Virus record (IMG/VR): IMGVR_UViG_3300032046_000006
Span: 1 to 64,000 of that record
Length of the DNA: 64,000 nucleotides
Strand: one strand, 5' to 3'
Source of the DNA: a virus
Under the pieces are notes generated by a model. That model had not been told where the DNA came from and made no database searches. It worked only from the letters and a program-made list of their open reading frames with translations. Below, in pieces: positions 1 through 64,000 of the stretch (position 1 is the first letter of the stretch; every line of letters starts with the position of its first letter). A program made the position numbers and the translations under genes.

Positions 1-175
1 CCTCATCCCAAACCTTGTATGCCTCATCCCGAGCCTTGTATGCCTCATCCCGAGCCTTGTCTGCCTCATCCCAAGCCTTGTATGCCTCATCCCAAACCTT
101 GTCTGCCTCACCCCAAGCCCTGCATGCCTCATCCCAAGCCTTGTCTGCCTCACCCCAAGCCCTGCATGCCTCATC
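1..175. repeat. 21-nt tandem repeat (about 8 copies)
   Basis: The unit cctcatcccaaaccttgta-tg recurs every 21 nt with a few third-position-like substitutions (caaac/cgagc/caagc; tatg/ctg). It lies wholly inside the minus-strand gene and preserves its frame, so it encodes exact heptapeptides. It continues to the window edge, so the copy number is a minimum. Confidence 0.9.
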
Positions 176-355
176 CAATTTCACAAATAATTCTGCTATC
201 GCTTCTTCTGGTAATAACTTAAGTAGGCGTAATCTTATCCCTTGTTCGTTTTTGGGTTTGGTATCTTTTATAGCTTTCACTCGCCCCTCATAATCATAGC
301 ACCATTCAAACATCTCCTTGTGATGAACATGTATTGCCCAACCGGTATTTTTCAT
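1..355 (-). CDS. Repeat protein with WDEAxKA heptads, C-terminus cut by window edge
   Basis: The reading frame starts at 355 (MKNTGWAIHVHHKEMFEW) and runs open off the left edge, so only about 118 residues are visible. The first 60 residues look like a small globular domain ending in LLKLLPEEAIAELF. From residue 61 the protein is a 7-residue repeat of the type (W/R)-D-E-A-(Y/D/C)-K-A encoded by a 21-nt DNA repeat, which should form a long charged helix. The start overlaps the stop of the upstream gene as ATGA, so it is translationally coupled. Function unknown. The frame is preferred over the opposite strand because of the overlap and the continuous operon. Confidence 0.75.
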   Translation of the reverse strand, partial: MKNTGWAIHVHHKEMFEWCYDYEGRVKAIKDTKPKNEQGIRLRLLKLLPEEAIAELFVKLDEACRAWGEADKAWDEACRAWGEADKVWDEAYKAWDEADKARDEAYKARDEAYKVWDE

Positions 356-597
356 ATAGCCTCCTTATTTTCTTCTTCTTCCATTTCTTTTTTTGCATTT
401 TCTAAAGCCAATTTAACCAATTCCCAGTAAGTAGTCATTGAATAAACAAACATATACAATGATTGCTCATTTGTATCCGCATAATGTAATAATATTGTAG
501 AAAAAAGATTTTCCAATCCTATAAAAAGTTTTTGTAAATCATCCAAATCAGATAAGGTTATGGTTATTGATTTTTTTTCGGCCAATAAATTATCCAT
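352..597 (-). CDS. Small acidic helical protein, unknown function
   Basis: 81 residues, beginning MDNLLAEKKSITITLSDL and ending in a glutamate-rich tail (MEEEENKEAI). It is mostly predicted helix by composition, with no recognised motif. Its start shares a TAATG with the stop of the radical SAM gene upstream and its stop shares ATGA with the repeat-protein gene downstream, so it is part of the same operon as radical SAM and RuvB. I do not recognise the family. Confidence 0.75.
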   Translation of the reverse strand: MDNLLAEKKSITITLSDLDDLQKLFIGLENLFSTILLHYADTNEQSLYMFVYSMTTYWELVKLALENAKKEMEEEENKEAI

Positions 598-1526
598 TAT
601 TTGCCTTCCATAATTTTTTGATGAATTATTTGATTAAATTTATTGAATCTTGCATTACATCCCGTAATACAATGTTCATCTTTTCCAGGATTTCCTGGCG
701 GGTTTACTTTATCTCGATATAGGTGAGAGCAATAATATTCATGCCCATACTCATCATATAACCTCTCTGTCAAAGAAAGATAGCAAGGAATATGAATATT
801 TTCAGGAAAATAGTTGCCCATTCGTGAATGAGTTTCTAAAAATATTTGCTTCGAAACTTCGTTCATTTCTTCGGAAGCATTAAATAACATATCAATATCT
901 TCTTTAGTTAAAATTAAGTTAATATTCTCTCCTTTATAAAAAGAAACTGAAATTGAAAAAAGTTTAGGAAATTGCTGTTTGCAAAATTGAATAAAATTTT
1001 CTAATCGATAGGTATTTTGATGCGTAGCAGTAAAGCAAACAGAAGTATATTTAACTTGTTCGGAAACTTGCTTAATATGGGAAATTACTATTTTAAAATA
1101 ATCTCCTCCTGTTATTTTATTCCATCGATTTTCGTCATAATCATCAAGAGAGGTTTTGCATCTAAATATCGATTTTAAAGTTTTTTTCTTTGGCATTATC
1201 AATAAATTACTGTTTAATGCAAAACGAGTAATATTTCTATAATTATAGATTTCTTCTTCAAGCCAGTAAACCATCAAAGGTTCTCCTCCTGTAATATGAA
1301 TTATTCCATTCTTACCTGCCTCTTTACAAAGTTTAATAAACAGTAGTCTACTCATATTAGTATGGTTTTTTATTTCTCTACAATAGATACATCTCATATT
1401 GCATCGAGAAGTAATATGCAAAGCATATCTTACAATAATGGGAGTTCTATTTTCTTTTATTGCTAATATGGTTTCTTCTGCTCTTTCGGCAATCCTATCC
1501 CAAAATACATTTGATAAACTATCCAT
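597..1526 (-). CDS. Radical SAM enzyme with Cys-rich C-terminus
   Basis: About 309 residues. The N-terminal half carries the iron-sulfur/SAM signature C-N-M-R-C-I-Y-C (CX3CX2C, about residues 42-49) followed by the GGEP motif (about 80-83), the standard layout of a radical SAM barrel. The C-terminus has further cysteines (HIPCYLSL, YYCSHLY, EHCITGC) that could bind an auxiliary cluster, as in SPASM/twitch enzymes. ATG 1526 is chosen because GAGG lies 6 nt upstream; an in-frame TTG two codons earlier is less likely. Substrate unknown: deazaguanine or tRNA modification and peptide modification are all possible. It sits between a RuvB-like gene and tiny genes, which is unusual for a radical SAM protein. 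Confidence 0.85.
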   Translation of the reverse strand: MDSLSNVFWDRIAERAEETILAIKENRTPIIVRYALHITSRCNMRCIYCREIKNHTNMSRLLFIKLCKEAGKNGIIHITGGEPLMVYWLEEEIYNYRNITRFALNSNLLIMPKKKTLKSIFRCKTSLDDYDENRWNKITGGDYFKIVISHIKQVSEQVKYTSVCFTATHQNTYRLENFIQFCKQQFPKLFSISVSFYKGENINLILTKEDIDMLFNASEEMNEVSKQIFLETHSRMGNYFPENIHIPCYLSLTERLYDEYGHEYYCSHLYRDKVNPPGNPGKDEHCITGCNARFNKFNQIIHQKIMEGK

Positions 1527-1812
1527 TTTCAACCTCTTTCTTTAATTTATTCGCCTCTCTGATAAATTTATGTACGCATTTATGGCAGGGAATAAATCCT
1601 ATTTTTCCTGTTTTTGTATCATTGACATAATTAAGTGCCTCTTCAAGTTTATTTCCAAATTCTTTTATTCTTTCTTGAGCAGGATTTAAACCAAGCAATT
1701 CTTCAATACTAAAATGAGCAATACAGCATAAAGGAAAGTTATCTCTTAAACCATTTCTGACAACTAATTCTAAAAATCTGCTCATATATTTTATTCTTTT
1801 ATTTTTATTCAT
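1519..1812 (-). CDS. Small Cys-containing protein between ruvB-like and radical SAM genes
   Basis: 97 residues with cysteines in two places (PLCCIAHFS and IPCHKCVHKF), so a metal site formed by CC/H and CHKCxH is possible. It overlaps the radical SAM gene by 8 bp (with its ATG at 1526) and the RuvB-like gene by 8 bp, giving tight coupling of three genes. No family recognised. It may be a partner or substrate of the radical SAM enzyme, but that is context only. Confidence 0.7.
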   Translation of the reverse strand: MNKNKRIKYMSRFLELVVRNGLRDNFPLCCIAHFSIEELLGLNPAQERIKEFGNKLEEALNYVNDTKTGKIGFIPCHKCVHKFIREANKLKKEVENG

Positions 1813-2803
1813 TTTTTAATTCCTCTAATAGTAATTTTCCTTGAGAAGTAAGTATTCTGCCCCTCGATGTACGGGAAATTAAATTTTTTCTCATAAGATA
1901 TGGCTCTAATAATTCCACATAGTCCATTCTTTCTACATTTGCTATTACTGATAGTGCTTGTTCTCCTATTGGTTTCCCATTGGTAGAATTTAAATGGGTT
2001 AGAATTTTTAAATCTATATCTGTTATTCCATCCTTTATAATCCTATGGGCTTCAAGAACAGTTTTAATATCTTTACATCCCATAAACAAATCAAAAAATG
2101 CAATCGAAATACGAGGATTATATCGAGAATTAGTAGAAAGAATATCATAATATTCCTCGCATAATTTTACTTTATAAATTTGCTCATTATATTGTTTTAA
2201 AATTAATTTTATATCTTCCGCATTATAATCCTCTAATTGAATTTGTATCTGTATTCTATCGCAAAAGGGTTTAGACTTCCTTAATAAAATCGTTTTTTCA
2301 TTCGTGGCACATATCATTATAAATGGGCGTATCTTCGTTTCATTCAGTTTAAAATCCTCGATAATCGGTAACATAAATTCCAAAATGTTTTTATCTGCGG
2401 AATGTATCTCGTCGATAAATAAAACACTTGGCAACTCGGAATCTTGGTTTTTAATTAAAAAATTATTTAAAGTATCTTGAGTAAAAGAATTACCTATATA
2501 AGAATAGAAATTAAATCTCAAATAATTTTTTATGATTTGTGCTAATGTAGTTTTCCCCATCCCAGCATGACCGGTAATCAAAAAATGAAGAGGCTTTTTA
2601 TTAACTATAACATTAAAAGCAATTCTTACTAATTTCTTGGCTTGAATTTGCCCTATATATTTTTCGAGAGTATCTGGACGATAAATAAATTTGACTGGTT
2701 TAATTTCTTGAACTTGCGTTTCTTCTACCTCTTTTTTAACTTCAAAATGCTCTTTCATATTATCAACAATGGTAGTTATCCCTAAGACGTCTAATATATC
2801 CAT
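1805..2803 (-). CDS. ruvB: RuvB-like Holliday-junction AAA+ motor
   Basis: 332 residues, close to the usual RuvB length. Motifs in order: RPDTLEKYIGQ (42-52, RuvB lead-in), Walker A GHAGMGKTT (78-86), Walker B VLFIDEIHS (127-135), sensor-1-like ICATNE, and the C-terminal winged helix with EPYLMRKNLISRTSRGRILT, which matches the RuvB EPYL..GF..RTPRGR signature. In bacteria RuvB drives branch migration with RuvA; no RuvA is visible here, so the phage may use a host partner or act differently. The N-terminus (about 35 residues) is longer than usual and variable. Part of an operon with the next two genes. Confidence 0.9.
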   Translation of the reverse strand: MDILDVLGITTIVDNMKEHFEVKKEVEETQVQEIKPVKFIYRPDTLEKYIGQIQAKKLVRIAFNVIVNKKPLHFLITGHAGMGKTTLAQIIKNYLRFNFYSYIGNSFTQDTLNNFLIKNQDSELPSVLFIDEIHSADKNILEFMLPIIEDFKLNETKIRPFIMICATNEKTILLRKSKPFCDRIQIQIQLEDYNAEDIKLILKQYNEQIYKVKLCEEYYDILSTNSRYNPRISIAFFDLFMGCKDIKTVLEAHRIIKDGITDIDLKILTHLNSTNGKPIGEQALSVIANVERMDYVELLEPYLMRKNLISRTSRGRILTSQGKLLLEELKNE

Positions 2804-2817
2804 TTTATTATCCTTTT

Positions 2818-2846
2818 AATTTATTAAAATTTATTAATATTGTCAA
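2818..2846 (-). promoter_or_regulatory. Possible promoter for ruvB-like operon
   Basis: On the minus strand TTGACA (2846-2841) is followed after 17 bp by TAAATT (2823-2818). The -35 is perfect, the -10 is weak, and the leader to the ATG at 2803 would be very short. It lies in a 147-bp gap with no gene. Confidence 0.4.
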
Positions 2847-2950
2847 ATAACCAACACAAATATAAATAACTTTTTTTCTAATAAACCAAAACCCAAAACA
2901 TAAAGGTCTATTTATTGCTATCAATAATCTTGCTTCGTTAATTATAACCA

Positions 2951-3208
2951 CTATTCCTCCAATTCTATAAATATATCTTCTTTAGTCCCGATTTTTATTC
3001 CTCTATAATTATCTCTATGGTCAAACCAACTTAAAGAAATATCCACATCATTTTCTAATTCGGAAAATAATTTATCTTTAGTTTTTTGGCTCATTAAAAT
3101 TAGGTTAGGATAGCAATTATTTTTTATTTTAAAAGTTTCAATTTCCCTATCTAAATACTCTAAAAGAGTTCCTATACCCTTGTTTTCTGCCTTATTTTTC
3201 TTCTTCAT
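2951..3208 (-). CDS. Hypothetical protein, 85 residues
   Basis: Lysine-rich N-terminus (MKKKNKAENKG), then IGTLLEYLDREIETFKIKNN and an alternating C-terminal part ending GIKIGTKEDIFIELEE. The start is preceded by a purine-rich AAGGAAAGGGCT. No family recognised. Separate from neighbours by 110-150 bp gaps on both sides, so possibly its own transcript. Confidence 0.6.
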   Translation of the reverse strand: MKKKNKAENKGIGTLLEYLDREIETFKIKNNCYPNLILMSQKTKDKLFSELENDVDISLSWFDHRDNYRGIKIGTKEDIFIELEE

Positions 3209-3233
3209 AGCCCTTTCCTTGCCCTTATCTTAT

Positions 3234-3287
3234 AAATGGGGCAATAATCTCTTACTTTACCCTATTTAAGCCCCAATTACCCCATTT
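3234..3287. repeat. 8-bp inverted repeat AAATGGGG/CCCCATTT
   Basis: AAATGGGG (3234-3241) pairs perfectly with CCCCATTT (3280-3287) across a 38-nt loop that holds additional CCC/CCCC words. It lies in the leader before the 3208 start on the minus strand. It could be a hairpin in the leader or a protein-binding site; nothing follows that looks like a terminator. Confidence 0.35.
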
Positions 3288-3317
3288 ATTATCCTATTTA
3301 CTTATAAACTATATTTT

Positions 3318-3638
3318 TTAATCTTGAGTATTTCTTGCCTCCATCGATTCATAATCAAATTCTCTTTCAATTCTTCTACGATATATTTTATTTGGTTCTA
3401 ACACCATTTTTCCATGTTCCGAATGAATTAACTCAATCGATTTTGAAGATTTTAAATATAAAGTTCCGTTATCTTCAAATATTTTTACTTCTTCTGCGTT
3501 GGTTATTTCGTGTGTATTAACTCCTTCTCCTTTTAAAAGTATGAAATTTCCTTTTGCTTTAATCTCTTTTGCAGACTCAGGTATTTCCGATACAACTTCC
3601 AAAATGCAATCGCCTTGCTGGGTATGTAATTTAATCAT
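3318..3638 (-). CDS. DUF6745-linked hypothetical protein
   Basis: 106 residues. Opens MIKLHTQQGDCILEVVSEIP, has a beta-rich middle and ends with ...LEPNKIYRRRIEREFDYES. The pattern 'H-x-Q-G-D ... (S/H)EH ... L-x-P-x-x-Y-x-x-x-R-x-x-E-(Y/F)-D' is one I associate with small phage and metagenome proteins encoded next to DUF6745 proteins, as here (13 bp gap). The biochemical role is unknown. Strong ribosome site AAAAAGGAGGAATAA upstream of the ATG. Confidence 0.7.
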   Translation of the reverse strand: MIKLHTQQGDCILEVVSEIPESAKEIKAKGNFILLKGEGVNTHEITNAEEVKIFEDNGTLYLKSSKSIELIHSEHGKMVLEPNKIYRRRIEREFDYESMEARNTQD

Positions 3639-3651
3639 TTATTCCTCCTTT

Positions 3652-4941
3652 TTATGAAACGGTTAATGGTAAATTACTAATTATCTCGGCTTCCTTTGCA
3701 ACATCTATATTATTAAGTTCCTCTCTTTCCACAAGAGAAACAATATATGCCCTCCCATGAATTGCTTTTTTAGTTTCTGGAGGCACTGGTTTAGCATAAA
3801 ATATCCCTTTCATAGAAGCATGTTCATAATAAAGGTATTTCCGTCTAATATTTTGTCCGATAGCCATTTCCATAAGTTTATAATTATATCCTGTATTTGA
3901 GTCAATCCAATCATCAATAATTTTTGCATTACATTTTTTTAACATTCTTTCTGCCCCTATTTTTCTAATAATCTCTCGTTGAATATCTGCATTTGTTTCT
4001 TTTAATGCTAAAGTAGGGTCTATTTTTTCAGCAGGAGTTTCTACCAACCATTGAGGTACTTTTACTCCATTAAGACTATAAATAGAAAATCCATCTGCAT
4101 AAAAAATAGCCGCACCTTTTTCATTATGCAAAACAGAATTAACTATTTTTATATTTGTAGGTTTTTCTGAAACTACCCAAAAATCATCAAAAGGGTATAT
4201 TAGGTTTACATCGGAAGTTTTGAGGTAACTGTTCCATTTTTTCTGATTATCAAATTTTATTTTTAGTACTTCATTACAAAAATTATAAAAAGAAAAATAC
4301 GAACTATCAAAATTTCCGCATAAATAAGGATAAACAAAATTTTTATTCTGCGACCTAACTTGCGACTCAACTTGCGACCAAACTCGCGACCTAACTTGCG
4401 ACTCAACTTGCGACCCAACTTGCGACTCAACTTGCGACCTAACTTGCGACTCAACTTGCGACCAAACTCGCGACCTAACTTGCGACTCAACTTGCGACCC
4501 AACTTGCGACCAAACTTGCGACCCAACTTGCGACCTAACTTGCGACCTAACTCGCGACCTAACTCGCGACCTAACTTGCGACTCAACTTGCGACCTAACT
4601 TGCGACCTAACTTGCGACTCAACTTGCGACTCAACTTGCGACCAAACTTGCGACCCAACTTGCGACCTAACTTGCGACTCAACTTGCGACTCAACTTGCG
4701 TATTATTTTTAATATAAAACCAATCATATAATAAAAGAGTAGCAATCCATGCAGTTAATGGGGAATTCATGAAAATAATTATAGGTCTTTTTTCTTTACC
4801 TAAAACTATTTTATTAAAAATCATAAAATTTTCACTAGCAACTTTTCTATCAATTCTGTTGGTTGACAATCCAATGGTAACCCATTTATCTCTATAAACC
4901 TGTAATTGTTTTTCTTGTTCTGAAGTTAATTTATTTATCAT
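3652..4941 (-). CDS. DUF6745-family protein with long SQVx tetrapeptide repeat
   Basis: 429 residues. The N-terminal ~85 residues ([17 protein letters not shown]...) and C-terminal ~215 residues ([65 protein letters not shown]) match DUF6745, a family of unknown function common in environmental phages and bacteria. Between them about 117 residues are an expanded (S-Q/R-V-x)n repeat, x being E, R, G or W. Its upstream partner on the same strand would be the 4,944-5,541 group, and it is followed by its usual small companion at 3,318. The insert is in frame and the flanks are intact, so the gene appears functional. Confidence 0.85.
4348..4700. repeat. 12-nt tandem repeat (about 29 copies) inside DUF6745 gene
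   Basis: The unit acttgcgaccta (variants ctcaa, ccaaa, cccaa, ctcgcg) repeats every 12 nt for about 350 bp. Because 12 is a multiple of three and the unit lacks stops, all three minus frames and one plus frame stay open here. Only the SQVx frame is continuous with conserved flanks. Confidence 0.95.
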
Positions 4942-4943
4942 AT

Positions 4944-5081
4944 TTATTCTCCTATGAGAAATTTTTTAGTAAATAAATATTTGTAATTGGGATTCCCTCG
5001 ACCTTTTAAAGTTTTAAAATAGCATTTTTTACAAGTTATACTATATCTGTCCATTTTTTGATTGCAATTTGGGCATTTCAT
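4944..5081 (-). CDS. Small zinc-ribbon protein
   Basis: 45 residues from the ATG at 5081, with MKCPNCNQKMDRYSITCKKC giving two CxxC pairs typical of a zinc ribbon. This start is chosen over an upstream in-frame one because it makes an ATGA overlap with the stop of the 5,078-5,377 gene. Role unknown; probably a nucleic-acid or protein interaction module. Confidence 0.7.
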   Translation of the reverse strand: MKCPNCNQKMDRYSITCKKCYFKTLKGRGNPNYKYLFTKKFLIGE

Positions 5082-5377
5082 TTTATAATAAATCCTTTCC
5101 TTTGCAAAATTTCTTTGTATATGCGATAACAACTATGGGATACATGCCTTTGCACTAATGATAAAGTTTCATCTCCACCCATTTCTTTTAACCATTTATT
5201 TATGTATTCTTCTGCTCTTTTATCAATATCATAAGCAACTATCTCATCTAAATTAGTTATGGTCAATTTCTCTCCACAAAAAGCACAAAATCTTTGACTA
5301 CGAGATTCTGATATTAATTCTATCTCATCTTTTTGAAAATCAGCGCAATGATTATTACAGGTAAATTTTATTATCAT
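5078..5377 (-). CDS. Zinc-binding hypothetical protein
   Basis: 99 residues. The N-terminal half has C..H-C (FTCNNHCADF) and CAFCGEKL, together enough for one zinc site. The C-terminal half is helical (RAEEYINKWLKEMGG..., RIYKEILQRKGF). TAATG coupling to the upstream 54-residue gene and ATGA coupling downstream. Not recognised beyond the metal motif. Confidence 0.7.
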   Translation of the reverse strand: MIIKFTCNNHCADFQKDEIELISESRSQRFCAFCGEKLTITNLDEIVAYDIDKRAEEYINKWLKEMGGDETLSLVQRHVSHSCYRIYKEILQRKGFIIK

Positions 5378-5541
5378 TAAATTATCCTCTCTTCTTCATT
5401 TGTAATTAAGTCTTTTATTCTTGCTTGTCTTAATTGTTCTTTATCCATAAGAGCAAGTAAAAATTCTTCCGCTTCTTCCTTTGTATCAAAATTATGGGCT
5501 TCGGGTATTCCGTTAGCTCTAATCAATCCAATCCTAAACAT
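5377..5541 (-). CDS. 54-residue hypothetical protein
   Basis: MFRIGLIRANGIPEAHNFDTKEEAEEFLL... ending TNEEERII. The start follows a TAAAA spacer just after the previous gene, and the TAA stop overlaps the next ATG as TAATG. The 'fdTkeeAeeFll' pattern resembles small alpha/beta phage proteins with a degenerate RNA-binding-like fold, but no firm family. Confidence 0.55.
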   Translation of the reverse strand: MFRIGLIRANGIPEAHNFDTKEEAEEFLLALMDKEQLRQARIKDLITNEEERII

Positions 5542-5543
5542 TT

Positions 5544-5654
5544 TTAATCCCACCCTTTACTTATTTCTATTTTTATATAAAATCTTCGCCCTAATCGGTA
5601 AAAAGAAAATCTAAACCAACCAATATGATAGATTATATGAGTGTATTTTTTCAT
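5544..5654 (-). CDS. 36-residue basic aromatic peptide
   Basis: MKKYTHIIYHIGWFRFSFYR... then IEISKGWD. Very short, rich in aromatic and basic residues. It fills the space between two coupled genes, with 2 bp to the next ATG. Supported only by spacing and by an open frame. Confidence 0.35.
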   Translation of the reverse strand: MKKYTHIIYHIGWFRFSFYRLGRRFYIKIEISKGWD

Positions 5655-5662
5655 TTTTTTTA

Positions 5663-5800
5663 TTATAGTTCTTCTACTTCTGTTCCTAAATTAAATTCTT
5701 TGCCACCATTAAAACCAAATGCTCTTGTTTCTCCTGTTTTAGAATAACATTCATCTTCATACCAAAAGAATTGACCTATTTTTAAATTTTTAAATAACAT
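5663..5800 (-). CDS. 45-residue hypothetical protein
   Basis: Begins MLFKNLKIGQFFWYEDECYS, with a GGAG ribosome site 8 nt upstream (aaaggagaagataaaATG). The sequence 'KIGQFFWY...ECYSKTGETRAFGFNGG' looks like a compact beta-rich fold seen in many tiny phage proteins where a surface hairpin carries lysine and threonine. Function unknown. Confidence 0.55.
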   Translation of the reverse strand: MLFKNLKIGQFFWYEDECYSKTGETRAFGFNGGKEFNLGTEVEEL

Positions 5801-5816
5801 TTTATCTTCTCCTTTT

Positions 5817-6896
5817 TTAAAACTCTCCATTAACTCCTAATTGTCCGTTACTTATCTGAATACTTTTCAAATTCCCTTTCTTATCTACTGTTCTTGTTAT
5901 AACTGCGCTTTGTCCTAAAGTATGCTCTAATCTGTCTAATCTTGCATTAGTTTTGACTATTTCTCTTTCTTCGTATGAAGTGCCTAATTTTATAGTAACC
6001 CTAACCCCAGCCTCATCTAACTTGTTTCGGGTTAGGTTATTGCTTATATATGGGCTAATTGTCATTCTTTTTGTATCAATAACCCTAAACTCTGTCTGTA
6101 TTTTATATTGTACTTGTTCTAATTTACTTACTCTATTACTAACATCATCAATTCTATTATTTAATTGAGTATCTGCATTTTTTCTATTTAATACTTCATT
6201 ATCAACATTTTTTTGTAGTGTAGTGTCTCGGCTCTGGCTATTAACATCAACCACATTTATATTGTTTTGTAAAGAATTTCCCATACCAATTCTATTAAAT
6301 TGTTCTGTATCTATATTATCTTGAAGTAAATTATCGCCTAATTGTCTGCTATCTTTTTCTGCATTAATTCCATTTCGTAAAGTAATATCTTCATTTTGTA
6401 AATTGGTAACTGTTATAGGGTCAACATCTTTTCCATTTTCTCCATTAAGTCCGTCAATTCCATTTAAACCGTCTATTCCGTCAAAATAATCAACATTCTT
6501 AACAGGAGTATATCCGTCTAAACCATTTAATCCATCCAAACCATCAATACCATTTAAACCGTCTAAACCGTTTATACCATCAACTCCATTCATTCCATCA
6601 ATTCCGTTTATTCCGTCAATGCCATTTATACCCTGTTCTCCTTGTATTCCCTGTATGCCCTGATGTCCTGTCGCCCCTGTATCTCCTTTATCCCCTTTTT
6701 CACCTTTTAATTCAGGTACATTTTTTATATCTGTCCAATGCCCTACATCGCTATTGCCATTTTGTTTTCCTGTATTAATTAGGATATAACCTTTATTTCC
6801 GTCATTATCATCTTTTACTGTTTCAACTCCATAACTATACGCCAAAGAAGTCAATAAAAATAACCCAATTACTAATATCAATATTTTATTTTTCAT
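5817..6896 (-). CDS. Secreted collagen-like protein with C-terminal coiled coil
   Basis: 359 residues. Residues 1-22 are a classic signal peptide (MKNKILILVIGLFLLTSLAYS). Residues 64-160 are Gly-X-Y collagen repeats (GEKGDKGDTGATGHQGIQG, then many GIDGLNG). Residues 170-270 are heptad-like with N/D/L, likely a trimeric coiled coil, followed by a folded C-terminal domain. A signal peptide on a collagen-like protein differs from ordinary phage fibres and suggests export by the host, giving an envelope or surface-exposed product. It sits among early genes, far from the tail genes. Strong AAAAAGGAGAAG ribosome site. Confidence 0.85.
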   Translation of the reverse strand: MKNKILILVIGLFLLTSLAYSYGVETVKDDNDGNKGYILINTGKQNGNSDVGHWTDIKNVPELKGEKGDKGDTGATGHQGIQGIQGEQGINGIDGINGIDGMNGVDGINGLDGLNGIDGLDGLNGLDGYTPVKNVDYFDGIDGLNGIDGLNGENGKDVDPITVTNLQNEDITLRNGINAEKDSRQLGDNLLQDNIDTEQFNRIGMGNSLQNNINVVDVNSQSRDTTLQKNVDNEVLNRKNADTQLNNRIDDVSNRVSKLEQVQYKIQTEFRVIDTKRMTISPYISNNLTRNKLDEAGVRVTIKLGTSYEEREIVKTNARLDRLEHTLGQSAVITRTVDKKGNLKSIQISNGQLGVNGEF

Positions 6897-6915
6897 CTTC
6901 TTCTCCTTTTTTATA

Positions 6916-7008
6916 TTACTTGTTCAAGTAGTAATCGGTCATTATCCTGCGTTCTTCCATTATTATTTTGTTAATATACTCTAATATTTTTCTAAAAAAT
7001 TTTAACAT
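6916..7008 (-). CDS. 30-residue amphipathic peptide
   Basis: Begins MLKFFRKILEYINKIIMEER and ends YYLNK. It has the best Shine-Dalgarno of the region (TAAGGAGGTATAATG). It resembles small conserved phage peptides of the 'F..I...I....R' amphipathic-helix type; function unknown. Confidence 0.5.
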   Translation of the reverse strand: MLKFFRKILEYINKIIMEERRIMTDYYLNK

Positions 7009-7017
7009 TATACCTCC

Positions 7018-7179
7018 TTATTTATTTTTAATAATATCGGCAATTTTATCCTCCAAATCATACCACAAACTATTGCCATTTTTACAATCAAACATTTCTT
7101 CATCGCCCATATACTCGGCAATACTCTCTAAAATATCTATTGCTTTTTCTCTGGCTATTTCTAATCCTTTTCTTTTCAT
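7018..7179 (-). CDS. 53-residue acidic hypothetical protein
   Basis: Begins MKRKGLEIAREKAIDILESI and includes FDCKNGNSLWYDLEDKIADIIKNK. Helical, acidic. AAAAGGAGCAGATAATATG provides the ribosome site. It starts right after the 7,181-7,330 gene in the same operon. Confidence 0.5.
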   Translation of the reverse strand: MKRKGLEIAREKAIDILESIAEYMGDEEMFDCKNGNSLWYDLEDKIADIIKNK

Positions 7180-7180
7180 A

Positions 7181-7330
7181 TTATCTGCTCCTTTTAATTA
7201 TTTTTTCTTTAAGTTCTAATAATCTTTCTGCATTGTAAAAAATACATTCGTCTAATGGTAATTCAGGAAGTTTTAATCCAAATTCTCGCCAGATTTTTAA
7301 TGCTTCTTTATAAGTTTTTATTTTATTCAT
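7181..7330 (-). CDS. 49-residue hypothetical protein
   Basis: Begins MNKIKTYKEALKIWREFGLK, then LPELPLDECIFYNAERLLELKEK. First gene after the promoter at 7,354-7,383, with GAAAGGAG upstream of the ATG. Unknown function. Confidence 0.5.
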   Translation of the reverse strand: MNKIKTYKEALKIWREFGLKLPELPLDECIFYNAERLLELKEKIIKRSR

Positions 7331-7353
7331 TTTTTATTTCTCCTTTCAATATA

Positions 7354-7383
7354 AGTATAACACACCTAACCCTCATTTGTCAA
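7354..7383 (-). promoter_or_regulatory. Sigma70-type promoter
   Basis: Minus strand: TTGACA (7383-7378), 18-bp spacer, TATACT (7359-7354). The promoter overlaps the end of the 7,373-7,522 gene and fires into the 7,330 gene. It is one of four matching copies in the early region. Confidence 0.8.
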
Positions 7384-7522
7384 GGGCTAAAGCAATTTTT
7401 TTATGCCCAGTTTTCTTAATCCTGTCAACTATATCTAACATTTTTATTGCTATTTCTTTTTGCGTCGGGTCAAAATTTCTTTCTTGCCTTAATCTCAAAA
7501 CAGATAATTCTAATAAACCCAT
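7373..7522 (-). CDS. 49-residue hypothetical protein
   Basis: Begins MGLLELSVLRLRQERNFDPT and ends KKIALALDK. It overlaps the end of the AT-hook gene by 13 bp and its own 3' end contains the -35 box of the next promoter, so coding and control sequence are superimposed. Helical; not recognised. Confidence 0.5.
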   Translation of the reverse strand: MGLLELSVLRLRQERNFDPTQKEIAIKMLDIVDRIKKTGHKKIALALDK

Positions 7523-8025
7523 TTTACGCCTCTCTTTCTTTTTATACATTCAACATGCTTTGTTAATTCTTTTACACTATATTTATATAAATCAATCCCC
7601 AATACCTCAAATGTCGGCTTTATATTATATTGCTTTTCTAAACTTAAAATCTCGGCAACTAGCGGAGCTTTCTCGGTATTAGATTGCGTTATTTCTATTA
7701 TCTTTTCTTCTTTGATTTCTTTTTTCTCTGTCAATAATAATTTCATTTCTTTAATTTTTCTGTGTAAAATAATTCGCTGTTTATCTCCAGAAGGTAAAGA
7801 TAATTTCTCGGCTCTTAAATCTTTTATCTCTTTTTTAATCCGCCTGATTTCTAAAGAGGATTCTTTAATTTCTTTTGGCTTGCCTGGGCTTCCCTTCGGC
7901 CTGCCTCTGCCTCGCTTTATAATAGGAGAAGTATCCCCCAATTCCTGCTTACTATCATTATCAGGAGCAACATTTTTTGTTTCGATAGTATCCGCGGGGG
8001 TTACTTCAATTTCTTTAGTGTCCAT
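7510..8025 (-). CDS. AT-hook, coiled-coil DNA-binding protein
   Basis: 171 residues. An acidic, low-complexity start is followed at about 38-53 by RGRGRPKGSPGKPK, which contains an AT-hook core (RGRP) that binds the minor groove of AT-rich DNA. Residues 55-110 are a highly charged coiled coil (EIRRIKKEIKDLRAEK..., KEIKEEKIIEI). The C-terminus (PTFEVLGIDLYKYSVKELTKHVECIKRK) is a small folded segment. It may organise or regulate phage DNA; this is inference from the motif. Confidence 0.75.
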   Translation of the reverse strand: MDTKEIEVTPADTIETKNVAPDNDSKQELGDTSPIIKRGRGRPKGSPGKPKEIKESSLEIRRIKKEIKDLRAEKLSLPSGDKQRIILHRKIKEMKLLLTEKKEIKEEKIIEITQSNTEKAPLVAEILSLEKQYNIKPTFEVLGIDLYKYSVKELTKHVECIKRKRGVKWVY

Positions 8026-8039
8026 TATATACCTCGCTT

Positions 8040-8213
8040 TTATATTTCTTTTTGTAAAAGTATCAATTTCTTAAAATCGTTTTTCTTTGTAATTTTAACT
8101 TCGCCAATATCGTTTTTAATAATGATATATCCATAAGTCGCTTTTATTACATCATAAGTCAAATTATTAAATACAACTACATCGCCCACACAAAAACTAT
8201 ATTCTCTTTTCAT
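8040..8213 (-). CDS. 57-residue beta-rich hypothetical protein
   Basis: Begins MKREYSFCVGDVVVFNNLTY and continues IKNDIGEVKITKKNDFKKL. 'F.VGD.V...' followed by 'I....I....' suggests an SH3/KOW-like barrel. It is the first gene downstream of the 8,236-8,264 promoter and has GAAAGGAGAATT upstream. Confidence 0.5.
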   Translation of the reverse strand: MKREYSFCVGDVVVFNNLTYDVIKATYGYIIIKNDIGEVKITKKNDFKKLILLQKEI

Positions 8214-8235
8214 TTTTAATTCTCCTTTCTAATTA

Positions 8236-8264
8236 AGTATAACATATTATTTATGTTTTGTCAA
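8236..8264 (-). promoter_or_regulatory. Sigma70-type promoter
   Basis: Minus strand: TTGACA (8264-8259), 17-bp spacer, TATACT (8241-8236), a consensus arrangement. The -35 lies inside the last codons of the 8,247-8,609 gene. Confidence 0.85.
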
Positions 8265-8609
8265 GTATTCATTTTTCCGTCGGAGATTTCTTATTTCTTT
8301 TAAAGTTTTTCTTATAATAAATTTATTTCCCTCAATTATATAATAATGTTTAGGTTTTAAATACTCATCTATACCACCATATATATCAAATTGATTTCTG
8401 GTCAAATCAATTCTATGCTTACCACAAATTAAATAAGTATGATTAACTTTATTTTTTCTTGCTTGATTATTATATTCAAAAAATAAATCCTCATCATTAA
8501 CACTAACATAACCAGCGATTAAAACAGGGTCATATCCTTTTTTCTTTAATCGATTATATGCTTCTTCGCTAACAGGGATACAATTTCCATAAGTATATGT
8601 ATTTTTCAT
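8247..8609 (-). CDS. Hypothetical protein, 120 residues
   Basis: Contains GNCIPVSEEAYNRLKKKGYD, ARKNKVNHTYLICGKHRIDL and a basic C-terminus (EIRNLRRKNEYLTKHK). Tight ATGA coupling to the small membrane protein upstream. No family recognised. Confidence 0.65.
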   Translation of the reverse strand: MKNTYTYGNCIPVSEEAYNRLKKKGYDPVLIAGYVSVNDEDLFFEYNNQARKNKVNHTYLICGKHRIDLTRNQFDIYGGIDEYLKPKHYYIIEGNKFIIRKTLKEIRNLRRKNEYLTKHK

Positions 8610-8770
8610 TTTAAAAACTCCTCTAAATCATCTTTACTCTTTTTGAGGTCTTTATATGCCTCTTTTAATTCTCTAAAACTTTCTCGACTCTTATAAATAA
8701 AATATAATTCTATCCTAATAAATGCCCAAATTAAACCTATAATTGATAATATATAGAGTAATTTAATCAT
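8606..8770 (-). CDS. Small membrane protein (54 residues)
   Basis: Residues 1-24 are one hydrophobic helix (MIKLLYILSIIGLIWAFIRI), followed by a charged helix (SRESFRELKEAYKDLKKSKD). The layout, one membrane anchor plus a coiled cytoplasmic tail, recalls phage spanin/Rz- or holin-like small proteins, but this is only topology. ATGA overlap with the next gene. Confidence 0.55.
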   Translation of the reverse strand: MIKLLYILSIIGLIWAFIRIELYFIYKSRESFRELKEAYKDLKKSKDDLEEFLK

Positions 8771-8771
8771 T

Positions 8772-9146
8772 TTAACCTTTCATATATAAATTTTCTTTTA
8801 GTGTTTCGTGTCCATCGTCTTTACTGTTTATATATATGGTAATTAAATTTTTTATTTTGCTTACCACTAAAAATAAATCTATATCCTTATTATAATCTAC
8901 CCTATAACAAATCTTCTCTGGCTCTCTGGTTTTATCGTTAAGGTAATACTCAAATATCTGCTCTGGCTCTAAAATAATGCCCTTAATAAACCTCAATATG
9001 CCCTCAATATCTATAATCCTATATTTTATATTGTCGAGACAATGCCCGGAGTGTGTCCATTGCATATCGTTTAATTGCTCGGTTAAAATACTTAACTTAT
9101 GCCAATGCTCTGGCTCGGTATATACTGCCTTATGGTATCGGAGCAT
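8772..9146 (-). CDS. Hypothetical protein, possibly a nuclease/toxin-like domain
   Basis: 124 residues. HWHKLSILTEQLNDMQWTHS and the C-terminal ITIYINSKDDGHETLKENLY stand out. The ending 'x-x-IYxNxKDDxHxTL' is similar to a motif I recall at the end of phage-associated Barnase/EndoU/RelE-like nuclease families, but the rest is not clear enough to claim activity. Other possibility: an unrelated early phage protein. Confidence 0.55.
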   Translation of the reverse strand: MLRYHKAVYTEPEHWHKLSILTEQLNDMQWTHSGHCLDNIKYRIIDIEGILRFIKGIILEPEQIFEYYLNDKTREPEKICYRVDYNKDIDLFLVVSKIKNLITIYINSKDDGHETLKENLYMKG

Positions 9147-9322
9147 CTAACCCTTGCCTTTCTTAAAATATAGCCCTTAATCGTTTCAAGGTTCAAATAT
9201 ATTCAGTCAAGTCAATAGTTATATTACCTTATCTTTCTTACCTATTATATAACTGCTTCCTATATGTTATATGTTTTACCTTAAAATAGTTTATCCCTGC
9301 CCTTACTACGCCTTAAAAATAA

Positions 9323-9709
9323 TTACCATTCTATTAGTTCGCCTTCATAACTTAATTTTACAGTATAACCTCTAGGGTCTCCCTGATACTCGATGCTAAA
9401 CTTCGGCTTGATAGCGATTAACTTATTTATTTTATCCTCTATTTTGCTTTGCTCCTCTTGAAATATAGTTACTTCATCATCATTAACATAGGCACTCTTT
9501 ACGCCTTGCCCATATTGACTCTTTGCCCATTCGTCGATGTTACCACTATAATAATGTACCCCATTAACAAACCCCTCACCATTACAATCATTAGCCGCTT
9601 GCCTTTGGTGTTTGAATGCCAATCTTGACACTTTTTTAATCAAATCAAAATCGTCATAATTAAAATCTTTATGCTTCTGCCCAAAATATACACTATGTAA
9701 ATCTAACAT
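9323..9709 (-). CDS. Conserved phage hypothetical protein (DPRG motif)
   Basis: 128 residues. The layout AFKHQRQAANDCNGEGFVNG, then SGNIDEWAKSQYGQGVKSAY, then FSIEYQGDPRGYTVKLSYEG is familiar from proteins of unknown function in many phage early regions; the EYQ-x-DPRG-x-x-V-x-L pattern is the clearest mark. Located upstream of a 176-bp stretch (9,147-9,322) where I see no gene. Confidence 0.7.
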   Translation of the reverse strand: MLDLHSVYFGQKHKDFNYDDFDLIKKVSRLAFKHQRQAANDCNGEGFVNGVHYYSGNIDEWAKSQYGQGVKSAYVNDDEVTIFQEEQSKIEDKINKLIAIKPKFSIEYQGDPRGYTVKLSYEGELIEW

Positions 9710-9779
9710 TTTACTGCCTCCCTTTCGGTAATGTTTCCATTGTCTCGGCTTATGCTTTCATAGGTTAAGCAATCACCTC

Positions 9780-9956
9780 TTATTTATTAAATAATCTGTC
9801 TATTTCTTGATTGTGATAGTAAACAATTAAATCCGCTTCTTTATGAGTCAATCCGCAAATAACAGTACGCAAACAACCGCCCTTGGCGTTTACCTCATCG
9901 ATTGCAGAGTAACCATATCGCCTGCCCTCTTCCCAATATCTTTTTTCTTTTTCCAT
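9780..9956 (-). CDS. 58-residue hypothetical protein
   Basis: Begins MEKEKRYWEEGRRYGYSAID and ends YYHNQEIDRLFNK. Preceded by the very strong AAAAGGAGGTGAGATATG ribosome site. Unknown function. Confidence 0.55.
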   Translation of the reverse strand: MEKEKRYWEEGRRYGYSAIDEVNAKGGCLRTVICGLTHKEADLIVYYHNQEIDRLFNK

Positions 9957-9973
9957 ATCTCACCTCCTTTTAT

Positions 9974-10285
9974 TTAAAGATTCCTAAAATAGTGCCCGTT
10001 AGCTTCGCCATAGTCCATCATTATATCTCTAGCTGTCGCCTCCCAGTCAATATGTATATAGACTGGTAAATTTTTAGGTATATCACCGCAAGACTCCAAT
10101 AAATCTTGCGCAAAATCTTCATCGCTTGAAAATTCCCCAGAGTACGCCTCCTCAATATCTGCCGGCTGTACATCACAATCAAAAGCGGATACTATAACAT
10201 CTTCGCCATATTGTTTAATTAAATCCTCCAGCCCACCCCTTCCCAAATCCTTAATACATTGCTTAGCTTGTGTATAAGTTAACAT
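9974..10285 (-). CDS. ardA: ArdA-like antirestriction protein, short form
   Basis: 103 residues, about the length of the C-terminal part of full ArdA (about 165). The features DIEEAYSGEFSSDEDFAQDL and VYIHIDWEATARDIMMDY followed by NGHYF match the ArdA tail: the acidic 'Y.G.f.S..dFA' turn and the 'yiD.e..ArDl...d' helix. The protein is strongly acidic as expected of a DNA mimic that blocks type I restriction. The first ArdA subdomain is missing, so activity is plausible but unproven. AAGGAGGATTTAAAG ribosome site. Confidence 0.65.
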   Translation of the reverse strand: MLTYTQAKQCIKDLGRGGLEDLIKQYGEDVIVSAFDCDVQPADIEEAYSGEFSSDEDFAQDLLESCGDIPKNLPVYIHIDWEATARDIMMDYGEANGHYFRNL

Positions 10286-10319
10286 CTTTAAATCCTCCTT
10301 GTTTTATTGCTTTCATAGG

Positions 10320-10511
10320 TTAAGCAATAACCTTCATTACTTCGTCTTTAATTCCCAAACCAAATTTTACCGCCTTCATTATTCTTGCAACGCCTTCATC
10401 GGAGATGTCTTTTCTATCAGCAAAAAACCTATCCAGTTTACCTCTTACAACAAAATCCTTTGCCTCCTGCGTTCCTGCTCCCGCTTTTCTGCCTCTTTGT
10501 TTAGTTTCCAT
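10320..10511 (-). CDS. 63-residue basic hypothetical protein
   Basis: Starts METKQRGRKAGAGTQEAKDF; the N-terminal basic 'RGRKAG' could contact DNA. The rest is helical (DISDEGVARIMKAVKFGLGI). It starts inside the last codons of the upstream beta-helix gene, with AAAGGAGGTGAG as ribosome site. Confidence 0.6.
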   Translation of the reverse strand: METKQRGRKAGAGTQEAKDFVVRGKLDRFFADRKDISDEGVARIMKAVKFGLGIKDEVMKVIA

Positions 10512-10977
10512 ATCTCACCTCCTTTAATTTTCCTATGCTTGCTTCGTCTCCTATGCTTGCGCAGTTTCCTATGCTTGCTTTGTATCCTATGCTTGCGGAG
10601 TTTCCTATGCGTGCGTAGTTTCCTATGCTTGCGTAGTTTCCTATGCTTGCGGAGTTTCCTATGCTTGCGGAGTTTCCTATGCTTGCGGAGTTTCCTATGC
10701 TTGCGTAGTTTCCTATGCTTGCGTAGTCTCTCATGCTTGCGGAGTTTCCTATGCTTGCGTAGTCTCCTATGCGTGCGTAGTTTCCTATGCTTGCGTAGTT
10801 TCCTATGCTTGCGGAGTTTCCTATGCTTGCGGAGTTTCCTATGCGTGCGTAGTTTCCTATGCTTGCAGTTTCACTAACAATAATTTTTCTGTCATCTAAA
10901 TCTTTTTTTAAATCTTTTAAACTTCCTTCTTTTAATTCCCAATCATAAGTTTTTAAATTTTTTAAATAAATTTTCAT
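10501..10977 (-). CDS. Hexapeptide-repeat (left-handed beta-helix) protein
   Basis: 158 residues. After a 35-residue leader (MKIYLKNLKTYDWELKEG...) the protein is about 19 copies of a hexapeptide of the type A-S-I-G-N-(Y/S), the isoleucine/valine-at-every-sixth-position pattern of left-handed parallel beta-helices. Acetyltransferases with this fold have extra catalytic loops and a histidine, absent here, so a structural or DNA-mimic-like role (as in pentapeptide proteins) is more likely. The near-identity of the repeats at DNA level points to recent expansion. Confidence 0.8.
   Translation of the reverse strand: MKIYLKNLKTYDWELKEGSLKDLKKDLDDRKIIVSETASIGNYARIGNSASIGNSASIGNYASIGNYARIGDYASIGNSASMRDYASIGNYASIGNSASIGNSASIGNSASIGNYASIGNYARIGNSASIGYKASIGNCASIGDEASIGKLKEVRYGN
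10531..10870. repeat. 18-nt tandem repeat (about 19 copies)
   Basis: Unit cctatgcttgcgkagttt with k = g or t and a few gtgcg or tctc variants, repeated in phase. It encodes the hexapeptide beta-helix on the minus strand. Confidence 0.95.
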
Positions 10978-11027
10978 TTTCCCGTCTCCTTTTTAAAAAA
11001 ATCTAGTCTTTCAATCTTCATACCTAA

Positions 11028-11056
11028 AGTATAGCATATAATTCTTAACTTGTCAA
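11028..11056 (-). promoter_or_regulatory. Sigma70-type promoter
   Basis: Minus strand: TTGACA (11056-11051), 17-bp spacer, TATACT (11033-11028), upstream of the 10,977 start. Same extended motif (CCTTGACAA ... TATACTT) as the other early promoters. Confidence 0.85.
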
Positions 11057-11063
11057 GGCGATA

Positions 11064-11270
11064 TTATTTTAAAGGTAAGTGCCATCCCTTTATATATTCT
11101 ATCCATTTAATTGTACCTTGCCTTGTCATTAACCCATTACGATAGCATATAATCGCTAATGATTGCCCTTCTCTTTTTGTCTTGCATTGCCTCATCCCAT
11201 CATATAAAGAGGTTTTATCACCATACCACCATTTTAAAATATCCGCTTTGTTTAGTGTTTTTATATCCAT
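11064..11270 (-). CDS. 68-residue hypothetical protein
   Basis: Contains LKWWYGDKTSLYDGMRQCKTK and IICYRNGLMTRQGTIKWIEY, a small helical basic protein. Its ATG is one base upstream of the stop of the gene before it. Not recognised. Confidence 0.6.
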   Translation of the reverse strand: MDIKTLNKADILKWWYGDKTSLYDGMRQCKTKREGQSLAIICYRNGLMTRQGTIKWIEYIKGWHLPLK

Positions 11271-11582
11271 TTAGTCGCCCTCCTTTAACCCTGTATATTT
11301 ATACATAGATAAACTTTCAGCTTCTCTTGCTTTAATCCATGAATTACTATAATAATTTAATCTATTATCTATTAAATTATTAAATTTTTTATCTTTGTGA
11401 TTGCTGTCAATGCAATCAAAGATAAATAGCTTACCTTCAATAAAAATTCCTGCTTCTATAATTTCCCTATAATCATAGTCATTATCTCTAGCAATAGTTT
11501 CATGACTTAGCCAGTCGCTTTTATAATGCCTTAAAAAACCGGTAACCCTATCTTTAACGATGATAAATTTAGTTTCGGTCAT
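11271..11582 (-). CDS. 103-residue hypothetical protein
   Basis: Beta-rich start (ETKFIIVKDRVTGFLRHYKS) then IIEAGIFIEGKLFIFDCIDS and a helical end. Overlaps the next upstream gene by 14 bp. Unknown family. Confidence 0.6.
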   Translation of the reverse strand: MTETKFIIVKDRVTGFLRHYKSDWLSHETIARDNDYDYREIIEAGIFIEGKLFIFDCIDSNHKDKKFNNLIDNRLNYYSNSWIKAREAESLSMYKYTGLKEGD

Positions 11583-11802
11583 TGTATAAACCCTCTTGTA
11601 GTTCTTTCTTTATTTTATCCCTATAACTTATGGCATCCGCTTCAGTTTCAAAGTACTTAAAAATACATCTTTCCCTATCCAAAATCTTATAAATACACCC
11701 ATAAAAAGGTTTATCTCTATCAAATCCAAATAGCCCATCCCTTCTAGCATTGCCTATCTCATCATCGATTTTTGTAACTTTTCTTTTATATGTTTTATCC
11801 AT
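11569..11802 (-). CDS. 77-residue hypothetical protein
   Basis: Contains PFYGCIYKILDRERCIFKYF and ETEADAISYRDKIKKELQEG. The beta-hairpin plus helix ('..fet.eeAi.y...i..') is common in small phage proteins. Function unknown. Confidence 0.6.
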   Translation of the reverse strand: MDKTYKRKVTKIDDEIGNARRDGLFGFDRDKPFYGCIYKILDRERCIFKYFETEADAISYRDKIKKELQEGLYNDRN

Positions 11803-11835
11803 TTTAATACCTCCCTTATTCTTTTATCCTCCCGC

Positions 11836-12060
11836 CTATAAAACATTATATCCGCAGTTCCTCATTGCTTGTTTAGTTTCAAGCTTTAAAAGTTCTCTTT
11901 CAGCGATTTCTTTAGTAACAAATTCATCCCATATCTTATATTCAATATAAGATGCACCAAAACTATCTATAAAATACCTTGCAATTCTAATACTATATAT
12001 GCCCTTAATATATTTGTTATGGTATACTTCGGCAATTTCTTTTATTAGTTTAACCCTCAT
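11836..12060 (-). CDS. 74-residue hypothetical protein
   Basis: Begins MRVKLIKEIAEVYHNKYIKG and has DEFVTKEIAERELLKLETKQ near the end. Helical, basic. AAAAAGGAGGGATAAG ribosome site. Not recognised. Confidence 0.6.
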   Translation of the reverse strand: MRVKLIKEIAEVYHNKYIKGIYSIRIARYFIDSFGASYIEYKIWDEFVTKEIAERELLKLETKQAMRNCGYNVL

Positions 12061-12094
12061 CTTATCCCTCCTTTTTAAAAATCTTTTAATCTCC

Positions 12095-12214
12095 TCATAT
12101 CATATATTTAAAATAATCAATCGCCAATAAAATATTTCCTTCCCAAATTTTACGATTGCCTCTAAATACTGCTAAACTCCCATTTCTGTCAATGAAGGAA
12201 CGGGATAAATCCAA
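12095..12214 (-). CDS. Possible 39-residue peptide with TTG start
   Basis: The frame contains SRSFIDRNGSLAVFRGNRKI and ends IDYFKYMI. There is no ATG; a TTG at 12,214 is preceded by GAAAGGA at 10 nt. The sequence looks protein-like and fills a gap in a packed operon, but the start is a guess. Confidence 0.3.
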   Translation of the reverse strand: MDLSRSFIDRNGSLAVFRGNRKIWEGNILLAIDYFKYMI

Positions 12215-12229
12215 TCTCGTTAATTCCTT

Positions 12230-12412
12230 TCAATTTCCAATTAACTTATTTATCTTTCTGATTCTTGTTTTCAATTCCCTTCTAACCTTGCGGCCTTCGC
12301 CGGTATTACTACAGTAATAGAGTCTCTTTCCTAAGTCTTCCCTTTCCAGTGCCAAATCCCTTTTTTCACAATTTCCTTGAGTAAAGATCTTTTCCATGTT
12401 TTTAAAAGTCAT
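12230..12412 (-). CDS. 60-residue basic hypothetical protein
   Basis: Begins MTFKNMEKIFTQGNCEKRDL and ends RRELKTRIRKINKLIGN. First gene of the leftward early transcript, 47 bp downstream of the promoter at 12,459-12,487, with AAAAAGGAGGAATAAG upstream. Charged helices; could bind nucleic acid. Not recognised. Confidence 0.6.
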   Translation of the reverse strand: MTFKNMEKIFTQGNCEKRDLALEREDLGKRLYYCSNTGEGRKVRRELKTRIRKINKLIGN

Positions 12413-12458
12413 CTTATTCCTCCTTTTTAAAAAATTTTAAATCCCCTAACCTATAAGA

Positions 12459-12487
12459 AGTATAACATAAATAAATAAATTTGTCAA
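12459..12487 (-). promoter_or_regulatory. Sigma70-type promoter of the leftward early operon
   Basis: Minus strand: TTGACA (12487-12482), 17-bp spacer, TATACT (12464-12459). It is the first promoter left of the non-coding centre and reads into the 12,412 gene. Confidence 0.85.
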
Positions 12488-12541
12488 GGGCAAAATAAAA
12501 AATAAATTAAACTAACCTACGCTATCCGCTCCCCACCACAA

Positions 12542-12611
12542 AATCGGCAGGCAGGCAAAGTCCGTCTTTTAGGTGTCCGTCTGGCCCATTACACGGATTA
12601 TAAAGCCGATT
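12542..12611. repeat. Inverted repeat AATCGGC/GCCGATT around GC-rich block
   Basis: AATCGGC (12542-12548) and GCCGATT (12605-12611) are perfect complements enclosing 56 nt that includes two copies of TCCGTCT. The block is visibly richer in G and C than everything around it. Possible structured RNA or cruciform. Confidence 0.4.
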
Positions 12612-12621
12612 ACACCCAGGC

Positions 12622-12694
12622 TAGTGTATTTTTCCGCCGTAGGCGGATCCGCTAAGAGAATAAATAAGAAAGATAAAAATAAACTAATACACTA
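12622..12694. repeat. REP-like palindromes inside a 9-bp inverted repeat
   Basis: TAGTGTATT (12622-12630) and AATACACTA (12686-12694) form a perfect 9-bp inverted repeat. It encloses TCCGCC-GTA-GGCGGA (12633-12647), overlapping the 10-bp palindrome GCGGATCCGC (12643-12652). The CCGCC/GGCGG core resembles REP elements seen in many bacterial chromosomes. Confidence 0.5.
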
Positions 12695-13274
12695 TAATAA
12701 AAAAGATGAGAAGTAAGGCAAGAAATAAAAACTGGCGCATAATTTATGCCTCAAATTTATACCTTAAATCCCGCTTATACTCTATAAGTAAATTATAAAA
12801 TAATATACCTCAATTTTATTATAACCTATTCAATTATAATAACTTATATCAATATGGGGCCGGGTTCAGTTTAGCAAAATCCACAAAATCTTCGGAAGTA
12901 TACCGACTATATTTATCTATCGATTTATTTATTCTACCCACTCACTTATATATATTTATGTCATATTTTACTCTTTTTCTTATTTATTGAGTTCGGGATA
13001 TTTATTTATTCTTACCTTTTTTATTCTATCTTATTCTATTCATTGACTTTATATTTTATTTCCTACCATTTATATTTATATTGTTCGGGGCATTATTTAT
13101 ATTATATTTGCGACTGTTCGGTAATCATTAATAAATTCCTTTTTATTTATGTTTCGGTAAGTTGCTAAAAATGATAAGTTAGAGAAATAGAATAGGCTTA
13201 TTTTTATTATTAAATTAGATTAATATGTATTGGTGATAGTGGGTGGTGGGTTTATTTTAGCAAAGATACTATAT

Positions 13275-13827
13275 AGGTAGAAAGTAGGGTATTTTTTAAT
13301 TTTTTTTAATTTAACCTATTGGGTTCATTAAAGTTATATTTCTACCTATACTTCTACCTTTACATATCTCATTGTATTAGTTGTAGTTATGTAAATGGGT
13401 AAAAGTTTCTACCTTTGTAACTATTTGCTACTGTTAAAGTTATATCCAAAAAAGAGTTTCTACCTGCATTTTAGGGTAGATACTGCCTTTTTATCGAAAT
13501 AATAGTATCTTTACCGGATAATAAATCATAGTTTCTACCTTACATCTACCTATGAATCTACCTTTTTCTACCTTTATCGTAACTCATTATTTATCAACAA
13601 GGTAGATTTAAGTAGAAAGTAAGTTTAGGTAAATCTACCTATTTCTACCTTTTTAAAAGGTAGATTTGGGTAGATTCTAAGAATCGTAGAAAATAAGAGG
13701 TCGAGGTGCGGAACTGCCCCCTACCCCCGTAGGGTAGTAATTTTATCATTGTTTTAGGTTTTTTTCTTTCCCAGTAGCTATTCTGAAGAAGAAAATAAAC
13801 ACATACACAATGGTAGAAGAAGGTAGA
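13275..13827. repeat. Iteron-like array of 14 TCTACCT/AGGTAGA heptamers
   Basis: Exact copies start at 13341, 13353, 13408, 13459, 13534, 13545, 13557, 13567, 13634 and 13644 (TCTACCT) and at 13275, 13600, 13658 and 13821 (AGGTAGA), with several one-mismatch copies (GGGTAGA at 13474 and 13668). Chance expectation in 550 bp of AT-rich DNA is well below one. At 13,591 the word TTATCAACA differs by one base from the DnaA box TTATCCACA. A perfect palindrome CTACCTTTT-T-AAAAGGTAG lies near 13,655. This is the layout of an iteron origin or of a repressor operator array. Confidence 0.75.
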
Positions 13828-13854
13828 AAGCGATTTGCTTTTTGAATCGATTTC

Positions 13855-13918
13855 TATTTAATACGATAGTATTAAATATAATATATAAAACTAGTATTTA
13901 ATACTAAGTATTAAATAC
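13855..13918. repeat. Two long AT-rich perfect palindromes
   Basis: TATTTAATAC (13855-13864) and GTATTAAATA (13869-13878) flank a 4-nt centre. GTATTTAATACT (13894-13905) and AGTATTAAATAC (13907-13918) flank a single A. Both share the word GTATTTAATA, so four half-sites lie within 64 bp. Possible dimer-binding operators or an easily melted origin element. Confidence 0.7.
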
Positions 13919-14358
13919 GTTACTAGTAGTAATACGTAGTAATGTATTTAATAAGAGTAAGAGATTGTTAAGAGAGAGAGATTATGAAATTTCTTAATTA
14001 AATTGATTTTATTCTTCATTTGGAAAAATAGTTAAAATAATGGTTGCAGAAATCGCTTTTTTTGTAGATACTTTAATTGAAAGGATATGAGATTTAATTT
14101 TTGAGAATAATGATACTTAATATGCCTATAACTCCGAAAGGGAAATGAAGGGTTCACAGTTCCTCTTATTCTCATAACTTATTGTATTTGCTTTCTTTCT
14201 GAATCTTGAGATGTGGTATTTGAGCATCTAAATCTAAAGCCAATTAGACAAGTTCGGAAAGAGTTATTTTATACTTTTCCTCAAAAGGGCGTTGACTGGG
14301 TCGATGGCTCTGCGAGGATTTATTTAATTTATTAATCTTTTTAAAAAAAGGAGATAGC

Positions 14359-14487
14359 ATGGGTAGGGGAAGAAAGAAACTCGACATTAATGTTAAGATT
14401 CAAAGAGCCAAAGATTTATTGGCAAAATTAGAGGCAGAAAAAGAAGAGGGGATGGCTCCATCTTGTCTTTCTCCGAAAACAGAATAA
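14359..14487 (+). CDS. 42-residue basic/charged peptide, first rightward gene
   Basis: Begins MGRGRKKLDINVKIQRAKDL and ends APSCLSPKTE. Strong AAAAAAAGGAGATAGC ribosome site. The GRGRKK start is nucleic-acid-like, followed by an acidic helix (AKLEAEKEEG). It heads the late strand and is followed directly by a hairpin and a terminator, so it may be made from a short transcript. Function unknown. Confidence 0.6.
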   Translation: MGRGRKKLDINVKIQRAKDLLAKLEAEKEEGMAPSCLSPKTE

Positions 14488-14525
14488 ATAAGTTTATTAC
14501 CCGATTTATTTTTTAAGTCGGGAAT

Positions 14526-14552
14526 GAGGGAGAATTAATTTTCTCCCTCCCA
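14526..14552 (+). terminator. GAGGG-type hairpin with CCCAAA tail (copy 1)
   Basis: GAGGGAGAA (14526-14534), 6-nt loop, TTCTCCCTC (14541-14549), then CCAAA. First of six related hairpins on the plus strand. It lacks a U-tract, so intrinsic termination is not assured; a 3'-end or RNA-protein binding role is equally possible. Confidence 0.5.
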
Positions 14553-14568
14553 AATTTAGTAACAAATT

Positions 14569-14637
14569 AAAGCTAATTGGTTAATGTTTATGGACTGGGG
14601 AACCCTGGTCGAATTAATTGATTAGCTTTTTTTTATT
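14569..14637 (+). terminator. Long 17-bp stem with apical hairpin and T8 tract
   Basis: AAAGCTAATTGGTTAAT (14569-14585) pairs base by base with ATTAATTGATTAGCTTT (14613-14629) including three G-U pairs, and is followed by a T run. The loop holds a second hairpin (GACTGGG/CCCTGGTC, 14593-14610). It has the form of a strong intrinsic terminator but is more elaborate than needed, so it may also be a processed small RNA. Confidence 0.75.
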
Positions 14638-14651
14638 TTTAGGGAGGACTA

Positions 14652-14807
14652 ATGACTTTTACTTTTGATAATCATTGGCTTTGTTTAAGAGATTGGTTAG
14701 AATTTACTTTTTTTAAAATTATATTTGATTATAAAGAAACTGATTATAAATATTTAGAAATTACGATTCTGAATCTGGAATTTATTTTCAATTGGGGAAA
14801 TAAATGA
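14652..14807 (+). CDS. 51-residue aromatic hypothetical protein
   Basis: Begins MTFTFDNHWLCLRDWLEFTF and is rich in Phe, Tyr, Trp and Ile. GGGAGG precedes the ATG. The TGA overlaps the ATG of the BppU-like gene (ATGA). Function unknown; it is the leader gene of the fibre module. Confidence 0.55.
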   Translation: MTFTFDNHWLCLRDWLEFTFFKIIFDYKETDYKYLEITILNLEFIFNWGNK

Positions 14808-15148
14808 GAACTTTAGATTTAAAAATTTTAAAAGGGAATACTAAAAAATATACTTTGATTTTCAGAAATAAGGATAAGACCTATCCTAACATTTCTTCGT
14901 GGACTGTTTATTTTACTGTTAAAAAAAATCTTGCCGACTCTTATGCTAATGCTAAAATAAAAAAAGTAATTACACAACATACCAACCCAACAAGAGGACA
15001 AACGGCTATAATGCTGACTTCTATTGATACAGATTTATTAGGTTCTTATTTGTATGACATAACTGTAAAAAATAATGAGATGACTACTATTCTAATGGGG
15101 AAGATTCAATTTGATTTAAGTGTAACCGATGGGGGGGGGGGGGGGTAA
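14804..15148 (+). CDS. BppU-like N-terminal domain protein (baseplate/fibre)
   Basis: 114 residues. The pattern 'D.kI.kGntk.ytl.f...g...dis.w.vyFTVKkn', 'T....GqT.i.L...dt..l.GsY.YDI.vk' matches the N-terminal domain of phage upper baseplate proteins (BppU), which attaches receptor-binding proteins to the tail. A similar gene lies at 22,327-22,698. The protein ends in a run of glycines from a 15-G tract, so its C-terminus would be altered by slippage. Couples to the 51-residue gene upstream. Confidence 0.7.
   Translation: MRTLDLKILKGNTKKYTLIFRNKDKTYPNISSWTVYFTVKKNLADSYANAKIKKVITQHTNPTRGQTAIMLTSIDTDLLGSYLYDITVKNNEMTTILMGKIQFDLSVTDGGGGG
15131..15145 (+). repeat. Poly-G tract (15 G)
   Basis: An uninterrupted run of 15 G in an otherwise AT-rich genome, encoding five glycines just before the TAA of the BppU-like gene. 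A change of one base would replace the end by a few residues in either other frame (stop at TAG or TGA within 15 nt). Length may also be a sequencing or assembly artefact. Confidence 0.9.
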
Positions 15149-15157
15149 TTTAGACTG

Positions 15158-15379
15158 ATGGAATCTGAAATAATTAATATAACACTGGAAAAAAATCAAC
15201 CAATAAATGTTTCTTTAACAAAAGAAACTCTTATCGATGTATCTCTCACTGAATCAGTAATAAATGTTGTTATGGAAGGTGGCTTAAAAGGAGAAAGTGG
15301 ACATATACACGCTAATAAAGAATTATTAGACAGTATTTATTTTGATAATCAATTAAAAAATTTTTTAATAGGAGAATAA
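15158..15379 (+). CDS. Small fibre-associated protein
   Basis: 73 residues with alternating hydrophobics (INITLEKNQPINVSLTKETL, IDVSLTESVINVVMEG) then GLKGESGHIHANKELLDSI. The 'GHxHxNKxLLDSI' ending is a familiar connector in phage fibres. It follows the BppU-like gene exactly as 22,701 follows 22,327, so the two genes form a cassette. Its stop abuts the next ATG. Confidence 0.6.
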   Translation: MESEIINITLEKNQPINVSLTKETLIDVSLTESVINVVMEGGLKGESGHIHANKELLDSIYFDNQLKNFLIGE

Positions 15380-16177
15380 ATGTCTTATAGAATTCCTGTA
15401 CTTGAATCTTTCGAATTTCAACCAAAAGTTTTGGATAAAGACTTAGCCGCTCCTCCAAGTTTTCCAGTAAAAGGTGATAGATATATAATAGCATCTGGAG
15501 CCTCTGGAGATTGGAATGGAAAAGATAAATATATTGCTTGGTATGATGGGTCTATTTGGAAATTTGATGTTCCAAAAAAAGGAACACTAACTTATGTTGA
15601 TGACGAAGATAAATATTATAGTTATAATGGTTCTTCTTGGATAGATGTTGGAACTGCCATTGAATTAAAAGATGCGATAGGCAAAAAACATTCCCCTCAT
15701 AGTGATGACCAAGACCTCAGTGGATTAGAAGAAAAAAATAATAAAGGGCAACCTAATGGTTATTCTTCTTTGGATGGTAGTGGAAAAATACTAGTAACAG
15801 AATTGCCTAATGCAATAATGACTTATCAAGGAACTTGGGATGCAAGTACAAATACTCCTACTTTAGAAGATGGAATGTCAGGAGTAATATCGGGAGATGT
15901 TTATAGAGTATCAGTCGCTGGAACGCAAAATTTAGGTTCAGGTAATATATCTTTTGAAGTTGGAGATTATTGTATTTATAATGGGTCTACTTGGGAAAAA
16001 GCGGATACGACTGATGCGGTAACTCAAATCAATGGAAAAATAGGAGAAGTTAATTTAGTTGCTTCTGATATACCCACAGACGAAAGCAGTGAAACAGTTC
16101 AAGACAAATTAGATGAATTAAATTCTAAAAAAGCCAGTTATGACCCTGAGTTAGATTGCATAACTTTTGATATTTAA
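15380..16177 (+). CDS. DUF2793-like tail fibre protein
   Basis: 265 residues. Residues 20-95 (PPSFPVKGDRYIIASGASGD, WYDGSIWKFDVPKKGTLTYV, YSYNGSSWIDVG) match the DUF2793-type domain found near the start of many fibre proteins. The C-terminal part has VTQINGKIGEVNLVASDI and SSETVQDKLDELNSK, a connector motif that recurs in 18,964-21,159. Probably a structural element of the fibre. Starts right after the previous stop with GGAG. Confidence 0.7.
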   Translation: MSYRIPVLESFEFQPKVLDKDLAAPPSFPVKGDRYIIASGASGDWNGKDKYIAWYDGSIWKFDVPKKGTLTYVDDEDKYYSYNGSSWIDVGTAIELKDAIGKKHSPHSDDQDLSGLEEKNNKGQPNGYSSLDGSGKILVTELPNAIMTYQGTWDASTNTPTLEDGMSGVISGDVYRVSVAGTQNLGSGNISFEVGDYCIYNGSTWEKADTTDAVTQINGKIGEVNLVASDIPTDESSETVQDKLDELNSKKASYDPELDCITFDI

Positions 16178-16178
16178 A

Positions 16179-16568
16179 ATGAAAAAAATACCTATTTTAG
16201 ATACTGACAATAAAATAAAAACAACAGACTTAGGCGGTGTAGGAGCAGACTCGACCAAATTTTTAAGAGGCGATAAAACTTGGGTAGTCCCACAAAATGC
16301 TCCAAATATAAAACAGATAGAAATTGATTTTGAATCTATTCCAGTTAGCGAAAAAGAATTTGTTATAATAGACTCAGATGTTTTGGTTACTTCTCAAATT
16401 GTTGGAAATATTGCTTATGAGTCTCCGACAGACAAAGAGTTAGATGAATTAGAAATGGATTCTCTTAATTTAAAATTTGCTCCAGGAAATGGGCAATTTA
16501 CTATTTATATAAAAGGTGAAGAAGGTTATTTAGAGGGGAAATTCAAAATAAATTATCTCATAGGTTAG
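16179..16568 (+). CDS. Tail fibre segment protein
   Basis: About 129 residues from the ATG at 16,179, chosen over an in-frame TTG at 16,167. It contains IKTTDLGGVGADSTKFLRGD with KTWV, a motif very common in phage fibres (LGG.GA....LRGD.TW). The rest is a beta-rich domain (FESIPVSEKEFVIIDSDVLV, FTIYIKGEEGYLEGKFKINY). Likely continues the fibre started by the upstream protein as a separate chain. Confidence 0.65.
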   Translation: MKKIPILDTDNKIKTTDLGGVGADSTKFLRGDKTWVVPQNAPNIKQIEIDFESIPVSEKEFVIIDSDVLVTSQIVGNIAYESPTDKELDELEMDSLNLKFAPGNGQFTIYIKGEEGYLEGKFKINYLIG

Positions 16569-16576
16569 GAGAAAAA

Positions 16577-17254
16577 ATGGCAATAATTAAATCGGGAGAT
16601 TCTTCAGACCAGTTAAAAGTTGATGCTACAAGTAAAGCTGCAAGAATAACTTTATATAATTCAAATGGAATAGAAATAGGGACTTTAGCTAATCCTTTGC
16701 AAGTAATTCCATTAGAGAGTTCAGAAACTGTTTATGGAGAGTATACTGCTTCTTCATTTAGAACAATGGGATTGACTACAAATCCCCATAATATTTTTAC
16801 GATTGAAAATCCTTCTGGTAGCGGAAGAATACTCGGTATTAAAAGAATGACTATTCAAGTTATACAAACTGCATTGCAGATAACGACTATTCCTAATTTT
16901 AAAACAAGTAGACTTGCATCTTTACCAACAGGAGGAACATCAATATCTGCTGTTAAATTTGATACCAATAATAGTGCTCCAGTTGCAATAGTTAGAGGAG
17001 CTACCGCAAGTGATGGTGGCGTGGCGACTGTTATAAATGCCTCTCCAGGAGTAACTATATGGCAACAATATTCTTCCAAATTAATTACAGCAGCAGGATT
17101 TACTTTTGCCCCCGATGATTCTTTATTGCCTCAATATATTTATGATAAACCATATATTTTAAGAACTGGAGAATCATTATTAGTGAGATTGGAAGTAAAT
17201 AATATTGCGACTGCACATTATATTGTTCAAGTTGCTTGGAAGGAATATATATAA
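16577..17254 (+). CDS. Virion structural protein (MAIIKSGDSSDQL type)
   Basis: 225 residues. The opening 'MAIIKSGDSSDQLKVDATSK' with 'AARITLYNSNG' is shared by phage virion proteins of unknown exact role. The remainder is beta-rich with a jelly-roll-like composition (RILGIKRMTIQVIQT, YILRTGESLLVRLEVNN). Perhaps a tail or head decoration protein. Stop shared with the next ATG as TAATG. Confidence 0.6.
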   Translation: MAIIKSGDSSDQLKVDATSKAARITLYNSNGIEIGTLANPLQVIPLESSETVYGEYTASSFRTMGLTTNPHNIFTIENPSGSGRILGIKRMTIQVIQTALQITTIPNFKTSRLASLPTGGTSISAVKFDTNNSAPVAIVRGATASDGGVATVINASPGVTIWQQYSSKLITAAGFTFAPDDSLLPQYIYDKPYILRTGESLLVRLEVNNIATAHYIVQVAWKEYI

Positions 17255-17688
17255 TGGCTAATAACGATTATGGATGCGGATTTCCTTATTATACTTCAAT
17301 TTATCAAATAGTATTTTGGAATTGTAATGGATTTAATTTGAATGAAACAACATCGATGTTTTCTGGGATATGGGGGAGATTTGCTCCTCTGTATATTGTA
17401 GTGGTGGGATTGGATATACAATGGGTAGGAGGAGCACCAGCGACAGGAGATACCCCAAAAATTTCCATAGGAACCAATGATTCAAAGTATGATAATGTAA
17501 TTCCTAATATTCAGTTAGGAGGTTTATTGACTACAGAAGATAGTTATATAATATTGGCTTCTCAAAAATCAAAAATGCCATTGATAGACGACCAATTATC
17601 ATTAAAAATAAATGAGGTTGCCAATCCAGCCAAATTTTTAACATATACATTTCATACTTATTTATTTGGAATAGATGTAAATATATAG
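17254..17688 (+). CDS. Virion-associated hypothetical protein
   Basis: About 144 residues from ATG 17,254 (AAGGAATATATATAATG). Begins MANNDYGCGFPYYTSIYQIV and is beta-rich with many Gly/Pro and few charges. It resembles the C-terminal half of the gene before in composition (both have 'LL...DSYI' and terminal 'aromatic-x-x-aromatic' strands). Unknown role. Confidence 0.5.
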   Translation: MANNDYGCGFPYYTSIYQIVFWNCNGFNLNETTSMFSGIWGRFAPLYIVVVGLDIQWVGGAPATGDTPKISIGTNDSKYDNVIPNIQLGGLLTTEDSYIILASQKSKMPLIDDQLSLKINEVANPAKFLTYTFHTYLFGIDVNI

Positions 17689-17733
17689 ATAAAAAAGATA
17701 TAAAAAAAAGAATAATAAAAAAAGGAGAAAAAA

Positions 17734-17985
17734 ATGGATAAAAAACGCCTTGCAAGAATAAGAATAAGAGTTAATAATAGTTTAATAGGCAGTGAATTTT
17801 ATGGTAAATTGTTGTCCCTATTATATGCAATGACTGGAGGGAATTTGGAAGGGTTAAGTATTAGTAAACATTCAAATAATTTTGAGATTGATGCAAGTGA
17901 AGTAGCGTCTATTGTTCCTTTATTAGATGCAATTATTGTTGCTATTACCTCAGGGGGAGGAACACCTCCACCAGTAGGTAGATAG
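17734..17985 (+). CDS. 83-residue hypothetical protein
   Basis: Begins MDKKRLARIRIRVNNSLIGS and ends TSGGGTPPPVGR. The last 12 residues are a flexible Gly/Pro tail. Strong AAAAAAGGAGAAAAAA. Small virion or assembly protein by position only; it is the last gene before a GAGGG hairpin. Confidence 0.5.
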   Translation: MDKKRLARIRIRVNNSLIGSEFYGKLLSLLYAMTGGNLEGLSISKHSNNFEIDASEVASIVPLLDAIIVAITSGGGTPPPVGR

Positions 17986-18036
17986 TTTCAAGGAAGACTT
18001 TTGTTAGTAAAATTTGAAAAATAAGAAATAATAATT

Positions 18037-18065
18037 GAGGGAAGAAATAAAATTCTTCCCTCCCA
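18037..18065 (+). terminator. GAGGG-type hairpin with CCCAAA tail (copy 2)
   Basis: GAGGGAAGAA (18037-18046), short loop, TTCTTCCCTC (18053-18062), then CCAAAA. A 10-bp perfect stem located between the 17,734 gene and an HNH endonuclease gene. Confidence 0.55.
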
Positions 18066-18107
18066 AAATAAAAAGATGATATAAAAATATCCTAACTAAT
18101 TTTTTAT

Positions 18108-18668
18108 ATGACAAAAGAAGAGCAGAAAGAATATAAAAAAGAATGGCGATTAAAAAATAAAGAACATATCAAAGAATATTCCAAAAAATGGTATTTAAAA
18201 AATAAAGATAAGAAGAATGCTTACGATAAAAAATATATGAAAAAATATTTTAAAGAAAAATATTATACAGATTTGCAATTTAGGTTTAAATTAATCGAAA
18301 GAACTAAAAAATATCTAACAAAAAAATACAATATTGATATTAACTATAAAATTTTACATAATTTAAGAAGTAGAGTTTGCTCAGCCCTTAAAGGTAATCC
18401 TAAACTGTCTACTACTATGAAAATAGTAGGTTGTTCTATTATTCAACTTAAACAACATTTAGAATCTCAATTCGCAGAAGGCATGTCTTGGTCTAATTAT
18501 GGATTTTATGGTTGGCACATAGACCACATTAAACCATGTGCGAGTTTTGATTTGACTAATCCAGAAGAACAAAAGAAATGTTTCCATTATACCAATCTCC
18601 AGCCCTTATGGGGAATAGATAATATTAAAAAAGGAAAAAAAGAATTAAGAGAAAATAAAATTATTTAA
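18108..18668 (+). CDS. HNH homing-type endonuclease
   Basis: 186 residues. The N-terminal half is a Lys/Tyr-rich repeat (KEYKKEWRLKNKEHIKEYSK...). The C-terminal half has the HNH core: WHIDHIKPCASFDL, EEQKKCFHYTNLQPLW and GIDNIKKGK, the pattern of free-standing phage HNH nucleases. There is no recognisable ribosome site and the gene follows a hairpin, typical of an inserted selfish gene. Its catalytic half is closely related to that of 28,608-29,321. Confidence 0.85.
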   Translation: MTKEEQKEYKKEWRLKNKEHIKEYSKKWYLKNKDKKNAYDKKYMKKYFKEKYYTDLQFRFKLIERTKKYLTKKYNIDINYKILHNLRSRVCSALKGNPKLSTTMKIVGCSIIQLKQHLESQFAEGMSWSNYGFYGWHIDHIKPCASFDLTNPEEQKKCFHYTNLQPLWGIDNIKKGKKELRENKII

Positions 18669-18683
18669 AAGGAGAATCGAAAA

Positions 18684-18935
18684 ATGAGTAATCCAGATAG
18701 AAGTTTGTCTTTTGGGATGCAAAATTTCATGATTGTTGCTATCGATGAAGCTAGCGAAACATATAATTATTATGGTTATCTTGATAAAAAAGGTGCTATT
18801 CTTTTAATGAGAACAAATAAAGCAGTAACCGAAATTAGATACTGGATTGGCATAGGGACTTTTGCTACTATATGGGCTGTAAGAACTGCGAAAAATTATA
18901 CCACTCCCGATTTACTTACTAATCCGACACTATAA
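18684..18935 (+). CDS. 83-residue virion-associated protein
   Basis: Begins MSNPDRSLSFGMQNFMIVAI and has beta strands ending in IWAVRTAKNYTTPDLLT. Strong AAAAGGAGAATC. Position between fibre genes suggests a small structural protein. Not recognised. Confidence 0.5.
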   Translation: MSNPDRSLSFGMQNFMIVAIDEASETYNYYGYLDKKGAILLMRTNKAVTEIRYWIGIGTFATIWAVRTAKNYTTPDLLTNPTL

Positions 18936-18963
18936 TCTAACTAAACAAGGAGATTATTAAAAA

Positions 18964-21159
18964 ATGGCAAATTATAAATCAAAAGTTAATCCTTTTACAG
19001 GAAATTTACAACTTGTAAACGATGATGGAATTTTATTTTTTAAGACTAGTGTGGCTAATGTTGTTGCACTTCCTGCAACAGGCAATACAAAAAATGATGC
19101 AAGAATAGTTTTAGATACTTATAATTTATATGTGTGGTCGGGAACTGCATGGATTAATCAGGGAGATGTTTTAAATATAGATTGGTCAACAATAGAAAAT
19201 AAACCTTCATCTTCCGTCGCTAATATTGATTCTGCTGTTTTACAAAAACATGATGAATTAAAACAACTTAATAAATTTATTAGTAAAGAAATTTACGGTT
19301 TGTCAGAAAAAACAGTACTAGAAGACAATGATGTTATTTTAATTGAAAATAATTTAAGAACATCTTTAGAATTACAGCCCGCAGGAAATAGTAATAAAAA
19401 TTGGGTTGGAAGTGTTTCGGACGATGATGGAAGTAATTTATTGGCAGCAGTTTATTATGGGAGAGTATATACTTCTTCTGATTATGGAGTTACCTGGATT
19501 GAAAGAACTCCAGCAGGAAGTGGAAATAAACAATGGGTTGGATGCTGGTCCGACGCAGATGGTAGTGTTTTAATAGTTGCTTCTCATCCCGGCGGATTTT
19601 ATATTTCAACAGACTATGGTATAACTTGGAATCAGAGATATCCTGGAGTAACAGACAAAAATTGGTATTGTTTATATTGTAATTCAACAGGGAGTCTTAT
19701 AATTGCTAGTAATGATGATGCCGATGGAAGAATTTATAAATCTACCGATTATGGAGTTACTTGGGGAGAATTTAGACCTTTAGGAGATGTGGGCGGGGAT
19801 TGGCAGTTTTGCCTTTGTGATTATGATGGAAGTAATTTAATTGCTGGTGGTGGTTATCAGACTGCAATGGGGCTTTATACCTCTTCTGATGGTGGAGTAA
19901 CTTGGTTAGAAAGAAACCCAGGTGGTGGAACAAAATCTTGGAAATCTGCTGCATCTGATGCAGATGGAAGTTTTTTAATAGTTGGTGGACATCAAGTTGC
20001 TGGGTCTACAGGTAGAATTTATACTTCTTCCGATGGTGGATTAAATTGGACAGAAAGACAGCCAGCAGGGGATGTAGATAGAAATTGGATTTCTGTATTG
20101 TCTAATTCTGATGGTACTATTTTGGAGGCTCAAGCAAATGGTGGCAGACTTTATATTTCAACTAATAGTGGTGTAGATTGGACGGAATATAAACCAGCAG
20201 GAGATGTAAATAAATATTGGACAGGGGCAGGAATAAATCAAGATGGTAGTATTATAATAGCATCGGTACTTGGTGGTAGGATTTATAAATTGGCAACTTA
20301 TAATAAAAATAAAATAAAAATAGAAAATCTTCCAAAACCAATTGCAGATGAAATTCTTACTGATGAAAGCGGATTATCAGTTCAGGGCAAATTAGATGAA
20401 TTAGACGAAGATACACATTCTCATTCAAATAAAACAATTTTAGATAATATACAAGAAGCACTTACCACAGTATTAAAAGAAATTTATGATGGAATAGTAA
20501 TTGCTTTTGGTTTACATAAAGACGCAACCACAGATGTTCATGGAATGGAAAGTGGAGAAGAAATTGCAAGTATACAAGACATCGGAGATGATAATAATCT
20601 TTCTTTAGAAGCACAAGATGCAATAGGTAATTCTCATGCTCTAGCTTCCGATAATCAAACTGCTAGCGAAGTCCCAACTGATGATTCTGGAGTTTCGGTG
20701 CAAGACGCATTAGATACTTTGGAAAGTGGTGTTCATACACAAAATACAGATAATACATTAATTATTTCTTCTGGTTTAGCGAATTTAACAGGACAAGGAT
20801 TAATTATTTCTATAACCCCAGGCGAATCTTTAGTATTTGGAGACCCTGTTTATTGTAAATCAGATGGATTATTTTATAAAGCGGATGCTGATGGGGCGGA
20901 TACTTATCCAGTAGATGCAATTGTATTAGAAGATACAGAATCAGGATTACCTGATATTAAAGTTCTTTTAAGAGGAATTATAAGAGATGATTCTTGGGCT
21001 GGTTGGACTGTTGGAGGATTAATTTATTTGTCCACAGATGGCGGATTAACTCAAATACAGCCCTCTGCTACCGACGATGTTATCCAGGTCATTGGCAGGG
21101 CAATCGCATCTAAAATTATTCTTTGGAATCCGAGTCCAGATTTTATAACACATATTTAA
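18964..21159 (+). CDS. Tail fibre with Asp-box (BNR-like) beta-propeller
   Basis: 731 residues. N-terminal 1-80 has a DUF2793-like 'YNLYVWSGTAWINQGD' module. Residues about 135-446 contain six Asp-box motifs S-x-D-x-G-x-T-W (171-178, 215-222, 260-267, 307-314, 355-362, 400-406) spaced 44-48 apart, which is the repeat of a six- or seven-bladed propeller of the sialidase/BNR type. No sialidase arginine triad is evident, so binding of glycans or a spacer role is more likely than hydrolysis. The C-terminus has connector motifs (DESGLSVQGKLDEL, DDSGVSVQDALDTL) and a terminal domain found in other fibres. Likely receptor-binding. Confidence 0.75.
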   Translation: MANYKSKVNPFTGNLQLVNDDGILFFKTSVANVVALPATGNTKNDARIVLDTYNLYVWSGTAWINQGDVLNIDWSTIENKPSSSVANIDSAVLQKHDELKQLNKFISKEIYGLSEKTVLEDNDVILIENNLRTSLELQPAGNSNKNWVGSVSDDDGSNLLAAVYYGRVYTSSDYGVTWIERTPAGSGNKQWVGCWSDADGSVLIVASHPGGFYISTDYGITWNQRYPGVTDKNWYCLYCNSTGSLIIASNDDADGRIYKSTDYGVTWGEFRPLGDVGGDWQFCLCDYDGSNLIAGGGYQTAMGLYTSSDGGVTWLERNPGGGTKSWKSAASDADGSFLIVGGHQVAGSTGRIYTSSDGGLNWTERQPAGDVDRNWISVLSNSDGTILEAQANGGRLYISTNSGVDWTEYKPAGDVNKYWTGAGINQDGSIIIASVLGGRIYKLATYNKNKIKIENLPKPIADEILTDESGLSVQGKLDELDEDTHSHSNKTILDNIQEALTTVLKEIYDGIVIAFGLHKDATTDVHGMESGEEIASIQDIGDDNNLSLEAQDAIGNSHALASDNQTASEVPTDDSGVSVQDALDTLESGVHTQNTDNTLIISSGLANLTGQGLIISITPGESLVFGDPVYCKSDGLFYKADADGADTYPVDAIVLEDTESGLPDIKVLLRGIIRDDSWAGWTVGGLIYLSTDGGLTQIQPSATDDVIQVIGRAIASKIILWNPSPDFITHI

Positions 21160-21171
21160 TGTATATAAATA

Positions 21172-21199
21172 GAGGGAGAAATAAAAAATCTCCCTCCCA
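21172..21199 (+). terminator. GAGGG-type hairpin with CCCAAA tail (copy 3)
   Basis: GAGGGAGA (21172-21179), A-rich loop, TCTCCCTC (21189-21196), then CCAAAAA. Directly after the propeller gene. Confidence 0.55.
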
Positions 21200-21242
21200 A
21201 AAATATAAGAAATAAAATAAATAAGAATAAGGAGATTAATTG

Positions 21243-22262
21243 ATGGCTGATTTAATACCAATTATGACTTCCAATACTGAACCAAGTGGGGTAGCGAGTG
21301 CTTCTTCTGAATATAGTAATAAGTATCAAGCATGGAAGGCAATGAATAAGGAGAATGTTGATTCTTATTCATGGCACTCGGATGCTGCAATGCCCGCATG
21401 GTTGCAGTATCAATTTATAGTAGGAAAGACAATAAAAATATATAGTATCACTTCAAGAAATATAATTGCTCCTGCTCAATTTTACCCTATTGCGTGGACT
21501 TTAAATGGTAGCAATAATGGAGTCGATTGGACGACTTTAGATACTCAAACTGGACAAAGTTTTGGTAAGAATTGGAAAAAATATTATAGTTTTATTAATT
21601 CAACATCTTATACTTATTATAGATTAAATATTACATCTACTTCCGATGCAGGAACTCATGCTTGTATAGGTGAATGGGAACTATCAGAAACACAGATATT
21701 AGATGATTTGATTCCAACGATGACTTCCAATACTGAACCAAGTGGAGTAGCAAGTGCTTCGAGTCAATATAATAGTTCTTATGCCGCATGGAAGGCCATG
21801 GATAAAACTAATATAAATGCTATTTGTTGGCATACTCATTCTTCTGGTATGCCCGCATGGTTGCAATATCAATATCCTTCGGGAAAAACAATAGCAAAAT
21901 ATGCAATAACATCAAGAAACGAAGTTGCCCCTGCACAGTTCTTTCCAATTAATTTTACTTTAAAAGCATCCAATACAGGAGCGTTTGCGGGTGAAGAAAC
22001 TACATTAGATACCCAAACAGGCATAAGTTGGGCACAGAACGAAAAGAAAATATTTAATTTTTCTAATATAATTTCATATACTTATTATAGATTGAATATT
22101 ACCGTTACTTCTGACGCTGGAACCTATGCAACTATTGGTGAATGGGAATTAATGGAAAAAGGAACTTTAATTAAAACAATAATAGGATTGGCAAAAGCAA
22201 GTGTTGATACGGTCAAAGAATTAATAATTGCTTCTGTAGAAAGTATCAATGGATTGTCATAA
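21243..22262 (+). CDS. Tandem F5/8 type C (discoidin/CBM32-like) protein
   Basis: 339 residues made of two copies of a ~150-residue domain. Each begins '(D)LIP.MTSNTEPSGVASASS', continues with '(A)WKAM.K', 'W(H/T)....MPAWLQYQ', 'GKTI..Y.ITSRN..APAQF.PI', 'LDTQTG', and ends 'SYTYYRLNIT.TSDAGT.A.IGEWEL'. This is the signature of F5/8C carbohydrate-binding domains. The short tail (ASVDTVKELIIASVESINGL) may be an anchor. Probably binds a host surface glycan. AAGGAGATTAATTG precedes the ATG. Confidence 0.85.
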   Translation: MADLIPIMTSNTEPSGVASASSEYSNKYQAWKAMNKENVDSYSWHSDAAMPAWLQYQFIVGKTIKIYSITSRNIIAPAQFYPIAWTLNGSNNGVDWTTLDTQTGQSFGKNWKKYYSFINSTSYTYYRLNITSTSDAGTHACIGEWELSETQILDDLIPTMTSNTEPSGVASASSQYNSSYAAWKAMDKTNINAICWHTHSSGMPAWLQYQYPSGKTIAKYAITSRNEVAPAQFFPINFTLKASNTGAFAGEETTLDTQTGISWAQNEKKIFNFSNIISYTYYRLNITVTSDAGTYATIGEWELMEKGTLIKTIIGLAKASVDTVKELIIASVESINGLS

Positions 22263-22326
22263 ATAAATAGAAAGGCAAAATGAATATAGAGAAAAAAAGA
22301 ACTACCATACTAAAAGGAAAATAAAA

Positions 22327-22698
22327 ATGATTGAGCAAGTTCAATTATCTATCAAGAGAGGGGATTCTATTACATATACACTTTATTTCACGGATGAAGA
22401 TGGTGGAGTTATAGATATAAGTGGTTATGTAGTTTTCTTTACTGTTAAAGAAAATATAGACGATATAGATGACCCCGAATCAGGAGAAGAGATTACTGCC
22501 AAAATTGTAAAAGATATAATATCTCACATAGATGCAACAAATGGGAAAACACAAATTACCCTTTCTTCAGAAAATACTAATCAGAAACCAGGAAGTTACC
22601 TTTTTGATATACAAATAAAAAAAGACACACTTGAAATAAATACAATTTTAGAAGGAATTATAACAATAACCAAAGATGTTACAATGAGGACTTCTTAA
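22327..22698 (+). CDS. BppU-like N-terminal domain protein (second copy)
   Basis: 123 residues. Matches the 14,804 gene in design: 'qLsIKRGDSITYTLYFTDED', 'GYVVFFTVKENID', 'ATNGKTQITLSSENT', 'GSYLFDIQIKKD'. Assigned to the BppU N-terminal type. A small gene follows at once, as in the first cassette. AAAAGGAAAAT ribosome site. Confidence 0.7.
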   Translation: MIEQVQLSIKRGDSITYTLYFTDEDGGVIDISGYVVFFTVKENIDDIDDPESGEEITAKIVKDIISHIDATNGKTQITLSSENTNQKPGSYLFDIQIKKDTLEINTILEGIITITKDVTMRTS

Positions 22699-22700
22699 AA

Positions 22701-23048
22701 ATGAGCGAAATTAATATCAGATGTAAAATAGTTAACGAAAATATTATAAAAGCGGTTATCAAAGAAGAACAACCGATTCGTGTAAAAATGGATGGGGGAG
22801 GTCAGTTAGAGAAAGTATGGGAAATTTTAGATACCCATTTAATTTTAGAAGATGTTAGTTCTCAAATTAATGGAATCAAAACCAATTTTACAGTTACTCA
22901 TAAAGTATACAACGATTTTCTTAATATTTTTATTAATGGTATTCGAGAAAGAGGATGCACTAAAGTTGGAGATTATATAATAAATATTCCTCTTCCTATT
23001 GTTGAAATCGGAGAGCAAATATTGGTCGAGTATATCAAACAGGATTAA
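22701..23048 (+). CDS. Fibre-associated protein, partner of BppU-like gene
   Basis: 115 residues. The N-terminal part (INIRCKIVNENIIKAVIKEE, QPIRVKMDGGG) resembles the beginning of the 15,158 gene, while the C-terminal part (NGIKTNFTVTHKVYNDFLNI, FINGIRERGC, IINIPLPI) is a beta-sandwich of the kind 'F.t...'-'f.NG..' often found at the tips of phage fibres (also at the end of 23,095-23,775). A modular partner of the BppU-like protein. Confidence 0.55.
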   Translation: MSEINIRCKIVNENIIKAVIKEEQPIRVKMDGGGQLEKVWEILDTHLILEDVSSQINGIKTNFTVTHKVYNDFLNIFINGIRERGCTKVGDYIINIPLPIVEIGEQILVEYIKQD

Positions 23049-23094
23049 TAAAAAGATAGATGAAATATTAAAAATGTTTTGAGGAGAATTAAAA

Positions 23095-23775
23095 ATGGCT
23101 GAAAGAAATACTGCCATAGTTGGCAAACAATTAAAGGCTGCGATTGCGGCGGATGGCTTACAAAAAGATGCAAGTCAAAATTTGGCTATAGATGTTTCTG
23201 ATTTTGCAGGTACGGGATTGGAAGATGATGGTTCCGAAAATTTAAGAATTGCTGCCGAGGGAGTAACATTAGCAATGATGGCAGATATGGCAGCAGAAGC
23301 AAATATTTTGATTGCTGATTCTGGTTTAAGACCAGTTTCTAAAACAGTAAGCGGAGATATCACTATTACTGCTGCTGGCGTTACTGCAATAGGTTCTGAA
23401 AAAGTATTAGAATCTATGATGGATATTGAATCTGCTCCTACTGATGGTTATATCCTTTATTATAATGATGAAACAGGCATTGGTAAATTAGATTATATCG
23501 ACCCTGCCGCTATATTAACATCTTTAGCGGGTGTAGTTTTGGAAAGTGATATTATATGCAATGAAATCCCGACAGGAGATATTAACAGTTCTAATACTGA
23601 ATTCGTATTGGCGAATACCCCCGAAACAGGTTCTGTTTCGGTGTTTCTTAATGGTCTTTTACAACAACCGGGTGGAGGAGAGGATTATACAATTTCGGGC
23701 AGTACTATTACTTTTGTTGCTGCTCCAGATACAAATGACATTTTACTCGTTAATTATATTAAAGCGACTAATTAA
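23095..23775 (+). CDS. Tail fibre protein (MAERNT type)
   Basis: 226 residues. The start MAERNTAIVGKQLKAAI is shared with the 864-residue fibre at 24,082, so both probably attach to the same site. The middle carries 'SQNLAIDVSDFAGTGLEDDG..NLRIA', a common fibre repeat. The C-terminus (GDINSSNTEFVLANTPETGS, VFLNGLLQQPGGGEDYTISG) is a terminal 'NG.lq....DYt.sG..i.f' domain well known from phage tails. Strong GAGGAG. Confidence 0.75.
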   Translation: MAERNTAIVGKQLKAAIAADGLQKDASQNLAIDVSDFAGTGLEDDGSENLRIAAEGVTLAMMADMAAEANILIADSGLRPVSKTVSGDITITAAGVTAIGSEKVLESMMDIESAPTDGYILYYNDETGIGKLDYIDPAAILTSLAGVVLESDIICNEIPTGDINSSNTEFVLANTPETGSVSVFLNGLLQQPGGGEDYTISGSTITFVAAPDTNDILLVNYIKATN

Positions 23776-23789
23776 TATTTGAACTAACG

Positions 23790-23814
23790 AAGGGCAAAGA
23801 AATTTGCCCTTCCC
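23790..23814 (+). terminator. GGGCAAA-type hairpin with CCCAAA tail (copy 4)
   Basis: AAGGGCAAA (23790-23798), GAAA tetraloop, TTTGCCCTT (23803-23811), then CCCAAAG. The stem sequence differs from the other copies but base pairing and the CCCAAA tail are kept. Confidence 0.6.
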
Positions 23815-23831
23815 AAAGAAAGGAAAATGGA

Positions 23832-24080
23832 GTGAACAAACAAGAAAATACAATTAAAAAAATGAAAGAAATTAGAAAAGAAGATTATATTAATTTGCGT
23901 GATAAAATTAATAAAAAACTTCTATGGATTGCCGAAGAAAAACAAAAAGGCAAAGAATATGTTGAACAATTAGAAAAGAAAATAGGGGAAACAAACATTC
24001 AGATAATTAAATTGATTGGAGCGGAAATAACTTTAACCGAATTATTAAAAAAAGAAGACATAATTAAGGAAACAAAATAA
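23832..24080 (+). CDS. Coiled-coil protein, 82 residues
   Basis: Starts with GTG at 23,832 (AAAGGAAAATGGA upstream). The whole protein is a charged helix (KKMKEIRKEDYINLRDKINK, GKEYVEQLEKKIGETNIQI) suitable for a coiled coil. It may be a fibre chaperone or a structural rod. The ATG at 23,827 gives only two codons and is rejected. Confidence 0.55.
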   Translation: MNKQENTIKKMKEIRKEDYINLRDKINKKLLWIAEEKQKGKEYVEQLEKKIGETNIQIIKLIGAEITLTELLKKEDIIKETK

Positions 24081-24081
24081 A

Positions 24082-26676
24082 ATGGCAGAGAGAAATACTA
24101 GGTTGACTAAAGGTCAAATAAAAAATGTAGACCCTTCAGATTTAGAAAAAACAGGGGATGCTCCTGCTGAAGGTCAAATTCCTAGTTATGATGTATCTAC
24201 TGGATTGTTTAAGTGGGCAGGAAAACCTAGTTATATGGGAGTAGAATCCATTGGGGAGATAACATTTGCCGACGATACTCATATTTTAAGTATAGCTTCA
24301 ATTACTTATTGGTTTAACGGAATAAAATATGTTACTGCTTCTCCTATTACTGGAGATATTGATGTTCTTTCTACATTAGTAACAAACACAACTTATTTTT
24401 TTTATTTTGATGCTGCTCTCGGTGCATTAAAATGTAACACTTCGCCTTTTAATTTTCTTACTATCGTTCCTATTGCAACTGTATTTTGGAATGGAACTAA
24501 TGGTGCTATTGCTTATGAAGCCCATGGATATATGAGGGATTTAAATTGGCATCGGTGGTCGCATGATACTATAGGAACTCGTTATCGAAGTGGACTATCC
24601 TTAACAAAACCTACAGTCGCCATAGATAATGCTTTACAAATAGAAAGTGGTTATATTCACGATGAAGATTTAGAAAGAATTATTAATCAAGCAACAACTT
24701 GTCGTATAGTATATAAAGCAAGTTTAAATGTCTATACTTGGGTTAATTCTGCTTTGCCTTATGCGGGTAGTGGAGTTCAACCCCGATTTTTAAATATAAC
24801 AGATTATACTTTGACAAATGTGTCGGCAAGTGATTTTGTTTGTATGTGGGTTTATGCTACTATGGATATTGATAGACAAATATACATTATTCCTACTCAC
24901 AAAACTACTTCGGCTCATAATACAATTGCTTTGGCAAGAGCGGAGGTTGCACCAAATCTTGCAGATTTAAATTTATCTCCAGAATTTAAACTTATTTATA
25001 GATTTATCTATAAAGGGAATGGAGATTTTCAAGAAAGTAATGATTATCGATTAAGTCAACCAGTTCCAAGTGGCGGAGTTCCTTCTACAAATGCATCATC
25101 GGTTTCATTTTCTCCGACTGGAGATATTGTAGCGACTACTGTTCAGGTTGCAATAGAAGAGTTAGATACAGAAAAAACTACATTAACATCAGTAAAAGCG
25201 GATTCTGATATTGATAGTGCAATAGATTTAAAACACGCCCAAAATGGCGATACTGGCTTGGGAGCGATGAGTGCCGACATCAATATGAATACTCATCAAC
25301 TAACTGCATTATCTGCTCCCGATGCTAATGGAGAAGCAATAAGAGCAACCACAAAAATTACAGAAGTAAATTTAGAAGATGCAGTAGATAAAAAACATAG
25401 TAATAGTTTAGACCATGCTGCATCAGGTCAATTTAATCAAGCAACAACAGGCGAGATTTTGGGTTTAACCGATAAACCTACCCCATTGGATGCAGATGTT
25501 GCTTTAATAGAAAGCGTCGCAGATTCAAATGCAAAAAGAAAATTAACTTGGACTAATATAAAAACCACATTAAAAACTTATTTTGAAGGTATAGTTTTAT
25601 CTCTTTACAATGGCACCACAGCAACCACACAGGCTCAAGCAAATAATTCAACTAAAATTGCTACTACCGCTTATGTGGATACTGGATTGGGAACGAAAGT
25701 AAAAAATGATGGTTCAGTAAATCCCGTTAATCTTATTACTAATGGCGATTTTGAAGATTGGACAGCAGGAGTATCTGCTGTTGGGTGGACATACGTTGGT
25801 CCGGGTGGAACTGTAGGACGACAAGATAATCCTGCTTATGTAAAAATGGGAATTTATAGTGCAGCCATTACAAGAGTGGATGCAAATGCTTGTATACGCC
25901 AATCAATTATATTGCCGAAAGGACTTAGTTATTGGAAGGGTAGAACCATCATACTTGGATGTTGGGTTAAATGTGCAACAGCAAATGTAGCACAGATATC
26001 AATATATGATGGTGTAGCAGGGGCAGATTCCTCATATCATACAGGTGATAATACTTGGCAGTTTTTAACAGCAACTTGTGCTATAAGTAATTCCGCTACC
26101 GCATTAGATATATATCTGTTTGTGTCGAATACAAACACATACGCTCACTTTGACGGTGCAATGTGTGTAGAAGGTGGAAGTATATTTGCGTTTAGTGATA
26201 AGCCAGCACCAATAACTTCTCCTACTTTTATTACACAAATTACTACTCCGATTATTGCACTTACAGGAGGGCAGATTGCTTTTCCTGCTTCTCAAAACGC
26301 TTCAGCAGATGCCAATACCCTTGATGATTACGAAGAGGGAACCTGGACACCGACTAAATCTGGATTTACAGAAGGTGGCGGGGGAAGTTATACCTTGTCA
26401 GGGACTTATACTAAAATAGGAAGAAGGGTTTTTATTACAGCAAAAATCGTTTGTAGTTCGGGTGCGACACTAGCTAGCGTAGCTGTAACATCTTATCTGA
26501 GTAATCTTCCTTTTGCTGTGGCAGAAATTCAAGGATTCTTTTGTTTAAATGGCAGTGGTGCCCTGAGTTTGGGTGGTGGCGTATTACATACAAACGGAAA
26601 TATGTACATGCCGACCTGGTCTGCTCCGGCAGCAAATACAACTTTTGTTTTTAATGGAAGCTATATCGTTAGTTAG
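24082..26676 (+). CDS. Large tail fibre / receptor-binding protein
   Basis: 864 residues. N-terminus MAERNTRLTKGQIKNVDPSD is the same attachment type as 23,095. Residues 300-460 carry fibre connectors (TTVQVAIEELDTEKTTL, GLGAMSADINMNTHQLTALS). Around 555-700 is a carbohydrate-binding-like module (NLITNGDFEDWTAGVSAVGW ... WQFLTATCAI). The C-terminus 'DDYEEGTWTPT', 'YTLSGTYTKIGRRVFITAKI' is a well-known trimeric phage tail tip domain. Probably the main host-range determinant. Confidence 0.8.
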   Translation: MAERNTRLTKGQIKNVDPSDLEKTGDAPAEGQIPSYDVSTGLFKWAGKPSYMGVESIGEITFADDTHILSIASITYWFNGIKYVTASPITGDIDVLSTLVTNTTYFFYFDAALGALKCNTSPFNFLTIVPIATVFWNGTNGAIAYEAHGYMRDLNWHRWSHDTIGTRYRSGLSLTKPTVAIDNALQIESGYIHDEDLERIINQATTCRIVYKASLNVYTWVNSALPYAGSGVQPRFLNITDYTLTNVSASDFVCMWVYATMDIDRQIYIIPTHKTTSAHNTIALARAEVAPNLADLNLSPEFKLIYRFIYKGNGDFQESNDYRLSQPVPSGGVPSTNASSVSFSPTGDIVATTVQVAIEELDTEKTTLTSVKADSDIDSAIDLKHAQNGDTGLGAMSADINMNTHQLTALSAPDANGEAIRATTKITEVNLEDAVDKKHSNSLDHAASGQFNQATTGEILGLTDKPTPLDADVALIESVADSNAKRKLTWTNIKTTLKTYFEGIVLSLYNGTTATTQAQANNSTKIATTAYVDTGLGTKVKNDGSVNPVNLITNGDFEDWTAGVSAVGWTYVGPGGTVGRQDNPAYVKMGIYSAAITRVDANACIRQSIILPKGLSYWKGRTIILGCWVKCATANVAQISIYDGVAGADSSYHTGDNTWQFLTATCAISNSATALDIYLFVSNTNTYAHFDGAMCVEGGSIFAFSDKPAPITSPTFITQITTPIIALTGGQIAFPASQNASADANTLDDYEEGTWTPTKSGFTEGGGGSYTLSGTYTKIGRRVFITAKIVCSSGATLASVAVTSYLSNLPFAVAEIQGFFCLNGSGALSLGGGVLHTNGNMYMPTWSAPAANTTFVFNGSYIVS

Positions 26677-26722
26677 TTCAAAATGCATAACAGTATCATA
26701 CAGAATAAATTAAGGAGGATAC

Positions 26723-26968
26723 ATGTACACAGAACAAGTGGCAATAGACAAAATAGAAATTTTAGAGGATGGGCAAATCCAAATTAGAAAAGCTACCAAA
26801 GTATTTAAAGATGGAATAGAAATTGCTAAAACTTATCATCGCCATGTAATTGAACCAGGTCAGGACACCAGCGAAGAAGATGATAAAGTAAAAGCGGTAA
26901 CAGAAGCAATATGGACTGAAGAAGTCATAAATGCGTATGAAATTAAAAAAAATAGTATAATACCATAG
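26723..26968 (+). CDS. Small conserved fibre-module protein
   Basis: 81 residues: 'QVAIDKIEILEDGQIQIRKA' followed by 'FKDGIEIAKTYHRHVIEPGQ' and an acidic end. This short family with 'G.e.a.tyHR.vi.PG.d.s' commonly follows tail fibre genes in phages. Role unknown, possibly fibre assembly. AAGGAGGATACATG. Confidence 0.7.
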   Translation: MYTEQVAIDKIEILEDGQIQIRKATKVFKDGIEIAKTYHRHVIEPGQDTSEEDDKVKAVTEAIWTEEVINAYEIKKNSIIP

Positions 26969-26973
26969 AAATA

Positions 26974-27897
26974 ATGATGAATATAGATAAGCAAATAAAA
27001 AAATGTATAGAACCTGATTGTGAAAAACTTATTTCTAGAGGCAGTAAATTAGGTAGGTGTCATTCTTGTGAAATGAAAAGAAGACATCGAGAAGGAATTT
27101 CAGGAAAAGGAAATTTTATAGATGGAAGAAGCTTAAAAAAATATTTTTGTATTGAAAAAGATTGCGGAAACGAAATTAGTTATAATGCTGCTAATTTTGG
27201 ACTAGGAAGATGTTCTTCTTGTTCTCATATTGGAAAATTACATCCTTTATTTGGCAAACATCATACGGAAGAAACTAAAATAAAGATGAGAAAAGTAAAT
27301 TTGTCTAAAGAATTTTTAGAAAAAGAATATATTAAAAATATAAAAGCACCCGTTAAAATAGCAAAAGAAAATAATTGTTCTATCTCTACCGTTTATAGAT
27401 TATTACATGATTGGGATATTCCTGTAAGAAGTATATCAGAAGCTCGTAAATTAATACGAGATTCGATATCAGGAGAAAATAGTTTTATGTTTGGAAAAAA
27501 ACTTTCGCAAAAAACTAAAGACAAAATAGGAGTTGCTTCATTAAAAAGATGGAAAAATATAGTATTCGTAAATAAAATAAAAATAGCAAGAAATTTAAGT
27601 CCTAATAAAACTGAAATGAGGCTATTAGATATTCTCCAAAGAATACTCCCCAACGAATATAAATATGTGGGTAATTTTGAAGTAGTATTAGATGGTAAGT
27701 GTCCTGATTTTATAAATTGTAATGGTCAAAAGAAATTAATAGAACTATTTGGCGATTATTGGCATAAAAAATCCGAAGTTAAATCAAGAACTAATCATTT
27801 TAAAAAATATGGTTATAAAACTTTAATTATATGGGAAAGAGAATTAAAAAATTTAACAAAACTTAATATAAAAATTTTAAATTTTAATGAAAAATAA
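26974..27897 (+). CDS. Homing endonuclease, NUMOD3 plus Vsr-like nuclease
   Basis: 307 residues. Residues 10-85 hold two zinc-like clusters (CIEPDC..., CHSC; CIEKDCG..., CSSC). Next come NUMOD3-like segments (GKHHTEETKIKMRK and GKKLSQKTKDKIG) around a helix-turn-helix (VKIAKENNCSISTVYRLLHD). The C-terminal 90 residues (SPNKTEMRLLDILQ, DGKCPDF, KKLIELFGDYWHK, YGYKTLIIWERELK) match Vsr-like homing endonucleases. Inserted just before the terminase genes and overlapping the small terminase by 11 bp. Confidence 0.8.
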   Translation: MMNIDKQIKKCIEPDCEKLISRGSKLGRCHSCEMKRRHREGISGKGNFIDGRSLKKYFCIEKDCGNEISYNAANFGLGRCSSCSHIGKLHPLFGKHHTEETKIKMRKVNLSKEFLEKEYIKNIKAPVKIAKENNCSISTVYRLLHDWDIPVRSISEARKLIRDSISGENSFMFGKKLSQKTKDKIGVASLKRWKNIVFVNKIKIARNLSPNKTEMRLLDILQRILPNEYKYVGNFEVVLDGKCPDFINCNGQKKLIELFGDYWHKKSEVKSRTNHFKKYGYKTLIIWERELKNLTKLNIKILNFNEK

Positions 27898-28633
27898 TAC
27901 AGAAAAATTAAAAGTTCGGTTAAGAAATTTACCACAATACCATGATAAAACGGATGAGGAGTTGGAGAAGATTATTCGGGAAAAAAATGAACAAGATGAG
28001 ATGTTGTCAAGTCTTTCTTTTTGTCTCGATTCGGAAAAACCCTTAGCCAAAAAATTATTAGAAAATTATTTGACCGAGGCTTCTTTTGAAAATTTTAGCG
28101 AGAGGCAAACTTTAGGGCAATTAATAGACCAGGAGTTATTGTCAAGGAGATTAAAAGAATCATTAAAAACCTTATATGACTCAGCTAATCCTTCTATTCC
28201 ATTACAGATGGTTGAACAACTCGATGCAGTAATTGATAGAATAGAAAGTTTAAAACAAAAATTAGGATTATTAAAAAAAGACGAAAAAAACGATACTTCA
28301 AAAGTTATTTCAGATTTGACCGAAAGATTTCACAAATGGATAAATAAACCAGAAAATAGAAGCAATTATGAATTTCAATGTCCCAAATGTGAAGAAATTT
28401 TTCTCATTAGAAGAAGATTAGATAAAATTAGTGATGAAGTTAGAGAACACCCATGGTTTATTGCAGGTGGGATTCTTTTTAATAGAGCAATCTTTGAAGA
28501 TATGGAACTAGGAAAAATTTCTGAAGACCAAGTTGCGAGATATACAAATACAACTTTAGATTATATACATTGGATTCGAGTAAATTACCCTTTAAATCAA
28601 GATAAAAATGAAGAAACTGAAAATGAAGAATAA
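27887..28633 (+). CDS. terS: Probable small terminase subunit
   Basis: 248 residues with charged helices (LKVRLRNLPQYHDKTDEELE), a region QMVEQLDAVIDRIESLKQKL and a CxxC ('FQCPKCEEIFLIRRRLDK'). No clear helix-turn-helix is seen, so assignment rests on position, size and coiled helices: it precedes the large terminase, with only an HNH gene between. Could instead be another packaging protein. The start lies inside the end of the Vsr-like gene. Confidence 0.55.
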   Translation: MKNNTEKLKVRLRNLPQYHDKTDEELEKIIREKNEQDEMLSSLSFCLDSEKPLAKKLLENYLTEASFENFSERQTLGQLIDQELLSRRLKESLKTLYDSANPSIPLQMVEQLDAVIDRIESLKQKLGLLKKDEKNDTSKVISDLTERFHKWINKPENRSNYEFQCPKCEEIFLIRRRLDKISDEVREHPWFIAGGILFNRAIFEDMELGKISEDQVARYTNTTLDYIHWIRVNYPLNQDKNEETENEE

Positions 28634-29321
28634 AATTTGCCCTGTTTGTAAAACAGAATTTTATTCAAATCATAATACTCAAAAGTGTTGCTCTAAATTA
28701 TGCAGTAAAAAATATCATAAGCAATATATTAAAAATTATAAAGAGAATAATAAAGAAATAATTAAAGAACAAAAAAAGAAATGGGACAAAACTTATTATT
28801 TAAAACACAAAAAAGAACATCGCATTTATGCTAAGAAATACAATCAAATTCATAAAAAAGAAATTAAAAAATATATGAAAAAATATTATGATACTCATAG
28901 AAATGAACGCAAGAAATATTATTTAAAAAATAAAGAAAAAATCAATAAAAATAGAAGAATATACGTAAAGATTAAAAGAAGAGCAAATATTAATTTTAAA
29001 ATTTTATTAAATCTAAGAAATAGAATTCGATTAGCATTAAATGGGATATGCAAATCTAAAAAGACAAAAGAATTGTTAGGATGTTCTATTGAAAAACTAA
29101 AAAAATATCTTGAAAAGAAATTTAAACCAAATATGTCTTGGTCAAATTATGGGAGTGGAAAGAATGGTAAAGGCATTATTGAGTGGCAAGTAGACCACAT
29201 AAAACCATGTGCCTCTTTTGACTTATCTAACCCCGAAGAACAACGCAAATGTTTTCATTATACCAATCTCCAACCTCTCTGGGCGAGAGAGAATTTAAGT
29301 AAGGGAATCAAATATGATTAG
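28608..29321 (+). CDS. HNH homing-type endonuclease between terminase genes
   Basis: 237 residues. N-terminal zinc ribbon (KICPVCKTEFYSNHNTQKCC), then a long Lys/Tyr-rich repeat (KHKKEHRIYAKKYNQIHKKE...), then the same HNH core as at 18,108 (WQVDHIKPCASFDLSNPEEQ, FHYTNLQPLWARENLSKG). Inserted so that it overlaps the small terminase end by 26 bp and the large terminase start by 8 bp. Two possible ATGs (28,608 and 28,623). The second is also in frame and may be the real one. Confidence 0.85.
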   Translation: MKKLKMKNKICPVCKTEFYSNHNTQKCCSKLCSKKYHKQYIKNYKENNKEIIKEQKKKWDKTYYLKHKKEHRIYAKKYNQIHKKEIKKYMKKYYDTHRNERKKYYLKNKEKINKNRRIYVKIKRRANINFKILLNLRNRIRLALNGICKSKKTKELLGCSIEKLKKYLEKKFKPNMSWSNYGSGKNGKGIIEWQVDHIKPCASFDLSNPEEQRKCFHYTNLQPLWARENLSKGIKYD

Positions 29322-30960
29322 TAATTTAACAGACAATGAACTTTTTTATTGTGAACAATTTTATAATGCCCGTTGTTTGGTGGAATCTACATTTTCAAAA
29401 GGAAGCCCAAGGAATTGGAATGATGGCAAACCTTGCATCAAATTAAGACTATACCAACGTCCTTTTTTAGGCTTTGATTCCGCATTGGAAGACGATGACA
29501 GATTATCAGAACTTGAAAATTTTAGAAGAAGAATTGCAGTAGGAACTCGTATTATTATTTGTGCTAGAAAAATAGGGAAAACATTTATAGCATTGGTTGC
29601 AAATATTTTGACAAAATTAGTACATTACAACGATTTAGAAATGACGACATCAAGTTATGATGAGAAACATCTTGATAAAGTTATGAATGAAGTTAAAGAA
29701 TTTTTTGGTTATCATAATTTTTATAAATGCTACAGACAAAGTATTAGAGGTAGCCCAGAATACACAATCGAAACAAAAAATGGCAATAAACTTTTTGGGA
29801 TAAACGAGACAGTTAAAGGAAAATCCCCAGGGACTAACTGGTGGGGTCACCACACTTTTATAAACTTTCAAGATGAAATTCAGGCAGAAACAGAAGCAGC
29901 CTATTCTTGTAAAATTGATGCAGTTAGCGAACTTGGTGTTATGGAAATCTTATGCGGTATTCCTCTCGTTACTAAAGTTTCTCCTTTGGGGAGAACGATA
30001 AGAGATAGAGAATTAAGAAATAAAATTATAAGAATACCTCAATATGTTAGTCATCTTTGGGATGATTTTACGAAACAGAGAAGAATCAGAGAGTATGGAG
30101 GCGAAGAAAGTGCAGGATTTCGGGTAAATGTTGCTGCGGATTTAATTGAAGGTGCCTTTGGTGCCTTCCCTATGGATACCATTAAACTTAATTATAACAA
30201 AAAAAGAATCATAAAAAGATTTGAAATCACCAAAAAGACATTTAAAGATTTTAAATCTTTATTAGTTATAGAGCCAATATTAAATGCAGATAGAACTTAT
30301 GTCGTGGCTGATATTGGAGATACTGCTGCAACAGAAATTGCTGTAATTGCAAAAATAAATAATAGATACCATTTAATTTATAATATAACTACTTATAGAT
30401 TATCTTTGACTCAAGAATTGCCCGATGTAATAGAATTTATTTTTAGAAAGATTAAAGGAAATTTTCTCAGTGTAGATTGCACAATTATGGGTAAATCAGT
30501 ATATGAAATTTTAAGTGAAAGATTAAATGAAATTATAAAAGATGAAAAAGGAAATGTAATTAAAACAAAAAAAAGAGTTTATTGGTGTGCATTTAACGAG
30601 GATATGGTTACTGGTTTTGAAAAAGATGATAATGGAAAAATATTGAAAGATGAAAAAGGTAGACCCGTTGAGAAAAAAGAACCTACTTTGGTTTTTGCAG
30701 TTAGAAGATTAAATGAATTATTTTTTGACAAAAAATTTGATATTCCTGATAATGATTATAAGTTTGAAAATCAGTTTGCTTCTTATATAAGCATTATATC
30801 AGGAAATAAAATACTTTATGATTCTACAATGACTGAAGACCATTATGTCCAGGCATTTGAAGTATTTTCTATTTTGGAGTGGAATACAGAACAAATGCCA
30901 TTATTAAGTATAGAAAATGAAAAACAAAGTCCCCCAATGGGACTTTTCCAAGGGATTTAA
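29314..30960 (+). CDS. terL: Large terminase subunit (ATPase and nuclease)
   Basis: 548 residues. ATPase: Walker A-like ARKIGKT (about 84-90) and Walker B INFQDE (about 183-188), which power DNA translocation into the prohead. Nuclease: acidic residues in VVADIGDT (about 333-336) and SVDCT (about 388), with a late EDHYVQAF segment as third site. Length and order fit the family. Its ribosome site lies inside the upstream HNH gene, so the insertion has not broken expression. Confidence 0.9.
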   Translation: MISNLTDNELFYCEQFYNARCLVESTFSKGSPRNWNDGKPCIKLRLYQRPFLGFDSALEDDDRLSELENFRRRIAVGTRIIICARKIGKTFIALVANILTKLVHYNDLEMTTSSYDEKHLDKVMNEVKEFFGYHNFYKCYRQSIRGSPEYTIETKNGNKLFGINETVKGKSPGTNWWGHHTFINFQDEIQAETEAAYSCKIDAVSELGVMEILCGIPLVTKVSPLGRTIRDRELRNKIIRIPQYVSHLWDDFTKQRRIREYGGEESAGFRVNVAADLIEGAFGAFPMDTIKLNYNKKRIIKRFEITKKTFKDFKSLLVIEPILNADRTYVVADIGDTAATEIAVIAKINNRYHLIYNITTYRLSLTQELPDVIEFIFRKIKGNFLSVDCTIMGKSVYEILSERLNEIIKDEKGNVIKTKKRVYWCAFNEDMVTGFEKDDNGKILKDEKGRPVEKKEPTLVFAVRRLNELFFDKKFDIPDNDYKFENQFASYISIISGNKILYDSTMTEDHYVQAFEVFSILEWNTEQMPLLSIENEKQSPPMGLFQGI

Positions 30961-30979
30961 TTTTAAAAAGGAGTAATAT

Positions 30980-32728
30980 ATGGATTTAGAAACTCTATTT
31001 TATGGAAAAGTAATTAATCTTTTATTGAATTCTAAAGCAATAGAAGTGAGTGGCAATTTTCATGTACAGTGTGGATATGTTGATGATGTCATTTCTAATG
31101 ATGTTACTGGTATTGTTAATACTATTTTGGAATATGCCATTGATTCTGCCTCCGCTGCTACTTATCGAATAGAATGTAGTAATCAGACAGTAGAGGATTT
31201 ATTGAATAAATGGCTAAATGGAATAAATGATGATTTGCTTGGAGTTATTCCTACAGGAATACCTGACTTATCCCGGGAATATTTTAATGAACTTTGGAAA
31301 GGTAGTTCGTTTTCTATTTTACGTGCAAAAGATTGGAAAGATTTAACAATAGGCGGAAATAAAATTTTAATCCCCAAGGCACTTTATTTTGCCAATGGGG
31401 CATCCATATATACAGACAGACCATCAAATAAAATCGTTGAATTGGGGAAAGACAAATATTTTTTAGACAAAGAAAAAAAGAATCCCCTCCCAGGAACCAA
31501 AGGAAATGAAGTAATAGTCGTTCAGAAAAACGGAGCCAGATGGCAGGATGCCTATCCCATCCCATATATTATTAGAAAAGGTATTTATAAAAATCATAAG
31601 GCGTTGCAAATTTTAATGGATAAGGGCGATGAGACAATAACCAAAGCACTTCCTTATTTATTTTTATTGACTGCTGGCAGTGATGCTTTGGCACAAATGG
31701 GAATAAATTATAAAGATGCAGATTTAAAAAAATATCAAACTGAGTTAAGAGCAGATATAGAGAAATATAAAAACGAAAAGGGCAAATTGCCCGCTCTCGT
31801 TGATACCTGGGATAAAAAATATTCTCACTTGATACCAGATTTTAGACCTATTTTAAGTCAAGACCTATTTGTTCAAGGTTATAGAGCAATTTTGGCAGGA
31901 CTGGGATTTATTGATTTATTGGAAATTTCTATTTCTCGTCAAGAAACAAGATTAAATCCTAAACCATTTATTGCTTCAATAAATTCGGGAGTGGATGGAT
32001 TTAAGAGTATTTTAACAGATTTGGTCAAAATAATAATAAAAAAGAACATAGAAGACCATCGAAAAATATTTAGTGAAAATAACGCAATCGCTGTCGTGAG
32101 TTCGCCCCTTCGGATAAATACAGAACAAATACTTGATATAATTAGAAGTGCATACGATAGAGGAAATTTGAGTAAACGTAGTTTTGTTGAAACTATAGGT
32201 TATGATTATGACCAAGAAAAAATAAGAAGACAAAAAGAAGCAGACGACGGTGATGAAGATTTAATGTATCCTCAAATTATTACTAATCAAGAAGAAAAAG
32301 GAAAAGACACTGTCATACCTTCAAAACCAAAAAATGAAAAAAATGAGAAACAAGGAAAAAAACCAGGGACTCCCGAAGTTAATGATTATAAAAATGCTTC
32401 TCAGGAAATTGCTAAATGCAAAAAATGTGGTAATGAATTTGATTATTTGGCAACTCCAGAAGCGGGGATGGGATGGGTCAAATGTCCTAAATGTGAAGAG
32501 GCAGTCAGTCAAGATGATTTGATTATTGCTCCCTACAATTCATTACAAGATTTATTAAGTAAACATCCAAATTTAAAAAAATATCCAGTTGGTGCCCAAA
32601 AAGTATTTATGGAAGTTTTTAATTCTATTTACAAAGAAACTGGAGATGAAGCAAGGGCTTTTGCTGGAGCCTATAGTAAACTTCATAAATGGATGAAAAG
32701 ACATGGTGGAAAAGGAGAAAATAAATAA
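30980..32728 (+). CDS. Portal protein with C-terminal zinc ribbon and ChaB-like domain
   Basis: 582 residues. Residues 1-420 fit a portal (dodecameric DNA gate): position after terL, size, 'YFNELWKGSSFSILRAKDWK', 'IPYIIRKGIYKN' and a long helical stem. After a charged linker comes CKKCGNEFDY...CPKCEE (about 475-510, zinc ribbon) and then YPVGAQKVFMEVFNSIYKET..DEARAFAGAYSKLHKWM (about 535-575), the pattern of the ChaB family. The extra domains are unusual for a portal. TAATG coupling to the protease gene. Confidence 0.8.
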   Translation: MDLETLFYGKVINLLLNSKAIEVSGNFHVQCGYVDDVISNDVTGIVNTILEYAIDSASAATYRIECSNQTVEDLLNKWLNGINDDLLGVIPTGIPDLSREYFNELWKGSSFSILRAKDWKDLTIGGNKILIPKALYFANGASIYTDRPSNKIVELGKDKYFLDKEKKNPLPGTKGNEVIVVQKNGARWQDAYPIPYIIRKGIYKNHKALQILMDKGDETITKALPYLFLLTAGSDALAQMGINYKDADLKKYQTELRADIEKYKNEKGKLPALVDTWDKKYSHLIPDFRPILSQDLFVQGYRAILAGLGFIDLLEISISRQETRLNPKPFIASINSGVDGFKSILTDLVKIIIKKNIEDHRKIFSENNAIAVVSSPLRINTEQILDIIRSAYDRGNLSKRSFVETIGYDYDQEKIRRQKEADDGDEDLMYPQIITNQEEKGKDTVIPSKPKNEKNEKQGKKPGTPEVNDYKNASQEIAKCKKCGNEFDYLATPEAGMGWVKCPKCEEAVSQDDLIIAPYNSLQDLLSKHPNLKKYPVGAQKVFMEVFNSIYKETGDEARAFAGAYSKLHKWMKRHGGKGENK

Positions 32729-34563
32729 TGTCAAAATTATGCAATAAAAAATTATTGGCAAATTCTCTTCTTGAATGGACTTTAGGAAGCGAAACCACAT
32801 TCATAGAGGCAAAAGATAATCAAGATTTAATAGATAAAGCTAAAAAATTAGGAATAATTTTGCCCAGTCCTGACCTTGCAGCTTTTTCCACAATATATGC
32901 CGAGGTAGATAAGTTTAATCTTAATGGAGTTAAGATTCCCAAGGAAGTTGCAAAAAAGGGGATAAAAACTCTAGTGGGGAAGCAGATTAACTGGAACCAT
33001 TCGGGGGCTTATCAAATTTGTGGATATATTATTGATGCAGAATTAAAAGAAAATAAAATATTTATTACTGGTATTCTATTTAAGTCATTGTTTAAACAAG
33101 AATTTGATGAGGTTATACAATTATTTGTAGAACGTAATTTATTCGTTTCATTTGAACTTTGGAAAATTTCCCCAGATGGGAAATCAATTATTAAATCTTT
33201 AGGTAATGGTTATAAAGAATTAATCGATTTCATAGGTCATGGATGTGCATTATTATTACTCGACCCTCAGACCAAAAAACCCATACCTCCAGCTTGTCCT
33301 CAAGCTCAGGTATTTAAACTTTTAGCATCAGAAAAGTTAATTCAAGAAGCAGAACAGATAATTAATAAGGTATTTGAAAAAGACGATAGACTCGTTTATG
33401 CAGAACTTTCTATAGAAGAGAAAGAACCCTGCAACAAATGTGCCAAGTGCACATATGAAAAGGAGGAACCGAAATTGGATGAAATTTATTTATTTGAGTT
33501 AGCTATTGATAATGTTATTGAATTGAATGAGGAGGAAATTTCCTCCTTTGAGAATGATTATGAAGGTGGAGAAATTGAAGAAGCCAAAAAATTAAAATAT
33601 GAAGAGAGGCAAAATCTTCCCGATAGTGATTTTGCTGTAGTGGTTACAGTAAAAAATAAAGTTACTGGAAAACCCAGAAAAATTAGAATGTTTCCTATTC
33701 AAGACGAGGCACATGTGAGAAATGCTTTGGCACGTTTGCCTTTGGCTACAGAAACATTAAAAAAATTAGGAGTTTCTCCAGAAGAAGTTAAAAAGAAAAT
33801 TCTCAAAAAAGCAAAAGAACTTAATATGACCGAATTATTAAAGAAATATGAAAAAGCAGAAGATGCTCAGGTAATTGTCGAACCAGCGAAAGTAGAGTTA
33901 CCTATTGTTGATGAACCAAAAGTAGAAGTATCAGTGGTCGAACCTATAATAGAGGTAAAGCCAGTTGAAGCAACTACCGAAGTTCCTATAGTAGAGGTTA
34001 AACTCGAACCTGCTGAAGTAGTCATTCCACCTGTCGAAGTAAAAGCCGAAATGGTAACAGAACAACCAGTTAATCCAGCAAAAAAGTTAGTTAAAGTTGC
34101 CGTTGAACAGACCGAAACTTTGGTAAATACTTATACCGACGAAGTAGGTTCTGGAGTTTCAAGTAGAAAATGTCATACGAAAACAATTAAAGATTTTGAT
34201 GATGGTACTCAGGAAGTTATAGAAAGCGATAGTGATTATGTAACAAAATATACTCTTGCTGAACTTGAAGAGAAAGTAAATGCTGCAAAAGCCGAAAAGG
34301 ATACAGAAATTGCTACTCTTAAAGCAGAACACGAAAGAGTATTAGGTGAAAAAGATAAAGAAATTAAAAATAAGAACGAAGAACTTGATGCGAAAGCTCA
34401 AGAGATTGCCAAATTAACTAAACCAGTTGAAGAGGCAACCGTAGTAGACCCACCTATTTTAGATGTAGGTGCGGTAACAAAAGTAAAAGAAGATAAGTAT
34501 CAAAAATATGCTGATGAAGTAAACGATAAAGCATATGGAAAAAAGATAATCAATAAAAAATAA
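32728..34563 (+). CDS. Prohead protease fused to scaffold
   Basis: 611 residues. Residues 60-190 look like a prohead serine protease: GKQINWNHSG with a candidate histidine, GYIIDAEL, ITGILFKS, and FVSFEL with a candidate serine. Residues about 285-375 contain YEERQNLPDSDFAVVVTVKN and MFPIQDEAHVRNALARLP, a domain often found in phage scaffold/capsid-associated proteins. Residues 380-600 are low-complexity (VEV/PVE repeats) and coiled coil, fitting an internal scaffold. Expected to be cleaved or expelled during head maturation. The catalytic assignment is by pattern only. Confidence 0.65.
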   Translation: MSKLCNKKLLANSLLEWTLGSETTFIEAKDNQDLIDKAKKLGIILPSPDLAAFSTIYAEVDKFNLNGVKIPKEVAKKGIKTLVGKQINWNHSGAYQICGYIIDAELKENKIFITGILFKSLFKQEFDEVIQLFVERNLFVSFELWKISPDGKSIIKSLGNGYKELIDFIGHGCALLLLDPQTKKPIPPACPQAQVFKLLASEKLIQEAEQIINKVFEKDDRLVYAELSIEEKEPCNKCAKCTYEKEEPKLDEIYLFELAIDNVIELNEEEISSFENDYEGGEIEEAKKLKYEERQNLPDSDFAVVVTVKNKVTGKPRKIRMFPIQDEAHVRNALARLPLATETLKKLGVSPEEVKKKILKKAKELNMTELLKKYEKAEDAQVIVEPAKVELPIVDEPKVEVSVVEPIIEVKPVEATTEVPIVEVKLEPAEVVIPPVEVKAEMVTEQPVNPAKKLVKVAVEQTETLVNTYTDEVGSGVSSRKCHTKTIKDFDDGTQEVIESDSDYVTKYTLAELEEKVNAAKAEKDTEIATLKAEHERVLGEKDKEIKNKNEELDAKAQEIAKLTKPVEEATVVDPPILDVGAVTKVKEDKYQKYADEVNDKAYGKKIINKK

Positions 34564-34584
34564 TTTTTTGGAGGAAATAAAATA

Positions 34585-35556
34585 ATGGATAGTCTTATTG
34601 AAAAAGCAATGCGAATAATTGGCGCTCCAATTGACGCTAATCATTCAGTGTCGGTTGAACTGACCGAAATATGTAATATTCCAGAACCTGCTGCTCCTGG
34701 TGAACTTTGTTATACTTTTGTTCCTGATGATTCTAATGGTGTAGATAAAATTTATACTTCTGGTTCTGAAGGTCAAATTTTAACAATAAAAGTCAAATTG
34801 GCTGGATTAACATCCCTTAATTTTGAATTTTTACAGTCAAAGGAAGAATATGTTCTAGTTCAGGAATTGGCGGAATCTCCTGACACTAATGCTTTAGCAA
34901 GACGTAAAGTTTCTATTGGTAGAGCTATGGATAAACTAGAGTCAAAAAGAGTATACGACCTCGTATTAGCTCTTGATGGTGATACTGATGTTGGTTTAGT
35001 TGACCAAGAAGTAGCGAGAACAACTGGCGAAGACATTTATGATTTAATCGTGGCTATGGTTCGTAAAGTTGAAAACTATGCCAATGATTATGTTCTTTTG
35101 GCTGGTAATACTGCTTATGCTGAAATTGAAGATTATGATAAAGCAAATGCTGACAATTTCCTTACTGCTGTTAGTATTTTTGATTTGTTAAAAAGAAAAG
35201 GCATTACATTAATTAAAGTTTTTGAAAATATACAGTTAAGAAACGCTGATGATAATAGTGGTTCTGATGTTCCTGTATTGGCTGCTGACAAAATGATTTT
35301 GATAGGTCGTAATTCTAAGTTATTAGCTGGTAAACCTATTCTTTTCATGAGACGTCAAGTTAGAGCTTTGGTTGCCAACGCTGGTGGAACTTTTGATGTA
35401 GATGAAAGAGCTTTATATACTGCCGAGACACCTTCTCCTATGTATAATGGTACGGTATTGACTCACGGATATGGGATTTTCGGTTTTGAGTCGATTGTTG
35501 CTGCAATCTTGAATTATAGGGCGGTTTGTTGGGCTGATTCGACAGTTGTAAGTTAA
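34585..35556 (+). CDS. Major capsid protein (HK97-like fold expected)
   Basis: 323 residues, directly after the protease/scaffold with a strong TTTGGAGGAAAT ribosome site. The helix LARRKVSIGRAMDKLESKRV (spine-like), the domain AADKMILIGRNSKLLAGKPI, RRQVRA and the GYGIFGFESIVAAILNYRAV ending are the layout of HK97-type capsid proteins. No long N-terminal delta region is present, consistent with a separate scaffold. Followed by hairpin copy 5. Confidence 0.8.
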   Translation: MDSLIEKAMRIIGAPIDANHSVSVELTEICNIPEPAAPGELCYTFVPDDSNGVDKIYTSGSEGQILTIKVKLAGLTSLNFEFLQSKEEYVLVQELAESPDTNALARRKVSIGRAMDKLESKRVYDLVLALDGDTDVGLVDQEVARTTGEDIYDLIVAMVRKVENYANDYVLLAGNTAYAEIEDYDKANADNFLTAVSIFDLLKRKGITLIKVFENIQLRNADDNSGSDVPVLAADKMILIGRNSKLLAGKPILFMRRQVRALVANAGGTFDVDERALYTAETPSPMYNGTVLTHGYGIFGFESIVAAILNYRAVCWADSTVVS

Positions 35557-35583
35557 TAATTATTTTTTTCATAATGATAAATC

Positions 35584-35614
35584 GAGGGGAAGACTCAATA
35601 AGTCTCCCCTCCCA
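35584..35614 (+). terminator. GAGGGG-type hairpin with CCCAAA tail (copy 5)
   Basis: GAGGGGAAGACT (35584-35595) pairs with AGTCTCCCCTC (35601-35611) with one bulged A, followed by CCAAAAATG. The tail runs directly into the start codon of an HNH gene. Confidence 0.55.
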
Positions 35615-35617
35615 AAA

Positions 35618-36208
35618 ATGAAAAAATATAATTGTAAATGCGGAAACGAAATTTGTTCAGTAACTGCAATTTATGGAAGTGGATTATGTCGTTCTTGTGC
35701 AAGAAAAAAAGAATATAAAGAAGGCTCTCATCCATTTTTAAAATTAGTAGGAAAACATCCTCATAATTATAAAGGAATTAAAGGAAATTTTATATGTATA
35801 GATTGTAAACTTCCTATTAGTGATTATAGAAAGAGATGTAAATCTTGTGAAAATCGAAGAAGAATAGAGTTAGGTATAATTTGTCAAAAAGGAGTTAATG
35901 CAGGAGATAAGAATCCGAATTGGCAAGGCGGTATTTCAAGACTACCTTATTCTCCAGATTGGGCAGAACAATTACGAGACTCTATTCGTAATCGAGACCA
36001 CTACGAGTGCCAAAACTGCGGCATGACCGAAGAGGAACACATAATAGTAGTAGGGCAAGTTTTAACAGTTCATCATATAGACTACAATAAAAAGAATTGT
36101 GTCGAAAATAATTTGATTAGTCTTTGCAATCAATGTAATTCGAGGGCAAACTTCAATCGTCTTTATTGGCAAGAATTTTATACTAATAAAATTTTACTTA
36201 AAATATGA
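35618..36208 (+). CDS. HNH endonuclease with N-terminal zinc clusters
   Basis: 196 residues. The first 90 residues hold three small Cys pairs (CKCGNEIC, CRSC; CIDCK; CKSC), resembling the start of the Vsr-like nuclease at 26,974. The C-terminal HNH: RDHYECQNCG, LTVHHIDYNKKNCVENNLIS, LCNQCNSRANFNRLYW. Inserted right after the capsid gene and its hairpin, without an AAGGAG. Different HNH subtype from those at 18,108 and 28,608. Confidence 0.85.
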   Translation: MKKYNCKCGNEICSVTAIYGSGLCRSCARKKEYKEGSHPFLKLVGKHPHNYKGIKGNFICIDCKLPISDYRKRCKSCENRRRIELGIICQKGVNAGDKNPNWQGGISRLPYSPDWAEQLRDSIRNRDHYECQNCGMTEEEHIIVVGQVLTVHHIDYNKKNCVENNLISLCNQCNSRANFNRLYWQEFYTNKILLKI

Positions 36209-36648
36209 TAAGAAGACTTAATTTAAAAGATAAAACTTCACTTTATGACTTTATTAACAATTGTCCGGATAAGTTTGAAGATTTTTATCTAACTATTGGG
36301 AAGGAACGGAAATTTTTAAAAGGGAACTTCAAATTAATTGAAAAAATTTTGAAATATCAAACTTTTTATGCTGTTGATTTAGGTGAGATAAAAGCAATTT
36401 TATTGATACATAGAGAAAAAAATTTTAGACCTTACATTCGCATCTTGACACAAAACAAAAAATATATTTATGACTTGATGAGATTTGTTGGTTGGAATTT
36501 TTCAGAAGAATTATATATGAAAGTTAAAAAATTGAATATAATTAATGCAGTGGCTCAACGATTTGGATGGGAATTTTTGGGAAGTCGGGGATTGGAAATA
36601 TTATTGAAAAAGAATAAAAGTAAACCAAGGGAGATAAGACGTGAATAA
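36205..36648 (+). CDS. Hypothetical protein in head module, GNAT-like
   Basis: 147 residues. 'RLNLKDKTSLYDFINNCPDK', 'AVDLGEIKAILLIHREKNFR' and the C-terminal 'AQRFGWEFLGSRGLEILLKK' suggest an acetyltransferase-like (GNAT) fold without clear acetyl-CoA motif. Such proteins occur near head-tail connector genes in some phages. ATGA overlap with the HNH gene. Function uncertain. Confidence 0.5.
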   Translation: MIRRLNLKDKTSLYDFINNCPDKFEDFYLTIGKERKFLKGNFKLIEKILKYQTFYAVDLGEIKAILLIHREKNFRPYIRILTQNKKYIYDLMRFVGWNFSEELYMKVKKLNIINAVAQRFGWEFLGSRGLEILLKKNKSKPREIRRE

Positions 36649-37237
36649 TATAATCGCTAAAGTGAGAGATATAATTGGAGACCAAATCCAAATTGATGGG
36701 AGTGATTTTCGTGAATTTATTACATCTAAAGTTTTTACTTTGTCTTATTCTAATGTAGTCGACATTAAAATATATTTAAATGGAAGTGGTAGTGAATGGT
36801 CTTCTGATAATTGGGAATATGTTAATGGAAGAATAGTGGTAGACGAAGAATCAGGAGAAGAATTAGTTCCTGGCGAAGATGTATTAGAAATAAGATATTC
36901 CTATTATAATAAATATTCTGAAGGCGAAATTAGAGGATATGTTCGTTCAGCAATTTATCATTTGGTTACTGAACAATATAAAACTTTTACAGTAAGACCT
37001 CCTACTACTATTTTCCCCACTCCTGATGAGCGGGAAGAAGATTTAATTGCTATAATCGCCTCTATCTTGATAAAAGGGTCTATTCGTTCCTATAGGACAC
37101 CAGAAATTACCATTGTATTTTCGGAAGATATGTCGGTTGAAAAGAAAATTAAACAAGTAATAAATCAATTCGATAAACCATCTCCCAGTATTGAATATAT
37201 AAACCCAAGTAAAGAATTCCCCGAAGAGGAGGAATAA
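36641..37237 (+). CDS. Head-tail connector (adaptor) protein
   Basis: 198 residues starting with GTG at 36,641 (AGGGAGATAAGAC upstream). 'NNIIAKVRDIIGDQIQIDGS', 'VNGRIVVDEESGEELVPGED', 'LEIRYSYYNKYSEGEIRGYV' followed by a helical C-terminus is the layout of gp6-type adaptors that join portal and neck. Assigned by pattern and position. Confidence 0.6.
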   Translation: MNNIIAKVRDIIGDQIQIDGSDFREFITSKVFTLSYSNVVDIKIYLNGSGSEWSSDNWEYVNGRIVVDEESGEELVPGEDVLEIRYSYYNKYSEGEIRGYVRSAIYHLVTEQYKTFTVRPPTTIFPTPDEREEDLIAIIASILIKGSIRSYRTPEITIVFSEDMSVEKKIKQVINQFDKPSPSIEYINPSKEFPEEEE

Positions 37238-37238
37238 A

Positions 37239-37406
37239 ATGGAAAAAAGTTTAATTACCCTTTGGGATTATTGGATAGACCATAAATTAATGATGGCTTA
37301 TTGTATAGGCGAAAAAAATGGAATTTTAAATTTTTCCGAAGCCCCAGTTCAAAAATTATATTATGAAGACAATGATAGTGGCGAAAGTTGGAAAAAAGGA
37401 AGATAA
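37239..37406 (+). CDS. 55-residue hypothetical protein
   Basis: Begins MEKSLITLWDYWIDHKLMMA and continues YCIGEKNGILNFSEAPVQKL. It starts right after the connector stop with GAAGAGGAGGAAT, so translation is efficient. Unknown; possibly a small neck protein. Confidence 0.55.
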   Translation: MEKSLITLWDYWIDHKLMMAYCIGEKNGILNFSEAPVQKLYYEDNDSGESWKKGR

Positions 37407-37408
37407 AT

Positions 37409-37792
37409 ATGTCATCAGATAGACGGATTAATATTTTTCAACTACTAAAAAACGAGGGTCGACTGGAGAAAGTATTAGTTTTCCCCGCCATAAAAAGGGA
37501 GGACGACCCTACAGAACACACGACCTCTAAAACCCTATTAAATCCTATTGCAATCGAAGCATTAGTAAGAAATGTTTCCACTGAAGCACTTGCATGGCAT
37601 TATTATGGTTTGATTCCATCGGAATCGAAGGAAATTATCGTAGAGAAAAAATACAAAGAACTCCTAAAACTTGCAGAAAAGATTCAGATAGGTGATGACT
37701 TCTACAAATGTTTTCACGATGACCAAAAGGGGTTCGGGGTACTTTCTCGCCAGGAATACATCGTGGTAATTTTAGAATTAAAAAATATTTAA
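37409..37792 (+). CDS. Probable head closure/neck protein
   Basis: About 127 residues from ATG 37,409, preferred to an in-frame TTG 21 nt upstream because AAAAGGAAGATAAAT precedes it. 'RLEKVLVFPAIKREDDPTEH', 'NPIAIEALVRNVSTEALAWH', and the late 'FYKCFHDDQKGFGVLSRQEY' suggest a beta-barrel with a reactive loop as in head-closure proteins. Assigned by position. Confidence 0.5.
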   Translation: MSSDRRINIFQLLKNEGRLEKVLVFPAIKREDDPTEHTTSKTLLNPIAIEALVRNVSTEALAWHYYGLIPSESKEIIVEKKYKELLKLAEKIQIGDDFYKCFHDDQKGFGVLSRQEYIVVILELKNI

Positions 37793-37804
37793 AGGATTAA
37801 ATAT

Positions 37805-38374
37805 ATGTTAAGTATATCTATGAAGTGGGATTCCGCTGAATTTCATCATTTTGTAACTGCTGTCGGTAATATTAATTTTGTACAAGCAGAAGCAGACCTC
37901 GCTAACTTGGCGGAAGATACAGTAAAAACCATGTGCGAAATCATAAATTCTTCTAGAAAAAGACCAGATAAAGGAACCCATAGATTAGAGAATTCCATAG
38001 ATTGGGAAGAACTTATAAATGACCCAGGAAAACATCTACAAATAGGTATAGCAAATATTGAAAAGATGACTAAAGAGGCTCCTTATTGGGAAGTGTTAGA
38101 CCAGGGAGGATATGTTCCGCCACAGAATATTGGTTATTTTACATCTGGTTCGGGATTATCTGGAGATAGAACGAAACCAGAAGCAGGAGGTTCGGGACAG
38201 ACATGGATTCATACTGGAGGAGAAGTAGGACAAAGATATTATCGTATGCAACCCTCGAAAGCAATTGAAGGCATTGACTATATTGGATTTTCATTACGTC
38301 ATCTTGATGAAGAATTTAAAAATAGATTAGAAACTCTTGGCATGAAAATTTTTGAAAATGTTGAAAAACTATGA
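37805..38374 (+). CDS. HK97 gp10-like neck/tail completion protein
   Basis: 189 residues. Helical N-terminus (QAEADLANLAEDTVKTMCEI), then RPDKGTHRLENSIDW and EAPYWEVLDQGGYVPP, 'GGSGQTWIHTGGEVGQRYYR' and a C-terminal helix. 'lenSi.w' and 'yw..ld.Gg..P' fit the gp10-type family that sits between neck and tail tube. Followed by an HNH-like gene. Confidence 0.6.
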   Translation: MLSISMKWDSAEFHHFVTAVGNINFVQAEADLANLAEDTVKTMCEIINSSRKRPDKGTHRLENSIDWEELINDPGKHLQIGIANIEKMTKEAPYWEVLDQGGYVPPQNIGYFTSGSGLSGDRTKPEAGGSGQTWIHTGGEVGQRYYRMQPSKAIEGIDYIGFSLRHLDEEFKNRLETLGMKIFENVEKL

Positions 38375-38391
38375 TAAGGAAGGAAAATTAA

Positions 38392-38883
38392 ATGGTTGTA
38401 AAAGAATATCAAAAACAATATTATCAAGAACATAAAGAAGAATTAAAAAAAAGAACTAAAAAATGGAGTCAGGAACATCAAAGAGAAATAGAAGAATATA
38501 GAGAAAAACATAAAAATCAAGCAAAGCAATATCGTTTAATCCATAAAAAAGAATTTAAAGAATATCGCCAGAGTCGCAAAGAAGAAATATATGAATATAA
38601 TAAAGAATATAATAAAGTCCATCCTTGGATGAGCCATTATAATGGTTCTAGGAGTAGATGTAATAATCCCAAAAATAATCATTATCATTCTTATGGTGGC
38701 AGAGGAATTAAATTTTTAATGACAAATAACGATTTCAGATATTTATGGTTTAGAGATAAAGCATTTGAAATGAAACAGGCATCTATAGATAGAATTGATA
38801 ATGATGGGAATTATGAATTAAATAATTGTAGATTTATTGAATTAATAAAAAATACAAAGAAAAAAATAGTGGAGAAAATCTAA
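38392..38883 (+). CDS. HNH-like homing endonuclease, short form
   Basis: 163 residues. The N-terminal 80 residues are a Lys/Glu/Tyr-rich helical repeat (KEYQKQYYQEHKEELKKRTK...). The C-terminal part, RSRCNNPKNNHYHSYGGRGI, KFLMTNNDFRYLWFRDKA, IDRIDNDGNYELNNCRFIE, is a recognisable phage endonuclease type, with 'IDRIDNDGnY...NCRfI' as the catalytic-like motif. It interrupts the neck genes. AAGGAAGGAAAAT ribosome site. Confidence 0.75.
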   Translation: MVVKEYQKQYYQEHKEELKKRTKKWSQEHQREIEEYREKHKNQAKQYRLIHKKEFKEYRQSRKEEIYEYNKEYNKVHPWMSHYNGSRSRCNNPKNNHYHSYGGRGIKFLMTNNDFRYLWFRDKAFEMKQASIDRIDNDGNYELNNCRFIELIKNTKKKIVEKI

Positions 38884-39374
38884 TGGCGAAATATAGAATT
38901 TCTAGGAATATTGAACGCTCATTTCTAGACCAAATCAAAGATTTACTTCCCGATGGCGACTGGGAGAATGTTCGAGTGGAGAAGACTTTCGTAGATGCTT
39001 ATAAAAAAGGTTCCGATGGTTCTTTTCTTCTTCCATGTATAGTAATAAATGTTTTAGAAAGTCGAGCAAAAAGATTGGAAATAAGTAGTAAAACATATCT
39101 CAAATATATAACTGTTAATTTTAGGGTATTCGGAACAGATGATGGAAATCGACTTGACCTCAAAGATTGGCTTTTTGAGCAAATAGAAAATTATGATTTT
39201 ATTTATTATACCTATGAAATAGTTGATAATATACCCATGGGAACCGAAGCGGGAAAGATAGTCATAACCAAGATTTTTGATGATAAAAAAGAGATGCAAA
39301 ATTCTGAAACATTGGTACAGGCGGATAAATTTCGGCATATCATAAGTTGTGAAGTTATGGTCGTACTTAGTTAA
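38883..39374 (+). CDS. Tail completion/terminator protein
   Basis: 163 residues beginning MAKYRISRNIERSFLDQIKD. 'LPDGDWENVRVEKTFVDAYK', 'LPCIVINVLESRAKRLEISS', 'TVNFRVFGTDDGNRLDLKDW' and a final beta strand fit tail-terminator proteins that cap the tube. TAATG coupling to the HNH-like gene. Assigned by pattern and position. Confidence 0.6.
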   Translation: MAKYRISRNIERSFLDQIKDLLPDGDWENVRVEKTFVDAYKKGSDGSFLLPCIVINVLESRAKRLEISSKTYLKYITVNFRVFGTDDGNRLDLKDWLFEQIENYDFIYYTYEIVDNIPMGTEAGKIVITKIFDDKKEMQNSETLVQADKFRHIISCEVMVVLS

Positions 39375-39386
39375 GAGGAGATAATT

Positions 39387-39593
39387 ATGGTTAATTTAGT
39401 TCCTATTTTATCTTTTGGTTTAAATATTGTTATTCTTGTAGTATCAATTGCTGGATTTTTAAAGATACTTAAAAATGATTTAAGTCATCTTCAGAAAGAT
39501 GTATCAGAAATAAAAAATAAAGTTAATGATATAGACAAAAGAGTAGATACTATAGGAGAACGGGTAGCGAAAATTGAAGGTCGTTTAAAATAA
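39387..39593 (+). CDS. Small membrane protein with coiled coil
   Basis: 68 residues. Residues 3-28 form one hydrophobic helix (VPILSFGLNIVILVVSIAGF), then a coiled coil 'LQKDVSEIKNKVNDIDKRVD'. This is the layout of hemolysin XhlA-like or holin-accessory proteins, but the gene lies between tail terminator and tail tube, far from any lysin. Could also be a neck-linked membrane protein. AAGAGGAGATAAT. Confidence 0.55.
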   Translation: MVNLVPILSFGLNIVILVVSIAGFLKILKNDLSHLQKDVSEIKNKVNDIDKRVDTIGERVAKIEGRLK

Positions 39594-39771
39594 AAAGATA
39601 AATAGTAAGGTACTCGAAAGATATACGAGGGTTATAAAAATTGGTATGGTAGATAGAATGTGCGATTATATCGATTGAATTCTTTGGTGAAGAAAGAATC
39701 AAACCAACAATCGAAACCTATTGAAGAGGAAAAATAATCGCAAATTATTGAAACAAAAGGAGAAATAAACT
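39594..39771 (+). promoter_or_regulatory. Structured non-coding leader of tail tube gene
   Basis: 178 nt with no gene. Two hairpins: CTCG/CGAG (39613-39616 with 39626-39629) and TCGATTG (39671-39677) with CAATCGA (39708-39714), the latter continued inside by TTGGT/ACCAA (39684-39688 with 39703-39707). AAAGGAG precedes ATG 39,772. In this gene-dense region such a gap suggests a promoter or mRNA-stabilising leader for the abundant tube protein. Confidence 0.45.
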
Positions 39772-41034
39772 ATGTTCCATAGTCGATTTGTAAAATGTAG
39801 AACCTTTCCATGGAAAGGAAGAGTCCCAGAACAGCAAGACCGCCTACAAAATATCAGCGGAGATTTAACGCTTAACAGGGAAAAGATAAATGAAATAGGC
39901 AGAGAAACAGGTGCAGTTGGTTATAGAAAAAAACCAGGAACCCTATCATATAAGGCAACTCAGTTAGAATATGGTTCAATGGATTTTTTTAGAGCTTTGG
40001 CTAATAAAGTTGACCCCGAATCAGGAGAATCTGCTCCAGAAACTACAGTAACCCTAGACGATATTTCTGATACTAGAGTAGAGATGGCGGCTTTTTTAAC
40101 TGATGAAAATGATAATTTTATTGGTACAATTTATTTACCTAATTTAAGAGTAAATGGGTTTACTATTAATATAGCCGACCCAGAAGCATCGATTCAAAGA
40201 ACATTTGATTTGGTGAGTGAAAAATATATGATTTTGGATGTAGATACCGAAATTGGCGGGTATTTGGCTTATGTTACCGATATTGCGGAAGCTGGAACTA
40301 TAGAAACTCCGGTAGATTTTGATGTTGTTTGTAGTCCAGACCCAGTAGAATATGCTGATGGGGATTATATTTTTCGAGTAGTAAGAATTCGTAGTGATGA
40401 AGAGACCTCTTTGATAGAAGACCCAACTGAAGTAGATGCAGATACTTGGTCTTATGATGCTCCATCAAAAACAGTAACAATAAAGGACTGTTTAATTGCT
40501 GATGAAGTAAGAATCTGGTATGAAAATTCTGACGCACCTTACGATACTTTATGGGCAAATAATGGTGATGACCCAGATGTTTTATTGGCAGAGTATTGTG
40601 AAATTTATATAAAGGTAAGTGATTCTAGCCGAGTTTATAGACTGCAAACATTAGGAATAGATGTAAAATTAACAAGAGCCGATTTCAAGGAAATAGGCAA
40701 CAGTGAAGTTGTGTTAACTGGTGCTAAAGAAAAAGTAGTAACCATTTCTTTGGATAGGTTTGCACAAGATTTTTCTCTTGAAAAAATTCTTGCGGATGTT
40801 ACTGGTTATCCTTGTGTTGACCCGACAGAATTTGCGGATACTATACAAATAATGGTTAAAATATATAAAGAAAAAGAACATGAGAATTTTGCTATAGGTT
40901 ATTTGATGAAAAATCTTTCGCCTACGACATTAGGCTTTTCACATGCGGTGGAAGACTATCAGAAAACTACGAACGCTCTAGTGGGAGATTTTTTGGTTGT
41001 TTCAGATAATGAAGACGACATAGTGTTTGACTAA
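39772..41034 (+). CDS. Major tail (tube) protein
   Basis: 420 residues. 'GRETGAVGYRKKPGTLSYKA', 'VEMAAFLTDENDNFIGTIYL', 'TFDLVSEKYMILDVDTEIGG' and the late 'LKNLSPTTLG' layout fits a large tube subunit with an extra surface domain. Followed by the tape-measure chaperones in the usual order. No sheath gene precedes it, which is why a non-contractile tail is proposed. Confidence 0.65.
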   Translation: MFHSRFVKCRTFPWKGRVPEQQDRLQNISGDLTLNREKINEIGRETGAVGYRKKPGTLSYKATQLEYGSMDFFRALANKVDPESGESAPETTVTLDDISDTRVEMAAFLTDENDNFIGTIYLPNLRVNGFTINIADPEASIQRTFDLVSEKYMILDVDTEIGGYLAYVTDIAEAGTIETPVDFDVVCSPDPVEYADGDYIFRVVRIRSDEETSLIEDPTEVDADTWSYDAPSKTVTIKDCLIADEVRIWYENSDAPYDTLWANNGDDPDVLLAEYCEIYIKVSDSSRVYRLQTLGIDVKLTRADFKEIGNSEVVLTGAKEKVVTISLDRFAQDFSLEKILADVTGYPCVDPTEFADTIQIMVKIYKEKEHENFAIGYLMKNLSPTTLGFSHAVEDYQKTTNALVGDFLVVSDNEDDIVFD

Positions 41035-41055
41035 AAATATATAAAAGTAATAAAA

Positions 41056-41092
41056 GAGGGAATATCGAGAATTAAATCCGAATTCCCTCCCA
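41056..41092 (+). terminator. GAGGG-type hairpin with CCCAAA tail (copy 6)
   Basis: GAGGGAAT (41056-41063) pairs with ATTCCCTC (41082-41089), extended inside by TCG/CGA after a bulged A, followed by CCAAAAAAAAA. Directly after the tube gene. Confidence 0.55.
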
Positions 41093-41102
41093 AAAAAAAA
41101 TA

Positions 41103-41199
41103 ATGTACGGTAAGGCATAACTTAAATTTCTCGAATCATTATACACGTAGAGGGATAAGCCTTTCACCGTACATGGAGAAAGTAACTTATCCCTTTTTT
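41103..41199 (+). promoter_or_regulatory. Conditional terminator or pseudoknot RNA element
   Basis: Two stems that cross. Stem A: ATGTACGGT (41103-41111) with ACCGTACAT (41166-41174), 9 perfect pairs, plus AGGC/GCCT inside. Stem B: GGGATAAG (41152-41159) with CTTATCCC (41186-41193), 8 perfect pairs, followed by TTTTTT. Half of B lies inside the loop of A, so the two form a pseudoknot or exclude one another; the T run makes B an intrinsic terminator. It lies between the tube gene and the chaperone genes, where a drop in expression is expected. Confidence 0.6.
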
Positions 41200-41221
41200 G
41201 CTAATATTAAGGAGTAAATAA

Positions 41222-41353
41222 ATGATTACTTGTCCTTGTGGAAGAGATGTAGAAGATAATACAGATTATTTTTCTAAAGAACTTTATGATTTAGAAGGCA
41301 ATGCAACGGGATTTATTTGTATTCATGGCGAATTTATTTCCTATGGAGAATAA
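41222..41353 (+). CDS. 43-residue Cys-containing peptide
   Basis: Begins MITCPCGRDVEDNTDYFSKE and ends FICIHGEFISYGE. The cysteines CPC, C and a His near the end could bind one zinc. AAGGAGTAAATAA ribosome site directly after the switch-like RNA. Unknown function. Confidence 0.55.
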   Translation: MITCPCGRDVEDNTDYFSKELYDLEGNATGFICIHGEFISYGE

Positions 41354-41354
41354 A

Positions 41355-41600
41355 ATGAGTAATATTATTTCTTTAGACTTAGATTTGCTAAAAACATTGT
41401 TAGACCAAGAAGCCCGCAAAACAGTAGGCAAGGTAATGAAGAGGTTTGAAATTTCTGACGATAAAGAAATTATAAAGAAAGCTACTAAAGAGATACTATA
41501 TGAATCTTATAGAGATTTTTATGAGATGTTAAAAATTGGAAAAATTATTTTTGAATCTGGAACAAAAGTGAATTTTAATAACCCAAGTAAGGAGGACTAA
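41355..41600 (+). CDS. 81-residue helical protein in tail assembly module
   Basis: Starts at ATG 41,355 (GGAGAATAAA), two bases after the previous stop. Helical and charged: LDLDLLKTLLDQEARKTVGK, SDDKEIIKKATKEILYESYR. Position just before the chaperone genes suggests a small assembly factor; no family seen. Confidence 0.5.
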   Translation: MSNIISLDLDLLKTLLDQEARKTVGKVMKRFEISDDKEIIKKATKEILYESYRDFYEMLKIGKIIFESGTKVNFNNPSKED

Positions 41601-42278
41601 ATGGAAAAAGAAATTAAAAGTGAGGAAACTAATAGACTTAAAGAAGCGGAACAAATGGTAAAAAAGTTCAATGAAGATACCGAGCTTTCTCAAGCGGAAG
41701 ATTTAATCAAAGATAACAAGTACTACTTTACTTATAATGCGATAAAATACAGAATCAAATTACTCGATTCATCAGACAAAGAAGAACTGGACTCCCTAAG
41801 AAGGAAAAAATTCAATAGTATGCTACAAGAAAAAGATGAAAATGGCAATTATGTTTATTTAACTGGAAAGAAGATAATTGAAATCGCCGAAGCAAGAGGC
41901 GACCTCAATGTTAAAGAAATAGATGAGAAAATTAAAGTTTTAGAAGCCCAAGAATTAGATTTGCAATTAAAATTGGGCGAAAGTCTTTCTAAAAAAGAAC
42001 CAGAAACCATCCTAAAAACCTATAAAGAACAAATAGATGAATTGAGACTCCAAAAATATATTTTATCAACTCAGAAAAGTTTACTTTTGGAATTTTCTCT
42101 TGAGAATCAGTTACTTGGTTATGTCGCAAAAATAATGACTTGGCTTTCATTGGAAAGATTAGAAGGAGAAATATGGCAGAGAGCATTTAAGATATTAGAA
42201 GATTTTGACAAATGCAAAGATGATACTTTAATAGAGAAAGCAGCAAAAATTGCTATTAAATTACAGTATGGGATATAA
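41601..42278 (+). CDS. Tail assembly chaperone
   Basis: 225 residues: acidic helical protein with 'YYFTYNAIKYRIKLLDSSDK' (a short beta part) then long helices. Position just upstream of the tape measure, together with the next gene, matches the pair of tail assembly chaperones (GpG/GpGT-like) that coat the tape measure. I see no frameshift site linking it to the next gene, which has its own ATG. AAGGAGGACTAA. Confidence 0.6.
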   Translation: MEKEIKSEETNRLKEAEQMVKKFNEDTELSQAEDLIKDNKYYFTYNAIKYRIKLLDSSDKEELDSLRRKKFNSMLQEKDENGNYVYLTGKKIIEIAEARGDLNVKEIDEKIKVLEAQELDLQLKLGESLSKKEPETILKTYKEQIDELRLQKYILSTQKSLLLEFSLENQLLGYVAKIMTWLSLERLEGEIWQRAFKILEDFDKCKDDTLIEKAAKIAIKLQYGI

Positions 42279-42280
42279 AA

Positions 42281-42661
42281 ATGCCCGATATTTATGATTC
42301 ATTAATTAAATTGGCGAAGAGTAATAAATATCAGAATCTCTTCACAGTTTCAAAAGAATTATCTGGAATAAAATTGTTTCATAATTCTACTGAACTATCT
42401 AATATTCAAGATATATTTTTAAATTATCTCTATATTTTTGATAGTATTAATCGGGATATAATAGTTGATAAAATAAGTGAACATGTTTTGGATGATGATA
42501 CGAATATATATTGGGAAAGCTATTTGTATTGGAAGAAAAAAAATAGGAACAAAGAACCTGAGCAAAAAGATAATAATAGAGTGAGTGAACTTAATTTGGT
42601 AGCGGGTAAAAAGGTAAATTTTCCAAATAAAAAAAATAAAAATAAGAAGGTTAAAAAATAA
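42281..42661 (+). CDS. Second tail assembly chaperone-like protein
   Basis: 126 residues. 'IYDSLIKLAKSNKYQNLFTV', 'LNYLYIFDSINRDIIVDKIS', then a Lys/Asn-rich basic tail. Located between chaperone 1 and the tape measure and joined to the latter by TAATG, which fits the role of the second chaperone made as an independent protein rather than by frameshift. Confidence 0.55.
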   Translation: MPDIYDSLIKLAKSNKYQNLFTVSKELSGIKLFHNSTELSNIQDIFLNYLYIFDSINRDIIVDKISEHVLDDDTNIYWESYLYWKKKNRNKEPEQKDNNRVSELNLVAGKKVNFPNKKNKNKKVKK

Positions 42662-45600
42662 TGGATACTAAAACTTTTATAGGAATAATAAATCTTGAAC
42701 TTAATAAACAGGGAGTAGACGAAGGAATAAAAAAGACTGGTGCCACTATGGAAGAAGTGGCAGGAAAACCAATTACTTTTCCTTGGGTTGCCAAGGCATA
42801 TGAATCTCTAAAAAAGACCAGCGATGCAACTAAAGATTTTTCCTCTCAATTAGAAGGATTTAATGTAGTTAGTGCAAAATCTAATGAAATTTTTAAAGAG
42901 GGAGAATCGGTAGGTAGAAAAACGGCAGTAACTTTTAGAAACTTTGCTGGAGATATGGAAGTTGTTACAAGAGAATTTGATAAAGATGGAAAACTTGTTT
43001 CTCAAAGTATGCAATCTATGGGACAAGGTGCGGCACTTGGTGCAGTAGGTGTTAAAGATTTTTCTGGGGAATTGGAGGGATTTAGTAAAATTTCTACTAA
43101 AATAAATACTATTTTCGAACAAGGCAATGAAGTGGGAATGAAATCGGTAGAAACTTATAAAAATCAAGAAGGTGCCCTTAAAGCAGTTACTATGGGTTTT
43201 GATAAGCAGGGCAACATAGTTTCTCAATCATTGCAAGAAACCCAAAAACAGGCAGAAGCAGCAACTTATGCGGTCAAAGATTTTTCTACTCAACTTCAAG
43301 GATTTACTCTTATTGGAAGTAAAACTACGAGTATATTTAAAGCAAATAATGAAGAAACTAAACAAAGTATAGATATTTATAGAAATCAGTCAGGTGCAAT
43401 AAGACAAGTTACGACAGATGCAGATAAAAATGGAAAAGTAACTGGACAATCTCTAAGAGATATAACCAAGGGTGCAACACAAAGTGCAACTATGATGGAA
43501 CAACTCGGAATGGCTATGAAAAGAGCTTTAATTGTTGCTCCTGTATGGATGATTATGCGTGGTGCCATACAAGCACTTATGGTTCCTGTTAAAGAATTAA
43601 TTAAGGCATTTTTTGAATTAGAAACAGGTTTAGCAAAGGTAATGACAGTATCTCGAATTTCTGCTTCAGAACAAAATAAATTTTATGGAGAATTAACAGA
43701 GGTAGCATGGAAGTATTATAAAACCTCATCTGCTAGTATGAAAGAAATTACAGAAGCAATGTATCAAATAGGAACAGCAGGAAGAAGTACTGCGGAAATT
43801 TTACAGGGGTTTACTCATGTTTTAAATTTAAGTATCGCTACATTTGGTAATGTAACAGATGCGGGTAGAGTTCTTACAGGAATTTTAAATGTTTATGGGG
43901 GTTCGTTGGGCAACTTAATTACTGCCGAAGAAAAGATGAGATATATTTCTGATTTATTAGTTGATACATGGTCAAGACATCAAGTAGAATTAAATGAAAT
44001 ATCAACTGCAATAGGATATGTTGGCTCTGTATCGGAAGCTCTAGATATAGATTTAAAAACTTTAGTGGGAACTATAGGTTTTTTAAATGATGGTCTGCTC
44101 AGAGGTTCAAAAGCTGGAACTTCGTTATTAAATACGTTCGTTCAATTAGCAAAAAGTCCAGAAAAATTAAGAGATTTAGGAGTTGTTTTTGACCCAAGAA
44201 AACCCTTAGATTTAGTAGATGTAATGCAACAATTACATAATAGATTTATAGAAACTGGGAAATCGGTGGAATCAACGGGTGATATGTATGCCATATTTGG
44301 AAACAGGGGGGCTAAAGCAGTTGAAAGAATTATTCAAAATTGGGATAAATGGATAGAGTCTATTCAAAGAGGGGACGAAGAATTTCAAAAATTTGCAGAA
44401 AGAACAAAAAAGACCGCAGAAGAAACCCTGCCAAAAGCATTTGCCAAATTTTTAAAATTGGGGATGATGCCGAGTTTTCCTTCAAAAGGGAAAAATCCTC
44501 TTACTGAATGGCTCAATGAGCAATCCGATGCAATGATTAAAGCTAGTGAAAATTTAGAATTATATTATAAATTAGTTGCTAAAGGAATAAAATTACCAGA
44601 ATTACCTACGAAATGGGTAGGGGGAGATATTTTCGGAAGATTAGTTGGATTTGTTCCCGAAGATTTGGCAAAAAAATTAGAACCGATTAAAGAATTTTTA
44701 GATTTAATAGGAGTCGCAGAAATAGAAAAAGAATTAGGCAGACCAATAGGGGAAGTCGCAAGCAATTTAATGTCAGCAGGGCAAAGTGCAAAAGTATTAT
44801 TAGACCAAGCTGTAGCTAATAATGAAACGTGGGAACAAATGGCAGATAATGAAGGTAAAATAGTTGCTGATTTATTAAATATGACAGACGAAGAATTAAA
44901 ACAAAACAGTTATTTGAAAGAAATTTATGAATATAGATTAAAAAATAAAGTTGAGGTAGAAAAAGAAGGAGTAGGTCAGAGAGGACTGAGTTCTGAATTA
45001 AAGAGAAAATTAGAGTTGCAGGAACAGGAAGTTACTTATTCTCTAGCAAAAATGGCTGGAATGAAAGATGAAGAAATTACTTATGCAAAAATAGCAAATA
45101 AAGTTAATTATTTAAATAAATTAGCGTCGGAAGCAAATAAATCAAGAAAAGCAGAAGGAAAAGAGATTTATCAAATGGTAAATCTTTCAGATGTATTAAG
45201 TGGAAATTGGAAAAAAATTCAAGAATCTGGGTCGACTCTTTTGGATGAAGACAAAGACATAGTTGAATTGGATAAAATGCGGAATGATTTGCAAATTCAA
45301 ATTTCTCAACATGTACAGCAACAAGTATCTCTGGTTTCATCAGTATATCGATTTATGGGTTTGCAAGAATCTAGTATTATAAAACAAGAAATGATTTTTA
45401 AAGCAATAATGAATGGAGAAAAATATATAGTCAATAGTGAAGAAGATAGATTAAGATTAGCACAAGCATTAAGTGCAGAAATGACCGAACAGGAAAGGAA
45501 ATCCTCAAGTTTGGTTGAATTATATAAAATAGCAAAACAATATGGCATGGGAGTGGCTCAGGAAGTTTCTAATTTCTTGGGAGGAATATTAAAATTTAGT

Positions 45601-45912
45601 GAATTAAGTGCTGGAGCTATAAGTGCTTTGAGAAGAAATATTCCTGGGGAATATGAACAAGGTATTGCTGGTCAATATTTAGGAACCAAAATAAAATTCC
45701 CCGAAGAAATAGAAAAAGCAAGAATAGCAACCAGAAATATATCACTTCTAAATCAAATAATGGTAGAACCAATGACAGTAAACGTAAATCTGGATAGTCA
45801 GGGCATTACGGCAGAAATTTTAAAGAAAATAGCCCCTTTATTAGAATTAGAATTTGAAAAGAAAGGTTCTTCTTTGAATAATGTGTTACATAAAGAAATT
45901 AATATACATTAA
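42661..45912 (+). CDS. Tape measure protein
   Basis: 1,083 residues. Residues 58-118, 132-192 and 206-266 are three copies of one module at an exact 74-residue spacing (KDFSxxLxGF ... DKxGxxxxQSL). Then MKRALIVAPVWMIMRGAIQA begins the conserved tape measure core (TMP family) with a hydrophobic segment near 285-330. The rest is long helices. Length sets the tail length; a rule of about 1.5 angstrom per residue would give roughly 160 nm. Longest gene in the tail module. Confidence 0.9.
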   Translation: MDTKTFIGIINLELNKQGVDEGIKKTGATMEEVAGKPITFPWVAKAYESLKKTSDATKDFSSQLEGFNVVSAKSNEIFKEGESVGRKTAVTFRNFAGDMEVVTREFDKDGKLVSQSMQSMGQGAALGAVGVKDFSGELEGFSKISTKINTIFEQGNEVGMKSVETYKNQEGALKAVTMGFDKQGNIVSQSLQETQKQAEAATYAVKDFSTQLQGFTLIGSKTTSIFKANNEETKQSIDIYRNQSGAIRQVTTDADKNGKVTGQSLRDITKGATQSATMMEQLGMAMKRALIVAPVWMIMRGAIQALMVPVKELIKAFFELETGLAKVMTVSRISASEQNKFYGELTEVAWKYYKTSSASMKEITEAMYQIGTAGRSTAEILQGFTHVLNLSIATFGNVTDAGRVLTGILNVYGGSLGNLITAEEKMRYISDLLVDTWSRHQVELNEISTAIGYVGSVSEALDIDLKTLVGTIGFLNDGLLRGSKAGTSLLNTFVQLAKSPEKLRDLGVVFDPRKPLDLVDVMQQLHNRFIETGKSVESTGDMYAIFGNRGAKAVERIIQNWDKWIESIQRGDEEFQKFAERTKKTAEETLPKAFAKFLKLGMMPSFPSKGKNPLTEWLNEQSDAMIKASENLELYYKLVAKGIKLPELPTKWVGGDIFGRLVGFVPEDLAKKLEPIKEFLDLIGVAEIEKELGRPIGEVASNLMSAGQSAKVLLDQAVANNETWEQMADNEGKIVADLLNMTDEELKQNSYLKEIYEYRLKNKVEVEKEGVGQRGLSSELKRKLELQEQEVTYSLAKMAGMKDEEITYAKIANKVNYLNKLASEANKSRKAEGKEIYQMVNLSDVLSGNWKKIQESGSTLLDEDKDIVELDKMRNDLQIQISQHVQQQVSLVSSVYRFMGLQESSIIKQEMIFKAIMNGEKYIVNSEEDRLRLAQALSAEMTEQERKSSSLVELYKIAKQYGMGVAQEVSNFLGGILKFSELSAGAISALRRNIPGEYEQGIAGQYLGTKIKFPEEIEKARIATRNISLLNQIMVEPMTVNVNLDSQGITAEILKKIAPLLELEFEKKGSSLNNVLHKEINIH

Positions 45913-45944
45913 AATGATAAATTAAATACAGGAGGTCGAGCAAT

Positions 45945-46334
45945 ATGAGTGTTTATTTTAAATTATTTGAAAGCGATGGGACTACTCCAGTTTATATATT
46001 CCCTGTAGTATTTTCGGCAAATTATCCGCATACTGGAAAAAAGATAATTGAGTATACTAATCCAAGGGGAAAAGGAAGCATAACCTTGGATGGTGGCTCA
46101 GAATCCTGGGATTTATCCATTAAAGGAGTTCTTAAAGCAAATGATTATAATGCACTGATGACTCTGGTAGATGCTATGGAAGAAGATGTTGAATTAAATG
46201 TTCCCTATGTATTAACAATTACTGGGGGGTATTCTTATAATGTTAAAAGACTGATTCCAATTACTTATGAAGAAAATTCATTAAGAACAAACTATATAGA
46301 ATATACCTGTGTTCTTAGGTGTTTATCGTGGTAA
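45945..46334 (+). CDS. Distal tail / baseplate ring protein
   Basis: 129 residues: 'YFKLFESDGTTPVYIFPVVF', 'YTNPRGKGSITLDGGSESWD', 'LSIKGVLKANDYNALMTLVD', ending in a strand. Small beta-rich protein right after the tape measure is the usual place of the distal tail protein. ACAGGAGGTCGAGCAAT is one of the strongest ribosome sites here. Confidence 0.6.
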   Translation: MSVYFKLFESDGTTPVYIFPVVFSANYPHTGKKIIEYTNPRGKGSITLDGGSESWDLSIKGVLKANDYNALMTLVDAMEEDVELNVPYVLTITGGYSYNVKRLIPITYEENSLRTNYIEYTCVLRCLSW

Positions 46335-46376
46335 TAATTTCTAAAAGAAAAGGAAATAAATGAGGAGGAATAAAAG

Positions 46377-47015
46377 ATGGGATTATCGATTTATGTAAAT
46401 CATACATCAGACGATGTACCGAGATTACCTAGCAATGAGAGCAAATATACTTTGATGGGAACTAATGATTTTTTACTTTTTTCTAATGGGTATACTGATT
46501 TTGTTTATGATGGTGCAGATATACCATCAGACCCAAATCAATTAACTTCTGCTGGGTCTTTAATTACAGCAGGTTTAGTTGATGTAACTCATTTTTACTT
46601 GGCAGATTATGATGCGGGAAAATTAAAAGAAATCTATAATGCTGGAAAACATAATAAAATGCACGCATTTTGTTTCTCTTTTAGTGCTGCAACTGCTTCG
46701 GAACCAAAATTAGAATTATGGGATGATAGTGACATGGATTCTTTTGACAGTTATGCGTTGGGTGCGGGAGTTGCAACTAATTCTATGATTAGGGGATTTG
46801 TAACTACCGATGCTACTCCCCCAGGTTCGGATGATTGGAATGGTATTATCTTGGCAGGAAGCGATTCAAGTCATGTGTTATGGTTGAATAAAGGTGCAGG
46901 AGAAAGTCCTTTAACTGCGGCAAAAGACCTCTATGCCAATTTGAGGGTAACGATACTTGGCTCGTACCCATATTCGTTTTCTCTAACACCGTGCATAGCA
47001 ATTAAATATACTTAA
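46377..47015 (+). CDS. Tail tip structural protein
   Basis: 212 residues, beta-rich, few charges: 'YVNHTSDDVPRLPSNESKYT', 'VTHFYLADYDAGKLKEIYNA', 'FCFSFSAATASEPKLELWDD'. Located between the distal tail protein and the hub. No family recognised; a virion structural role is inferred from position and composition. GAGGAGGAATAAAAG. Confidence 0.55.
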   Translation: MGLSIYVNHTSDDVPRLPSNESKYTLMGTNDFLLFSNGYTDFVYDGADIPSDPNQLTSAGSLITAGLVDVTHFYLADYDAGKLKEIYNAGKHNKMHAFCFSFSAATASEPKLELWDDSDMDSFDSYALGAGVATNSMIRGFVTTDATPPGSDDWNGIILAGSDSSHVLWLNKGAGESPLTAAKDLYANLRVTILGSYPYSFSLTPCIAIKYT

Positions 47016-47030
47016 TAAGAGGATAAAATC

Positions 47031-47606
47031 GTGAAATTAAATTATGAATTTTTAGATAATGAGAAGATTACCGCCCAATTTGTATTAGGCGATGTTGTGT
47101 GGATTGCTTTTGCTAGTGTCGATGGAATTAGCAAAGTATATGGATGTAGTATTTATGATTTGGATATAATATATTGGGAATTAGATGTTGTGGGAGAAAT
47201 CTCCTCAATTATCTCTATTGATACTTATCTATATTTGGCTTTGGATGATGATACCAATATTTGTGCCGAATTTAATAGTAGTAATCCTTCCGATATTTGG
47301 TATCTGGCAAAAGATGAAGAAGTAACAGAAGAAGCAATAGATTTGGTTTGGGATAGTCTATCTTATCAAGTTTATTTTTTATCTCCAGGATTAGCAACTG
47401 GAGAAAATGCAAAAATAACAGTATATGATTATAGTGATAATTATGTAGAAACTATAGATTTGCCTACAGTTTCTAATGCCTCTAAAATTTCTGCGGATGA
47501 AGATGGGAATTTATGGGTTCTATCTGATTTAGATTCAACGCCAATAATTACCAAGATATGGCAGGAGACGGGTGGCTGGGATTACTTTAGTTATCTTTTA
47601 GTATAA
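47031..47606 (+). CDS. Beta-propeller-like tail protein
   Basis: 191 residues with GTG start (AAGAGGATAAAATC). Repeating four-strand units such as 'DVVWIAFASVDGISKVYGCS', 'DTYLYLALDDDTNICAEFNS', 'VYFLSPGLATGENAKITVYD', 'NLWVLSDLDSTP' suggest a small propeller or sandwich. It resembles the beginning of the hub protein (47,787). Structural role inferred. Confidence 0.5.
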   Translation: MKLNYEFLDNEKITAQFVLGDVVWIAFASVDGISKVYGCSIYDLDIIYWELDVVGEISSIISIDTYLYLALDDDTNICAEFNSSNPSDIWYLAKDEEVTEEAIDLVWDSLSYQVYFLSPGLATGENAKITVYDYSDNYVETIDLPTVSNASKISADEDGNLWVLSDLDSTPIITKIWQETGGWDYFSYLLV

Positions 47607-47635
47607 AGAGGAATAAAAATGAGAAGAGGATAATC

Positions 47636-47773
47636 ATGATAGAAAAAAGAGATTTCGTAGAGAGGACTATTTATCTTATTAGGAAATTATTAGAAGACCA
47701 TTTGCCCCAAGAAGATACATTAGCAGAGATGATTGATAAGAGGAATAAATTGTTGCAAAAATTTATTCAATAA
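47636..47773 (+). CDS. 45-residue helical peptide
   Basis: Begins MIEKRDFVERTIYLIRKLLE and ends EMIDKRNKLLQKFIQ. GAGAAGAGGATAATC is the ribosome site. Sits between two tail genes; unknown function. Confidence 0.5.
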   Translation: MIEKRDFVERTIYLIRKLLEDHLPQEDTLAEMIDKRNKLLQKFIQ

Positions 47774-47786
47774 AGGAATAAAATAA

Positions 47787-49811
47787 ATGTCATACACGAA
47801 TAGATTTATACATACCTCCGAAGAAACGGGAGCAAATTCCTATGCTTACATTATAACCGATACTTCTCCCGCAAAATTAATTAAAGTAGATTTATCTAAT
47901 CCTACGAGTTATGAAACTTATACTTTAGATGATACTGGAGAAGATTTAAATTATGGAAAAGCACTAATAATAAATGCTGATACAGAATATCTTTATGCTT
48001 CTTTTGATAATGGTTATGTTGCTAAAATTAGTTTAGATGACCCAAACAATAGGGAAATCTTTTATGTTGGAGAAGCCAATCAACTTAATGCTATTGCACA
48101 CGACCCTACTCGTTTACTTACTTTTGTAGGGGATAATATTTCTGGTTTGAGCGAATTTGTTATTGATGAATCCACTGTAAGTATAATAGATACAGATTTG
48201 AGAGTTTTATTGGAAGAAACAACTCTAATTAATACATACTTAGCGGTTTTGAATGGGGCAATAATAAATACTGATTTGCGTGTTAATAAAGAAACCATAT
48301 CCCTAATAAATACAGATTTACGAGTTAATAAATATACTTATGTGGATACTAATTTTTATCCTTTAGGAAGAGAAGATTTTCGCATATACATAGATGGCGA
48401 TGAATCGGCAAATGAATTGGGAGATGATGATTTAAAATTAGATTCTATTCAGATTACTCATACTATAGATAATAAAAGTATTGCAAAATTTACTCTACTT
48501 AGAAAACACGACGATATTGACAATCCCACGACTATTAGCGAGAATAATGCAGTAGAAATTTATCTTGGTAATAAGTTAGAGTTTACTGGAAAAATATCTA
48601 ACTTAGATTGCTCAAGCCAAGACGAAACTGTGGTGGTTTCTTGTGAATCAGATAGTATTACTGACGATTATGATTCGACACAAAAAGATTTACCATTAAC
48701 AACATTAAATACACAAATTCATTTATATGATGTATTATTAGACGACATAACAATTGATAATCCTATTTTGGATACTAGATTGATTATTGTTTCTGATGGT
48801 GGAAGGTATTGGACTGGTTCAAGTTGGAATAGAAAATTAAGTTTGGCTTTAACTTTTGTTAATTTTGCAACTGCATCGGCTTATTTGGAAACTAATATAG
48901 ACGATATTTTTATTAAAGGTAATCCCTCGATAGATAATTATGAAAGAAGTCCAAAATATTATAATGGAATTAGAGTTAATTTAGGAACTAAAATAGAAGA
49001 AAAAGTTAGTGGATGGGTTGCTTTGGCAAATTCTACAAAGACAGCAGAAGCAATAGAGGAAGGAACATTTAAATTTAATTCAGGATTTACTTATTTTTGG
49101 CATGTAGATGTTATACTATATGATTTGCCTTCTATTTCGACAGGTGTTAGTTCTACTCATACTCTTTTGCCTCATATAAGAACTGCTTTATATAAATATA
49201 TAGGCACCAGTTTATCTTCATTAAGTTCTGATTTATATGAAATAACTGGAGGATATTATCGCTATCAAAATATTTTAGATGATATAGAGACTGAATTGGG
49301 AGAGTATACTTTAGGAACTGCTCCTTATAAAGAAGTTTCGGCAAAAAATGGAATTAAAATAGCCAAAGGAAGATGGGTAGATAAAGATGATGGTCTTTAT
49401 TGGGATAAAGGAATATCTTATGATTATGAACAATATGCGAAAGATGTTGCTTCTGCGGAATATGCCAAAATTAAAAATATAAATGGAGATGTTTCCCCCA
49501 GAACTTCTGCGAGTATAGATTTAACACTTGATGGTTATTTATATTATGACTTAAATTTGCTCAATAGAATAAATCTAGTCAATACTACAATATTAAATGC
49601 TTATAAAAATTCTAATGGATTTCCGATAAGTATTAAACAAATAAATATAGACTCCAATTCTATGAAAGTTTCTATTTCATGTGATAATGAATATGCACAA
49701 AATGAATTAGATGTATTGGATACTATTTATGATAATGAACCATTAGAAACTCCAGAAACTTCGGTTAGATTATATAGAAAATTTGATTTACCACAATGGG
49801 AAAATGTCTAA
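47787..49811 (+). CDS. Baseplate hub / tail tip protein with propeller start
   Basis: 674 residues. Residues 1-130 are propeller-like repeats (YAYIITDTSPAKLIKVDLSN, YLYASFDNGYVAKISLDDPN). Residues 130-195 repeat 'INTDLRVNKETISLINTDLR'. From about 200 the sequence 'DFRIYIDGDESANELGDDDL', 'SIAKFTLLRK', 'VEIYLGNKLEFTGKISNLD' matches hub proteins (gp27/phage D-like) that form the tip channel. C-terminal 'INLVNTT ..GFPISIKQINIDSNSMKVSI' is typical of such hubs. TAATG coupling onward. Confidence 0.7.
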   Translation: MSYTNRFIHTSEETGANSYAYIITDTSPAKLIKVDLSNPTSYETYTLDDTGEDLNYGKALIINADTEYLYASFDNGYVAKISLDDPNNREIFYVGEANQLNAIAHDPTRLLTFVGDNISGLSEFVIDESTVSIIDTDLRVLLEETTLINTYLAVLNGAIINTDLRVNKETISLINTDLRVNKYTYVDTNFYPLGREDFRIYIDGDESANELGDDDLKLDSIQITHTIDNKSIAKFTLLRKHDDIDNPTTISENNAVEIYLGNKLEFTGKISNLDCSSQDETVVVSCESDSITDDYDSTQKDLPLTTLNTQIHLYDVLLDDITIDNPILDTRLIIVSDGGRYWTGSSWNRKLSLALTFVNFATASAYLETNIDDIFIKGNPSIDNYERSPKYYNGIRVNLGTKIEEKVSGWVALANSTKTAEAIEEGTFKFNSGFTYFWHVDVILYDLPSISTGVSSTHTLLPHIRTALYKYIGTSLSSLSSDLYEITGGYYRYQNILDDIETELGEYTLGTAPYKEVSAKNGIKIAKGRWVDKDDGLYWDKGISYDYEQYAKDVASAEYAKIKNINGDVSPRTSASIDLTLDGYLYYDLNLLNRINLVNTTILNAYKNSNGFPISIKQINIDSNSMKVSISCDNEYAQNELDVLDTIYDNEPLETPETSVRLYRKFDLPQWENV

Positions 49812-50239
49812 TGCCTATTTACGAAAAAACTACAAGAAAATTACAACACTTAACTAATAAAACTTTAGAAAATGAGGAACAACTAGCAAAAATAGATAAA
49901 GATTCTCCTCAAATAACCTCTTTTTATTATAATAAGAATATATCTAAATATTATATTTTTAATCGAAAAAAAATGGATAACATCAAGTCATTGACTACTC
50001 TGACCATTAATTTAAATAATTTTCCAGAAGAATATCTTCCTTATATTAATTTTGTCGCAATAAGTTATGGTATTACTGGAGTCCCTAACTTTGTTTTTAA
50101 TGGTTTAAACTATTCTTTTTTTCAAGTAGCACAACATAATTATAGATTAGAGTTCACTAATTGTAACTTCAACTTTGTTTACACTGCTTTTTTTTCGTTA
50201 TACTTTACAATAAATTTACCAAGAGATTATAATAATTAA
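49811..50239 (+). CDS. Tail tip accessory protein with coiled-coil start
   Basis: 142 residues from ATG 49,811, whose A is also the last base of the hub stop (TAATG). Residues 1-32 (KLQHLTNKTLENEEQLAKID) form a short coiled coil. The rest is beta-rich (FVAISYGITGVPNFVFNGLN). Similar short coiled-coil starts are present in the genes at 50,251 and 51,559, suggesting a common attachment peptide for different tip modules. Confidence 0.55.
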   Translation: MPIYEKTTRKLQHLTNKTLENEEQLAKIDKDSPQITSFYYNKNISKYYIFNRKKMDNIKSLTTLTINLNNFPEEYLPYINFVAISYGITGVPNFVFNGLNYSFFQVAQHNYRLEFTNCNFNFVYTAFFSLYFTINLPRDYNN

Positions 50240-50250
50240 AGGAAAGAAAT

Positions 50251-50397
50251 ATGAATACAATAAAAAAATTACTCGATAAAACAGAATCTACAAAACAACA
50301 AATAGAAAGAATAGATATAAAAAAAAGAAAATTAACTCCCCACAATAAAGTTAAGAGAATAATTACCTTATTGACCGATTGGGTTAAGTATAATTGA
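50251..50397 (+). CDS. 48-residue coiled-coil peptide of tail tip module
   Basis: Begins MNTIKKLLDKTESTKQQIER and ends RIITLLTDWVKYN. It consists of the same type of short coiled coil as the two neighbours but without their beta domain, so it may be a remnant or an independent linker. AAAGGAAAGAAAT ribosome site. Confidence 0.5.
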   Translation: MNTIKKLLDKTESTKQQIERIDIKKRKLTPHNKVKRIITLLTDWVKYN

Positions 50398-50405
50398 GGA
50401 ATAAT

Positions 50406-51569
50406 ATGCCTTTTGAATATCCTGAAAAAATAAATTCAAATATCCCCATAGCACTAAATATAGACTTGCCTATTACTGAAGATATGCTATCGTGGGTAAA
50501 AGTTACTCCTTTGATAATCGGTAAAGGTGCAGAAGAATTAAGTTTTTTTGATAGTTATAAAATACCTACATGGAAAGAGAATTGGGAAATTATTGCAGAT
50601 GGGCAAACCTTATGGAAAGGCAATTTTGCTCCAGGGGAAGCCACAGTAAACGCATTTTATGATTATGAAAACACAAGAGATGGAGTATATGTTTATAATC
50701 CTGAAGGATATTATCCCGATTGGTGGTATAATGGTTCTGAACAATCTGTTGATTTTTCCAATCTTTATAATTGGTATATTTTTGGATGGGATAAAAACTT
50801 AGATAATCAATATTTGTCGAGAGCAAAATATACTTATTTGGGAGGGGCTTGGTGGGAAAATCCCCCAATAACAAGATTAGTTAGATGGATTAATTCTGAT
50901 ATTATTTTTGAAGATTTTCGGTGGTGGAAGGGAAGTGATTGGACAATAATTCCTGGGCATTATTTTTGGTATAACATGTTTTTTCGGATGAATATAGAGT
51001 TTCCATATTGTTCAAATTTGATGTGGGCTAAAGTTTTAAAATCAGATTATAGTATAAAAGAAGTATGTCTTCCAGAAAGTGTTTTTATGGTTGTAAGCGA
51101 TTATGGTGGATTAAATCCAGAAAATCCTCCCGATATTCCCAGTCCTATTCCTTTTGATACAATACAAATAAAGAGAAACATACCAGATATAGAAGAATAT
51201 CAAATCTCTTCTTCTTATTTTTCATATTTTCAATTGTCCAAAAATTTTACTAGAATAAATGATAATAAGTTCAATCTTTCTATCAGTGGAAATATATATG
51301 TAAGTAATAAACCAATTTTATTTGATGAAACTTCATATCCAACTTTAGATAATACTTATGTTTTAAATAGGCAAATTACTCCAGGGCAAATACCAGGTGG
51401 TGGTCATGCGATATGGAGATATAGATGGTCATTTAATTTAGTTTCATCTACTATATCTTCTCTAATAAAAAGAACTCCCTTACCATTAAATCCTACTGTT
51501 CATACTAAATTTTTAGTAACTATAGTAAATCCTAATAGCAATGAGGAAGTGCAAAGATATGAAATATGA
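50406..51569 (+). CDS. Tail tip protein, Trp/Tyr-rich
   Basis: 387 residues from ATG 50,406 (TTGAGGAATAAT upstream). 'SNIPIALNIDLPITEDMLSW', 'PTWKENWEIIADGQTLWKGN' and a segment with many W/Y (PDWWYNGSEQSV, FRWWKGSDWTIIPGHYFWYN) give an unusually aromatic protein, often seen in sugar-binding surfaces. C-terminus is beta-rich. No family recognised; by position a tip or receptor protein. Confidence 0.55.
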   Translation: MPFEYPEKINSNIPIALNIDLPITEDMLSWVKVTPLIIGKGAEELSFFDSYKIPTWKENWEIIADGQTLWKGNFAPGEATVNAFYDYENTRDGVYVYNPEGYYPDWWYNGSEQSVDFSNLYNWYIFGWDKNLDNQYLSRAKYTYLGGAWWENPPITRLVRWINSDIIFEDFRWWKGSDWTIIPGHYFWYNMFFRMNIEFPYCSNLMWAKVLKSDYSIKEVCLPESVFMVVSDYGGLNPENPPDIPSPIPFDTIQIKRNIPDIEEYQISSSYFSYFQLSKNFTRINDNKFNLSISGNIYVSNKPILFDETSYPTLDNTYVLNRQITPGQIPGGGHAIWRYRWSFNLVSSTISSLIKRTPLPLNPTVHTKFLVTIVNPNSNEEVQRYEI

Positions 51570-52068
51570 TAATCTTACTCATAAAATAGAAACTATATGG
51601 AATAAAACAGAAGAGAATAGCACCAATTTAAATAGAGTTAAATCTATAAATAGGAAGAATCCTACCAATTATAATGCTAAAAAAATATTTTCGTTAGAAA
51701 CCGATTGGGAAAAAATGGAAGTATTTGCTCACTATGATATAAATGATGAGATAGATTATTATGGGGCTTTTTATAAGACTTATGAGATAACTATAGTAAA
51801 TTTTCCTTTAAGATTTTTAAATTGTATAGATTGTTGTGTATTATATCAATATACAATGCCAGCAATTGATAGTTTAAATTTATCCGGTAGTAGTAGTAAA
51901 TTTGTTTATATTTATGATTTAGATACTACGGAAGAGATTAATGATGCAGTAAAAACAGTAAAAATTTATGTTAGCCATCTACTTGCCCCTACTTCAAACC
52001 CTACCACAAAATATCAAGTCTATTCTAAATTAAAAATGACCATCGCAAACAATCAATCTTATAAATAA
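51559..52068 (+). CDS. Tail tip accessory protein, last rightward gene
   Basis: 169 residues from ATG 51,559 (GAGGAAGTGCAAAGAT); an earlier in-frame ATG at 51,541 lies inside the previous gene. The N-terminal coiled coil (NLTHKIETIWNKTEENSTNL) matches the start of the 49,811 gene, followed by a beta domain (YEITIVNFPLRFLNCIDCCV). Ends next to the convergent minus-strand island with no spacer, so a bidirectional terminator would have to lie within coding sequence. Confidence 0.55.
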   Translation: MKYDNLTHKIETIWNKTEENSTNLNRVKSINRKNPTNYNAKKIFSLETDWEKMEVFAHYDINDEIDYYGAFYKTYEITIVNFPLRFLNCIDCCVLYQYTMPAIDSLNLSGSSSKFVYIYDLDTTEEINDAVKTVKIYVSHLLAPTSNPTTKYQVYSKLKMTIANNQSYK

Positions 52069-52785
52069 TTAATTAGTTAGTTTATCTTTTATTTGCTGTC
52101 TTAATTCCATTTGATTATACCTAACATCTGACATTAAATTAAACATTGTTGGGTAATCGACTTTCTCGAAATTTTGAATCGCCGATTGTGGCGATACATT
52201 AAAAATTTTTGATTTAGAATTATTAAAATGTTTAAAAAATCTATCTGGGTCGTTGTGATTATAATATGAAACAAGTCCACTCCCACGATGTAAAATTTTT
52301 TTTCCGTAATAATGAATGTCTTCTTTAGTTTGGGTTATCTTTTTATCTTTTGGATTTAGTTGCCCATAATCGAATCCGCATAAAAATAGATTTTCAGGTT
52401 CAAACAATAAAGCCAGTTGCAAAGAAAAAATCCCAGTTAAAAAAGTTAAAAAACCATCTCGTAATGGATTATCTGAATAATTAGCATTTCTTTTTAATAA
52501 GATAGTATTGGGATGTATTATTAGATTGGCTTTTGGTTTCATTGTACTGATAATTAGAGGTTCCTCTTTTAATCGTTCATAAATATCGGGATGTCTAGCA
52601 AGATTGGTAGAACGATAAAATTCCCTATCACAACAAGTTAAAAGAGTATGGTCAAAATGAAAAAAGGAAAAATTGCATACTATCACAAACTTATCTTTTA
52701 TTTTATCTTTTAGACCTAAAGAGATTCCGTCAGATACAGATTTTCCTCCACCAATAATTATGATTTCTTTTATTTCTGGCACCAT
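52069..52785 (-). CDS. DUF115/sialyltransferase-like Rossmann enzyme
   Basis: 238 residues. 'IIIIGGGKSVSDGISLGLKD' (nucleotide-binding start), 'FVIVCNFSFFHFDHTLLTCC' with D-R-E-F-Y, 'FEPENLFLCGFDYGQL' and 'KIFNVSPQSAIQNFEKVDYP' fit the MAF/DUF115 and GT42 sialyltransferase-like group. Its likely job is transfer of a sugar (sialic-acid-like) or related pyrophosphokinase chemistry. First gene at the 3' end of the glycan island. Confidence 0.6.
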   Translation of the reverse strand: MVPEIKEIIIIGGGKSVSDGISLGLKDKIKDKFVIVCNFSFFHFDHTLLTCCDREFYRSTNLARHPDIYERLKEEPLIISTMKPKANLIIHPNTILLKRNANYSDNPLRDGFLTFLTGIFSLQLALLFEPENLFLCGFDYGQLNPKDKKITQTKEDIHYYGKKILHRGSGLVSYYNHNDPDRFFKHFNNSKSKIFNVSPQSAIQNFEKVDYPTMFNLMSDVRYNQMELRQQIKDKLTN

Positions 52786-52961
52786 TTACATCCTTTTCCT
52801 CTTCTAAATTTGAAATTAGGTAGATTGCGTAAACAGTTAGGGCATTGCTCTATTTTAGAGCATTTTGGCTCATAAAATGCCACTTTTCTGCTTGTTTTAT
52901 GCTTAAACCCACATAATATATGTATTTCTTCTAATAATCCTCTAATCAGGTCATTCTTCAT
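52770..52961 (-). CDS. Small zinc-ribbon protein
   Basis: 63 residues with CGFKHK, KCSKIEQCPNCL and GCKWCQK, that is at least two CxxC pairs. Overlaps both neighbours by 9-16 bp. Possibly a scaffold or regulator in the island; function unknown. Confidence 0.6.
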   Translation of the reverse strand: MKNDLIRGLLEEIHILCGFKHKTSRKVAFYEPKCSKIEQCPNCLRNLPNFKFRRGKGCKWCQK

Positions 52962-53109
52962 TTTTTACCTTTCTTATTTCCCAGAATTTTTTACGAACAA
53001 TAGTTCCATCTAATAAACGAATATCTAAATCTTCGGAATAAATTTCGATAACATTTCCCTCACATACTTGATTATTGTTTTTCACTAATACTGGGCACCC
53101 GAGGTACAT
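52951..53109 (-). CDS. 52-residue SH3-like hypothetical protein
   Basis: Begins MYLGCPVLVKNNNQVCEGNV, continues IEIYSEDLDIRLLDGTIVRK. Five short strands suggest an SH3/KOW barrel. AAAAGGATAAA ribosome site; overlaps the next gene by 11 bp. Confidence 0.5.
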   Translation of the reverse strand: MYLGCPVLVKNNNQVCEGNVIEIYSEDLDIRLLDGTIVRKKFWEIRKVKNEE

Positions 53110-53110
53110 T

Positions 53111-53668
53111 TTATCCTTTTATTAGTTTAATATTTTTCTTTTCTTTTATCCAATTTAAAATTAAATCTTTTTCAAAATCACCAAGGTGCCAAGGTTGTGT
53201 TTTTAAATTATGGTAAAAAGTCCCCGATTCAAAAAAATCAAATCCATAAATAGTTAATGATTTAAATTCTATATATTTTATTAAAAAATGTATTGCTAAA
53301 AGTCCGGTCGAAGGAAGTTTATCTTCGGGAAAGAAAAATTTAAGTTCTCTCCAATCTTCGGCTGGGTTTTGGAAAGCATTTTCTTTTATCCAATCTGTTG
53401 CTAATCTATTATCTGCGGTCATCCATACGACATACTTTGCATTAAAATTGCGTTTTAATTCTTCTTTGAAGCGGGTAGATATAAATAATACATCAGTTCT
53501 TTTTCCTATAAATTCTTCTTTTCCTTGAGAAATCCCCCGGTTCATTCTACAAATTATATCAAATTTTTCTATGTCTTTTTTGGTATTTAATATACTACGG
53601 GCATTTCCTAATAAACAAATATCTTTATCCTTTAAATATAATTGTAACTTAGTTAGGTTAGTTTTCAT
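53111..53668 (-). CDS. GT29/GT42-like sialyltransferase
   Basis: 185 residues. Motifs: 'DICLLGNARSIL' (CMP-sugar-binding start), 'FDIICRMNRGI', 'KRTDVLFIST', 'PSTGLLAIHFLIK' and 'LTIYGFDFFESGTFYHNL'. The order G-N-x-x-S, R-x-N-R, P-S-T-G and G-F-D-F/Y is that of GT29-type sialyltransferases and of their phage and bacterial relatives. ATGA overlap with the following gene. Acceptor unknown. Confidence 0.7.
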   Translation of the reverse strand: MKTNLTKLQLYLKDKDICLLGNARSILNTKKDIEKFDIICRMNRGISQGKEEFIGKRTDVLFISTRFKEELKRNFNAKYVVWMTADNRLATDWIKENAFQNPAEDWRELKFFFPEDKLPSTGLLAIHFLIKYIEFKSLTIYGFDFFESGTFYHNLKTQPWHLGDFEKDLILNWIKEKKNIKLIKG

Positions 53669-54261
53669 TTTAAATGCCTTGTTTTCCTCGATAACTGATA
53701 CTGTTCGATTATCGCATTATCTATCGGATTATGAGTTAACCCCTTTGGTGTTGTAGGAATATAACAATATTCCCAAGGCAAATTAAAACAGGTTATTTCT
53801 GGATGGCATTTTAATAACTCAGTCAATTCGTGTCTGTGAGAATGAGTTATATTGGCAATGATTTTTGCAAGTTCTTCTAATAACAATTTGGTTTTATTAT
53901 TATTTTTTATAAATAAAGTTCCATCCAATAATTCTAATCTTTCTTGAGTTTTTCCGAAATGTTTTTTCCAAGATAAAATATGAAATCCTAAATCTTCAGT
54001 AATTTCAAATAAAAGAGAGGGGTATCGCAAAATATTGGCATCGGCGTCGACCCAAACAAGGTCTTCAGTAGAACTATTCAATTTTTCTAAAATAATATCT
54101 ACTTTATGAGAACTATTTTTTTGCCATTTACCGAGAGATTCAAAAGGTTTAACCCAATAATTGAGATTAAATTTTTTAAATGAAGGAACGAGTACATTAT
54201 TGATTTGTTCTTCATAAGGAGTGTTGACAGTGTATCCTGATATGAAAATTAAATTATTCAT
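53665..54261 (-). CDS. GT8-like glycosyltransferase
   Basis: 198 residues. 'EDLVWVDADANILRYPSLLF' holds a D-A-D (DxD) metal site, followed by 'GTLFIKNNNKTKLLLEELAK' and 'ITCFNLPWEYCYIPT'. This is a GT-A-type fold of the nucleotide-diphospho-sugar transferase group. It is paralogous to the C-terminal domain of the 1,054-residue protein directly upstream (same 'LGKWQKNS/LGNWRLNS', 'WEYCY/SEYCY' landmarks). Confidence 0.7.
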   Translation of the reverse strand: MNNLIFISGYTVNTPYEEQINNVLVPSFKKFNLNYWVKPFESLGKWQKNSSHKVDIILEKLNSSTEDLVWVDADANILRYPSLLFEITEDLGFHILSWKKHFGKTQERLELLDGTLFIKNNNKTKLLLEELAKIIANITHSHRHELTELLKCHPEITCFNLPWEYCYIPTTPKGLTHNPIDNAIIEQYQLSRKTRHLK

Positions 54262-57200
54262 TTAATAATGACTAATAATTGGGACTATTGTGGGAGATTT
54301 TTTATTGGTAGAAACAACATAGCAATATTCAGAAGGTAATTCAAATAATTTTATGTCTGGATTTTGTTTTAAGGCTATCTCAAAAGCGATTCGCTGTCTT
54401 TGTTCGCAATTAGGTAACTCTTTTTCCCATGAATCGAGAAATTTTAATACTTTTTCGTTATTTCTTAAAAATATAGTTCCGCATAAAGGATGTTTTGGAA
54501 TAATCTTGTTATGTATTTTTGTTTCTTCTGTATAATGAATGGCAATGTCATAATATTCTGGAATTTCATCAAATAAAGAAGGATAAGAATTAATAGTTGC
54601 GTCAATATTTATGAATATGACATCTTCTTCATGAGTTAATAAAAACTGCTTGATAAAATCAATACGATAATTGCTATTTAGTCGCCAATTTCCTAAAGAA
54701 GGAACTTCATTAATATAATAATTTAATTTGAGATTTTTTACAGAAGAAAGTAGATATTTTTCGGCGATAGATTTTTGCTCATTAATATAATAACTGATTA
54801 TTGTGTTATCTAATTTAGTAGAAACTATAATATTGGGGGCTGTTTTGATTTCAGTTAAATAATTATTTGTAAGATTTTTTATAGTTTCATAATCCTTTTC
54901 ATAAATTGATTTGTAAATTTTATCCCATTTGGGTTGCAATAAAGACCAACTAAAATATTTTTCAACCCATAAACGATTTCTTTCTCCTATTTGTTTTCTT
55001 AATTTAGGATTTTGTTTTAAAATATCCAAACATTTATTCATACTATCAACAGTTTTATCTTCTTCAACAGGGACTATCCATTGAGGTTCAAGAAGTAATC
55101 TAATAGACCCAACATCGGTAGAAATCACAGGTATTCCGCATGCCATTGCCTCCAGAACTACTCTTGGCATAGCTTCACTTGAACTCGTCAATACAAGAAC
55201 ATCGATAGTTTTATAGAACTCTTTCATTGGGTCTAAGTTTGTTTCTTTAAGAAAGAGTTTTTCATTATGTCCAGAACATTGTTTGATTACTGGGTATTTT
55301 AATTTATCAAGCAAATGTGTTCTTTTTACTGGGGCTTCTCTTCCCACCCAGCCAACATTAAATCTATTTCTATTAAATTTATTGGGAAGAAAATAATTGG
55401 TATCTATTCCTTTAGGTAACCATACGGTTTGTTTAGGTAAATATCTTTTTTTAATGGTAGGTAAAAAATTAAGAGATAGAGTAGCAAATAAATCAATATA
55501 TTCTGCGGGATATTCACGATTTGCTTCTCCTCCATCAGACCCGATTATTATTAATCCACTTTCTTTCGCTTTTTTTAAAATGGGAATATTATAAGAATGA
55601 AACATAACTGGAGAATGGAAATACATTATATCATATTTCGTGAAGTCAAAATCATTAAGTTTTTCATATAATTCTTCTATTTTAATACAATCTAAATTAT
55701 ATTTGGAATATTTTTTCCGTTCTAAATAATTAAAATAAAACGCCCATCCATACTGGTCTACTATTTCAAGAATTCTTAAAGAGGGATTAATTATTGTTTT
55801 TGCTTTTTTAAGAAAGTCGTCAGTTATCAATTCTATAGTATCAAAATCGTCATAATATAAAGATTTAAATACTTTATCCCAAAGTGGTTGATTAACTTTC
55901 CAACTAAATTGTTCTTCCATTCGTTCTCTGTTTTTTTTACCTATTTCTTTTCTCAGATTTGGATTTTTTTCTAATAATTTCAATTTTTGATTCATTTCTT
56001 TAATACATTGAGTTTGTTCAATGGGAACCATCCATTCTTCATTTAAAAGAATAGGAACACTACCAACAGGGGTAGAAATTACAGGGATTCCGCATGCCAT
56101 TGCTTCTAAAACACTTCTTGGCATACATTCTTGCTCGCTCATAAGAACTAAACAATCCAAAGATTGATAAAACTTTTTCATTGGTTCTAATGTTCGTGTT
56201 TCTATAAAGAATTCTTTTCCATGTTGCGTTTGAGTTTCAATTGGGTAATTTAATTGTTGTAAAAGATTATTTCGCTTTTCTCCACAATTTATTCTTCCTA
56301 CCCAACCCACTTTAAATTTTGTGTTATCAAATTCTTTTTTAGGTAAAAAGAAGTTAGTATCAATAGATTCTGGCAAAAAGACCACATGGATTCCTGGATA
56401 AGTTTTTTTTAATTTTTCTATATCATTATAATCAATCGCCACAATTAAGTCAGCATAAGGATATTTGCCTAATATCATACCTGAATGTGCTCCAATAATT
56501 TTGGTATTTTTAAATTTTGGAGATTTTTTGATTTCTGGAATAATATTAAAAACGCTATTACTGATATTAGTTTGAGGAAAATAAATAATATCAGGAGTTT
56601 TAGTTTCTAAATATTTATTTAAATCTTGCAATCGGCAATATTCTATATTATGCTCGCTATATTTTTGTTGTTCTTTTGCTATAAAGAAATAAGCCCATCC
56701 GAATTGGTCAATTACTTTGAGTATATTTAATTTTTTGGGGTTGAGTTGAGTATTTTTTATATTAAAATCAAGATTTAATTTGGCAGAATATACTCCTAAT
56801 AACGCCCAAAAATCGATTTCGTTAAATCCGCACAATAATCTTTCTAAAAATATTTTTTCAAAATCCCCCCATCCCGTCCATTTATATTTTTTAATTTTTT
56901 GAGTTAAAGTATAATATCTTTGATAAATCAATTTATTAGTCCACAAAGGCGAATGAATTCCCATTACCATTTTATTCTTTAGGGTTTTATATCCATTTTT
57001 TTCTATTTGTTCATGAAAATCGGATGTTCCGTCTGTATTGGTGGAATCATTCAATATATTAAATTTATAATTTTTTACTATTTCGTATTTATAGCATTTA
57101 AGAGCATCAATTTTCTTGTTTAAATGTTCATCCAAAAGTTTAAAAATATAACTAAATGTTTTGCTGTCGCTCTGTTTTAGAGTATTATAAACAATCTCAA

Positions 57201-57426
57201 TAGCATTAGGATAAAGAATAAAATCTCCATCACATTGTATAAAATAAGGAGTTTTGCATCGATTAATCATTTCTTGCATTGCTTTATTTTGAGGACATAT
57301 ATCTTTTATTATATCTAATTTAAATTGAACTGTTTGTTTTTTTAATGCTTCTATACAACCAAGATAATTAGGATTGCCCTCAATTGATAGAACAAATACA
57401 GTTAAACTTGCTGATAAATCTACCAT
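54262..57426 (-). CDS. Four-domain glycosyltransferase (GT2-like, GT4, GT4, GT8-like)
   Basis: 1,054 residues. Domain 1 (about 1-230) is GT-A/GT2-like with DGD at 66-68. Domain 2 (about 233-530) is GT4: 'LNILKVIDQFGWAYFF', 'VGWVGRI', 'SEQECMPRSVLEAMACGIPV'. Domain 3 (about 551-850) is a second GT4 copy: 'RILEIVDQYGWAFYF', 'VGWVGRE', 'SSSEAMPRVVLEAMACGIPV'. Domain 4 (about 868-1054) is GT8-like with 'FINIDATINSYPSLF' (D-A-T in place of DxD). The E-x7-E motif expected of GT4 is present in both copies. Such a protein could build a short oligosaccharide on one acceptor. Shares its stop region with the GT8 gene next to it. Confidence 0.85.
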   Translation of the reverse strand: MVDLSASLTVFVLSIEGNPNYLGCIEALKKQTVQFKLDIIKDICPQNKAMQEMINRCKTPYFIQCDGDFILYPNAIEIVYNTLKQSDSKTFSYIFKLLDEHLNKKIDALKCYKYEIVKNYKFNILNDSTNTDGTSDFHEQIEKNGYKTLKNKMVMGIHSPLWTNKLIYQRYYTLTQKIKKYKWTGWGDFEKIFLERLLCGFNEIDFWALLGVYSAKLNLDFNIKNTQLNPKKLNILKVIDQFGWAYFFIAKEQQKYSEHNIEYCRLQDLNKYLETKTPDIIYFPQTNISNSVFNIIPEIKKSPKFKNTKIIGAHSGMILGKYPYADLIVAIDYNDIEKLKKTYPGIHVVFLPESIDTNFFLPKKEFDNTKFKVGWVGRINCGEKRNNLLQQLNYPIETQTQHGKEFFIETRTLEPMKKFYQSLDCLVLMSEQECMPRSVLEAMACGIPVISTPVGSVPILLNEEWMVPIEQTQCIKEMNQKLKLLEKNPNLRKEIGKKNRERMEEQFSWKVNQPLWDKVFKSLYYDDFDTIELITDDFLKKAKTIINPSLRILEIVDQYGWAFYFNYLERKKYSKYNLDCIKIEELYEKLNDFDFTKYDIMYFHSPVMFHSYNIPILKKAKESGLIIIGSDGGEANREYPAEYIDLFATLSLNFLPTIKKRYLPKQTVWLPKGIDTNYFLPNKFNRNRFNVGWVGREAPVKRTHLLDKLKYPVIKQCSGHNEKLFLKETNLDPMKEFYKTIDVLVLTSSSEAMPRVVLEAMACGIPVISTDVGSIRLLLEPQWIVPVEEDKTVDSMNKCLDILKQNPKLRKQIGERNRLWVEKYFSWSLLQPKWDKIYKSIYEKDYETIKNLTNNYLTEIKTAPNIIVSTKLDNTIISYYINEQKSIAEKYLLSSVKNLKLNYYINEVPSLGNWRLNSNYRIDFIKQFLLTHEEDVIFINIDATINSYPSLFDEIPEYYDIAIHYTEETKIHNKIIPKHPLCGTIFLRNNEKVLKFLDSWEKELPNCEQRQRIAFEIALKQNPDIKLFELPSEYCYVVSTNKKSPTIVPIISHY

Positions 57427-58079
57427 TTTTTTTCTCCGCAGTTAAAAAGATAATCAATTGCTGAAAGTCCAGGTAAGAATGGTTCATACATCTGATTATA
57501 GATAGGATGTTCAAATTCGTGAAAGACCACATTTATTCTTGCACACTTAAATAGAGGTAAATCTAAGTAATCCATTCCACTCTGTCCAGATAAATAAGTA
57601 TCTGCTCTCAACATTTGGCAAATTTCCAAACATTTTCCAGAACCATGTTTAGAGTATAAATTGAGATTAGAAGTAAATTCAATACGAGGTTTAATATTAA
57701 ACCAGTTTAACATTTGACATAATAATTCATAATTATAATCAAATAAGAAATCATATTTTTTATTAATAATCTCTTGAATTTTCGGAAAATATTTATCGAA
57801 ATAAGAAGATTTAGAGTAATTTTGTTGAATCGAATTTAACATTTTTCTTTGCCAATCGGATTCATGTACTACTTTTACTTCTTTAAAATTTAAACCAAGG
57901 TGAAAGTTAGTAGGAATAGTAACCCATTGGCAACCTTGCGGGGTTCTGATTTTGTTGCGATTGTCATAATAATTCTTTTTCACTTGAAAAGTATCTGCAA
58001 TTACAAAAGTATCTGCTTTTGAGACTTTATCGAAAAATCCTAAATATGACAAAAACTCTGGTTGGTGAATCACTAACAT
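57420..58079 (-). CDS. WbqC-like family protein
   Basis: 219 residues. 'HQPEFLSYLGFFDKVSKADT', 'QVKKNYYDNRNKIRTPQGCQ', 'LYSKHGSGKCLEICQMLRAD', 'SGQSGMDYLDLPLFKCARIN', 'FHEFEHPIYNQ' give the WbqC signature. WbqC proteins belong to O-antigen and sugar-nucleotide loci; biochemical role not settled (transferase-like). Overlaps its neighbours by 7 bp on both sides. Supports a dedicated sugar pathway. Confidence 0.85.
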   Translation of the reverse strand: MLVIHQPEFLSYLGFFDKVSKADTFVIADTFQVKKNYYDNRNKIRTPQGCQWVTIPTNFHLGLNFKEVKVVHESDWQRKMLNSIQQNYSKSSYFDKYFPKIQEIINKKYDFLFDYNYELLCQMLNWFNIKPRIEFTSNLNLYSKHGSGKCLEICQMLRADTYLSGQSGMDYLDLPLFKCARINVVFHEFEHPIYNQMYEPFLPGLSAIDYLFNCGEKKW

Positions 58080-58714
58080 TTATACTCCATTTTTATAATA
58101 TCAAATACTTCACTATATTTACATCCCAATTCTATGCCTCTTAATGTCGCTAAAGAAGTAACCAAATCTTTCCAATAAAGATATTTAGAATATTGACTTT
58201 TATGTTCTTGTAGAGATTTTAATTTAATGTTAAGAAAGTTGTCAATATTCACATAAAGTAATGGTCTGAATAATTGAGTAGATGTTTTAGAAGGAAATAA
58301 AGTTTCGAACATCCAAATAGTTGGGCAATATCTTGCTGCCGACATTACTGCTCTTGCAGTATTAAAATGGTCAGAATGACTCTCATTGAGGGCGTGAGTT
58401 ATGATAATGTTTGGTTTAAAAATATCCATCCATCTATTTAACGATTCTATTAGATTAGAATTGAAAGGAACATCTTTCGTGGGATAATTTAAACAAATCA
58501 TTTTTTGTACTCCCAAAACTTCAAAACTCTTGACTCCTTCTTCTTTTGCTTGTTGTTCTGTTCGCAAGATAGCCCCATTATAGGAGGTATAATCTGATTT
58601 AGTAACTGTAATAGTCCATACAATATCTCCTTGAGAAGTAAATTTTGCAATAGTTCCTCCACAGGAGAGAACTGCATCATCAAAATGTGATTCTACAATT
58701 AGTATATTTTTCAT
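58073..58714 (-). CDS. PIG-L/LmbE-type deacetylase
   Basis: 213 residues. Zinc-site motifs: 'ESHFDDAVLSCGG' (9-20, variant of PHPDDE..GG) and 'NESHSDHFNTARAVMSAAR' (HxDH). These are the metal ligands of the LmbE/PIG-L fold, which removes N-acetyl groups from sugars. In this cluster it would turn an N-acetyl sugar into an amino sugar, before or after transfer. The second D of the DD pair and the H's are intact, so activity is expected. Confidence 0.85.
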   Translation of the reverse strand: MKNILIVESHFDDAVLSCGGTIAKFTSQGDIVWTITVTKSDYTSYNGAILRTEQQAKEEGVKSFEVLGVQKMICLNYPTKDVPFNSNLIESLNRWMDIFKPNIIITHALNESHSDHFNTARAVMSAARYCPTIWMFETLFPSKTSTQLFRPLLYVNIDNFLNIKLKSLQEHKSQYSKYLYWKDLVTSLATLRGIELGCKYSEVFDIIKMEYKC

Positions 58715-59617
58715 CTACTTCTCCATAAAATTTCTAAAACAATATTTGCAAGCCAACGGTAATTCTCCATAGAAACCTTTTCTAAATTGGGTACAGTATT
58801 CGTTTTCCCATACATTTTTATCGTAAATAGTTCCATTTTCTTTCTTGGGGGAAAAAATTGAGTTACAAATCGATATACTTCCATTTCCATTTATTGATAT
58901 TCTACTCCACGCCAATCTACACCATTTTTTAAGATTGTTTGGGTCAATTAAAGTCGGATAGCAGGTAATTAAATTTGATTCAGGTAAAGTTTTTATTTTA
59001 TCTATTGATTCGTTTTCCCAATAAGTTAAAACTCTATTTAAAAATTCATTCTTGGTTTGTTCATCTTTTATATGATGAGGCAAAATATTTATTAGATGGA
59101 CTTCTCTTACTTTGAGTGTTTTTGCTAATCTTAAAAATTCAGGAATATGAATAAGATTAAATTTATCGCAAACATAAGATAAATAAATATTAAATCCTTC
59201 TTTTATATATAATTTTATTCCTTCTAAAATATGAATAAATTGATTTTTATTATGACAGATTTTTTCATGTAATTCTTGTGTCGGGGCATTAAGACTAACC
59301 GAAATATAATTGGGGGAATATTTTTTAAGAATATTAAATCTGTCTATTAATAAACTTCCATTAGTAATAAGTCCGCAATATACATTTTTTTCTTTGATAA
59401 ATTTTAAAATTTCTTCTAAATTCTCGCACATAAGAGGTTCGCCAAAACCTGCTAAACATAGTCCTTTAATTGTAGGGAAAGATTCTAATAGTTTCTCTAT
59501 TGCCTCTATAGACATATCTGGAGATGTTTCTATTTTTTTGCTTTGTCTAAGGCAAAAGGAGCATTTAAAATTGCATTTGTTGGTCATAAATAAAGTGGCA
59601 ATAGTAGGAAGATTCAT
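58715..59617 (-). CDS. Radical SAM enzyme with SPASM-like C-terminus
   Basis: 300 residues. CX3CX2C at 15-22 (CNFKCSFC), 'LAGFGEPLM' at about 54-63, then SPASM-type cysteines: LITCYPT, WCRLAWSRISINGNGSISIC, and ACKYCFRN at the end. 'isi.gnGsisiCns' plus 'CKYC' is the standard SPASM layout for a second iron-sulfur cluster. Members modify peptides or sugars (for example dehydrogenation or epimerisation). Substrate unknown; a sugar- or peptide-linked step in the island is inferred. Confidence 0.85.
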   Translation of the reverse strand: MNLPTIATLFMTNKCNFKCSFCLRQSKKIETSPDMSIEAIEKLLESFPTIKGLCLAGFGEPLMCENLEEILKFIKEKNVYCGLITNGSLLIDRFNILKKYSPNYISVSLNAPTQELHEKICHNKNQFIHILEGIKLYIKEGFNIYLSYVCDKFNLIHIPEFLRLAKTLKVREVHLINILPHHIKDEQTKNEFLNRVLTYWENESIDKIKTLPESNLITCYPTLIDPNNLKKWCRLAWSRISINGNGSISICNSIFSPKKENGTIYDKNVWENEYCTQFRKGFYGELPLACKYCFRNFMEK

Positions 59618-59618
59618 T

Positions 59619-60233
59619 TTATTCCTTTTTTAATATCATTAAAAATTCTTCTTCGGTATATGTGGTAATTCCATCTGCATACTCTCTCAATCCAATCCAA
59701 GGTATTTTCCGTATAGATAATCGAGTATATCGTTCAGTAAGTTTCATTATATCTTCTTCTAACAGACAATATGGATGGGCAGAATCTCTAACTTTCTTTT
59801 CTTTAAAAAACTCTACAGCTAAAATAAAATGTCCTTGTGGTTTTAATACTCTATAAATTTCATTATTTGTTTTTTCAATATCATCAACATGGTCAAGAGC
59901 ATTAGAGCAAAAAACTACATCAAAAAAATTATCCTTAAATGGGATGTTTTCTCCTTTTGCTTTTAAAATGTTTAATTCAGGAGGATAATCGTATAATGTT
60001 TTATAAGTTTCTGCTAATGGGTCTATCCCAAATCTTTCTCCTGGAAGAAAGTGCAAAATAGTAGAAATTCCACATCCCATATCCAAAATAATGGATCGAT
60101 TATTAAATTTACAATGGTCAAGAATAGTATCAAAATATCTATATTTTTGCCAATATTCTAATACTTTTTCTTTATTATTTTTAAATATTTTTGCCCAGCG
60201 TTTTTGAAATAATAATTCGTCTTCGGCTTTCAT
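59619..60233 (-). CDS. SAM-dependent class I methyltransferase
   Basis: 204 residues from ATG 60,233, which overlaps the previous stop as ATGA; longer in-frame starts lie within the upstream gene. Motif I 'IILDMGCGISTILHFLPG', the acidic 'FGIDPLAE', motif II 'PFKDNFFDVVFCSNALDHV', post-motif 'EIYRVLKPQGHFILAVEFF'. A Methyltransf_11-type enzyme, acting on a small molecule, sugar or lipid. Substrate unknown. Confidence 0.85.
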   Translation of the reverse strand: MKAEDELLFQKRWAKIFKNNKEKVLEYWQKYRYFDTILDHCKFNNRSIILDMGCGISTILHFLPGERFGIDPLAETYKTLYDYPPELNILKAKGENIPFKDNFFDVVFCSNALDHVDDIEKTNNEIYRVLKPQGHFILAVEFFKEKKVRDSAHPYCLLEEDIMKLTERYTRLSIRKIPWIGLREYADGITTYTEEEFLMILKKE

Positions 60234-61135
60234 CGAATCATCTCCTGAAAGTGGGAATCTATTATTCGAACTGCAATCTTCATTTCTGTCATCAAATTGA
60301 TTTTGGAATTCCATAGTTCTACATCTACAGGTTCTTTAATTAACCTTATAAGTTCTTCGCCATTTGAAAAGGTAGAAAGTTCTAAATCCTCCACCATTTC
60401 TGGTTGAATGTAAGTTTCTCGGCTTAATTTTTTACTTCTAGGAATTAATGTTCTTATTCCTCTCCCAACCATATCAAGAACAGAAAATTCATAACTTCCC
60501 GCATGAGTTTGAATGAATGTTTCTATTTGAGAAGTATTATTCATATACTCTTCATAAGTTGGAGTATTTAACATTGGCTTTATATAAGAAGCAACAGTTT
60601 CTTTTTTAGTAAACTGATAAATTTGATATTCTTCTTTAAGAGGTTTTAGCCACTCTGCAATTTCTTTAGATATATCACGACAATCGGGGCATACTCCTAC
60701 ATCATCTAATAAAATAGTTTTCGGAATTTTGGGTTTATTAATCATAAAATCTTTACTATATGGAAAAGGAATATAACAATCCATCGGTTTTTGTTTTCTA
60801 TGTAATCCAAAGAAATAATCAACGGGTTGATTAGATGATTCTATGAAAGAGCAAATTTGATATTTAATTCTTGGTTTAACTTTTTGTATTTGGTCAATAG
60901 GAGGGTAATGATTCCAAGTATGAATTAATAAAAAATCCAGATTAGGTATTTTATCAAGAAAAAGATTGGGATTGTTCCATTCTCCTCCTCCAGATAAGGG
61001 CAATAAATGCAATGTTACATAAGGCAAAAGTTTAAATTCTTTTTCTAATCCAGCATAATTCATTTCGACTGCTTGAGTGCACTCTTTCAAAGAATTTGCT
61101 CTCCAACCTATTAATCCTAACGAATAATTATTCAT
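60230..61135 (-). CDS. Glycosyltransferase-like (GT-B) protein
   Basis: 301 residues from ATG 61,135 (AAAGGATTAAG; longer in-frame starts rejected). 'LGLIGWRANSLKECTQAVEM', 'LIHTWNHYPPIDQIQKVKPR', 'IETFIQTHAGSYEFSVLDMV', 'GRGIRTLIPRSKK'. The late 'h.GsyEfsvldmv.rG..tLiP' is like the donor-binding end of GT-B enzymes, where E and G contact the nucleotide sugar. N-terminal part less clear. First gene of the island. Confidence 0.6.
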   Translation of the reverse strand: MNNYSLGLIGWRANSLKECTQAVEMNYAGLEKEFKLLPYVTLHLLPLSGGGEWNNPNLFLDKIPNLDFLLIHTWNHYPPIDQIQKVKPRIKYQICSFIESSNQPVDYFFGLHRKQKPMDCYIPFPYSKDFMINKPKIPKTILLDDVGVCPDCRDISKEIAEWLKPLKEEYQIYQFTKKETVASYIKPMLNTPTYEEYMNNTSQIETFIQTHAGSYEFSVLDMVGRGIRTLIPRSKKLSRETYIQPEMVEDLELSTFSNGEELIRLIKEPVDVELWNSKINLMTEMKIAVRIIDSHFQEMIR

Positions 61136-61137
61136 TC

Positions 61138-61269
61138 TTAATCCTTTAAAATATAATAAAGTTTCTTTATATTTTCCCAAGTTAATTTAAATAGTTCACT
61201 AGTGAATATAAATAAAAATATAATTATGCCACAAATAAACCCGATAAAAAAATAGAACAATTTACTCAT
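61138..61269 (-). CDS. Small single-span membrane protein (43 residues)
   Basis: Begins MSKLFYFFIGFICGIIIFLF, one strongly hydrophobic helix, then LTWENIKKLYYILKD. Overlaps the end of the phosphoesterase gene by 8 bp and ends just before the start of the GT-B-like gene. Possibly a membrane anchor for the glycan enzymes; that is context only. Confidence 0.55.
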   Translation of the reverse strand: MSKLFYFFIGFICGIIIFLFIFTSELFKLTWENIKKLYYILKD

Positions 61270-61801
61270 TATATTTTCCTTCTTTTAACCATTGAGAATA
61301 TGCCTGTAAAATTTCTGATATTGTAACAGGGCAATAATTCCATTGTTCCACCGAAACATTACAGCAATCTGTAAATGTCATACCCTTACGAAATCTCTTA
61401 AATTTCCACTTTTCATGTACGTGTCCGCAAATATTGAAATTATAGTTTACATTGCAATATTCTGGGTCATGAACTAAAAATATTCGTTTCCCTCCAAGTT
61501 TGATAACCAGATTTTGGATGGGAGTTTTACATCCATTATTTTTATCATGGCTCCCATCAAGGAATATGATATTCCCCTTTAATAATGGTCTAATAGTATC
61601 GAATTTTTGCCCATCGGGAGCTTCAGTTGATTTAGTAAACCCCCAATCACCCAAGAAGAATATAGTATCGTTAGATTTAACTCTTGAATTCCAATTATCT
61701 ATGATTTTTTTATTCATTTCCTCTACATTAGAGAAAGGTCTATTGCAATAAGATATAATTTTTGTATGTGAAAAATGGGTATCACTAATAAAGAAAAACA
61801 T
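61262..61801 (-). CDS. Calcineurin-type metallophosphoesterase
   Basis: 179 residues. Motifs in order: FISDTHFSH (D-x-H), FLGDWG, DGSHDKNN (variant GNHD with S for N), FLVHDPE, ICGHVHEKW (GHxH). All metal ligands except the usual Asn of GNHD are in place. This small 'SDtHf.H..ii' family (YfcE-like) is common in phages. Substrate unknown; polynucleotide or cyclic phosphate. Confidence 0.85.
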   Translation of the reverse strand: MFFFISDTHFSHTKIISYCNRPFSNVEEMNKKIIDNWNSRVKSNDTIFFLGDWGFTKSTEAPDGQKFDTIRPLLKGNIIFLDGSHDKNNGCKTPIQNLVIKLGGKRIFLVHDPEYCNVNYNFNICGHVHEKWKFKRFRKGMTFTDCCNVSVEQWNYCPVTISEILQAYSQWLKEGKYNE

Positions 61802-61815
61802 TTATTTTATCCTTT

Positions 61816-62409
61816 TTATCTAATTATTTCATCACATACTTTTTTTCGCAATGCTTCTTCTGCTGTTAACCATAATTCGCCTGCATTCATTTTGTGCATA
61901 TCGAGATTGGTTAATTTAGTATATTTTTTACAAAGATTATCCATATTTTTTTCAAGTTGAGTTAAAAATTTTACTCTATCTTTTATATATTGTAAATAAT
62001 CGCATTGACCCTCGCTAAGAGGATGAAACATAATATAACTATTAGCATACATTTTTCTTCTTTTACCTGTAATAAAAATCAAAGCGGACATACTGCATGT
62101 TTCCCCACTAATGATAGTATGAATTGGGGCTTTGCTATGTTCTATAGCATTAATAATAGAAAATCCGCAACTTACTTCCCCTCCAGGACTATTAATTTCA
62201 ATTGTGATTGGTTTTTTATCATCAAGAATATTCATAGCTTTAATTTTTGTTACTATTATATCTGAAGATTCATTAGTAATAATGTCATAAAGTAAAATAT
62301 ATCTTTCTTTGTTTAAAATTTTGAAATAGTAATCTTCCCCCCATTTTTCTTCTTTTTTAATTGCAGTAATTTCTTCTTCATTTTCTTTATCACGATAAAA
62401 ACTATTCAT
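61816..62409 (-). CDS. clpP: ClpP-type serine protease
   Basis: 197 residues, usual ClpP length. 'ITIEINSPGGEV' (about 69-79), catalytic serine in GETCSMSAL (Ser about 106), histidine in 'IMFHPLS' (about 129) and 'GELWLTAEEALRKKVCDEII' near the end. No ClpX/ClpA partner is visible in the window, so it may join host ATPases. Phage ClpP is known in prohead maturation or host take-over, but the position here, next to a phosphoesterase and a transporter, points to the second. AAAGGAGGAATAA. Confidence 0.85.
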   Translation of the reverse strand: MNSFYRDKENEEEITAIKKEEKWGEDYYFKILNKERYILLYDIITNESSDIIVTKIKAMNILDDKKPITIEINSPGGEVSCGFSIINAIEHSKAPIHTIISGETCSMSALIFITGKRRKMYANSYIMFHPLSEGQCDYLQYIKDRVKFLTQLEKNMDNLCKKYTKLTNLDMHKMNAGELWLTAEEALRKKVCDEIIR

Positions 62410-63582
62410 TTATTCCTCCTTTATTTTTAAATACTTAATTATGGGTAGGCATAAAAATGAAGTTCCCGCCGAAAGAATAATAAGCCATTTTAATCCCACC
62501 AAAGGAAATAAAAACGCTCCACTAAAACTACTCGCAGTTCCTGCTGATAAATTATTTATACCACATAACAAGGCAAATGTAGTTGCTTCTAATCCTTTTA
62601 TTGAGGACTTAGCAAGGAAATCCATCATAATAAGATGAATAATCATTCCTATAAGAGAATAGATGCAAAGATAAATAATAGCGCTTATAGAAGTATAATA
62701 AAGATATGATAGCGTTATTAATGCTCCTAAAAAGACACTATAAGTAAGCCATTTTTTAATATTAATTTTTTGACTAAATTTCCAATAAATCATAGCTCCG
62801 ACAATTGAAATTACGGAAGCAATAGTTCCTAAAAATCCCATAAATTGAAAACTCCATTTGAAATTATCACGTTCCAGATAGGATAGTGGTGTGCCAAAAG
62901 AGGGGGAATATTTATATAAAAATAAAAATAAACAAGCCCATAAAAAGGATTTATGTTTAAAAATTTCTTTATAGGATTTTATCATATCTATTATTTTTAT
63001 TTTAGTATGCTTAATTTTTTCTTCTCTATAAAAATAAATAGGAATAAACATCATTATATAAAATGGTATGAGTAATAAAAATCCTGCTTTATAAGAATGA
63101 TGGTCAGCTAAATAGCCCCCCAGTAATCCTGTTATAATTGTAGCAATTGTAATAAATATCCATTGTAAACTCTGAATTTTGCCTGTAGCATTGTATTTTT
63201 TCCCTTCTATACACATTGTGCCATCTACAGCGACATCCCTTATAGCAGAATTTGTAGAATTAATAAACATCATAGTAATCAACAAAACTAAAGGCAAAGA
63301 CCAAATTCCCAAAAACAAAACCGTTATAATGTCTAAAATAATAGAAATAGAAATCCAAGTTTTTCTTGACATAAATTGGTCTATAAAAAATCCCCATAAA
63401 ATTTTAGGTATCCAAGCAAGTCCTATAATAGCATTTAAAGTCATTAATTTTTCAGGAGGATACATAAGAACTTCCTTAAAATATTTAAAAAGAGAAAGAC
63501 TCGGCAAGCCTTCAATGCCCTGTATAAAATAACACATCGCCGATAATGAATAAATCCAAAATAATTTTTTATCTATTTTCAT
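62410..63582 (-). CDS. BT1/MFS-type pteridine (folate/biopterin) transporter
   Basis: 390 residues from ATG 63,582 (AAAGGAAATGAAAG), with about 11-12 hydrophobic segments. 'LFWIYSLSAMCYFIQGIEGL', 'LNAIIGLAWIPKILWGFFID', 'MMFINSTNSAIRDVAVDGTM', 'FALLCGINNLSAGTASSFSG' match the BT1 family (R/D in 'aiRDvavDg'). A complete membrane carrier in a phage genome is unusual and suggests import of pterin or a related metabolite. Family call by pattern. Confidence 0.8.
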   Translation of the reverse strand: MKIDKKLFWIYSLSAMCYFIQGIEGLPSLSLFKYFKEVLMYPPEKLMTLNAIIGLAWIPKILWGFFIDQFMSRKTWISISIILDIITVLFLGIWSLPLVLLITMMFINSTNSAIRDVAVDGTMCIEGKKYNATGKIQSLQWIFITIATIITGLLGGYLADHHSYKAGFLLLIPFYIMMFIPIYFYREEKIKHTKIKIIDMIKSYKEIFKHKSFLWACLFLFLYKYSPSFGTPLSYLERDNFKWSFQFMGFLGTIASVISIVGAMIYWKFSQKINIKKWLTYSVFLGALITLSYLYYTSISAIIYLCIYSLIGMIIHLIMMDFLAKSSIKGLEATTFALLCGINNLSAGTASSFSGAFLFPLVGLKWLIILSAGTSFLCLPIIKYLKIKEE

Positions 63583-63680
63583 TCTTTCATTTCCTTTATT
63601 AAACAAAAAAATGCAGCAACCCAATACCCAATATACCATAATAACCAAATAATAAATAATCCTATGTAGAAGTTTAGCAT
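63579..63680 (-). CDS. Tiny membrane peptide (33 residues)
   Basis: Starts MLNFYIGLFIIWLLWYIGYW and ends FCLIKEMKE. One hydrophobic helix. It overlaps both the HslV-like gene (TGCTAA) and the transporter start (ATGA). No clear ribosome site, so translation by coupling is needed. Confidence 0.4.
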   Translation of the reverse strand: MLNFYIGLFIIWLLWYIGYWVAAFFCLIKEMKE

Positions 63681-64000
63681 TTTATTTTTTTTAATTCTAA
63701 AATAATAAAGGGTCTTCTTACTCCTGCACTAAAATTTTCGGCACATTCTAACGCATTTCTTACTATTTCTTTGCCCGACAGTTTTTTAGAATTAGTATAA
63801 ATAGACCCCAAAGCATAAGATTCCCCGCATCCGCATGAATCATAATTATCGTAGGTCATTGCCACTTGCAAATCGTCTACTATTTTATAAATTTTACTAT
63901 TATAACCAACTAAAAAGGTTCCTATTTCTTCTTGATTATCTTCAATTTTACTATATCCATTATCTTTTAAACATTTTCTTACTGCATCAATAAATTCTGT
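63674..64000 (-). CDS. HslV/proteasome-like Ntn hydrolase, N-terminus beyond window
   Basis: The last 108 residues of the protein are visible; the frame runs off the right edge. 'GTFLVGYNSKIYKIVDDLQV', 'YDSCGCGESYALGSIYTNSK', 'ALECAENFSAGVRRPFIILE' match the C-terminal half of HslV-type and proteasome beta-like Ntn hydrolases ('flvg..g.ly.i.dD.qv', 'GcGe.yAlGa', 'aleaa..fs.gv..Pf.il'). The catalytic N-terminal Thr is outside the window, so activity cannot be judged. Second protease-type gene of this end, after ClpP. Confidence 0.75.
   Translation of the reverse strand, partial: TEFIDAVRKCLKDNGYSKIEDNQEEIGTFLVGYNSKIYKIVDDLQVAMTYDNYDSCGCGESYALGSIYTNSKKLSGKEIVRNALECAENFSAGVRRPFIILELKKIKC

Follow-up and report, generated by a model that had tools for sequence, protein, structure and literature searches.

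A multi-gene glycan cassette of variable content at a fixed site in a group of large uncultured tailed phages

In a large, uncultured tailed phage, a chain of sugar genes occupies the minus strand between positions 52069 and 61135 of the 64,000-nucleotide window analyzed here, which itself lies within a 105,887-bp phage record. This raises the question of whether the island is an O-antigen-sized pathway exceptional among phages, as an earlier note on this DNA had it, and of what it might decorate. All nine ORFs listed in that note were found at its coordinates and on its strand, and two small ORFs bring the chain to eleven (Table 1). The junctions between them are gaps of 0 to 1 base or overlaps of 4 to 16 bases, so that the genes do overlap or touch as described. 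The methyltransferase ORF itself opens at 60314, but a 4-base overlap with the preceding gene implies that translation probably starts at 60233. Scans for promoters and terminators returned as few signals as shuffled DNA would, and a tRNA search of the window found none.

Table 1. Genes of the cassette and of its flanks, in window coordinates
Feature	Coordinates	Strand	Basis
BT1-type MFS transporter, conserved upstream flank	62410..63648	-	PF03092 1.7e-21
ClpP-like protease, conserved upstream flank	61816..62409	-	PF00574 1.1e-27
Metallophosphoesterase, conserved upstream flank	61262..61801	-	PF12850, phrog_547; 55-58% in G002, G004
First cassette gene, about 301 aa	60230..61135	-	Homologue in G010 cassette, 52-54% identity
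SAM-dependent methyltransferase, DMGCG motif	59619..60233	-	PF08241 5.1e-18
Radical SAM enzyme, CNFKCSFC cluster motif	58715..59617	-	PF04055 3.1e-22
PIG-L family deacetylase, HFDD and HSDH motifs	58073..58714	-	PF02585 3.5e-21
WbqC family protein	57420..58079	-	PF08889 1.8e-60
Glycosyltransferase fusion, 1,054 aa	54262..57426	-	Pfam, motifs, homology
DAD-motif protein, 198 aa	53665..54261	-	Homology to fusion C-terminus (36%)
GT29 (sialyltransferase family) protein	53111..53668	-	PF00777 8.5e-7, over cut-off
Small ORF, 52 aa, near cassette 3' end	52951..53109	-	Homologues in G002 (63%), G010 (54%)
Cys-rich (CxxC) ORF, 63 aa, second small 3' gene	52770..52961	-	Chain position, motif
Anchor gene, last in cassette	52069..52785	-	Kept in five distinct cassettes, 35-47% identity
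Three convergent tail-region genes, downstream flank	49796..52068	+	Variable among relatives, two unrelated types

Much of the enzyme assignment in the earlier note stood, namely, two GT4 units, one GT29-like protein, WbqC, PIG-L, the radical SAM enzyme, and the methyltransferase, but the labels GT2, GT8, GT-B, and second sialyltransferase did not. In the fusion, described as a four-domain GT2-GT4-GT4-GT8 protein, the two GT4 domains are secure: they match PF00534 above the cut-off (1e-31), each retains its E-x7-E motif (E433 and E751), and an 815-aa protein encoded by the related contig G010 aligns with the pair over 649 aa at 44.6% identity. The outer two domains are without family support. 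The N-terminus (residues about 1 to 230) matched no profile, PF00535 included, leaving a DxD-like CDGDF motif as the sign of a GT2-like domain; it gave a weak BLAST match to a GT2-like protein of a second relative, G002 (E = 0.03), and nothing in a search of PDB sequences. The C-terminal domain (about 876 to 1054) is homologous to the product of the adjacent DAD-motif gene, with NID in place of DxD and one Asp thereby lost. No named family matched either of the two, so GT8 was not confirmed, and a search of PDB sequences with this DAD-motif family found nothing. A fold model of the fusion was of low confidence (pLDDT 38.7) and was set aside.

The gene beside the DAD-motif gene is a member of the GT29 sialyltransferase family, with sialic acid transfer as its putative activity; the two segments that aligned with ST3Gal I (PDB 2wnb; E = 0.0017) fall in the L- and S-motif regions of that enzyme. 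The anchor gene carries the motifs GGGxS and LTG...GFD, which are reminiscent of sialyltransferases and give it a putative identity. A second sialyltransferase was nevertheless not confirmed, as the match to PHROG 4603 was weak (E = 0.04), no PDB entry came in below E 0.001 in a fold search with its model (pLDDT 68.2), and a search of PDB sequences found nothing. The first cassette gene, formerly labeled GT-B-like, had no Pfam, PHROG, or NCBIfam match.

Among the tailoring enzymes, the radical SAM protein has a Cys-rich, SPASM-like C-terminus (SPASM match 0.0027, below the cut-off). We rejected it as a prokaryotic viperin at 56 bits against an NCBIfam cut-off of 180; its match to PADLOC pVip (1e-19) is to a model without a curated cut-off. 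The PDB matches of PIG-L are diacetylchitobiose deacetylase and BshB-type enzymes. A literature search on WbqC function found nothing useful, and unannotated "Bacteriophage sp." records from human feces with WbqC matches were left out of the evidence. As single-protein queries in the IMG/VR scan, WbqC and the fusion each found nothing.

We also looked for systematic loss of catalytic residues from the glycosyltransferases and found most catalytic motifs intact; across the cassette, the sole exception among the key motifs is NxD, against the DxD of homologues, in the last domain of the fusion. In five shared genes, approximate dN/dS values were 0.14 to 0.50 (0.19 for PIG-L and 0.32 for the first gene), which are rough because dS is near saturation.

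The island is not a self-sufficient O-antigen pathway, because those of its proteins that were examined are soluble and the tested phosphoglycosyltransferase and flippase families are absent from the genomes searched. Membrane-segment prediction classed the cassette proteins examined as soluble, and just two ORFs of the whole phage had at least four predicted segments, the BT1 transporter and one resembling a site-2 protease. Among initiating phosphoglycosyltransferases, PF02397 was found in none of nine records and PF00953 in none of eight, with controls matched, and the Wzx-type flippase family PF01943 was found in none of nine. The marks of a complete Wzx/Wzy-type locus, an initiating phosphoglycosyltransferase, a flippase, and a membrane polymerase, were thus not found here, and the description "O-antigen-sized pathway" has to be qualified. 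A serotype-conversion gtr cassette, with its GtrA and Gtr(type) membrane proteins, was likewise rejected, since no multi-membrane protein lies in the cassette.

To find relatives, the BT1-type transporter served as the probe. The same site, lying between the metallophosphoesterase/ClpP/transporter block and the convergent tail genes, was recognizable in 11 of 15 related IMG/VR contigs. In nine of these 11 the site holds sugar genes, for the most part of different types (CDP-ribitol/LicD-like, cytidylyltransferase/DUF2284, and GDP-sugar-like), and in two it holds none. A search for the same gene set turned up one cousin cassette, in G010, which has in common PIG-L (76% identity), WbqC (46 to 50%), the first gene, the GT4 pair, and the anchor gene; the other relatives mostly hold different sugar genes (G002, G004, G005/G006, G009, G012, G014, and L053) or none. 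The view that the cassette is exceptional for its phage group is not supported, as other cassettes of similar kind occupy the same site in relatives.

This comparison, together with genome-wide synteny of the phage with G002, G004, and G010, bears out that the cassette is phage-borne. Host O-antigen DNA with host flanks, or a chimeric contig, could be rejected, because the genes on either side are phage genes whose synteny recurs across many independent contigs. The terminase had no detectable match in 50,697 cultured-phage records, and neither the terminase nor PIG-L picked out a relative in two scans of cellular genomes. We looked among the relatives for a link between cassette type and the type of the neighboring tail genes and saw none: the phage studied here and G010 have cassette genes in common next to unrelated tail genes, and G012 and G009 show the reverse. 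The kind of cassette thus does not follow the kind of tail appendage, and no connection to those tail proteins is seen. Because the site in relatives holds quite different sugar cassettes, or none, the lineage seems to reserve this place in its genome for changing the sugars that decorate either its own particle or the cell it infects.

Larger LPS clusters are carried by cyanophages (PMC3037559, PMC7824862). As in this phage, the LPS or outer-polysaccharide clusters of the T4-like cyanophages P-SSM2, S-SSM7, and S-SM2 are multi-gene loci of large tailed phages that combine transferases with sugar-modifying enzymes and are polymorphic in content between related phages; both marks of a polymorphic phage glycan cluster, several sugar genes together and content varying among relatives, are present here. 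Their role in the host outer polysaccharide is itself inferred (PMC7824862). Unlike them, the present cassette occupies one fixed slot with conserved flanks and an anchor gene, in an unrelated uncultured phage group with multi-GT fusions, CDP-alditol/LicD versions in relatives, and no tRNA found in the window. A related arrangement is found in the uncultured huge phage LR756500 (462 kb), where a homologue of the GT29-like gene directly precedes an 836-aa fusion of a GT4-like domain and a domain 32 to 36% identical to the DAD-motif protein, in a cluster that also has methyltransferases and GT2. That cluster differs in its low identity (27 to 36%) and in its partners, an aminotransferase, Capsule_synth, a sulfotransferase, and a pyruvyltransferase.

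There are precedents for virions glycosylated by transferases that the phage itself encodes. One is mycobacteriophages such as Che8 and Rita, as Freeman 2023 is cited in PMC11256854, and a virion protein is the acceptor proposed here as well; mycobacteriophage Maravista has a couple of putative transferases, whereas the present cassette adds a deacetylase, a radical SAM enzyme, WbqC, and a methyltransferase (PMC11256854). Chloroviruses and mimiviruses glycosylate autonomously with multi-domain transferases (PBCV-1 a64r and the Megavirus three-GT-domain protein) and clustered sugar-modifying genes (PMC4691112); these are eukaryotic NCLDVs, and the likeness to the phage is one of gene content.

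With moderate confidence, we read the island as one of the versions in which a swappable glycan cassette occurs at a fixed site, and we take a virion protein to be the most likely acceptor, on the model of mycobacteriophages and chloroviruses. The genes would be cotranscribed during infection, and their soluble products would use host nucleotide sugars to assemble a short cytoplasmic oligosaccharide. Sugars would be added by the GT4 pair together with the remaining transferases, PIG-L would free an amino group, and WbqC, the radical SAM enzyme, and the methyltransferase would tailor the product, with a terminal or attachment sugar perhaps supplied by the GT29-like protein and the anchor gene product. 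Swapping of cassettes might be driven by adsorption, neutralization, or competition between phages. Against this reading count the missing connection between cassette and neighboring tail genes and the Asp lost from the last domain of the fusion. A bolder version, in which whole pathways (of sialyl, ribitol-phosphate/phosphocholine, or deoxy-sugar type) are swapped at a dedicated virion-glycan locus and place host-mimicking sugars on particles, as a counterpart of O-antigen and capsule switching in bacteria, strikes us as rather unlikely.

Judged from sequence, the target of the soluble enzymes is most likely a phage protein, failing which it would be precursors of host glycans, and they could equally act on host lipid-linked precursors. 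That alternative, which we consider tenable if tentative, is that LPS, capsule, or a teichoic-acid-like polymer is altered during infection and the adsorption of rival phages is blocked; the enzymes would work on lipid-linked intermediates at the cytoplasmic face, with the host providing the initiating transferase, flippase, and polymerase. It is the published reading of the polymorphic cyanophage clusters (PMC7824862), and it is favored by the wall- or capsule-type genes of the relatives (an IspD/TarI-SDR fusion, LicD, Polysacc_synt_2, and GT9) and by the capsule-like surroundings of the related GT29/GT-fusion pair in LR756500, among them Capsule_synth and PS_pyruv_trans genes. The lack of an initiating transferase or flippase in the genomes searched, and of any membrane protein in the cassettes examined, argues against it.

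PIG-L, radical SAM, methyltransferase, and transferase genes co-occur in pathways for aminoglycosides and low-molecular-weight thiols, and the island might make a small soluble metabolite of such a kind rather than a decoration. The NCBIfam model that comes closest to PIG-L is BshB1, BtrN appears weakly among the PDB matches, and a metabolite has been suggested for one cyanophage sugar cluster (PMC7824862). We nevertheless find this quite improbable, since no match reached the curated cut-offs of those pathways and the cassettes of relatives at the same site are of polymer or glycan types. Functionless filler of host origin, an idea raised as "stuffer DNA" for cyanophage LPS clusters (PMC3037559), is very improbable. 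Against it stand the tight gene chain, the intact motifs, the rough dN/dS well below 1 in the shared genes, and the recurrence at one site. Glycosylation of phage DNA, known for T-even phages and protective against restriction or CRISPR, is scarcely credible and the least likely of virion, DNA, and host surface, because the record has no thymidylate-synthase/hydroxymethylase family gene and because soluble multi-enzyme sugar chemistry with WbqC, PIG-L, a multi-GT fusion, and the LicD and CDP-alditol genes of relatives is unlike nucleobase modification.

Large phage glycan clusters are already known from cyanophages, and what is new here is the positional result. If the exchange reading is right, phages would have a serotype-like locus, a single slot with conserved edges through which relatives exchange whole glycan pathways. 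Relatives differing mainly in the cassette would make the role of phage glycan clusters testable, and compact, soluble glycan pathways as well as multi-transferase fusions could be drawn from the slot.

Large phage glycan clusters are already known, and the cassette is not new in kind. What is new, as far as our searches go, is a slot at a constant genome position, with conserved borders and an anchor gene (the last gene of the cassette), in which closely syntenic phages carry glycan pathways unrelated to one another. The terminase-like protein, the BT1 transporter, the anchor gene and the first cassette gene (the 60230 gene) had no match in a set of 50,697 phage records, cultured or deposited; the system nearest to the GT29/GT-fusion part is in the huge phage LR756500.

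The cassette comprises eleven minus-strand ORFs, running from 61135 to 52069, with gaps of 0 to 1 base or overlaps of 4 to 16 bases. It lies in a 105,887-bp IMG/VR record that a tape-measure protein, a conserved terminase-like protein and the virion gene order support as that of a tailed phage. Because both record ends lie in a single 24-bp tandem repeat and the genes of the two ends stand side by side in a related contig (G010), the record is probably near complete; these two observations also suggest that the genome is permuted or closed into a circle and that the record breaks within the repeat. At 28.6% G+C, the cassette resembles the genome's replication half (28.7%) and not its structural half (31.8%), and thus gives no compositional sign of recent import.

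Positions of features (window coordinates unless stated)
Feature	Position	Remarks
24-bp tandem repeat	1-293; record 97021-97428; record 105575-105887	
Second radical SAM-like ORF	597-1532	Weak PF04055; counterpart absent from G002 and G004
HNH-endonuclease-like ORFs	record 18108, 26974, 28608, 35618, 81009, 101401	Many across genome; read by eye
Anchor gene	52069-52785	No confident family found
GT29-like protein	53111-53668	
Fusion, 1,054 aa	54262-57426	
Radical SAM enzyme	58715-59617	Viperin models match (PADLOC 1e-19), far below NCBIfam cut-off; Cys-rich C-terminus
60230 gene	60230-61135	No confident family found
ClpP-like protease	61816-62409	Conserved in relatives
BT1/folate-biopterin-type MFS transporter	62410-63648	Adjoins cassette; conserved in all relatives
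Site-2-protease-like, peptide-deformylase-like genes	L001 13475-14734 (record 64475-65734)	Conserved in relatives
Family-B-like DNA polymerase, 1,162 aa	record 75813-79301 (L002 11813-15301)	Apparent intein-like insertion; read by eye
GT2-TPR-LicD fusions in several relatives	L018 3263-5431; L036 2324-3937; L023 12127-13818	Lie in a further small slot, flanked by ClpP and by its neighbor (BT1 transporter or metallophosphoesterase); slot empty in window phage
M16-peptidase-like ORF		Additional in G002

Relatives, all metagenomic contigs, were collected with the terminase (four), the BT1 transporter (ten more) and the metallophosphoesterase (L053). Three (G002, G004 and G010) are syntenic with the window phage over the whole alignable genome. 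The site downstream of the metallophosphoesterase is visible in eleven; G001 and G003 end short of it, and G011 and G013 have the transporter in a different context.

At this site, G002 carries an IspD-SDR fusion, GT2-like, LicD and Polysacc_synt_2 genes, a 675-aa protein containing GT2, PIG-L and the anchor gene. G005 and the near-identical G006 have SDR, DUF2284, cytidylyltransferase, a LicD-GT2 fusion, a GT2 protein, GT2-like, amidoligase, GT9 and the anchor gene. SDR, DUF2284 and cytidylyltransferase are also present in G004 (where the contig end interrupts the site), G009 and G012, the last with a GT2 gene. G014 has a GT2-type gene, an amidoligase and a GT9-like gene; L053, by sequence reading, has a cupin, a nucleotide-sugar-dehydratase-like gene, a 676-aa protein and the anchor gene. 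Sugar genes are absent from the site in the near-identical G007 and G008, in which PIG-L and GT4 genes adjoin virion-region genes elsewhere.

The greatest overlap was with G010 (RmlD-like, NTP-transferase, LicD, an 815-aa GT4-GT4 protein, PIG-L, WbqC, a 60230 homologue, GT2, a 53-aa ORF and the anchor gene). Identities were 76% for PIG-L, 51-54% for the 60230 gene, 46-50% for WbqC, 45% for the GT4 pair and 39-45% for the anchor gene; the median for 63 other common genes was 48%. The PIG-L value, near the top of the range, would fit either strong constraint or later exchange, and dN/dS for the five shared genes was 0.14-0.50 (NG86, rough, with dS near saturation). The tail genes beside the cassette are of two unrelated types (the window phage G000, G002, G007 and G012 versus G005, G009, G010 and G014). 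Since cassette types are found with either kind, cassettes and tail tips appear to be exchanged separately.

Pfam matched WbqC, PIG-L, radical SAM, methyltransferase, GT29 and two GT4 domains within the fusion, which the earlier note had called a four-domain GT2-GT4-GT4-GT8-like glycosyltransferase. The GT4 units held up, with E-x7-E intact in both and in both units of the G010 homologue; the N-terminus has a CDGDF motif, and no GT2 profile support was found for it. The last domain is homologous (36%) to the 198-aa product of the next gene and has NID instead of DAD, so its activity may be altered. The fusion should thus be read as two GT4 units between two further domains, the last of a separate family in these phages. 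For the GT29-like protein, the alignment to ST3Gal I falls into two segments that correspond to the regions of the L and S motifs (E=0.0017); ribitol and sialic acid names are best taken as family-level leads.

In a simple Kyte-Doolittle scan, the cassette proteins of G000, G002, G004, G005 and G010 were soluble, except for one borderline window within a fusion GT4 domain and a 63-aa ORF of G010; of all proteins encoded by the window phage, the BT1 transporter and the site-2-protease-like ORF alone had at least four hydrophobic segments. PF02397, PF00953 and PF01943 had no match in the records searched and did match control genomes. A pathway that consists of soluble enzymes alone, and in which initiation, flipping and polymerization are missing, would either build directly on a protein (of the virion) or borrow host lipid-linked intermediates. 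Under the latter, the main rival, the cassette would alter the host surface and exclude competitors, as in the published reading of cyanophage clusters (PMC7824862); we regard this as the less likely of the two. We favor the virion as acceptor, at about even confidence, because phage transferases are documented to glycosylate virions (PMC11256854) and multidomain viral transferases are known to act in such glycosylation (PMC4691112); the soluble enzymes would then build the glycan directly on virion protein.
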